Notes: generated from the letters alone by a model not told the origin. A stretch of 34,628 nucleotides of DNA from Armatimonadota bacterium (GCA_012512505.1 JAAZEB010000214.1:1-34628); one strand, 5' to 3'; counted from the stretch's first letter, positions 1 through 34,628 are shown. Numbers and translations: made by a program.

Positions 1-17
1 CGTCCGGGGAGAGGGTG

Positions 18-2789
18 ATGAGTGAGGATTCGCGCGCGAAGTTGATCGTGATTGACGGGAACAGCCTGCTCTACCGGGCGTTCTACGCGCTGCCCAACCT
101 CACCACTTCCGATGGGCGGCACACCAACGCCGTCTACGGCTTCAGCATGATGCTGCTGCGCCTGCTGGAGGAGGAGCGGCCCGACTACTGCGCCGTCGCC
201 TTCGATGCCCCCGGCCCCACCTTCCGCCACGAGGCCTACGCCCAGTACAAGGCAACGCGGATCAAAACGCCGGACGAGCTGCGTCCGCAGGGGCCGATGG
301 CCCGCAGCGTCTGCCGGGCGCTCGGCCTGCCGTTGCTCGAAGTGCCGGGTGTCGAGGCCGATGACGTGGTGGGCACCGTGGCCCGGCGCGCCGAGGAAGC
401 GGGTCTCGATGTGCTGGTCGTGACTGGCGACCTGGACGCCCTCCAGTTGGTCAGCGATCACGTCCACGTCCTGACGACGCGGCGCGGCATCACCGAAACC
501 GTGCGTTACGACCGCGCGGCGGTCAAGGAGCGCTATGGCCTGGAGCCGTGGCAGATCCCGCACCTGAAGGCGCTGGTGGGCGATACGTCCGACAACATCC
601 CCGGGGTGCGAGGAATCGGCGAGAAGACCGCCATCAAGCTGCTGCAGACTTACGGCACGGTGGAGGAGCTGCTGGCCCACCGCGACGACCTGCCGGAGGC
701 GCGCGTGCGCCGCGCGCTGGAGGCCGCGGGGATGCAGCCGCTCGACTCGCGCGATCTGGCCACCATTCGCACCGATGTGGCGGTGGGCGGCGACGTGCAG
801 TCGTGGCGGTGTCGCGAGCCGGATCGCCAGGCGGTGCGCGAGGTGTTCGACGCGCTGGAGTTCCGCAGCTTGCGGCGCAAGTTTGAAGAGGAGGGGGAGG
901 GGGCTTCCGGGACCACCGAGGCGCGGCTCCTGGCCGCGGACGCCGACCTGGATCAACTGATCGCGCAGGCGCGGGCCCACCGCAGCCTGGCACTGGCCTT
1001 GCCCCCCGGGGAAGCCAAGGGTGCCGGCGGGCGTGCCCGCGCGTCACAACCGCCGGCGGACGCCACGGAGGCCGAGCCGGCCGCTGCCACCGAGACCGGG
1101 AGCCTGGCTCGCCCGCTGCCCCGGCTGCAGCGCCTTGGGCTGTGTACCAAAGAGGGCCCCTACGTGTGGGATCCCGCTCAGGGTTCCGTGCCGCTGGAGC
1201 GGCTGCGCCCGCTGCTGGAGGACCCGCGGGTGCCCAAGTGCGCCCACAACCTGAAGGAGGTGATCCTCGCCTGTCACCGGGCCGGCGTGTGCCTGGAGGC
1301 GGGTGAGTTCGACCCGATGGTGGCCGACTACCTGCTGAACCCGGCGCGCAGCTCGCACGCGCTGGCCGACATCACGCTGGACCACCTGGGTGAGGAGCTG
1401 CCGGCCGATGGCTCGAACGCCGCGCTGGCGGCGCACGCTGCGGCCTCCTACGCCCTGTGGGGCGTGCTGCAGGAACGCCTGCGCGAGGAGCAGCTCGATG
1501 GCCTGAACCGGGAGCTGGAGGTGCCGCTCAGCGGCGTGCTGGCGCGCATCGAGGCGCACGGAATGGCGGTGGACGTGGCGCATCTGCGCCGCGTTTCCGC
1601 CTGGCTGCAAGGCCAGATCGCCACCCTGGAGGCTGAGATCTACCAGCTCGCCGGCATGGAGTTCAACATCGGCTCCACCCGGCAGCTTCAGCAGGTGCTC
1701 TTTGAAAAGCTCGGCCTCCCCGCCGAAAAGAAGACCAAGACCGGCTACTCCACCGGCGTCGAGGTGTTGGAGAGCCTGGCGCGCGTTCACCCCATCGCCG
1801 GCAAGATTCTCGCTTACCGCGAGCTAACCAAGCTGAAGTCCACCTACGCCGACAGCCTGCCGCGCCTGGTGGATCCGGAGACGGGTCGGGTTCACACTTC
1901 GCTGAACCAGGCGGTGGCCGCCACTGGCCGGCTCTCCTCCAGCGACCCAAACCTGCAGAACATCCCGATCCGCACCGAGGCCGGCCGGGAGATCCGGCGG
2001 GCGTTCGTTGCCCCGCCCGGCAGCGTGCTGCTGTCGGCCGATTACTCGCAGATTGAGCTGCGGGTGCTGGCCCACGTCAGCGGCGACGCGGAGTTGATCC
2101 GTGCCTTCACCGCCGAGGAAGACATCCACGCCACCACCGCCGCCGCGCTGTTCGGGGTGCCCGAAGCTCAGGTGACTTCAGACATGCGCCGCCGCGCCAA
2201 GACGATCAACTTTGCCGTCATCTACGGCATGAGCGACTTTGGGCTGGCGCGCGACCTGGGAGTGGCGGTGAGCGTGGCCCGCGAGTGGATTGAGGGCTAC
2301 TTCGCGCGCTACCCGGGGGTGCTGCGCTTCAAGGAGGAAGTGATCGAACAGGCGCGGCGCGACGGTTACGTGACCACCCTCCTCGGGCGTCGCCGCTACC
2401 TGCCGGAGATCAACTCGCGCAACCGCAACTTCCGCGAGTTCGCCGAGCGCGCCGCGGTGAACACACCGATCCAGGGCACCGCCGCCGACATCATCAAGCG
2501 CGCCATGGTGGCCGTAGACCGGATGCTGCGCGAGGAGGGGTGCGCCGGGCGGATGATCCTTCAGGTTCACGACGAGCTGCTGTTTGAGGTGCCGGAGGCA
2601 GAGCTGGCAACGCTGGAACCCCGGGTGCGCGCGCTGATGGAAGGCACCTTCCCGCTGCGCGTGCCGCTGAAGGTGGAGGTACAGGCCGGCCCCAACTGGG
2701 CTGACCTGCAGCCGGTGGGCGCGCCGGCAAGCAGCCCCCCCGGCGGCAGCCTGGCGGACGCCTGGGGCCAGCAAGTGCTGGAGTTCTGA
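18..2789 (+). CDS. polA: DNA polymerase I (5'-3' exonuclease, degenerate 3'-5' exonuclease and polymerase domains)
   Basis: Translated motifs: VIDGNSLLYRAFYALP...GVEADDVVGT...GDTSDNIPGVRGIGEKTA (5' nuclease), TGRLSSSDPNLQNIPIRTEAGREIRRAFVAP, DYSQIELRVLAHVSGD, RRRAKTINFAVIYGMSDFGLA and QVHDELLFEVP (family A polymerase). ATG at 18 (alternative GTG at 15) follows a purine-rich RBS. Confidence 0.97.
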   Translation: MSEDSRAKLIVIDGNSLLYRAFYALPNLTTSDGRHTNAVYGFSMMLLRLLEEERPDYCAVAFDAPGPTFRHEAYAQYKATRIKTPDELRPQGPMARSVCRALGLPLLEVPGVEADDVVGTVARRAEEAGLDVLVVTGDLDALQLVSDHVHVLTTRRGITETVRYDRAAVKERYGLEPWQIPHLKALVGDTSDNIPGVRGIGEKTAIKLLQTYGTVEELLAHRDDLPEARVRRALEAAGMQPLDSRDLATIRTDVAVGGDVQSWRCREPDRQAVREVFDALEFRSLRRKFEEEGEGASGTTEARLLAADADLDQLIAQARAHRSLALALPPGEAKGAGGRARASQPPADATEAEPAAATETGSLARPLPRLQRLGLCTKEGPYVWDPAQGSVPLERLRPLLEDPRVPKCAHNLKEVILACHRAGVCLEAGEFDPMVADYLLNPARSSHALADITLDHLGEELPADGSNAALAAHAAASYALWGVLQERLREEQLDGLNRELEVPLSGVLARIEAHGMAVDVAHLRRVSAWLQGQIATLEAEIYQLAGMEFNIGSTRQLQQVLFEKLGLPAEKKTKTGYSTGVEVLESLARVHPIAGKILAYRELTKLKSTYADSLPRLVDPETGRVHTSLNQAVAATGRLSSSDPNLQNIPIRTEAGREIRRAFVAPPGSVLLSADYSQIELRVLAHVSGDAELIRAFTAEEDIHATTAAALFGVPEAQVTSDMRRRAKTINFAVIYGMSDFGLARDLGVAVSVAREWIEGYFARYPGVLRFKEEVIEQARRDGYVTTLLGRRRYLPEINSRNRNFREFAERAAVNTPIQGTAADIIKRAMVAVDRMLREEGCAGRMILQVHDELLFEVPEAELATLEPRVRALMEGTFPLRVPLKVEVQAGPNWADLQPVGAPASSPPGGSLADAWGQQVLEF

Positions 2790-2960
2790 GCGGCTGGCGG
2801 TGGTCCTGCGGACGCAGATCGAGCCGCGGAGTGGAAGTTACTTCGCGAATCCGTAAATCGGGGAAGGAGTTGCTCGCCTGCCAGCGAATATAATCTAGTA
2901 TTGGCTGTCACAGGGGGATAGGCGCCGGCGTTGGGTCGGCGCGTATTCAGCGATCGGACG

Positions 2961-3206
2961 CCGGGCGGGGTGATGCCCGGCGGCAGCGGCCCGGACCGCT
3001 GCCCCGTTGCCCCCGGCGCGCGCGCGCATCAGGCGCCCGCGCCTCGTGGGGCGGCGAGGGACTCCTGACAAGGCCGGGGAATGCCCCGGCAGGGTTGGGT
3101 GGCGCAGGCCACCCGAGGGCCGGAACCCACCGCACACAACCCCGGGGAATCGATGCACCCCGAGCGGTGGCCGCCAGCAGCGCGGTGCACCGAGCGGTGA
3201 TTCCCC
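2961..3206 (+). promoter_or_regulatory. Structured 5' leader of rpsA (chain of perfect hairpins ending next to the RBS)
   Basis: Perfect inverted repeats: GCCGGGC/GCCCGGC 2961-2982; GGCAGCGG/CCGCTGCC 2983-3004; GCCGGGG/CCCCGGC 3073-3090; GGGTGGC/GCCACCC 3097-3114; long-range GGGGAATC 3144-3151 with GATTCCCC 3199-3206. Confidence 0.5.
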
Positions 3207-3229
3207 ACCGAGAGGAGAGTGGTTTGACA

Positions 3230-4660
3230 ATGTTGGACGAGCGGGACGAGGCACAGGAGAGCGTGGCGGCCCCGGAGCCGCAAGAGGAAGCAACGCCGCA
3301 GGCCGCAGCCGACCCCGGGCCGGCGGTTGCCCTGGAGACCGGGCCGCAGCAGGCTGCGGACGACTTCACGCGCGCCTTTCGCCCCCTGACTGAGGGTGAC
3401 ATTATCAAGGGCACGGTGGTTCACATCGACCGGGAGGGCGTGCTGGTCGATGTCGGCACCAAGTCCGACGGGCTCATTCCGCCGGTGGAGCTTTCCCGCG
3501 AAGGCGCCGCGGCAGAGGATGTGGTCTCCATCGGAGACCAGATCGATGTCTATGTCCTGGACGCCGAGGACCAGGAAGGCAACCTGATCCTCTCCAAGAA
3601 GCGGGCCGACTACGAGAAGGCCTGGTACCGCATCGAGGAGGGGTTCGAGACCGGGAAGATGATCAACGCCATGGTCACTGACCGGGTCAAGGGGGGCCTG
3701 GTGGTGGATCTCGGGGTGCGCGGCTTCGTGCCGGCGTCGCACGTCGGCAGCGGCAAAGTGCGTAACCTCGAGAAGTACATCGGCCAGTCGCTGCCGCTGA
3801 AGATCATCGAGATCGACCGCGACCGCAAGCGTGTGGTGCTGTCGCACCGCCTGGCTGTGGAAGAAGAGCGCAAGCAGCAGCGCGAGCAGCTCTTCGAGTC
3901 GCTGGCCGAAGGCCAGATCCGCGAAGGGATCGTCCGCCGGGTGACCGACTACGGCGCCTTCGTCGATATCGGCGGCGTCGATGGCCTGCTGCACGTCAGT
4001 GAGATGTCGTGGACCCGCATCAACCACCCCAACGAGGTGGTCAAGGTCGGCGACAAGATCCACGTGGTCGTCCTGAAGGTGAACCCGGCCGAGGGGAAGA
4101 TCTCGCTGGGCCTGCGCCAGATCCTGCCGGATCCGTGGTCCGAGGTGGACAAGCGGTACCATGTGGGCGACATCGCGACGGGCCGGGTGACGCGGTTGGT
4201 GCCGTTTGGGGCGTTCGTACAGTTGGACAATGGCATTGAGGGGATCATCCCCAACGCCGAGTTGGCCCACCGCCGCGTCAACAAGCCCGAAGAGGTGCTC
4301 TCCACCGGCGACGAGGTCACCGTCAAGGTGATCAACGTCCGCCCCGAGGAGCGGCGCATCAGCCTCAGCCTGCGCCAGATGCAGGTGGAAGAGGAACGCC
4401 GCGAGTACCGCGAGTTCCAGCGCGGACGGGGCTCCTCGCCGGCCGACCGCACTACCATCGGCGACGTGGTGGGCGACCTGGCTGCCAAGATGCGCCGCAC
4501 CCGGCGCGAGCGCCGCGAGCGCGAGCGCGTCGACATGGAAGATCTCGAGGCTTACGATGATCTCGACGATCTCGATGCCGACGAGGATCTCCTGGCGGAT
4601 GAGGCCAGTGGGGACGAGACCGCCCTCGACGAGAGCCAGGATCAGCCAGAGGAGGCATGA
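3230..4660 (+). CDS. rpsA: 30S ribosomal protein S1 (four S1 domains, acidic C-terminal tail)
   Basis: Four S1 repeats (GDIIKGTVVHIDREGVLVDVGTKSDGLIP; GGLVVDLGVRGFVPASHV; GIVRRVTDYGAFVDIGGVDGLLHVSEMSW; GRVTRLVPFGAFVQLDNGIEGIIP). ATG at 3230 is preceded by GAGAGGAGAG. Confidence 0.95.
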   Translation: MLDERDEAQESVAAPEPQEEATPQAAADPGPAVALETGPQQAADDFTRAFRPLTEGDIIKGTVVHIDREGVLVDVGTKSDGLIPPVELSREGAAAEDVVSIGDQIDVYVLDAEDQEGNLILSKKRADYEKAWYRIEEGFETGKMINAMVTDRVKGGLVVDLGVRGFVPASHVGSGKVRNLEKYIGQSLPLKIIEIDRDRKRVVLSHRLAVEEERKQQREQLFESLAEGQIREGIVRRVTDYGAFVDIGGVDGLLHVSEMSWTRINHPNEVVKVGDKIHVVVLKVNPAEGKISLGLRQILPDPWSEVDKRYHVGDIATGRVTRLVPFGAFVQLDNGIEGIIPNAELAHRRVNKPEEVLSTGDEVTVKVINVRPEERRISLSLRQMQVEEERREYREFQRGRGSSPADRTTIGDVVGDLAAKMRRTRRERRERERVDMEDLEAYDDLDDLDADEDLLADEASGDETALDESQDQPEEA

Positions 4661-4677
4661 TGCAGCACACGGAGCGC

Positions 4678-4857
4678 GCAGGCTGCCGCTGATCAAGGGC
4701 CGCTGAGGCCCTCCCGACCCGGGCATCGGCAGCCTGCCGCTTCCCTCTGTGCTTCGTTTGCCAGCGCACCGCACATCGGCCGCTCGCGGTCCTTCGGGGG
4801 CACCGCTGCCCCGGGGGCCCTCGAGCGGCAAGGTGCGCTCCCGGCCCCGGGGCCGGG
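4678..4857 (+). promoter_or_regulatory. Structured rpsA-coaE intercistronic region
   Basis: 11-bp arms GCAGGCTGCCG 4678-4688 / CGGCAGCCTGC 4727-4737 with nested AGGGCC/GGCCCT; AGCGCACC..GCCGCTCG 4763-4786 pairing with CGAGCGGC..GGTGCGCT 4822-4839; perfect palindrome CCCGGCCCCGGGGCCGGG 4840-4857. Confidence 0.45.
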
Positions 4858-4873
4858 CAAGGGTGGGGCAGTG

Positions 4874-5473
4874 ATGCGCGTCGTGGGCATTACCGGCGGG
4901 ATCGCAACCGGGAAAAGCACCGTTGCCGCCATGTTCGCTGAACGAGGCGCCGCCCGGATCGATTCCGACGAGCTGGCGCGCGCCGCCGTCGAACCATGCC
5001 AGCCGGCATACCACGCCGTCGTGGCCCGCTTTGGCCCCTCCTACGTGCGCCCCGATGGCTCCCTCGATCGCCGCGCCCTGGGCGACCTCGTCTTCCGCGA
5101 CGATGCCGCTCGCGCCGACCTGGAAGCGATCATCCATCCGCAAGTCACGCGCGCCATCCAGCAGCGCCTCGCTGCTCTCCGTCAGCTTCCCTGCCCACCG
5201 CCACTGGTCGTCGTCGAGATCCCCTTGCTTTTTGAGGTAGGGCTTGAGTATTTGGTGGACAAGACGATCGCCGTCTCCTCGGAACAACGCACCCAACTGC
5301 AGCGTCTAACAACCAGGACGGGACTGCCGCCCGACGAAGCTATGCTCCGCATCGCCGCGCAGATGCCTCGGGCAGAGAAGGAGCGTCGTGCCGATTTCGT
5401 GATCGACACCGACCAGCCCCTGGAGGCGGTGAGGCAAGAGGTAGACCGGGTCTGGCGCAGCCTGGTGGCGTAG
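4874..5473 (+). CDS. coaE: Dephospho-CoA kinase
   Basis: MRVVGITGGIATGKSTVAAMFAERGAARIDSDELAR (P-loop), DGSLDRRALGDLVFRDDAARADLEAIIHPQV, PLLFEVGLEYLVD; typical CoaE length of ~200 aa. Confidence 0.95.
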   Translation: MRVVGITGGIATGKSTVAAMFAERGAARIDSDELARAAVEPCQPAYHAVVARFGPSYVRPDGSLDRRALGDLVFRDDAARADLEAIIHPQVTRAIQQRLAALRQLPCPPPLVVVEIPLLFEVGLEYLVDKTIAVSSEQRTQLQRLTTRTGLPPDEAMLRIAAQMPRAEKERRADFVIDTDQPLEAVRQEVDRVWRSLVA

Positions 5474-5682
5474 GCGCTCTCGCCAGGGGAATAGCGAAGG
5501 ACCCCCGTTCCGGCCAACGGTTCGGTAACCACCGCCGGGAGCACGCCCAAAGCAGCGTGGCAGAGCGTGGGGCTCAACGCCTCGAGTGGACCGCCGCCGC
5601 ATGTCTGGACACCACAGTGCCGCTGAATCTGCCCGGGCAATCGCCAGGGGCCGCCGAGCGCAGAGCAAGCAACCGCTCGCAG

Positions 5683-5711
5683 TTGCAATCGCTCGGGCAT
5701 TGTGCTATAAT
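5683..5711 (+). promoter_or_regulatory. Sigma70-type promoter for the large surface-protein gene cluster
   Basis: TTGCAA (5683-5688), 17-bp spacer, TATAAT (5706-5711) with extended -10 TGCTATAAT; located ~130 bp upstream of the first surface-protein gene. Confidence 0.75.
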
Positions 5712-5837
5712 CGGTGTGGGCCCTTTGACAGCCCCACCGGCGCGTCCACGACCGCCAACCGATCCTTCGCGTCCTTCCGAGAGCATCGCCACAACCGCCA
5801 ACGGGTGGCCGAGGCCGAGTAGGAGGGTGTCCCTACG

Positions 5838-8800
5838 TTGAAACGCAAATCTGCTGGGCGAATCAAGCTGTTGCCGGTACTCTTCGGTGTCCTCTCTCTC
5901 GTGGCGTTCGGTGGGGCCTTCGCGGGTGTCTCCGTACGCTTCGGTCGGTCCCAGGCCCCCGCACGCCTCGCCGCTCCCGGCGATACCACGCCTGCGGTGC
6001 CCCCCGGTCAGCGGCCCTCCATCCGCAAGCGGACGATGCCGCTGACTTCCTTCGAGCGCCCGATGCTCGACCTGCGGAACCCGGTGCCCGACAGCACTCC
6101 TACCCGCGGCCGCGCCATCGCCGTCCAGAACGTGAACCTCACCGCCGCCCCCAGCGACGAAATCGACCCGATCTGGTCGCTGGACGGCACCAAGATCTAC
6201 TTCGCCTCCAACGGCGAGGACACCGATAACGACGGTCGCATCGACCGCGTCCGCCCTGACGGCACCTATCACATCTGGGTGATGAACCCCGATGGCTCCG
6301 GTCAGCGCCAGCTTACCTTCGACCCCGGCAACCAGGTGGAGCCGGCCCTCTCCCCCAATGGCCTGCGCCTGGCCTACGCCTCCAACGAAGCTGGCGACTA
6401 CGACATTTACCTGATGACCCTCCCCTCCGGCCCCAAGAAGCGGTTGGCGCTCGGCGGCAGCGATGAGCGGCAGCCTACCTGGTCGGCCGGCGGCGACAAG
6501 GTCGCTTTTGCCTCCGACTACCAGACCGGCATTCCGAAGATCTGGAGCATGAACGCCGACGGCACCCTGCCCCAGATGCTCAGCAGCGCCGGCCCGAACG
6601 AGGACAGCCACCCCCGTTGGTCGCCCGACGGCAAGCGGATCCTCTTCCAGTCCAACGGTGTCGACAGCGACCAGGATGGTCGGATCGACGGCGCCTCGCC
6701 CGATGTCAACATCTGGACGATGTCCTACTTCGGCTCTGAGCAGACCCAGATCACCGGGCTGCAGCTCACGGCCGGCTACATCACCGACAAAGACCCGCGC
6801 TGGAGCCAGGACGGCAGCCTGATCCTGTTTGCCTCCGACCGCGCTGATACCGATAACGACGGCATCTTCGACGCCACCGCCGACTTCAACATCTACTACC
6901 TCTCCAACGGCGACCGGGAGACGGCCACCTCGAGCCCGGCGGTGCGGCTCACCCAGCGCTCGGCGACGGAGTTCAACCCGCTCACCGAGAACGAGGAGAT
7001 GCCCACCCTCTTCCCCCACAACTACCTCTACAACCCCAAGATCGCCTTCGTCTCCGACCAAACGGGTGATCACGACATCTGGATCACCTCCATTGACGAT
7101 ATTACCGACCCGCGCCTGGAAGAGCTGCCCACGGTCACCCCGCGGCAGACGATCCCTGGCGAGACGGTGACGATCACCGCTCGCGTCAGCGACCAGGAGA
7201 GCGGCGTTCAGGCGGTCTACGCCCAGATTCGCGACCCAGATGACCGCGTCACCGATGCGCTCGGCCAGGACCACAAGGTCTACTTCGTGCAGCCCGACAA
7301 CACCAACCCGGCTCTAGATGCTGCATCCTGGTACGTCTGGAGCGAGGTGGACTGCCACCAGGTGGACGCGCAGACCTACGCCTACCGCATCCCCCGCTAC
7401 CGGCCGGGCGCGGACACGCTGCTGGGGCAGCCGCCCGACCCGGGCTGGCTGCGGCTTTACGACGATGGGCAGCATGGTGACGGCGCCGCCGGCGACGGCG
7501 TCTACGGCAACACCTGGCGCACTCCCACCAATGCGCCCAGCGACTTCTACCTGGACATCATCGCCTACGACAACGCGGGCAACTGGAAGATGTACGACGG
7601 CGTTTGGGGCTTCACCACCCAGCAGTTCACCGCCACCCGCGGCGTGCTGCTGGTGATGGACTACGCCCACGGCCAGAAGTTCATGTATGGTGAGCGCGGC
7701 AACTTCCAGTACGAGATGCGCTACTTCCCCACCTGGTTCCCGGTGGAGAGCCACTACACCCGGAACCCAACGGGGATGAGCCCGTTTGATGCCGACCCGG
7801 CTGTCTACGCCAACAACATCGTCAACCTCTCTCAGTTGGGCGGTGTCCCGCCCCCGGCATACGCCCTCTCCAGCTACGCGGTGGATACCTTCCGCCAGGG
7901 CCTGGAGACGGAGAACTACGACCTGTGGCGCGTGATCTGCCGCGGCCGGATCAACCCGGACGTGCTGGCGGCCTACATGCCGCGCCAGGTTCCCCAGCCG
8001 GACTTCCAGGACCCCTATGGCGCCGAGCGGCTGCAGCTCGTGGCCGAGCGCTGCGTCTTCTGGGTGAGCCCTTACTCCGGCAACCTCTGGGTGGGTGATG
8101 GCACCATCGTGGATGCCGATACCCAGGTGAAGCTGGTCGACTTCCTCAATAAGGGCGGCCGCCTGGTCGTCACCGGGCAGGACGTGGCCTGGGCTCTGAC
8201 GCGCGGTGGTACCGCCTCGTCGCCGTTGCTCGAACGCATGGGCGTGCAGTACTCCGACGACGCCCCGGCCTGGACGGTGCCTGGCTTCAGCATGGCGGAC
8301 GACCGCCTCTTCATGAACGCCAGCGGGGGCGCGCCTACTTCCCACCCGGGGTTCGGCTACTGGGGTGAACCGGGCGAGCCGGCCGAGCTGCATATGCCGG
8401 TCTGGTCGTTCCCGATCTTCGCCGGCTCACTGCTGGCGGGGATCGATCTGTCCTCCACCTCCGCGCGCGAGCAGGCCAACCATACCGATACCGACGCCGC
8501 CGGCAACCAGTACTGGATCGACGCCGTGACGCCGATCGCCCCGGCGGAGACCGCCTATACCTATAATCCCAACGCCGGCGTGGTCAGCAGCGACGGGGTA
8601 GCCGCGGTGCGCCGGGTCGATAACGAGACGCAGGCCCGGAGCCTCTTCTTTGCCTTCGGCCTTGAGGGCGTCAACCGCGAGTACTTCGACGACAACAACC
8701 TGGGCGACCACTGCCACAACGTTCGCAACCACTTGGTGCACAACGCCATCTGCTGGCTGCGCACCGGCACTATCTACGGCAAGGTGATCTTTACCGCCGG

Positions 8801-11135
8801 GCTGGCACCCGCCAAGGACGCGCTGGTGCAGGCGTATCTCGGCAACACCCTGGTTGGCCAGGCGCGCACCCGCGCCGATGGCACCTACGAGATCCAGGGT
8901 CTGCCGCCCGCCGTCTACCGCTGCGTCGCCGTGCTGCCCGGCTTCTCCTATGACCACGCCAAGAGCGACTCGGTGCATGGCGCCGGCCGGCGCGAGATGA
9001 ACTTCCACCTCAGCGAGGCGCCGCCAGGATCGATCTCCGGCCGCGTTACCGAGGCGGATGGCACCACCGCGATCGCCGGCGCCTCGGTGACCGCGACGCT
9101 GCAGGGCCAATACAAAGGCGAGACTATCCAGAAGTCGGTGCAGTCCGACCAGTTCGGCGCCTACACGATCTCCGACCTGCCCACCGGCCTCTATGAGGTG
9201 AAGGCGACTGCCGAGGGCTTCGCCGAGCAGACCTATTCGGGGCTGGTGACGGTGAATGCCGGCGCCGAGACGGCGAATATCAACTTCATCATGGGCGGGG
9301 TGCCCGGCGGGGTGACCGGCACGGTGACCCGCGAGTCGGACAACAGCGTGGTCGCCGGGGCCACCGTGGAACTGCGGCGCACCGACACGCTGGTGGCCCA
9401 GACGGTGACCGACGACAACGGCCGCTTCACCTTCAGCAACATCGGCGCCGGCACCTACGAGATCCACGTCACCGGTGGCGCCGGCATCCTGCCGACGATG
9501 GTGACCGTGGTGGTGCAGCCCAACACCCAGGTGCGCCGCAACGTGGTGGCGAAGACGCCGCCGCCCGCGCAGATCGCCGGTCTGGTGACCGACTCTGCCG
9601 GTAACCCGGTGGCCGGGGTGCGGATCGAGGCCTACCAGGGCACTCAGTTGGTGAAGAGCGTCCTCACTGGCGACGTGGTCGAGGAAGGCGGCAACCGCTA
9701 CAACTACAAGCTGACCGGGCTTGCCGCCGGACAGTACGACGTCCGCGCCAGCAAGGGCGGCTTCAGCGGCGGCAGCACCCGGGTGACGCTGCAGGAGAGC
9801 CAGCAGTTGTTCAACGTGAACTTCACGCTCGAATCGCTGCATGTCTTCTCCAGCGGCCTGTCCATGGTCTCCACGCCTTATGACTATAGCACGCGCGACC
9901 CGGGCAACCTGCTGGGGCTGGCAACCAACCAGGTGAAGATCGCCCATTGGGTGGGCACGCGCTACGCCTACTATCCGGAAGCACCGGCCGACCGCTTCCG
10001 CAACGGTGCCGGCTACTTCCTGCTGCTCGATAAGGCGGTGTCGCTCACTCAGGAAGGCACCCCCATCGATACCAGCAAGCCGAAGGCGCTGCGCCTGACC
10101 GCCGGCTGGAACATGATCGGTAACCCGTTCCCGTTCGCGGTGAACTGGTTTGATGCTCAGGTGCAGGTGGGCGCGGAGACGATCAGCCTCAACGAGGCGA
10201 TCAGCCGCGACCTGATCAAGAACGCGCTGTGGACCTACTCCAACGGCGAGTACCGCCTGGCGTTCCAGTTGATGCCTTGGGAAGGCTACTGGGTGAAGGC
10301 GACGCAGGATCTGACCGTGCTGATCCCGAATGTGGCGGCACGGAGCGCCCAAATCGATCCCTACCGCATCCGCCGGGCCACCGAGGATGGGTGGACACTG
10401 CAGTTGGTCGCGTCGGCAGGCAACTTCCGCGACGCGTCGAACTACCTCGGAGTAGCCACGCAGGCGCGTGAGGAGTACGACCCGGGCCACGACGTGTTGG
10501 AGGCACCGCCCACCGGCATGGCCGACTGGGTGCAGCTCACCTTCCCCCACCGCTCCGGCTGGGGCCACAACAGCGGCGACTACGCAGTGGACATCCGCTC
10601 CCGCGTCGCCAAAGAGCGAGTGTGGGAGTTCGAGGTGAGCACCAGCCTGGCCGACCGCGACGTGACGCTGACCTGGCCCAACGTCGGTCAACTGCCCAAG
10701 GGCTACACCGCCATGCTGGAGGACGTGGATGCCGGCGCTCGCCGCCTGCTGCGCTCCACTGGCTTCTATACCTTCCGCTCGCCGGCACAGGGAGGGGCGC
10801 GGCGCTTCCGGCTGCGCATCAGCAAGGAGACCTCCGCCCGGCTGGCCGTGAGCGGCCTGAAGATCACGCCGACCCGCGCCGGTGGGTCTGAACTCTCGTT
10901 CGACCTGTCGGAGCCGGCCACGGTGCGAGTGCAAATCCTGGGCGCCGGCGGCCGCCTGATCCGCGAAGTGAGCGCCGGACAGGCCCGCGCCGCCGGGGTC
11001 AATAGCGTCTACTGGGACGGCCGAGACAGCCGGGGCGTCACCCTGGGGTATGGGCTCTTCCTCTACCAGGTGGAAGCGGTTGCGGAGGATGGACGCACCG
11101 TCCGCGAGATGCGGCCGTTTGTGAACGTGCGATAA
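5838..11135 (+). CDS. Very large exported multidomain protein: PD40/TolB-like propeller repeats, Rossmann/amidotransferase-like segment, carboxypeptidase-regulatory-like repeats, shared C-terminal module (protein A)
   Basis: TTG start with AGGAGGG upstream; signal-peptide-like N-terminus (MKRKSAGRIKLLPVLFGVLSLVAFGGAFAG). Repeated blades ending PxWSxDGxxIxFASxxxG; repeats such as GRVTEADGTTAIAGASVTATL...YTISDLPTGLYEVKATAEGF (CarboxypepD_reg-like); FlgD-like C-terminal segment VYWDGRDSRGVTLGYGLFLYQVEA. Confidence 0.9.
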   Translation: MKRKSAGRIKLLPVLFGVLSLVAFGGAFAGVSVRFGRSQAPARLAAPGDTTPAVPPGQRPSIRKRTMPLTSFERPMLDLRNPVPDSTPTRGRAIAVQNVNLTAAPSDEIDPIWSLDGTKIYFASNGEDTDNDGRIDRVRPDGTYHIWVMNPDGSGQRQLTFDPGNQVEPALSPNGLRLAYASNEAGDYDIYLMTLPSGPKKRLALGGSDERQPTWSAGGDKVAFASDYQTGIPKIWSMNADGTLPQMLSSAGPNEDSHPRWSPDGKRILFQSNGVDSDQDGRIDGASPDVNIWTMSYFGSEQTQITGLQLTAGYITDKDPRWSQDGSLILFASDRADTDNDGIFDATADFNIYYLSNGDRETATSSPAVRLTQRSATEFNPLTENEEMPTLFPHNYLYNPKIAFVSDQTGDHDIWITSIDDITDPRLEELPTVTPRQTIPGETVTITARVSDQESGVQAVYAQIRDPDDRVTDALGQDHKVYFVQPDNTNPALDAASWYVWSEVDCHQVDAQTYAYRIPRYRPGADTLLGQPPDPGWLRLYDDGQHGDGAAGDGVYGNTWRTPTNAPSDFYLDIIAYDNAGNWKMYDGVWGFTTQQFTATRGVLLVMDYAHGQKFMYGERGNFQYEMRYFPTWFPVESHYTRNPTGMSPFDADPAVYANNIVNLSQLGGVPPPAYALSSYAVDTFRQGLETENYDLWRVICRGRINPDVLAAYMPRQVPQPDFQDPYGAERLQLVAERCVFWVSPYSGNLWVGDGTIVDADTQVKLVDFLNKGGRLVVTGQDVAWALTRGGTASSPLLERMGVQYSDDAPAWTVPGFSMADDRLFMNASGGAPTSHPGFGYWGEPGEPAELHMPVWSFPIFAGSLLAGIDLSSTSAREQANHTDTDAAGNQYWIDAVTPIAPAETAYTYNPNAGVVSSDGVAAVRRVDNETQARSLFFAFGLEGVNREYFDDNNLGDHCHNVRNHLVHNAICWLRTGTIYGKVIFTAGLAPAKDALVQAYLGNTLVGQARTRADGTYEIQGLPPAVYRCVAVLPGFSYDHAKSDSVHGAGRREMNFHLSEAPPGSISGRVTEADGTTAIAGASVTATLQGQYKGETIQKSVQSDQFGAYTISDLPTGLYEVKATAEGFAEQTYSGLVTVNAGAETANINFIMGGVPGGVTGTVTRESDNSVVAGATVELRRTDTLVAQTVTDDNGRFTFSNIGAGTYEIHVTGGAGILPTMVTVVVQPNTQVRRNVVAKTPPPAQIAGLVTDSAGNPVAGVRIEAYQGTQLVKSVLTGDVVEEGGNRYNYKLTGLAAGQYDVRASKGGFSGGSTRVTLQESQQLFNVNFTLESLHVFSSGLSMVSTPYDYSTRDPGNLLGLATNQVKIAHWVGTRYAYYPEAPADRFRNGAGYFLLLDKAVSLTQEGTPIDTSKPKALRLTAGWNMIGNPFPFAVNWFDAQVQVGAETISLNEAISRDLIKNALWTYSNGEYRLAFQLMPWEGYWVKATQDLTVLIPNVAARSAQIDPYRIRRATEDGWTLQLVASAGNFRDASNYLGVATQAREEYDPGHDVLEAPPTGMADWVQLTFPHRSGWGHNSGDYAVDIRSRVAKERVWEFEVSTSLADRDVTLTWPNVGQLPKGYTAMLEDVDAGARRLLRSTGFYTFRSPAQGGARRFRLRISKETSARLAVSGLKITPTRAGGSELSFDLSEPATVRVQILGAGGRLIREVSAGQARAAGVNSVYWDGRDSRGVTLGYGLFLYQVEAVAEDGRTVREMRPFVNVR
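9837..11132 (+). repeat. Shared C-terminal module, copy 1 (432 codons)
   Basis: GLSMVSTPYDY...GWNMIGNPFPFAVNW...MPWEGYWVKA...DGWTLQLVA...VWEFEVSTSLADRDVTLTWPNVGQLP...; colinear with 14825-16168 and 17773-19101. Confidence 0.9.
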
Positions 11136-11145
11136 AGTGCATTTC

Positions 11146-11283
11146 CGATTGGCGATTGCCAAGGGACGATTGGCGACTGTCGGCCGCCCGCTCGCGGCCC
11201 CATCAGCCTCCCTCCCGCCCGCTTTCGCCCGCGGTGGCAGTGCTGGCGCAGCGCGCCCAGCGTCAATCGGCAGTCGTCAATCG
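11146..11283. repeat. Dyad of iterated CGATTGGCGAxTG / CAGTCGTCAATCG words between genes A and B
   Basis: Left arm CGATTGGCGATTGCC (11146-11160) and CGATTGGCGACTG (11167-11179); right arm CGTCAATCGG-CAGTCGTCAATCG (11261-11283), the reverse complement of the left arm apart from G-T type substitutions. Confidence 0.6.
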
Positions 11284-11300
11284 AGTGGAGGGGAATGCTT

Positions 11301-13088
11301 GTGAAGAACCTCAGGCGCAGCCGTTGGTCCCGGGAGATCGCCCGGGGGCTCATTCTGCTGTTCGTGTGGCCGCTGCTGCTGCTGTCGCTGCCACCCGACG
11401 CGGCGCAGGCCCAGTCCCCACTGAAGAGCGTCGCTGTCTTGGACTTCGAGAATACCACGGGCCGCTGGGGCACGGCGCTGGGGCGCAAGGCCGCGGACGC
11501 CGTGTGTCTGGAGCTGTCTCCGGAAGACTACGAAGTGGTCCGACGCGACACCGTTGAAAAGCAGATCGAAACGCTGGGTCTGCGCAAGCCGCTCGACCGC
11601 GATGCCCTCATCAGCCTGGCCACCAAGCTGGACCTGGACGCGATCATCATTGGCCGCGTCCTGCGGGCCGACATCCGCAAGGAGCGCCCTCAGCAGGCGC
11701 AGGTGCGGGTGGAAGTGCTCGTGCTTGACCCGCAGACCGGGGAATACGCCAACGGCGCCGTCAGCGACGGCCTGAGCAGCCCGCGCTACGAAGAGGTCAA
11801 CTCCAGCGTCCTCATCGAAGAGGCGGTCCATAAGGCATCGTTCCAGGCTGTCAAGCAGCTCGCGTCGCAGGAGATCCGGGATGGCACCGTCCTCTCTGCC
11901 CGCGACGGCGTGGCGCTGCTCAACATCGGCGCCCAGGACGGCGTCAAAGTCGGCATGGAGATGATCGTCCTGCGCCAGGGCGTCAAGGTTGGCCGCCTGG
12001 TGGTGCGCAGCACGACCAACCGTGACTCCGAGGCAAGCATCAAGGAGGACCTGCGCGGCATCACTTCGGAGGATAAGGCGCGCGTCGTCTACTCGCCGGC
12101 AGCCGTCACCGCGGGCGGGGCGAGCGTGGCTCGCTCGGGTGGCAAGCGCATTAGCGTCGGCAAGATCATCACCTATGCCCTCGGCGTGGCGGCCCTTGCC
12201 TACGCCCTCAAGATGGTGAAGAGCAAGGACCAGAAGAACGTGCCCGCTACCGGGGTGCGTGCCTGCGCCGCCCTCGACGGCACCGGTCAACCGGCCGTGC
12301 GCGTGACCTGGGGCAGACCCTCCACCCCCACCGCGCCGCACCTGGTCGGCTTCGTTATCTACCGCAGCACCACCCAGCACGGCTTCTACGAGCCGGTGGG
12401 CGCCGTCCTCGGCCCTTATGAGACCCAGTTCTGGGATAGCACCCTGGCCCGGACGTTCCAGAAGCCGACCGTCGGCGACACCGTGGACAATCTGGTGGAG
12501 CCGGTGCCCACGGAAGACCAGGACGCCATCGGTATTCAGCCGGGCGTGACCTACTACTACCGCGTCAGCCGGGTCTTCTGGAGGGAAGTGCCGCAAACTG
12601 ACAGCGGCAGCGGCCAGACCGGCACCACCGATAGCGAGTTCATCCTGGTCGAGTCTGACCAGAGCGAGCCGACCGGGCCGGCGACGGCGCTGGCGCGCCC
12701 GCGGCTGCAGAGCCCGGCCGATGGCGAGACCGTCAACCCGAGCAGCATCCTCTTCCGCTGGTTCTCGGTCGGCGGAGGCGACCAGTATACGCTGCAGGTG
12801 TCGGATACGCCGAGCTTCGACCCGGCCCGCACCTTCAGCAGCCCGGATGGCGACAGCCGCATGGCGCTGCCGGGCGGCGCCGACAACCAGACGATGTCGG
12901 CCACGTTCAACATCAGCGCAATGTTCCCCGCCACGGACCCGCAGACCGGGCAGTCGACGGTGCGGAACCTCTTCTGGCGGGTGGGCGTCCGGCACCGAGG
13001 GGATAGCGAGGCGCCGCTTGGCGGCTGGGTGTTCTCCGATGCCGAGCGCATGAGCACCCAGGAACTGCCGCCGCCGCCGGTGCAGTAG
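11301..13088 (+). CDS. CsgG/FlgT-like exported protein with FnIII/Ig-like C-terminal region (protein B)
   Basis: Signal peptide (GLILLFVWPLLLLSLPPDAAQAQ); SVAVLDFENTTGRWGTALGRKAADAVCLELSPEDYEVVRRDTVEKQIETLGL...LDLDAIIIGRVLRADIR (CsgG-like); VALLNIGAQDGVKVGMEMIVLRQGVKVGRLVVRS (FlgT C-terminal-like); VRVTWGRPSTPTAPHLVGFVIYRSTTQHGFYEPVG (FnIII-like). GTG 11301 fits GGAGGGG spacing better than ATG 11295. Confidence 0.75.
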   Translation: MKNLRRSRWSREIARGLILLFVWPLLLLSLPPDAAQAQSPLKSVAVLDFENTTGRWGTALGRKAADAVCLELSPEDYEVVRRDTVEKQIETLGLRKPLDRDALISLATKLDLDAIIIGRVLRADIRKERPQQAQVRVEVLVLDPQTGEYANGAVSDGLSSPRYEEVNSSVLIEEAVHKASFQAVKQLASQEIRDGTVLSARDGVALLNIGAQDGVKVGMEMIVLRQGVKVGRLVVRSTTNRDSEASIKEDLRGITSEDKARVVYSPAAVTAGGASVARSGGKRISVGKIITYALGVAALAYALKMVKSKDQKNVPATGVRACAALDGTGQPAVRVTWGRPSTPTAPHLVGFVIYRSTTQHGFYEPVGAVLGPYETQFWDSTLARTFQKPTVGDTVDNLVEPVPTEDQDAIGIQPGVTYYYRVSRVFWREVPQTDSGSGQTGTTDSEFILVESDQSEPTGPATALARPRLQSPADGETVNPSSILFRWFSVGGGDQYTLQVSDTPSFDPARTFSSPDGDSRMALPGGADNQTMSATFNISAMFPATDPQTGQSTVRNLFWRVGVRHRGDSEAPLGGWVFSDAERMSTQELPPPPVQ

Positions 13089-13096
13089 CTTAGTCG

Positions 13097-13123
13097 GGGG
13101 GCGGCGGCCTGGCTGCCGCCCCC
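13097..13123 (+). other. GC hairpin after protein B gene
   Basis: GGGGGCGGC ... GCCGCCCCC, 9-bp perfect stem immediately downstream of the stop; no T tract. Confidence 0.5.
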
Positions 13124-13180
13124 GGGCATAGGCGACCAGTTCCCAACTGAAAGCGCGATCAACAGGTGGGAGAGGGATCC

Positions 13181-16171
13181 ATGATCACTCACCGTTCACG
13201 CCTCCGCCGCCTTGCGGCAGGGGCGGGTGTCAAGGCGGCGCGCACGGGCCTTGCCCTGGCCCTGGTGGCCATTGCCGCCGCCGGCCAGGCCCTGGCGCAG
13301 CAGCAGCAGCAAGCCACCCCGATACCTTCAGTCGGTCAGGTGCGCGTCATCTGCCTGCGGGTTCAGTTCGAGCCGGCAGCGCCGCCGCTGGACCCGAGCA
13401 CCGGCAACCCGGTGGCCAACCAACTGCCGGCCACCCGGTTCAAGGCCCAGCACAACCGGCAATACTTCACCGACGTCATGGCTCGCGTGCGCGCCTACTT
13501 CCTGGAGGTGTCTCAGGGCAAGCTGGATCTCATCTCCACCATTGCTCCGACCGTCCTTTCGGTGACTGACTACAACAAGGACGAGGACTACTTCGGCGAC
13601 AACAACCAGCAGGCGGCGCGGGCGCAGGAGCTGCTGCAGACCGCGATCACCCTGGGCGAAGCGTCGGTAGACTACAGTCAGTACGACCTCGTGGTCGTCT
13701 TCCACGCTGGCGATGGCCAAGAGTCTGACTTCAAGGCCGCTGACGCCACGCTGATTCTGTCGCGTGGCGTGCGGGCGCCGATGACCGGCGGCGGCAAGAC
13801 GTTCGCTGGCGCGGTGCTGCAGTCGGCGGGCGAGGTTGCCCCCGCGGCCGGCGAGCAGCTCAGCATCGTCGGGCGCACCTGCTTCGGCATCGCCCAGGTG
13901 CTGGGCCCCAATGGCGCGATGATCACCGGCCAGGGCTTCTCGGAGCCAACCAGTGACAGCTACGTGGGCGTGTGGGACCTGATGGACCGGGGCTGGATGC
14001 TTGGCCCCCGCCTCAACACCTCGGGGCTTACCGATTGGTCGTCGCCCGCCCACCTCAACCCGTATGAGAAGGCGCGCCTGGGCTGGCTGCAGCCGATCCA
14101 GCTCACCAACAACGTGCGCAACGCCGAGATCGCCCAGGTCGCTACGACCGGCACCGTCTACCGCCTCTGGAAAGAAGGTCGGAGCGGCCCGGAGTTCTTC
14201 CTGGTGGAGAACCGGCAGCGGGTTGGCTTCGACAGCTACCTGCCGGAGACCGGCTTGCTGGTGTGGAAGGTGAACGAGGCGCTTGCCGGGCAGGTGGATG
14301 CCCAGCGGCTGCGGCTGGCGCTGCTGCAGGCGGATGGCCGTCAGGACATCGAGAACCAGACCAACACCGGCGATGGCGGCGACTGCTTCCCGGGTCAGCT
14401 AGCCCGCAAGGGCATCAACGACGATAGCAACCCGAGCACGCGTGATGCCAACGGCGCTGCCACCGGCGTGTCGATCACCGACGTGTCTGCCTCGGCGCAG
14501 ACGATGCGCGCCAGCCTCTACGTGGTGCCGCCGATGATCCTGGCGATGACCCCGAGCGGCAGCTTCACTACCGAGAGCGTTACCCCGACGTTCAAGGTGC
14601 GCTTCGCGGAGGACATCGACCCGAACACGATTGAGCTGACGCTGGACGATAGCGTGGTGGTCAGCCAGGCCAACCTCGGCAGCTACTACAACGCCGCGAC
14701 GCGCGAGCTGACCTACCGGGCGAGCCAGCTTGCCTACGGCCAGCACTCGCTGCACGTTGCCGTGCGCAATGCCGCCAAGACGGTGATGGAGTCGACCGGG
14801 AGCATGAACTTCCGGGTGAACTTCCGCACCATCCCGGCGGGCCTGCGGATGGTGTCGGTGCCCTACCGCCTGGCGGCCAACAGCAACACGCCGGCCGATG
14901 TGTTTGGCGCCGGGAACGTGGCCCGCTGGGTGGCGCCCCTGGGCGACTACCGCTATTATCCGGAGCACCCGGAAGGCGGCTTCAGCCCCGGCCCGGATGA
15001 CCCCCAGAACCCGACGCGGGTGGTGGGCGCCGCTCCGGCCGGCCTGGCCTACTGGATCAAGCTGTCGACCGACGCCCCGGTGCGCGTGGACGGCGACCAA
15101 CTGGAGAACACCGAGTACCGCATCCCGCTGTTCACCGGCTGGAACATGGTGGGCGATCCGTTCCCGTTCGCGGTGGACTGGAACGGCATCCAGGTGGAGT
15201 ACCAGGGGGTGACGAAGACGATGAGCGAGGCGGTGGAGGCCGACTGGCTCAGCGGTTCGCTCTACTCCTACACCTCCGGGGGCTACACCTGGAAGACGGC
15301 TCCCGCCGGCCAACTGAACCCCTGGGAGGGCTACTGGGTCAAGGCCAAGGTCGATTGCTGGCTGCTGGTGCCGCCGGTGCCTTCCGGCATCGCCACCCTC
15401 GGCCAGCGGGCTGCCAGCGAAGCGTTCCTCGCCGAGGGGCGCGCGGCGCTGGGCCGCGATGGCTGGCGGATCCGCCTGATGGCGCAGGCGCGCTCCGGCG
15501 CGGCGGATACGTTCAACTTCATCGGCGCCGCCGCTGGCGCGCGAGACGGTGCCGACCGCCTCGATGTGGAGAAGCCGCCTGTTCCCAGCGGGGGAACGGT
15601 GTGCCTGCGCATCCTGGATGGCGGCCGCAGCCTGGCGCAAGACCTGAAGGCTCCCGACATCGGCAACGGCAAGAGCTGGGAGTTCGAGGTCAACACCGAC
15701 CTGAAGCACGAGCCGATCACCCTGCAGTGGCCGAACCTGGGCGAACTGCCCGCCGACTACCGTGTGACGGTTGAGGATCTGGCCACCGGGCGCAAGATCT
15801 ACGCGCGCACTCGCGGCGGCTATACCTACAACTCGGGCGAAGGGGGCCCGCGCCGCTTCCGCCTGACGGTGGCGAAGCGGCTTACGGCGCCGCTTTCGGT
15901 GACCGACCTGACGGTGCAGCGCACGCGCGGCATTCCCTCGGTGCGCTTCAACTTGAGCCGCGAGGCCTCGGTGGCCGTCGAGGTGCTCAATGCCAGCGGC
16001 AAGCGGCAGTATCTGGTCACTGCCGAGCATGCTGGTGTGGCAGGAATGAACGTGGTCTCTACCGGCCGCGCTGATGGCCTGCAGCCCGGTCTTTACCTGC
16101 TGCAGGTGACCGCGACCGCGGCGGATGGCGCCACCGTGCGCGCCGTGCGGCCGTTGCTGGTAACCCGGTGA
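13181..16171 (+). CDS. Exported M6-metalloprotease-like protein lacking HExxH, with Ig-like domain and shared C-terminal module (protein C)
   Basis: Signal peptide; YFTDVMARVRAYFLEVSQGKLDL, DLVVVFHAGDGQESD, VGVWDLMDRGWM, AHLNPYEKARLGWLQP, FFLVENRQRVGFDSYLPETGLLVWKVNE are M6/immune-inhibitor-A-like. ATG 13181 with GGGAGAGGG RBS. Confidence 0.85.
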   Translation: MITHRSRLRRLAAGAGVKAARTGLALALVAIAAAGQALAQQQQQATPIPSVGQVRVICLRVQFEPAAPPLDPSTGNPVANQLPATRFKAQHNRQYFTDVMARVRAYFLEVSQGKLDLISTIAPTVLSVTDYNKDEDYFGDNNQQAARAQELLQTAITLGEASVDYSQYDLVVVFHAGDGQESDFKAADATLILSRGVRAPMTGGGKTFAGAVLQSAGEVAPAAGEQLSIVGRTCFGIAQVLGPNGAMITGQGFSEPTSDSYVGVWDLMDRGWMLGPRLNTSGLTDWSSPAHLNPYEKARLGWLQPIQLTNNVRNAEIAQVATTGTVYRLWKEGRSGPEFFLVENRQRVGFDSYLPETGLLVWKVNEALAGQVDAQRLRLALLQADGRQDIENQTNTGDGGDCFPGQLARKGINDDSNPSTRDANGAATGVSITDVSASAQTMRASLYVVPPMILAMTPSGSFTTESVTPTFKVRFAEDIDPNTIELTLDDSVVVSQANLGSYYNAATRELTYRASQLAYGQHSLHVAVRNAAKTVMESTGSMNFRVNFRTIPAGLRMVSVPYRLAANSNTPADVFGAGNVARWVAPLGDYRYYPEHPEGGFSPGPDDPQNPTRVVGAAPAGLAYWIKLSTDAPVRVDGDQLENTEYRIPLFTGWNMVGDPFPFAVDWNGIQVEYQGVTKTMSEAVEADWLSGSLYSYTSGGYTWKTAPAGQLNPWEGYWVKAKVDCWLLVPPVPSGIATLGQRAASEAFLAEGRAALGRDGWRIRLMAQARSGAADTFNFIGAAAGARDGADRLDVEKPPVPSGGTVCLRILDGGRSLAQDLKAPDIGNGKSWEFEVNTDLKHEPITLQWPNLGELPADYRVTVEDLATGRKIYARTRGGYTYNSGEGGPRRFRLTVAKRLTAPLSVTDLTVQRTRGIPSVRFNLSREASVAVEVLNASGKRQYLVTAEHAGVAGMNVVSTGRADGLQPGLYLLQVTATAADGATVRAVRPLLVTR
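14825..16168 (+). repeat. Shared C-terminal module, copy 2 (448 codons)
   Basis: GLRMVSVPYRL...GWNMVGDPFPFAVDW...NPWEGYWVKA...DGWRIRLMA...SWEFEVNTDLKHEPITLQWPNLGELP...RPLLVTR. Confidence 0.9.
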
Positions 16172-16180
16172 TCGGCACAC

Positions 16181-16315
16181 CTGCCCGGCGCCGGCGCTGG
16201 TGCCGGGCAGAGCCCGTCCAGCAGTCGGCGCTGCCGCGATGGATCGTGCCGGGGCGGGGTGTGGATGCCCGGTATCGGGCAGACGGAGTTCGTTGGCGAG
16301 CGCCCGTGAGGGCGC
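16181..16315 (+). other. Hairpin-rich C-D intergenic region
   Basis: CTGCCCGGC/GCCGGGCAG 16181-16210; TGCCCG-gtat-CGGGCA 16266-16281; GCGCCC-gtga-GGGCGC 16300-16315. Confidence 0.4.
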
Positions 16316-16362
16316 GTGAGGAGGGGCTGTCCCCTGGCGCGGACTTCGGAGGAGAAAGCTAA

Positions 16363-19104
16363 GTGAGTCGATACGGCTTCATCCGGAGAGTGGCTTTCCC
16401 GGCGGCGGTGCTGGCCGCTGCCCTCCTGTGCGGGGCTCCAATCTGGGGCCAGGGGCCCGGAGGCACGCCCGGCGGCGGCACGGGTGGTACGGGTGGCACC
16501 GGCACCGCTGGTGGCGACCCGATCAGCGGTCAGGCCACCGTGCTGCGGCTCAGCAACCAGTACATCGTGCTGGTCTACGGCCGCGATGGCACCCCCGCCG
16601 TGGTCGTTCCCGCCGCGCCGGATACCTCGATCAGCGGGCGCTGGGGCATCGCCACCACCGGCGGCGATCCGGACACGGCCGCCGATGATAACCGGCAGGT
16701 GTTCGCCTGGAACTTCCTCAGCTATCAGGTAGAACCGCAGCTTGCGGACCAGGCCACCAAGTGGTACCGCCTCGGCGACTCTGGCTCCGGGAGCTACGTC
16801 GTCGGCCCGATCGTCGACCTGCCCAGCCAGACGATCACCTCCACCTGGCAGACCAGCGGCGACATCCAGGTGCCCACCGGCGACGGCACCAACACCGAGG
16901 CGCAGCCGGCCGGGGTGCAGGTCGATGAGAAGCTGGCGCTTCTGCGCGACATGGTGCGGGTGGAGTATACCTTCCGCAACACCAGCGGGTTTGCCCGCCG
17001 GGTGCGTGCCCGCCTCTTCGTGGACCCGCTGGAGGACGCAGCCTGGATCACCGGCCGTCAGCTCGTGGAGTTTGAGACGGACTATCCGGACGGGCGCGTG
17101 CCGGACGAGTGGCGCATCTACAGCCCGATGTCCGCCCCGGAGATGGTGGTCCGCGGCATCCTCAACCGCTTTGGTGCCACCCGGCCGAACCGCTTCGTGA
17201 TCGGTGGCACAGGCCTGCTGTGCAACCCGCCTACCTGGGACTACGCGATCAACCCCGCGCTGCGCATCTACGGCACGCCGGACCCGGCCAATGAGGCTTG
17301 CCAGGCGCAGTACGAGGCGTTCCGGCTGCTGCCGGGCGAGACGCGGACGATTGTCGCCTACGCCGGCCTCGGTACGGCCGATCAGGATCCCACGCCGCCG
17401 TACGTGCTGGCGGCCCAGGGGCCGAAGACGCTCGGCTTCGTGCTGGGTGACGACCCGAACACGTCCGAACTGGAGGAGTCTTACACCACCCCGGGTACCT
17501 TCACCATCCGCGGCTTCATCTATAACTGCGCGGAGTTCGACATCACCAACGCCAGCCTCTTCCTGACGCTGCCGCCGGGCCTGCGCCTAGCCGCTGGCGA
17601 AACGGCCGTGCAGCAGATTGGCACCGTTCTGCGGATGCAGGAGGGCGCGGCGAGCTGGACGGTGGAGGTGGAGCCGGGCGTGTCGGGAACGCTCCACTAC
17701 ACGATTACCTCTTCCGGGGTGCCGGTCAACTCTAAGACGGTGACCAGCAGCATCGAGATCCCGGCGCAGACGCGGCGCAGCTTCAAGCCGGGGCTGTCGA
17801 TGATCAGCCTGCCGTTCCAGTTCGCCAACCCGGACACCGCGCGGGCCCTCGGCCTGCCGGCCGACCGCATCCGCCTGGCCCGCTGGCAGCCGGACACGCA
17901 GAAGTACGCCTTCTACCCGGATCCGGCGGTGGCGACGGTGGCGCCCGGCGCCGGCTACTGGTTCAAGCCGGACCTGGCCACGACGATGAAGCTGCAGGGG
18001 GCCACCCCGGTGGCGCGCAGCCTGTCGGCGAACTTCGTCCTGCCGGTCAAGCCCGGCTGGAATATGATCGGCGCGCCCTACGTCTACGCCGTGCCCTGGG
18101 CCAACACCCGGGTGTCCGACGGTCAGCAGGTGCTGTCGCTGGATGAGGCGGCGCGCGCTGGCTGGGTGCGGCCGACGTTGTTCACCTACAACCCGAACCT
18201 CTCGCCCCCAGGCTACGAGTTCAAGGCGATCGCCGATGCCAGCCTGGAGCCGTGGGTTGGTTACTGGCTGCGCGCCGACCGCGAGTGCTTCCTGTTGATC
18301 CCGCGGGTAACTGCGCCGTATGCCTCTATCGCGGCGCCGGATCAGCGCTCTGCCGCGGACGGCTGGCGCATCCAGCTTGCCGCGCGCACCCGCACCGCGT
18401 CGGACCTGTTCAACTTCGCCGGCGTCTCGCGGGCGACGCCCGACGGCTATGACCTGAGCGACATCGACGAGCCGCCGGTGCCGGGTGAGAGCTACGTCTC
18501 GCTGCGCTTTGTCCACTCGGACTGGGGCCGCAACAGCGGCTTCTACACCCAGGACATTCGCAGCGACGAGTTCGCCGGCGAGAAGGTGTGGAACTTCGAG
18601 GTGGCTACCGACAAGCCGGGTCAGGATGTGACGCTGACCTGGCCGGTGGTGAACACCCGGCTGCCGCGCAACTTCTCGGCGACCCTGGTCGATCTGGCTA
18701 CCGGCAAGCGCGTTTCGCTGCGCACCGCCGCCCACTACCAGTTCCAGTCGACCGAGGACCCGCGCCAGTTCCAGTTGGTGATCACCCGCCGGGCTACCAA
18801 CCGCCTGATCATCACTGACCTGCAGGTGGCCCCGGTGCGTGGGCGAGCCGGCGCGCGCGCGATCAACTTCCAGTTGAGCGGCGAGGCGGCGGTGGATGCC
18901 CGCGTGCTGGCGCCCGATGGCAAGGTGCTGTCGGAGGTGGCGACCGGCGCGGCCGGCGCCCCGGGCCGCAACGTCCTGATCTGGGATGGCACCAATCGCC
19001 AGGGTGTGCGCCTCATGTCCGGCGTGGTGCTGGTGGAAGTGATCGCGACCGATCCGAACGGCAGCACGGTGCGCGCTTTGCGCCCCTGCGTCCTCACCCG
19101 CTAA
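16363..19104 (+). CDS. Exported protein with unrecognised N-terminal domain, Gly/Thr-rich linker and shared C-terminal module (protein D)
   Basis: GTG start after GGAGGAGA; signal peptide VAFPAAVLAAALLCGAPIWG; GGTPGGGTGGTGGTGTAGG linker; C-terminal half colinear with proteins A and C. Confidence 0.88.
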   Translation: MSRYGFIRRVAFPAAVLAAALLCGAPIWGQGPGGTPGGGTGGTGGTGTAGGDPISGQATVLRLSNQYIVLVYGRDGTPAVVVPAAPDTSISGRWGIATTGGDPDTAADDNRQVFAWNFLSYQVEPQLADQATKWYRLGDSGSGSYVVGPIVDLPSQTITSTWQTSGDIQVPTGDGTNTEAQPAGVQVDEKLALLRDMVRVEYTFRNTSGFARRVRARLFVDPLEDAAWITGRQLVEFETDYPDGRVPDEWRIYSPMSAPEMVVRGILNRFGATRPNRFVIGGTGLLCNPPTWDYAINPALRIYGTPDPANEACQAQYEAFRLLPGETRTIVAYAGLGTADQDPTPPYVLAAQGPKTLGFVLGDDPNTSELEESYTTPGTFTIRGFIYNCAEFDITNASLFLTLPPGLRLAAGETAVQQIGTVLRMQEGAASWTVEVEPGVSGTLHYTITSSGVPVNSKTVTSSIEIPAQTRRSFKPGLSMISLPFQFANPDTARALGLPADRIRLARWQPDTQKYAFYPDPAVATVAPGAGYWFKPDLATTMKLQGATPVARSLSANFVLPVKPGWNMIGAPYVYAVPWANTRVSDGQQVLSLDEAARAGWVRPTLFTYNPNLSPPGYEFKAIADASLEPWVGYWLRADRECFLLIPRVTAPYASIAAPDQRSAADGWRIQLAARTRTASDLFNFAGVSRATPDGYDLSDIDEPPVPGESYVSLRFVHSDWGRNSGFYTQDIRSDEFAGEKVWNFEVATDKPGQDVTLTWPVVNTRLPRNFSATLVDLATGKRVSLRTAAHYQFQSTEDPRQFQLVITRRATNRLIITDLQVAPVRGRAGARAINFQLSGEAAVDARVLAPDGKVLSEVATGAAGAPGRNVLIWDGTNRQGVRLMSGVVLVEVIATDPNGSTVRALRPCVLTR
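17773..19101 (+). repeat. Shared C-terminal module, copy 3 (443 codons)
   Basis: GLSMISLPFQF...GWNMIGAPYVYAVPW...EPWVGYWLRA...DGWRIQLAA...VWNFEVATDKPGQDVTLTWPVVNTRLP...NVLIWDGTNRQGVRLMSGVVLVEV. Confidence 0.9.
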
Positions 19105-19153
19105 GCGGCGGGCGAGGATCGCGGGGCTGCCGCGCCGGCAGGTTGCCAGTGAG

Positions 19154-19193
19154 CACGCCACACGGGCAGGCGCCCGTGTGGCGTGTCTTTTCT
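19154..19193 (+). terminator. Rho-independent terminator
   Basis: 14-bp perfect stem CACGCCACACGGGC / GCCCGTGTGGCGTG with 4-nt loop AGGC, followed by TCTTTTCT. Confidence 0.85.
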
Positions 19194-19213
19194 GGGCATG
19201 GAAGGAGTTTGTG

Positions 19214-20485
19214 ATGGCAGAGCAGCTTGCAGTGAATGGAGGCACCCCGGTCACGCGCGAGCCATTCCCGAGCTGGCCGTATTTCGACGAGGCGACGATC
19301 CAGGCGGCGATGGAGCCCCTGCGCAGCGGCAAGGTGAACTACTGGACCGGCCCACTGGGGATGGAGTTCGAGCAGCGGTTCGCCGAGTGGTGCGGCGCGC
19401 GCTACGGCATCTCCACCAGTAACGGCACCAGCGCCTTGCACACGGCGCTGGCTGGCCTCGGCAGTGGCCCCGGCGACGAGGTGATCGTGCCTTCTTACAC
19501 CTTCATCGCCACCTCCTTCTCGGTGTGCCAGGCGGGCGCGATCCCGGTCTTTGCCGACGTGGAGCGCGAAAGCCACACCCTGGATCCCGCTGCCGTCGAG
19601 GCCGCAATCAGCGAGCGCACGCGCGCGATCATGCCGGTGCACCTCTACGGCATCATGGCGAACATGGGCCCGATCTTGGAGATTGCCAAGAAGCATAACC
19701 TGTTCGTGATTGAGGACTGCGCCCAGGGGCACGGGGCGGAGTACCGCGGCCGCCGCGCCGGCACCATCGGCGATATCGGTGCCTTCTCCTTCTGCCAGAG
19801 CAAGCACTTCACCACCGGTGGGGAGGGCGGCTGCGTCGTCACCGACGACGAGGAGGTTGCCTGGCGCTGCCGCTCGTTCCGCGACCACGGCTACGACGTG
19901 GCCCAGCGCCTGAAGCTGCTGGAGCTGGAGGCGAAGCTGCCGTACATCCACAACATGGTCGGCTTTAACTACCGGCTGACGGAGATGCAGTCGGCAATCG
20001 GCCTGCAGGCGCTGGCGAAGATGGATAACTGGAACCTGCGCAACCGGCGGCGCAATGCCGAGCGGCTCACCAGCCACCTGCAGTCGTGTGAGGCGATTGA
20101 GACGCTGCCCCTGGACACCCCGGAGCGGCGCAACTCCTACTGGCTCTACCCGATCTCGCTGCGGATGGAGCGCCTCACCTGCTCGATCAAGCAGTTCACC
20201 CAGGCGCTGGAGGCCGAGGGGATCCCCTGCGGGCCGGTGCTGTGGCCGCAGTGCTATCAGGAGCGTGCCTACCGGAACCACAACGGCTTCGGCCGCCTCA
20301 ACTACCCGTTCGGCGATCCGGCGGCGCGCCCCGAGGCGGTGCAGTACGACCGCTGCTACTGCCCCAACGCGGCCTACCTGGAGCAAAACACCTTCTTCGT
20401 GCCGGTTCACCCGGTGTATGAAGAGCGGCACATGGATCTGATCGCCGCCGGGATCCTGAAGGTGGCCCGCGCCTACGCGCGCTAG
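19214..20485 (+). CDS. DegT/DnrJ/EryC1/StrS family PLP-dependent aminotransferase
   Basis: GTSALHTALAGLGSGPGDEVIVPSYTFIATSFSV, AIMPVHLYG, VIEDCAQGHGAEYRG, GAFSFCQSKHFTTGGEGG (PLP lysine), GFNYRLTEMQSAIGL. ATG preceded by GAAGGAG. Confidence 0.93.
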   Translation: MAEQLAVNGGTPVTREPFPSWPYFDEATIQAAMEPLRSGKVNYWTGPLGMEFEQRFAEWCGARYGISTSNGTSALHTALAGLGSGPGDEVIVPSYTFIATSFSVCQAGAIPVFADVERESHTLDPAAVEAAISERTRAIMPVHLYGIMANMGPILEIAKKHNLFVIEDCAQGHGAEYRGRRAGTIGDIGAFSFCQSKHFTTGGEGGCVVTDDEEVAWRCRSFRDHGYDVAQRLKLLELEAKLPYIHNMVGFNYRLTEMQSAIGLQALAKMDNWNLRNRRRNAERLTSHLQSCEAIETLPLDTPERRNSYWLYPISLRMERLTCSIKQFTQALEAEGIPCGPVLWPQCYQERAYRNHNGFGRLNYPFGDPAARPEAVQYDRCYCPNAAYLEQNTFFVPVHPVYEERHMDLIAAGILKVARAYAR

Positions 20486-20637
20486 ACGCCGCCGTTCCGC
20501 CTGGCGTGGACGCCAGGTGCCGGAGGCTGGTTCGTTTCTCGCGAGGGGCGAAGCGTTCGCCGGGTTCGGGCCGCACCCTCGATGGCCTGAGCCCGCGGGC
20601 GCTTCGCCCCGTCACCGCATGCGCCGCTACCCGTGCC

Positions 20638-21867
20638 ATGTCAACAACACTCACCGCCACCCCCCCTGCGGCCCGGGCGCTGGCCCGGCGCTTGCAGGTG
20701 CAGTACTTTCTCGTCTTCGCCCCATTTGCCATCGTCACCACCTACCAGAACCTGCACTTCAAGCGCCTTGGCTTCAGCGACTCGCAGATCGGCAGCCTGA
20801 ACGCGATCGCGGCGATCCTGGCGGTCATCTCGCCACCCCTCTGGGGTTACGTCACTGACCGGTTGGGAGAGAAGCGCGCCCCGCTGGCGATCCTGTTGAT
20901 TACCTCCGGTGCCCTCTACCCGTTCTTCCTCGGCACGCGCTCCTTCCTCGCGGCGGCGATATTCCAGGGGGCTTTCTCCTTCTGCTTTGCCCCTTGCGTG
21001 GCGCTGACCGATGCCCTGGTCCTGGAGCAGCTTCCCCGTGCCGGTGGCGACTACGCACGGCTGCGCCTCTGGGGCTCGATGGGGTTCATCTGCACCCTGC
21101 TGGCGTTCGGGTTGTTCCTCGGGGGTGGCCCGCTGGCTCGCGCCGGGGCGCAGGGCAGCCTCACGGCTACCTTCATTGCCTTTGCCCTGGTCCGCCTGGT
21201 GAACACGGCCTGGGTGCTGCGGCTGCCGCCCGGCGAGCCGGTGGCCCCCGGCGCTGCCTTAGGCGGCGAGGTGCGCGCTTTGCTGCGCAGCCGCACCCTG
21301 ATCCTCTTCTTCGTGGCGATGCTCCTGGGAATGACCGCCCTGCGTGCCTACTACGTCTTCTTCAGCATCTACCTCGACGGCCTGGGGGTGGCTGATAGCT
21401 GGAAGGGCGTCTTCTGGAGCCTGGGAGTGGCCGCCGAGGTGGGCTTCATGCTTGTGGCGGGCCGACTGCTGCCCCGCCTGGGGGTGAAGTGGATGCTCGC
21501 CATCGGGCTGGCCGGCGGTGCCCTGCGTCTGCTCCTGTTCTCCTTCTCGCTGCCAATCGCCATGGTGGCTCTGGCCCAGGGCTTGCACGCTCTCGCCTTC
21601 GGGGCGACGCACATCGCCACCGTCACGTTCATCAACGACACCGTGCCCGACCGCCTCCGGGCCAGCGGGCAGACGTTTTACGCGGCGGTGGTCACCGGCC
21701 TGGGCGGCGCCGTGGGGTCGCGGTTGTCGGGCGACCTGGCGCAGGCGTTCGGCATCGGCGGTGCCTTCCGCCTGTGCGCGCTGTTGGCCGGGGTGGCGGT
21801 GCTGGTGGTGCTGCTGCTGCCCGGGCGGAAGGCACTGTCGGCGAACCACCACGCCGGCGGTGCGTAG
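20638..21867 (+). CDS. MFS transporter
   Basis: About 12 hydrophobic segments; QYFLVFAPFAIVTTYQNLHFKRLGFSDSQIGSLNAIAAILAVISPPLWGYVTDRLGEKRAPLAILL resembles the MFS_1-like/NupG-type N-terminal half. Confidence 0.88.
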   Translation: MSTTLTATPPAARALARRLQVQYFLVFAPFAIVTTYQNLHFKRLGFSDSQIGSLNAIAAILAVISPPLWGYVTDRLGEKRAPLAILLITSGALYPFFLGTRSFLAAAIFQGAFSFCFAPCVALTDALVLEQLPRAGGDYARLRLWGSMGFICTLLAFGLFLGGGPLARAGAQGSLTATFIAFALVRLVNTAWVLRLPPGEPVAPGAALGGEVRALLRSRTLILFFVAMLLGMTALRAYYVFFSIYLDGLGVADSWKGVFWSLGVAAEVGFMLVAGRLLPRLGVKWMLAIGLAGGALRLLLFSFSLPIAMVALAQGLHALAFGATHIATVTFINDTVPDRLRASGQTFYAAVVTGLGGAVGSRLSGDLAQAFGIGGAFRLCALLAGVAVLVVLLLPGRKALSANHHAGGA

Positions 21868-21961
21868 GACGCCAGGCGCCCCGTGGCAACCGCCGGGAGG
21901 CTCAGGGTATGCCCTGGCGGATCCTGGCCGGCAGCCCAGCGGATGAGAGGAGGGAGGGAGT

Positions 21962-22819
21962 GTGCAAGAGCGTGAGGTGCCGGCGCCCGAGCCGTCGATC
22001 CCTCGGCAGCCGGGGGTGGACGAGATCCGAGACCGACTGCAGCACGTGCTTGACGAGTATCTGATGCTCGACGCCATCCTGCGGGAGATCCAGAGCACTC
22101 GCTTCCGGGTCTGCATCTTCGGTTCGGCACGCATCCAGCCGAGCGACCAGACCTACAAGCTTGGGCGGAAGCTCACCCGGCAGTTGGCGATGGACGGGAT
22201 CGACATCGTCACCGGTGGCGGCCCGGGCCTGATGGAGGCGGCCAACCGCGGCGTGCGCGAGGCCCGCACCGGCCTGAGCATGTCCTACGGCGTCACCATT
22301 GAGTTGCCCAGCCTGGCCGAAATGGCCAACAAGCACCTGGACATCAAGAGCTCGCACAAGCGCTTCTCCTCCCGCCTGGACGAGTTCATGCGCCTGACGC
22401 ACGCGGTGGTGGTCGCGCCCGGCGGAATCGGCACCTTGCTGGAGCTGATGTACGTGTGGCAGTTGCTGCAGGTGGGGCTGATTGAGAAGCGTCCGGTGGT
22501 GCTCCTCGGCCAGAAGCTGTGGGGCGGGCTGGTGGAGTGGATCCGGCGGGAGATGCTCCCCTGCGGCTTCATCAGCCCGGAGGACCTGGAGCACGTCACG
22601 GTGGTAGACACCCTGGAGGAGACGCTGGCGCTGGTGCGCGATGCCCACAAGGCGTTCAACGAGGAGCACGCTGACACTGCCGCTGCCGCCCTGCGCGAAG
22701 GTGGCCAACCCGGCCCCCCGCCAGTGCCGACCCCCGGCGGTGCTCCCCCGGCCGGTCCGGCTCGCGGCCGCCGGCGCCCGCTGCCCCCGGCGCGTACCCC
22801 CTCCACGTCCGAGCAATAA
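21962..22819 (+). CDS. LOG family protein (TIGR00730-type putative nucleotide phosphoribohydrolase) with Pro-rich C-terminal tail
   Basis: VCIFGSARIQPSDQTYKLGRKLTRQLAMDGIDIVTGGGPGLMEAANRGVREA and VVVAPGGIGTLLELMYVWQLLQVG; GTG start with GAGGAGGGAGGG RBS. Confidence 0.9.
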   Translation: MQEREVPAPEPSIPRQPGVDEIRDRLQHVLDEYLMLDAILREIQSTRFRVCIFGSARIQPSDQTYKLGRKLTRQLAMDGIDIVTGGGPGLMEAANRGVREARTGLSMSYGVTIELPSLAEMANKHLDIKSSHKRFSSRLDEFMRLTHAVVVAPGGIGTLLELMYVWQLLQVGLIEKRPVVLLGQKLWGGLVEWIRREMLPCGFISPEDLEHVTVVDTLEETLALVRDAHKAFNEEHADTAAAALREGGQPGPPPVPTPGGAPPAGPARGRRRPLPPARTPSTSEQ

Positions 22820-22933
22820 CCGGCAAGCTGCTCGCGGCGCGGAGTGACCCCCATCCGCGCAGGGTGCTGGTCACCCCGCAGGAGCGGCGACTCCGCCGAG
22901 GGTGAGGTGCGGCAGCACAGAGGAGGGGAGGGG

Positions 22934-22967
22934 GCCCTCCGCGCCGCCAGGAGGCAGCGCGGAGGGC
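22934..22967. terminator. GC-rich hairpin between convergent genes (candidate bidirectional terminator)
   Basis: 11-bp perfect stem GCCCTCCGCGC / GCGCGGAGGGC in the gap between convergent stops (22819 and 22982); no T tract. Confidence 0.4.
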
Positions 22968-22981
22968 ACAGAATGGGCGGC

Positions 22982-24697
22982 TCAGCGGCCGCGCAGCAGC
23001 TTGGCGTTTGCCTCGCCGCCGTTCTGCAGGTAGAGGAGCGGCGTGGGCCGATCCACCCCCTCCAGGTAGGCGGGCCGGGCCTGCCACGGCGTCAGCGAGA
23101 GCACGTTGGTCAGGTCCATCCAGTATTCGAGGCGGGCCGGGTTCAGGCCCCAGTTCATGTGGAAGTGGTTGGCCGGGGCGAACTGCTTGTACTCGCCCAT
23201 GCTGGCGTACTTCGGCACCACGAAGGTGTGCGGCCAGGTCGGCGAGGAGGTGTGGCACACCGCGTCCGACAGCTTCGCCGGCAGATCCACGGTTACCGCC
23301 TCATCCCACACCATGGAGAAGAGGCCGCTGAGGGCGTTGTAGCCGAGGCGGCCGGCAATCCCCTCGATGCCGCCGGGCGACACGAACGTCACCGAGTTGC
23401 CGCCGCCGGGGAAGTAGTCCGGGTCGGCCTGGGGCATGGAGACTCCCCGCATGATCTCCTCCACGCTGGCTCCGGGCATCGCGGCCCAGTCCAGCGCGGC
23501 GCTGCCGGAGTTGTCGCCGTCCACCAGGCCCTTGCGGCGCCACAGCCCGTCCGGCTCCACCTCTGCCAGGCCGAGGTTTTCGGCAAGCTGGTTGATCTCC
23601 CACGGCTCCCACACCTTGCGGAAGTCCATGAACAGTGGCGGGGTGCCGCCGGCCAGGTAGGTGAAGGCGAGCATCGTCAGCAGGCCCTGCACGTCCGCCT
23701 CGGTGGCGTAGGGCAGCGGCGCCTTGCGGCCGTTGTGGTCGAAGGTGGAGTTGAACAGCGACTCCATGATGTCGGCCACCGGCAGCGGCAGACCGCGTTG
23801 GTCGGACCCCCACTCTAGCTGGCTCATGAAGCCGCCGCCCACCGCGTTCAGGTCGCGCAGCAGGTCGCGGGAGATCAGGTACATAGCCAGGCTCTGGTCG
23901 AGGCGGGCGCGGTCAGCGGCGTCGCGCAGCTCCAGACGGTCGCCCAGGTGCTCCTGCAGCCACGACCGGAGCGCGGCCTGCTCCTGCTCGTCGTAGGCCT
24001 TCTTCTGGAGCATGTCGGCCAACAGCTTCATGTCGAGCCGGGTGATCTCCAGACCGAAGGTGCGGCGGGTGGGAATGATGTGGGCGAGCGCCGTCTCCAT
24101 GCCCATCGAGTCGTGTCCGAAGATCACCACCCGTCGGCCACGCAGCGCCTGGCGCGTCACCGCCGCGTAGCACCAATCCACCAGCGCCTGCGCGGTGCTG
24201 GCGGTCATCTGGGGGTGCTGGCCGGTGTCAGGCCAGGTGCCGACGTTGATGTGGATCAGCCGGCCGTACTGCGAGATCGCGCCGTTGGCGGCGTGGGTGA
24301 AGACAACGCCGGGCCGCGGCCCGCTATTGCCGCAGGTGAGGTTGATCGGCACCTCTTCGGGGAACTGCGACAGCAGCGAAATGAGCCCAAGCTGGGGGAA
24401 CGCCCAGGTATCCGGGGCGCACACCAGGATGTCTACCCCTTCCGCCTGGAACTGCCGGGCGACGATATCGGCCTGCGGCTCGCCATCCACCAGCACCGGC
24501 GAGTAGACTACCGGCACCGCGGTGCCGTCAGGGAGGGTGACCCCTTCGGCAATGACGTTGGCCGTCATCTCCACGATGTTCACCGCGCGCTCGCGCGACG
24601 CCGGATCGATCCGCGGGTCGCAGGTGGCGAACACACCGATCGTGGGCAGCTTGGCGCTTGCCTTCTGCTCCAGAGGCAATCTCTTCGCAACAGCCAT
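22982..24697 (-). CDS. L-fucose/L-arabinose isomerase family-like protein
   Basis: PTIGVFATCDPRIDPASRERAVNIVEMTANVI, DILVCAPDTWAFPQLG, GRRVVIFGHDSMGMETA, DVQGLLTMLAFTYLAGGTPPLFMDFRKV and NHFHMNWGLNPARLEYWMDLTNVLSL match the FucI-like layout. ATG at 24697 with GAGGAGT RBS. Confidence 0.82.
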   Translation of the reverse strand: MAVAKRLPLEQKASAKLPTIGVFATCDPRIDPASRERAVNIVEMTANVIAEGVTLPDGTAVPVVYSPVLVDGEPQADIVARQFQAEGVDILVCAPDTWAFPQLGLISLLSQFPEEVPINLTCGNSGPRPGVVFTHAANGAISQYGRLIHINVGTWPDTGQHPQMTASTAQALVDWCYAAVTRQALRGRRVVIFGHDSMGMETALAHIIPTRRTFGLEITRLDMKLLADMLQKKAYDEQEQAALRSWLQEHLGDRLELRDAADRARLDQSLAMYLISRDLLRDLNAVGGGFMSQLEWGSDQRGLPLPVADIMESLFNSTFDHNGRKAPLPYATEADVQGLLTMLAFTYLAGGTPPLFMDFRKVWEPWEINQLAENLGLAEVEPDGLWRRKGLVDGDNSGSAALDWAAMPGASVEEIMRGVSMPQADPDYFPGGGNSVTFVSPGGIEGIAGRLGYNALSGLFSMVWDEAVTVDLPAKLSDAVCHTSSPTWPHTFVVPKYASMGEYKQFAPANHFHMNWGLNPARLEYWMDLTNVLSLTPWQARPAYLEGVDRPTPLLYLQNGGEANAKLLRGR

Positions 24698-24715
24698 GGT
24701 ATGACTCCTCTTCTC

Positions 24716-24737
24716 CCTCCCGAGCGGTCTCGGGAGG
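24716..24737 (-). promoter_or_regulatory. Hairpin directly upstream of the fucose-isomerase-like gene
   Basis: CCTCCCGAG-cggt-CTCGGGAGG, 9-bp perfect stem with 4-nt loop, ~20-40 nt upstream of the start codon. Confidence 0.45.
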
Positions 24738-24903
24738 CACCACCACTCTTTTCCTCTTCCCCCGGCGGGCAACAGCAGGTGTCCCCCTGCCGCTGTCCGC
24801 CGGCAACCAGCTTGCTGCTTGCCTGCACCCCTCCACTGTTCGGGAGCCGCGCAGGCGGTTCCTCCACTCCCGGGCGGTAGACCGGCCAGCGGCGCCGCCT
24901 TGC

Positions 24904-25731
24904 CTACGAGAGGATATCTTTGCGGCGGAACAAGAGCAGCGCGGCGAGGAAGCAGGCGGCGCAGTAGCCCGCCAGCCACGCGGCCGACCGGCCCAGCTCG
25001 GCCCAGGGCACCGGATCCAGCATCAGCTTCTGCCAGAGGTCCATATGCGTAATGAAGAGGTAGGGGTGCAGGCGCTCAAAGTACGGGATCACCGCCACCA
25101 CCCCGGTGATGATGAACACCGCCAGGGCGCCGCCGACGGCGTAGAGCGCGTTGTCTACCAGCACCGAAACCAGGAAGGCGATGGAGGCGACCGAGAGAAC
25201 CGCCAGTGCCGCCGCGGCGTAGGCGCCCAGCAGCCGCAGGAGACCCTCCTTCAGCGGCACGATGCATAGCCCCGCCTCGAAAAGGAACAGGTCGCCAAAG
25301 CCGAAGAGGAGACCGCCCAACCCCAGGCTGGCTGCCAGCAGAAAGAAAGTGACCCCCACCGCGTGCAGCGCGGCGACGATGTACTTCGCCAGCAGCACCG
25401 CCGAGCGGCTCACCGGGCGCACTAGCATCGTGCGCAGCGTGCCCTCGCCCGCCTCGCCGGCCACCACGTCGCCGGCCACCGTGCTGCCAAAGAACGGCAT
25501 GAAGACGACCATCACCACCTTCATCACCAGGTGAGCGAGAAAGAGGGCGTTGAAGAAGGTGCCAACCACCGCGAAGTCGCGGCCGACCTGGGCGCGCAGG
25601 AAGTGCTCCGGCCGCCCGTAGTGCAGGCTGATCAGGAACGGCACCAGGATGAGCAGCACGGCGACGTAGCCGAGATAGGTCCGTGGCCGTCGCACCACCT
25701 TGGCCAGCTCCACGCGGATCAGCCGGATCAT
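24904..25731 (-). CDS. ABC transporter permease (ABC-2 type)
   Basis: MIRLIRVELAKVVRRPRTYLGYVAVLLILVPFLISL; GSTVAGDVVAGEAGEGTLRTMLVRPVSRSAVLLAKYI is typical of ABC-2 permeases. ATG overlaps the TGA of the ATPase gene (ATGA). Confidence 0.9.
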   Translation of the reverse strand: MIRLIRVELAKVVRRPRTYLGYVAVLLILVPFLISLHYGRPEHFLRAQVGRDFAVVGTFFNALFLAHLVMKVVMVVFMPFFGSTVAGDVVAGEAGEGTLRTMLVRPVSRSAVLLAKYIVAALHAVGVTFFLLAASLGLGGLLFGFGDLFLFEAGLCIVPLKEGLLRLLGAYAAAALAVLSVASIAFLVSVLVDNALYAVGGALAVFIITGVVAVIPYFERLHPYLFITHMDLWQKLMLDPVPWAELGRSAAWLAGYCAACFLAALLLFRRKDILS

Positions 25732-26684
25732 GGGTGGCTCCCTGTCAGGTCGAGGAAGAACTCCTCCAGCGACAGCCGGCCGGGCACCAGTGCCGACACC
25801 CGGCAGCCGGCCCGCACCAGCGCCTCGTTCAGGTCGGCGATGCGCCCCGGGTCGCACTCCACGCGCAGCGCGCCCGAGTCGGTGGCAGCCACGCGGACGC
25901 CCGCGATGCCGGCCAGCACCTCCCGAGCCTGCTCCAGGGGGGTCGCCGCGATCGTCACGAACGGCGCCGCCTGCAGCAGCTCCGGCACGCTGCCTTGAAC
26001 GAGCACCTGCCCCTTGTGGATGACTGCCACCCGGTTGCACACCTGCTCCACCTCGGCCAGCAGGTGGCTGGAGAGGAAGATGGTGATCCCCTCTTCTGCC
26101 GCCAGGCGGCGAATGAGCTGACGCACCTCCACCATGCCGCCGGGGTCCAGGCCGTTCGTTGGCTCATCGAGAAGGATCAGCTCTGGTTGGGGAAGCAGCG
26201 CCTGGGCCAGCGCCAGGCGCTGCTTCATCCCGTGCGAGTAAGTGCGGACGCGATCGTGGGCGCGCCCTTCCAGGCCCACCAGGCGCAGCACCTCGCGGCG
26301 TCGCTCTGGCGAGGCGCCCCCGGACAGCGCCGCGAGCACCGCCAGGTTCTGGTCGCCGCTCAGGTGTGGGTAGAGCGCCGGTGCCTCCACCACCGCCCCC
26401 ACGCGCGCCAGCGCCTGCTGGGGCCGGCGGTGCAGGTCGTGCCCAAGAATGGCCACCGTGCCGGCGTCGGGCCGAACCAGGCCGGTGAGCATCCGGATCG
26501 TCGTGCTCTTGCCGGCGCCGTTCGGGCCGAGGAAGCCGAACACGTCGCCGCGGCGCACCTCCAGATCGACGCCGTCCACCACCTGACGCTTGCCGTAGCG
26601 TTTGCTCAGGCCGGCGGCACGCAGCACCGGCGCGGCTGCCCCCGCCGCCTGGGATGGCTCATTGGCTTGCGCTGCTGATTGCAC
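25728..26684 (-). CDS. ABC transporter ATP-binding protein
   Basis: GFLGPNGAGKSTTIRMLTGLVRPDAG (Walker A), YSHGMKQRLALAQALL (signature), LILLDEPTNGLDPGG (Walker B). Start taken as GTG 26684 to avoid overlapping the upstream gene. Confidence 0.93.
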   Translation of the reverse strand: MQSAAQANEPSQAAGAAAPVLRAAGLSKRYGKRQVVDGVDLEVRRGDVFGFLGPNGAGKSTTIRMLTGLVRPDAGTVAILGHDLHRRPQQALARVGAVVEAPALYPHLSGDQNLAVLAALSGGASPERRREVLRLVGLEGRAHDRVRTYSHGMKQRLALAQALLPQPELILLDEPTNGLDPGGMVEVRQLIRRLAAEEGITIFLSSHLLAEVEQVCNRVAVIHKGQVLVQGSVPELLQAAPFVTIAATPLEQAREVLAGIAGVRVAATDSGALRVECDPGRIADLNEALVRAGCRVSALVPGRLSLEEFFLDLTGSHP

Positions 26685-26703
26685 GCGCCAAACCCTCACC
26701 CGC

Positions 26704-28182
26704 CTACGGCGCGGCGCCCTCCGCGTTCGCCGGCGCGGCGGTTCCGGTCGCCACGCTCTCCTGGCCCACCGCCCGCTGGTAACGGGCGCGCGCCAGCAGG
26801 TAGTCATAGCGCGCGTTGACGAGGTTGGTCTCCGCCTGAGTGAGCACCGCCTGGGCGTCCGTCACCTCCAGCGGCGTCGACACGCCCTCCCGGTAGCGCA
26901 CCTTGGCCAGGCGCAGCGCCTCCTGCGCCTGCTCCACGTTCTTGGCGGCCGCCTCCATGCGCTCGGCCGACTCCTCCATGCTCAGGATCGCCTGCTTCAC
27001 CTCCAGGGCGACCCCTTCACGCACCTGCTGCTCGGTAACCTCAGCGGCCTCCACGTCGGCGCGGGCCTGAGTGACGCGCGCCTTCGTCAGCCCGCCCTCG
27101 AGAATCGGATAAGAGATCACTGCCGAGGCGTTCCACTGAAACGCTCGCGGGCTGAACGCGCCGCCATCAGCGGTGACGTTGCCCTGCCAGTTCAGCCCCA
27201 GCGTCGGCCGCCCGGTCGCCTTTGCCAGCGACACGCCCCGCTGGCTCATCTCCACGTTCACCCGCGCCTGCTTCACCTCGGCGCGCTGCGCGTAGGCGGC
27301 CTCCAGGCTCGGCGCATACTCTGGCAGCACCACCTCCACCTCCTCTTCGGCGCGCACCGTGAGCGGGGTGGAAACGTCGATTCCCATCACGTTGTTGAGG
27401 GTTGCCTTTGCCAGCTCAACGGCGTTGCGGGCGGCGATCACGTTCTGGCGGGCGTTGGCCACCTGGGTTTCGGCGCGCAGCACATCGAAGCGGGCGGCGA
27501 CGCCAGCGCGCTGGAACGCCTCCGCCTGGCGCAGGTGCTCCTCGAGGGAGGCAACGTTTGCTTGCGCCACCTCCAGGGCCGCCTGCGCGCGCAGCACCTG
27601 GTAGAAGGCGCTCTTCACGTCGAGCACCGTCTGCTCCTGCGTGCGCTCCACGTCCAGGTGGGCCGCGACGACGCCCAGGTCGGCGATGTTGCGCGAAGCT
27701 CGCAGTGCCCCGGAGATGTCAATCGGCTGGGTGACCGAGAGGCGTCCGGTGCGGCTGTAGAGCGGGGTGAGCGTCGCTTCCTGCGCCGGACCGCCGTTGC
27801 TGCCCGGAAGGCTGAAGGAGGTCTCCTGGTCATTGCGCGTCAGGGTGGCCTGGGCAGAGAGCTGCAAGCGGCCGGCCGCGCGCGCCTCGCCCACCCGGCC
27901 CACGGCGCGATCCAGCCGGTCGATGGCGGTCTGAATGGAGCGGTTGTTCTCCAGGGCGATGGCAATACTGTCTTCCAGGGTTAGCACCCGGGGGGCCGGG
28001 GACTCTGCCGGGGCCTCACCCGCCAGGCAGGCGGGGGATGCGGCCAAGAGGGTGCCGGCCACCAGCAGCACGGCGCGCAGGCTAGTGCGGGCGCTTGCCA
28101 CGTGCCTCGGTGCCGGGCACGCGCTCTCACGCGCTCGCGCCGCCGGGTACCGGCAAGGGGCAGGGGTAAGCAACGAGGGCAT
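26704..28182 (-). CDS. TolC family outer membrane protein
   Basis: Signal peptide (RAVLLVAGTLLAASPACLA); LTLEDSIAIALENNRSIQTAIDRLDRAVGRVGEARAAGRLQLSAQATLTRND plus coiled-coil repeats and VRYREGVSTPLEVTDAQAVLTQAETNLVNARYDYLLARARYQRAVGQ. ATG 28182 with GGAAGGAG. Confidence 0.92.
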   Translation of the reverse strand: MPSLLTPAPCRYPAARARESACPAPRHVASARTSLRAVLLVAGTLLAASPACLAGEAPAESPAPRVLTLEDSIAIALENNRSIQTAIDRLDRAVGRVGEARAAGRLQLSAQATLTRNDQETSFSLPGSNGGPAQEATLTPLYSRTGRLSVTQPIDISGALRASRNIADLGVVAAHLDVERTQEQTVLDVKSAFYQVLRAQAALEVAQANVASLEEHLRQAEAFQRAGVAARFDVLRAETQVANARQNVIAARNAVELAKATLNNVMGIDVSTPLTVRAEEEVEVVLPEYAPSLEAAYAQRAEVKQARVNVEMSQRGVSLAKATGRPTLGLNWQGNVTADGGAFSPRAFQWNASAVISYPILEGGLTKARVTQARADVEAAEVTEQQVREGVALEVKQAILSMEESAERMEAAAKNVEQAQEALRLAKVRYREGVSTPLEVTDAQAVLTQAETNLVNARYDYLLARARYQRAVGQESVATGTAAPANAEGAAP

Positions 28183-28252
28183 CAACGGGCTCTCCTTCCG
28201 TGCGGGTTATCAACAGAGGGTTTCGGGCATTCCTTCGCCCAACCAACCGGTG

Positions 28253-28507
28253 CTACGGCGAGGAACTCTCCTCGGCCCAGGCAGCCTGGTGCTCGACGAT
28301 CTGGCACAACTGCTCCAGAAACTCGCGCGCCGCGTCGATCTTCACCAGGCTGAAGCCCTGGCCCGGGTGCCGGAACACCAGGAGCTTGTCGCCGCTCTCG
28401 ATGTGGAACTGCTTGCGCACTTCCGCCGGGATCACCACTTGGCCGCGCTCTCCCACGGTGACAGTGCCAAAAAAATGGTCGGAAAGCGAGGCCTTAGAGG
28501 TCGTCAT
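28253..28507 (-). CDS. AbrB/MazE/SpoVT-family DNA-binding protein
   Basis: FGTVTVGERGQVVIPAEVRKQFHIESGDKLLVFRHPG matches the SpoVT-AbrB swapped-hairpin motif. ATG 28507 (alternative ATG 28522). Confidence 0.88.
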   Translation of the reverse strand: MTTSKASLSDHFFGTVTVGERGQVVIPAEVRKQFHIESGDKLLVFRHPGQGFSLVKIDAAREFLEQLCQIVEHQAAWAEESSSP

Positions 28508-28520
28508 GATAACACTCCGC

Positions 28521-28547
28521 ACTCATGCGAATCATACCGATCATACC
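28521..28547. repeat. Three tandem 9-bp units in the AbrB-like gene leader (candidate operator)
   Basis: ACTCATGCG / AATCATACC / GATCATACC at exact 9-bp spacing between the -10 box and the start codon. Confidence 0.5.
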
Positions 28548-28551
28548 TCCC

Positions 28552-28580
28552 ATTATACGAACGGCCCCCTGCTGTGTCAA
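28552..28580 (-). promoter_or_regulatory. Sigma70 consensus promoter for the AbrB-like gene
   Basis: Minus strand: TTGACA (complement of 28575-28580), 17-bp spacer, TATAAT (complement of 28552-28557). Confidence 0.85.
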
Positions 28581-28587
28581 GCGCTTC

Positions 28588-28616
28588 TTGACAGCGCTGG
28601 GCCGCTATGCTAGAAT
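28588..28616 (+). promoter_or_regulatory. Sigma70 consensus promoter (divergent, toward membrane protein/trpS)
   Basis: TTGACA (28588-28593), 17-bp spacer, TAGAAT (28611-28616) with extended -10 TGCTAGAAT. Confidence 0.85.
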
Positions 28617-28703
28617 AGCCGTGCCGTAGTGTGCCATGGGGGTCGGTGGTGCCGGCGGGGTAGAGTCCGGGCGGCCGATCCGGAGCGGTTGAAGCGTCCT
28701 TGC

Positions 28704-28733
28704 GGCCACAGGGAGTGGAGACAACCTGTGGCC
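28704..28733 (+). promoter_or_regulatory. Leader hairpin before the membrane protein/trpS operon
   Basis: GGCCACAGG ... CCTGTGGCC, 9-bp perfect stem with 12-nt loop, followed by TTCACTGTTTC; ~90 nt after the -10 box and ~20 nt before the ATG. Confidence 0.5.
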
Positions 28734-28755
28734 TTCACTGTTTCGGGGAGCGGCG

Positions 28756-29823
28756 ATGTCTGAGGAAGTGGCGGCGCAGCCGGGTGGAGAGGGCCGCGGG
28801 ATCCAGCCGCTCGCGGCACCGGCTGACGAGCGCATCGCGCGTCGGCGGCGTGAGCCCGGGTGGGCCACCCTCAGCCGCAGCCTCCCCTGGTTGGTGCTGC
28901 TTGTCGGCACCTACTCCTTGCAGCGCGCGCCGGTGGTGTGGCGGATTGCCGACGGCCGGATGCGCGGCTTGCTGCTGCTGGCGGCGCTGGCCGGTGGCGC
29001 ATCCCTGGGCCTGCTCCTCGGATCGCGGGACAGTTTCCCCTGGAAGGCATGGCCTCCGGAAGGCACGCTGTTCCATCGCCGCTTTCGCCTCACCCTGGCC
29101 GACGTGGCTCAGGGGTGGTGGCAGTATGTCTGGCTGGCTCCCCTGGGGGCGGTTGGCGCCATGCTGGTGGCCGCCATCGCCGCGCTGGCGTTGGTCCGGC
29201 CCCAGGACCTGTCAGGCCTGGTCCACGCTGCGGATCTGTGCTGGTACGCCTTCGTGGCGGCTTTCGCGGCGTTGCCGGTGGGCCGGGTGTTTCAGCCGGG
29301 CGTGGAGGCGTTCACCGCCCGCGGCGTTCACCCGTCGCCGGCGGCTTTTGTCTCCTGGCGCAGTGTTTCGCACGCCGTGATCGACCGCGAGGCGCGCGTC
29401 GCTCGCCTCTACGGGTGGCAGCGCCCCTGGCTGCCGCGCTGCACCTTCACTTTCCGCAGCGAGGAGGAGATGGCGCGGGTGTGCAGCGTGCTGGAGGCGC
29501 ACGTCGTCTGCCTTGGGCCGGGAGAGCAGGCGCTCGGGGAGCGCCTGCGTTGGCTCGCGTTCTCCAGTGTGCTGCTGGCAGTCACCGCGCTCCTCACGCT
29601 GGGGGCCATCCTCCTCTTGCTGGCGCCGGGCGCCATCGCCGCCCCGGTGGGTTGGCTGGGCACTCCCTGGGCCAGCAAGGTGGCCTACGTGGTCGCGGAG
29701 TTGGTGGCGCGCATGCCGGAGTTCGTAGTGCTGTTGACGCTGCTCGTCGGCTCGGTGCTGCACGGCGAGTTGGAGCGCCTGCGCGGCCTTACTATGAAGA
29801 GGATTGTTTGGGAGGGGGCATGA
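28756..29823 (+). CDS. Hypothetical integral membrane protein
   Basis: ATG after GGGGAGCGGCG; hydrophobic segments such as LPWLVLLVGTYSL, LLLLAALAGGASLGLLLG, YVWLAPLGAVGAMLVAAIAALALV and LAFSSVLLAVTALLTLGAILLLLAPG. Stop overlaps the trpS start (ATGA). Confidence 0.8.
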   Translation: MSEEVAAQPGGEGRGIQPLAAPADERIARRRREPGWATLSRSLPWLVLLVGTYSLQRAPVVWRIADGRMRGLLLLAALAGGASLGLLLGSRDSFPWKAWPPEGTLFHRRFRLTLADVAQGWWQYVWLAPLGAVGAMLVAAIAALALVRPQDLSGLVHAADLCWYAFVAAFAALPVGRVFQPGVEAFTARGVHPSPAAFVSWRSVSHAVIDREARVARLYGWQRPWLPRCTFTFRSEEEMARVCSVLEAHVVCLGPGEQALGERLRWLAFSSVLLAVTALLTLGAILLLLAPGAIAAPVGWLGTPWASKVAYVVAELVARMPEFVVLLTLLVGSVLHGELERLRGLTMKRIVWEGA

Positions 29824-30803
29824 AGAAAAAGATCGTGTTCTCCGGGGTGCAGCCCTCGGGCGTTCTGCATATCGGCAACTACCTGGGCGCGATCCAGCGC
29901 TGGGTGCGCCTCCAAAGCCAGACCACCAACTACTTCTGCGTTGTGGACTTGCATGCCCTCACCATCCGCCAGGATCCGGAAGAGCTGCACGCCAACACCC
30001 TGCGCGTGGCCAAGACCTACCTGGCCGCTGGCATCGACCCGCAGCACTCCACCATCTTTATCCAATCGCACGTCAAGGAGCACTGCGAGCTGGCGTGGCT
30101 GCTCGCCACCCTCTGCTATATGGGCGAGTTGAGCCGCATGACCCAGTTCAAGGATAAGTCGCGCAACAAGGGCGAGAACATCGGCGTTGGCCTGTTTACC
30201 TATCCCACCCTGATGGCCGCCGACATCCTGCTCTACCACACCGACCTGGTGCCGGTCGGCGAGGACCAGAAGCAGCACCTGGAGCTGACGCGCGATTTGG
30301 CCGTGCGCTTCAACAACGCCTTCGGCGAGACGTTCGTGGTGCCCGAGCCGTTGATCGGTGAAGTGGGCGCCCGCATCATGGGCCTGGACGACCCGACCCG
30401 CAAGATGAGCAAGAGCGAGCCGAAGCCCGGCCACTACCTCGCCCTCACCGACCCGCCCGACGCGATCCGCAAGAAGATCGGCCGCGCCGTGACCGACTCT
30501 GGCACCGAGATCCGCGCCGGCGCCGACAAGCCGGCCCTCTCCAACCTGCTGAACATCTACCACCTGATGTCCGGCATCAGCATCGCCGAGTTGGAAGAGC
30601 GCTACCGGGGCCAGGGCTATGCCGCGTTCAAGCGCGACCTGGCCGAGGTGGTGATCGAGCACCTGCGCCCCTTCCAGGAGCGCTATGCCGCGCTCGACGA
30701 CGCGGAGGTGATGGCCCTCCTCCGTGCCGGCGCCGACCGCGCCCGCGCCGTGGCCGCCGAGACCATCCAGCAGGTGAAGGAGCGGATGGGCATCGTCGTC
30801 TGA
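29820..30803 (+). CDS. trpS: Tryptophan--tRNA ligase
   Basis: MKKKIVFSGVQPSGVLHIGNYLGAI, TYPTLMAADILLYHTDLVPVGEDQKQHLELTRDLA, DDPTRKMSKSEPKP (KMSKS). Confidence 0.97.
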   Translation: MKKKIVFSGVQPSGVLHIGNYLGAIQRWVRLQSQTTNYFCVVDLHALTIRQDPEELHANTLRVAKTYLAAGIDPQHSTIFIQSHVKEHCELAWLLATLCYMGELSRMTQFKDKSRNKGENIGVGLFTYPTLMAADILLYHTDLVPVGEDQKQHLELTRDLAVRFNNAFGETFVVPEPLIGEVGARIMGLDDPTRKMSKSEPKPGHYLALTDPPDAIRKKIGRAVTDSGTEIRAGADKPALSNLLNIYHLMSGISIAELEERYRGQGYAAFKRDLAEVVIEHLRPFQERYAALDDAEVMALLRAGADRARAVAAETIQQVKERMGIVV

Positions 30804-31035
30804 TCCTGCGGCGCCGCCGCGCACAGGTGCCGATCCGCCGCGTGGCGAACTGCGTCCCAACAGTAGACGGCGGCAGCGACGTGGCCTTCCCCGCGACGTT
30901 CGCCGGGCTCTTCTGAGGGACCGCTCGCGATCGGGCCCGCCTGCTGACCGCGCAGGGCGTGCGGTCCGGGAGTGCGACCGCCGCGACGCCGGCATTGCCT
31001 CCCGGGTCGTCTCTCCGCCGGAAGAGGAGGGAGCG

Positions 31036-31722
31036 ATGCGGATCGGCAACGGCAGCTTCGAGGACATCGTCTCTCGGCGCATGCGCGAGTGGCAGCTTCG
31101 CCAGAGTTCGCCCGCGGCACGCGAGCCGGCACCGTCCGGCCCCATACCCGTCATCACCCTCTCGCGCGAGCTGGGCAGCGGCGGCAACGAGGTCGCCCAG
31201 TTGCTCCAGGAACAGCTCGACTGGCACCTGTGGGACCGGCAGCTCGTGGAAGAGATCGCCCGCTCGGCACAGGTGCGCACCTCCGTCGTCGAGTCGCTGG
31301 ACGAGCGTCGACGCTCGGAGATCCTCGATATCCTGCACGAACTGCTGGGGGACCGCCTCGGCCCGGTAGGCTACCGCCGCCACCTGGCGCAGATCATCCT
31401 CACCGTGGCCCTCCACGGCAGCGCGATCATCGTTGGCCGCGGCGCCAACTGGCTGCTCCCCAATGCCCTCAACGTGCGCATCGTGGCGCCCCTGGCGCAG
31501 CGTGTGGCCCGGGTAGCCGCGCGCGAAGCGATCTCCGAGGAGGAAGCCCGGCGCCGCTGCCTGGAGTCTGACCGCGAGCGCGCCGAATCGGTGCGCGCCC
31601 TCTTCGGCCGCAGCATCGACGACTTGATGGGGTACGACCTGGTGATCAACACCAGTTGCGTGGCGCCAGCTGGGGCGGCTGCCATCATCATCGCGGCGGT
31701 GAAGGAGCACTTCCGCGGCTGA
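31036..31722 (+). CDS. Cytidylate kinase-like family protein
   Basis: PVITLSRELGSGGNEVAQLLQEQLDWHLWDRQLVEEIAR, GSAIIVGRGANWLLPNALNVRIVAPLAQRVARVA, DDLMGYDLVINTS; matches the Cytidylate kinase-like (PF13189-type) layout. Confidence 0.88.
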   Translation: MRIGNGSFEDIVSRRMREWQLRQSSPAAREPAPSGPIPVITLSRELGSGGNEVAQLLQEQLDWHLWDRQLVEEIARSAQVRTSVVESLDERRRSEILDILHELLGDRLGPVGYRRHLAQIILTVALHGSAIIVGRGANWLLPNALNVRIVAPLAQRVARVAAREAISEEEARRRCLESDRERAESVRALFGRSIDDLMGYDLVINTSCVAPAGAAAIIIAAVKEHFRG

Positions 31723-31773
31723 GGGGCCCGTGCCGGGCGCGCCCCAACCCGGCGGTGCCCGCGCATGGGGGTG

Positions 31774-31834
31774 TAAAAACGCAAACGGGGCAACGAGGGA
31801 CCGGCCGCCGCCGGCCTGCCTCTCGTTGCCCCGT
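31774..31834 (-). terminator. Rho-independent terminator for the minus-strand ABC/TPR operon
   Basis: 13-bp perfect stem ACGGGGCAACGAG (31785-31797) / CTCGTTGCCCCGT (31822-31834) with GC inner hairpin; on the minus strand followed by TTGCGTTTTTAC. Confidence 0.75.
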
Positions 31835-31854
31835 GGGGGATCCGGGAGCTGACG

Positions 31855-33123
31855 CTACTGCGCCTGGCCCGCCGGCGTCTCCTTGAGCAGTTGGTCGCGT
31901 CGGATGGTGAACACCTCCCGTATCATGCGCACGCCATCAATCGTCTTCACGAGCGGCCCGGTGATCCCCTCGCCATGCCAGCCGGTCACGTCTTGAACCG
32001 GGATCGGCTGCACCCGCGGGTTGATCGTCAGGATCACTTCATACTCCTCGGAACGGAGCGGGTACTTGGCCGGCTCGCTGCCCAGGTCGACCCGGTCGGT
32101 GATCAGCTTGCCGCTCTTGAACCAGGTGGACCAGCGGCCGTCCTTGAGGGTCATGTTGTCCCAGAAGAGGGTGAGGTTGGCGACCTGCCACAGGATCTGG
32201 GGGTGCTCTTTGATGAGCTGATCGTAGTTCTTATCGCGCACCTGGACGTTGATCTTGGTGAGCTCCGGCAGGTTGCTGGTGCCCTCAATGCGCAGCACGC
32301 GCTTTTTCGGGATCTGCCAGTTGTAGGTGAACTCCACGGGAATCGGGTTCTTGGCCTGCTCGGCGCGGGCCACCTGCCGCCAGATCGTCAGGTCTCGGTT
32401 GTGCTGGGAGACGTGCGCCATCTGCCAGTTGCCGGCCGCTTGCTCCTCCTCGATGAACTTCTCCCAGGCGGCGATCGCCTCATCGATCCGGCCGGCGGCC
32501 TCCAGGGCGTGGGCCAGCTCGTGCCGCTTGCCCGGCGGCTGGATTCCCATCGCGTTCGCCTCGCGGTGGCGCTGTGCCGCCCGATCGAAATCGATCTGCT
32601 TGTCAAAGAGGGTGTGCGCCTGCTCGAAGCGAAGCTCGGCCTCCTCCGGGTTGTTGTGGATTCCCTTCTCCAGGAACTCCACCCCCGCGGGGATGTAGCG
32701 CCGGTCCAGGAAGTTGTAGGCCATGTGCCAGGCGCCGATGATATACACCTCCAGGAACTTCGGATCCAGCCAGGTGATCAGGTGGCACACTGGCATGATC
32801 CGCTCGTAGTAGCCGGAGTGGAAGTAGCCGTCCGCTTTCACCCAGAGGATGTCCGCCAGCGCCGACTTGAAGCCGAACAGCACGGCTGGGATCAGGTTGT
32901 TGAACGAAGGGAGAGACCACTTGGCATCGCCGTGCTGATGCAGGATCATCGTGTTCATCGGGCGGAAGTGGTACTTCGGCCGCCCGTTCGAGTCGTAGAG
33001 CTGCTCCCCCGTCTTCGCGTCCCGCTGGATGTTCTGGTGGTACATGCTCGAGTCGACCAGCGAGATAGACAGCAGCAGGGGGATGATGAGCAGCCAGGGC
33101 CAGGTTTTCTTGGGTGGCTGCAC
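31855..33123 (-). CDS. Membrane-anchored TPR-like repeat protein, function unknown
   Basis: N-terminal TM (TWPWLLIIPLLLSISLVDSS); LADILWVKADGYFHSGYYERIMPVCHLITWLDPKFLEVYIIGAWHMAYNFLDRRYIPAGVEFLEKGIHNNPEEAELRFEQA resembles degenerate TPRs. GTG start one nt past the permease stop. Confidence 0.8.
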   Translation of the reverse strand: MQPPKKTWPWLLIIPLLLSISLVDSSMYHQNIQRDAKTGEQLYDSNGRPKYHFRPMNTMILHQHGDAKWSLPSFNNLIPAVLFGFKSALADILWVKADGYFHSGYYERIMPVCHLITWLDPKFLEVYIIGAWHMAYNFLDRRYIPAGVEFLEKGIHNNPEEAELRFEQAHTLFDKQIDFDRAAQRHREANAMGIQPPGKRHELAHALEAAGRIDEAIAAWEKFIEEEQAAGNWQMAHVSQHNRDLTIWRQVARAEQAKNPIPVEFTYNWQIPKKRVLRIEGTSNLPELTKINVQVRDKNYDQLIKEHPQILWQVANLTLFWDNMTLKDGRWSTWFKSGKLITDRVDLGSEPAKYPLRSEEYEVILTINPRVQPIPVQDVTGWHGEGITGPLVKTIDGVRMIREVFTIRRDQLLKETPAGQAQ

Positions 33124-33124
33124 C

Positions 33125-33901
33125 TTACACCTCCCGGTTGCGGAAGACCTGCGTGGCGATGAGCACCAACATCACCGTGTAGAGGATTCCGTAGAGAGCG
33201 ATCTTCATCACGAACGAGAGGGGAACCGGGTCCTCACCGCGCACCAGGGCCTCCTGGATGCTGAAGTTCTGCCAGTTCGGGATCAGGTTGTAGAGGACGC
33301 GCAGGCCGACCTCAACGAGAGCACTCTTAGACATCTTGATGATGTCGATCAGCGTATCGGACAGGTTGCCGACGATCAGCACGAACAGCGCCACCGCCCC
33401 GTTCATGATCGGTGTCAGGAAGGTGGAGAACATCAGCGTCATCGCCAGCAGCACGCAGAACTGCAGGTAGGCCAGGAACACTTGCTGCAGCAGCCGGAAA
33501 TCAATCGGCTCGCCCAGTTGCTTGCTCTTGATCGCCACCACGATCATGAACACCGCGCCCATGATCAGGGTGTTGGCGGCCAGGGTGATCGCGCCCCCGA
33601 GAAACTTGCCGACCAGGTACTGACCACGGGTAACCGGCTTGCACAGGATCGTGTAGATCGTGCGCTTGTCCATCTCGCCGGGGAGCATGCGGATCCCCAT
33701 CACCATCGACAGCACCGTGCCGGCCAGCAGAATCGAGGTCAGCCCCATATCCTTGACTACCTTCAGCTCCTCACTACTGGTGAAGAAGCTGAAGATCCAG
33801 GAAGTGGCGATCATCACCCCCGCGAATAGGAGCAGGAAGAGGAAGATCCTGCGCCGCACCTCTTCGCGGAAAGTGGTCATGGCGAGTGCGGTGATCTTCA
33901 T
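33125..33901 (-). CDS. ABC transporter permease
   Basis: MKITALAMTTFREEVRRRIFLFLLLFAGVMIATSWIFSFF; GTVLSMVMGIRMLPGEMDKRTIYTILCKPVTRGQYLVGKFLGGAI is ABC-2-like. Start overlaps the ATPase stop. Confidence 0.9.
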   Translation of the reverse strand: MKITALAMTTFREEVRRRIFLFLLLFAGVMIATSWIFSFFTSSEELKVVKDMGLTSILLAGTVLSMVMGIRMLPGEMDKRTIYTILCKPVTRGQYLVGKFLGGAITLAANTLIMGAVFMIVVAIKSKQLGEPIDFRLLQQVFLAYLQFCVLLAMTLMFSTFLTPIMNGAVALFVLIVGNLSDTLIDIIKMSKSALVEVGLRVLYNLIPNWQNFSIQEALVRGEDPVPLSFVMKIALYGILYTVMLVLIATQVFRNREV

Positions 33902-34628
33902 GCGGATGCCTCCACCTTTTCCTCTTGCTGCACGATGCGCACGAAGAGATCCTCCAGCGTTTGGCGCTGCGGGATCACCGAAACCAGGCGAGCATTGGCG
34001 CCGCGCACCGTATCCACAATCGCCTGAATGACATCCTGACGGGTATCGTAAGCCACCACGCGCCCGGCGGCCAGGTTGGCCTCTGCCGCCAGCTCCACCA
34101 CCTTGCGCCCGGCCTCCTCGGAGAGCCCCTCCGCGATGATCTCCACGCGCTCGGAGGCCAGCAGGTCATTCAGCTTGCCGATTCGCTCCAGGCGGCCGCG
34201 GTTGAGGATCGCCACTCGGTCGCTGATGCGCTCGACATCGGAAAGGTGGTGCGAGCACAGCAGGACCGTCTTGCCCTGCTCGCGCAGCTTCAGGATGACA
34301 TCGCGCACCTCGCGCTGGGCGATGGGGTCCAGACCGGAGGTGGGCTCGTCCAGCAGCAGCACCTTCGGGTCGTTCACCAGAGCCTGCGCGATGCCGACGC
34401 GCTGGAACATACCGCGGGAGTACTCGCGCAGGCGCCGGCCGCGCGCGTGCGACATTCCCACCAGCTCCAGCAGGTCATCAATGCGCTTGTTCAGCAGGGA
34501 GCCGCCCAACCCGAAGAGGCGGCCGTAGAACCGGAGCAGCTCTTCCGCGGTGAGGAAGTCGTAGAAATAGGGGCTGTCCGGCACGAAGGAGATGTCGTAT
34601 TTGACCGACGTATCCCAGAGGTCTTTGC
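33898..34628 (-). CDS. ABC transporter ATP-binding protein (N-terminus beyond window edge)
   Basis: YSRGMFQRVGIAQALVNDPKVLLLDEPTSGLDPIAQREVRDVILKLREQGKTVLLCSHHLSDVERISDRVAILNRG. Frame stays open to the right edge (DLWDTSVKYDISFVPDSPYFYDFL), so it is partial. Confidence 0.93.
   Translation of the reverse strand, partial: KDLWDTSVKYDISFVPDSPYFYDFLTAEELLRFYGRLFGLGGSLLNKRIDDLLELVGMSHARGRRLREYSRGMFQRVGIAQALVNDPKVLLLDEPTSGLDPIAQREVRDVILKLREQGKTVLLCSHHLSDVERISDRVAILNRGRLERIGKLNDLLASERVEIIAEGLSEEAGRKVVELAAEANLAAGRVVAYDTRQDVIQAIVDTVRGANARLVSVIPQRQTLEDLFVRIVQQEEKVEASA

Follow-up and report, generated by a model that had tools for sequence, protein, structure and literature searches.

The locus described here raises the question of why three exported proteins, encoded close together and different over much of their length, should all end in the same way, and what that common end does. 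The window, that is the whole stretch of 34,628 nucleotides analysed, is contig C117 of a draft genome of an Armatimonadota bacterium, assembled as 5.66 Mb in 396 contigs. It contains a cluster of four genes encoding proteins A to D, whose parts are as follows:

5838..11135, + strand: protein A, 1765 aa; signal peptide, PD40/TolB-like propeller, choice-of-anchor X segment, four CarboxypepD_reg repeats and C-terminal module
9837..11132, + strand: module copy in A, 432 aa, with the stop codon at its end
11295..13088, + strand: protein B, 597 aa; exported CsgG/LpoB-superfamily domain, SH3/LysM-like segment, hydrophobic segment and fn3-like domains
13166..16171, + strand: protein C, 1001 aa; signal peptide, M6-like metalloprotease domain without HExxH, and C-terminal module
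14825..16168, + strand: module copy in C, 448 aa
16363..19104, + strand: protein D, 913 aa; signal peptide, galactose-mutarotase-like supersandwich and C-terminal module
16453..17772, + strand: N-terminal supersandwich region of D (AlphaFold mean pLDDT 85.4; Foldseek)
17773..19101, + strand: module copy in D
17773..18312, + strand: part 1 of the D module, a tandem GLSM(V/I)S ... GWNMIG ... PWxGYW unit of ~180 aa (alignment, AlphaFold)
18361..18792, + strand: part 2 of the D module, the first Ig-like sandwich (DGW...W.FEV.T...TLTWP) (AlphaFold)
18811..19101, + strand: part 3 of the D module, the terminal FlgD/T9SS-CTD-like Ig with R as final residue (sequence searches, AlphaFold)

The start codon of C is likely to be the ATG at 13181. 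Export of the module proteins is supported by signal-peptide-like N-termini, read directly from the sequence.

A preliminary description had proposed that the C-terminal parts of A, C and D are copies of one colinear module, at 9837–11132, 14825–16168 and 17773–19101, and this is borne out. BLASTP comparison of the full proteins aligns their C-terminal parts only, with 33% identity over ~510 aa (E = 3e-58 for A/C, 6e-66 for C/D and 3e-75 for A/D), a similarity far beyond chance. Within the module alignment the identity to the first sequence is 38–39%, and ~110 of ~440 columns are invariant. All of the motifs listed in that description are columns of the alignment, in the order given there. The N-termini are unrelated, again as claimed. 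That of A is a PD40 propeller followed by CarboxypepD_reg repeats, and is conserved phylum-wide. The N-terminal domain of C is M6-like, scoring 87.5 bits against an M6 peptidase cut-off of 110.8, and the HExxH zinc site is absent from the M6-like domains of window C and of loci L019 and L020. It also scores 68 bits with the model of a T9SS-dependent inactivated M6 protein (NF052323), which likewise has no HExxH; this is far below the cut-off of 600, and C ends in the module, unlike NF052323, rather than in a type A CTD. The supersandwich of D matches GH94 phosphorylases, GalM, MdoD/OpgD and the periplasmic domain of YidC in Foldseek.

The module of D was modelled by AlphaFold from a 72-sequence alignment with a mean pLDDT of 93.7. 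Starting from its N-terminal end the chain forms the tandem GLSM/GWNM unit (residues 1–180), and then continues as two Ig-like sandwiches (197–340 and 347–443). No solved structure matches the whole module: Foldseek TM-scores are all near 0.2 and cover only Ig sandwiches, the matches being generic Ig and GH2-type sandwiches with Porphyromonas gingivalis PorU second. No PDB counterpart of the tandem unit was found, and no named Pfam domain was identified for the first 340 residues. DUF2271 matches 18/72 members, the single match inspected being at the C-terminal end. The only long structural match, in BFVD, is with a phage-labelled 587-aa 'hemin binding protein' (A0A8D9C8P8; TM 0.49, E = 2e-13, 14% identity).

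The terminal domain is the part with recognizable relatives. FlgD is a hook-assembly protein, and PorU and PorZ are components of the T9SS machinery. Compared with the PDB the module profile has its best sequence match in the Ig domain of FlgD (E = 1.6e-11), followed by the C-terminal Ig of P. gingivalis PorU (6za2, E = 5.5e-5) and, weakly, PorZ (5m11, E = 0.2); A, C and D are unrelated to PorU and PorZ elsewhere. A FlgD-like terminal Ig had been anticipated, and 69/72 relatives do match FlgD_ig (PF13860, E ≤ 0.01), although among the window copies only A exceeds the gathering cut-off of 27 (37 bits; D 18.5 bits, C no match). The module domain belongs to the same Ig family but, unlike FlgD, it ends exported proteins, beside a GWNM/Ig cassette. 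The relationship to FlgD and T9SS C-terminal Ig domains is seen both in these profile matches and in the TIGR04183 matches of outgroup copies described below.

Profile searching for further copies, as had been suggested, found nine in the window genome and at least one in 95/101 Armatimonadota genomes, which commonly have two to fifteen each. Five of the six module-free genomes are in family f21 and the other in f29. The best matches, in Armatimonadetes, Fimbriimonadales, Chthonomonadales, WS1 and Zipacnadia records, put the window in this phylum. The module extends to the stop codon in ~150 open frames, drawn from 96 loci. A broader profile gave 148 distinct copies with intact ends, 123 of them running right up to the stop and none ending more than 9 residues before it, so that the module is a strictly C-terminal cassette of exported proteins, as had been described. 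The terminal residue is R or K in 143/148. One module-bearing open frame of 4768 aa elsewhere in the genome (contig C51, locus L134:2-12739, + strand) also matches the profile of the Big_1/LptD-like protein O introduced below.

The grouping in a tree of 146 modules follows operon slot rather than genome. There are clades of 32 A-slot modules (support 0.99), of C-slot modules (0.985) and of 19 D-slot modules, and the window A, C and D modules each fall inside their own slot clade. The three copies therefore arose before most of the phylum radiated, and the tree leads us to reject a recent tandem duplication as their origin. In one Chthonomonas-type group (loci L058, L062, L067, L078, L092 and L093) modules from all three slots form a single cluster (support 0.97), suggesting that gene conversion has acted on neighbouring copies there.

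The N-terminal swapping proposed in the preliminary description stands in part. Slot C carries an S8 subtilase in most lineages examined, complete-looking in most, a C11 clostripain-like domain in L130, and the M6-like domain without HExxH in the family of the window, all on the same C-slot module lineage. Since different enzymes are thus attached to one module lineage, there is direct support for replacement of the N-terminal part. As an account of recent local swaps between A, C and D the proposal fails, these being phylum-wide slot lineages.

The best homologues outside the phylum are in Latescibacterota (L075), Caldithrix (L087), WOR-3/Stahlbacteria (L079, L081 and L084) and an unclassified bacterium (L094), and full-length alignments extend over model positions 2–423 for L075 and 9–418 for L087. 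Full-length SprA exceeds the curated cut-off in all six outgroup genomes, most of which are metagenome-derived drafts; within the same search it did so in 0/3 Armatimonadota. Terminal domains of three outgroup copies exceed the TIGR04183 cut-off of 23, at 36.3 bits (L087), 30.8 bits (L094) and, barely, 23.8 bits (L075), and only these three have the NxPNPF motif (NYPNPFN/NSPNPFN). The WOR-3 copies end after the first Ig, without the CTD-like domain. The cassette therefore consists of two separable units, the upstream one having its own role.

During type IX secretion (T9SS) the CTD, once folded in the periplasm, attaches to PorV loops within SprA and leaves together with PorV, which pulls it out (PMC10994853; PMC10202324). 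The SprA/Sov translocon is a 36-strand barrel, the type A CTD co-occurs with T9SS core genes, and the system and its sorting domains have been described as restricted to Bacteroidota (PMC10202324); a second account gives the Bacteroidetes-Chlorobi-Fibrobacteres group as their limit (PMC12421860). Our literature search found no report of T9SS-like modules in Armatimonadota. Like the type A CTD (TIGR04183/PF18962), the module closes Sec-exported multidomain proteins with an Ig sandwich at their very C-terminus, and the Latescibacterota and Caldithrix members provide a link of clear homology. Unlike that CTD, it is set in a fixed cassette of 430–450 aa, lacks the NxPNP motif A in all Armatimonadota copies (0/145), and occurs in a phylum where no SprA above cut-off was found in the genomes searched. 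Against TIGR04183 window copy C scores 14.6 bits, and A and D have no match. Given SprA and type A domains in the outgroup, and neither motif nor SprA above cut-off in the Armatimonadota copies and genomes searched, the module appears to be a diverged C-terminus of T9SS type A cargo, which may have been kept after the canonical translocon was lost or acquired without it.

The association with T9SS raised in the preliminary description does not appear to extend to the machinery. SprA was above cut-off in 0/41 Armatimonadota genomes, the only similarity being a ~100-aa domain in barrels of 860–1200 aa. PorV-family matches were all below cut-off, with sub-threshold barrels in 20/41 genomes. No PorU was above cut-off; matches to its protease domain are sporadic, in a few genomes, one of which is that of the window. 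The last is a C25 (gingipain/PorU-like) protease, at most 813 aa long and without a CTD (contig C172, locus L107:6400-8838, − strand), scoring 246 bits with PF01364 and 254–258 bits with the PorU model (cut-off 420). The window genome has no match to PF18962 (Por_Secre_tail). A canonical T9SS is rejected there, with no SprA, PorU or PorV above cut-off and no Por_Secre_tail match. The C25 protease is likewise rejected as a general sortase, its protease domain being matched in so few genomes.

If the machinery is not that of T9SS, other outer-membrane proteins might be associated with the module. No outer-membrane protein gene lies beside the window cluster, and in relatives the operon runs A-B-C-D-B'-O-(P). 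Gene B, an addition to the earlier account, is part of the conserved cluster; in almost all A-type loci it separates A from C. Its family is related to CsgG (PF03783 matched by 4/20 orthologues, best E = 3e-6) and to LpoB (PDB match, E = 7e-4), with fn3-like domains added, unlike the usual CsgG/LpoB. Protein O (loci L131, L127–L130 and L132) consists of an N-terminal Big_1/invasin-type Ig domain, not usual in LptD, followed by an LptD body (PDB match, E = 2.5e-5). It is probably the LptD of the phylum, since it is found in 99/101 genomes, mostly as a single copy. Among the matches listed, 33 genomes have module and O on one contig and so can be compared; of these, 31 have a module gene no more than 12 kb from O and 19 no more than 2 kb from it, the distances being upper bounds. 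O also occurs in families without the module, and LptD is thereby ruled out as a module-specific partner. Gene P belongs to the same operon in some families, and its best PDB match is PorV (6h3i, E = 3.8e-8), below the PorV model cut-off. Its strong orthologues are confined to ~9/101 genomes, and it is rejected as a universal partner. Contig C305 of the window genome (L131) carries O and P, and its contig C20 (L133) carries two more module genes together with a B-like gene. Comparison with L127 and L128 suggests that C305 and C20 are one broken locus.

In a third setting a module gene is paired with the 860–1200 aa barrel that has the ~100-aa domain in common with SprA. Comparison of this barrel with the PDB gave no SprA match, and the short domain is all that they have in common. 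A module gene lies within ~2 kb at 6/9 such loci, some of which were picked for apparent closeness. The barrel is found in about 70/101 genomes, and in 24/27 families with a strong module compared with 0/7 with a weak one or none (Fisher p = 2e-5, with kinship ignored and the strong/weak threshold chosen after the data were seen). It is missing from several module-bearing families. Some of these barrels (L106, L109, L112 and L115) contain a repeat with further matches among phage distal-tail proteins (DUF2460/TIGR02217), and at some loci CsaB-like and DUF5693-like genes appear by eye to adjoin the barrel gene. The PorV-like barrel, the short barrel with the SprA motif and LptD are all candidate partners, and no single one is co-extensive with the module.

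The reading that we prefer, at a probability of roughly 55%, is that the module is a cassette derived from T9SS cargo that diversified in a phylum where SprA was not found, and whose terminal Ig docks on an outer-membrane barrel. The three parts (GLSM/GWNM unit, Ig sandwich and terminal CTD-like Ig) would come from the C-terminal region of type A cargo, and would have been kept and diversified in Armatimonadota. The proteins would leave the cytoplasm by Sec, after which the cassette would fold in the periplasm. The terminal Ig would then dock on its partner, leaving the variable N-terminal part on the outer membrane or anchoring it there. That partner could be the PorV-like barrel where present, the small SprA-motif barrel, or an assembly that is linked to LptD and includes the CsgG/LpoB-like B. 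The A, C and D slots would be ancient, with the enzyme ahead of the cassette exchanged within slot C (subtilase, clostripain-like, dead M6). Docking, translocation and surface location are predicted by analogy with T9SS, and display or anchoring at the surface, as first proposed, would be the likeliest role. A narrower form is more tentative: that the cassette is read by a SprA-independent route of export or anchoring at the outer membrane, through the SprA-motif and/or PorV-like barrel together with the LptD-linked operon. If this doubtful step is correct, it would constitute a distinct secretion or display system that has its signal in common with T9SS but not its translocon.

Because no partner tracks the module across the phylum, real weight stays with a different function, although we hold it to be the lesser possibility. 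The module might be an assembly domain of an envelope complex, joining A, C and D to B and LptD without acting as an export signal; these proteins would then be periplasmic or line the outer membrane from inside, and would aid outer-membrane or lipid assembly. This would fit the conserved operon A-B-C-D-(B')-LptD, with B kept between A and C, the closeness of module genes to LptD (31/33 within 12 kb, 19 within 2 kb) and the resemblance of the D N-terminus to MdoD/OpgD and other glucan-binding supersandwiches. However, LptD is equally present in module-free families, other module proteins are encoded away from it, complete-looking slot C subtilases are more typical of exported or surface enzymes, and the outgroup homologues are T9SS cargo.

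A further alternative is a true T9SS so diverged that the models no longer recognize its translocon, motor and sortase. This we consider unlikely: the SprA search that recovered full-length proteins in six distant genomes gave 0/41 in Armatimonadota, PorU-like proteins are sporadic, and the window genome has no Por_Secre_tail match, notwithstanding the sub-threshold PorV-family barrels in 20/41 genomes with PorV as best PDB match, the C25 PorU/PorU2-like protease at 254–258 bits (cut-off 420) and the SprA-motif barrel in ~70/101 genomes (24/27 against 0/7 families, subject to the same kinship and post hoc threshold). A search for GldM found nothing, and as it was equally silent in all genomes and all controls it is uninformative. 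Least probable of all is an ordinary ligand-binding tail, for example for glycans, that is C-terminal by descent only. The generic Ig and GH2-type sandwiches matched by Foldseek, and the occurrence of the upstream unit without the CTD-like Ig in WOR-3, would be compatible with it, but a near-absolute end position with a terminal R/K in 143/148 goes beyond what a free-floating binding domain needs, and homologues have bona fide sorting domains in the same place.

Returning to the cargo-derived cassette, homologous C-termini throughout a phylum with no detectable SprA would mean either that the signal uses another outer-membrane machine or that cargo tails have become structural modules. Either answer bears on the origin of T9SS, and can be tested with the module proteins, B, the LptD-like O, the PorV-like P and the SprA-motif barrel. 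The analysis also describes a conserved and unnamed operon beside LptD in a poorly studied phylum.

In the window the cluster is flanked by other genes, assigned by reading translations. Upstream (1–5473) are polA, rpsA and coaE. Downstream of D (19178–34628) are ordinary genes, including a DegT/DnrJ aminotransferase, an MFS protein, a LOG family protein and two ABC transporters, together with a TolC-like protein, TrpS, a kinase and a TPR protein.
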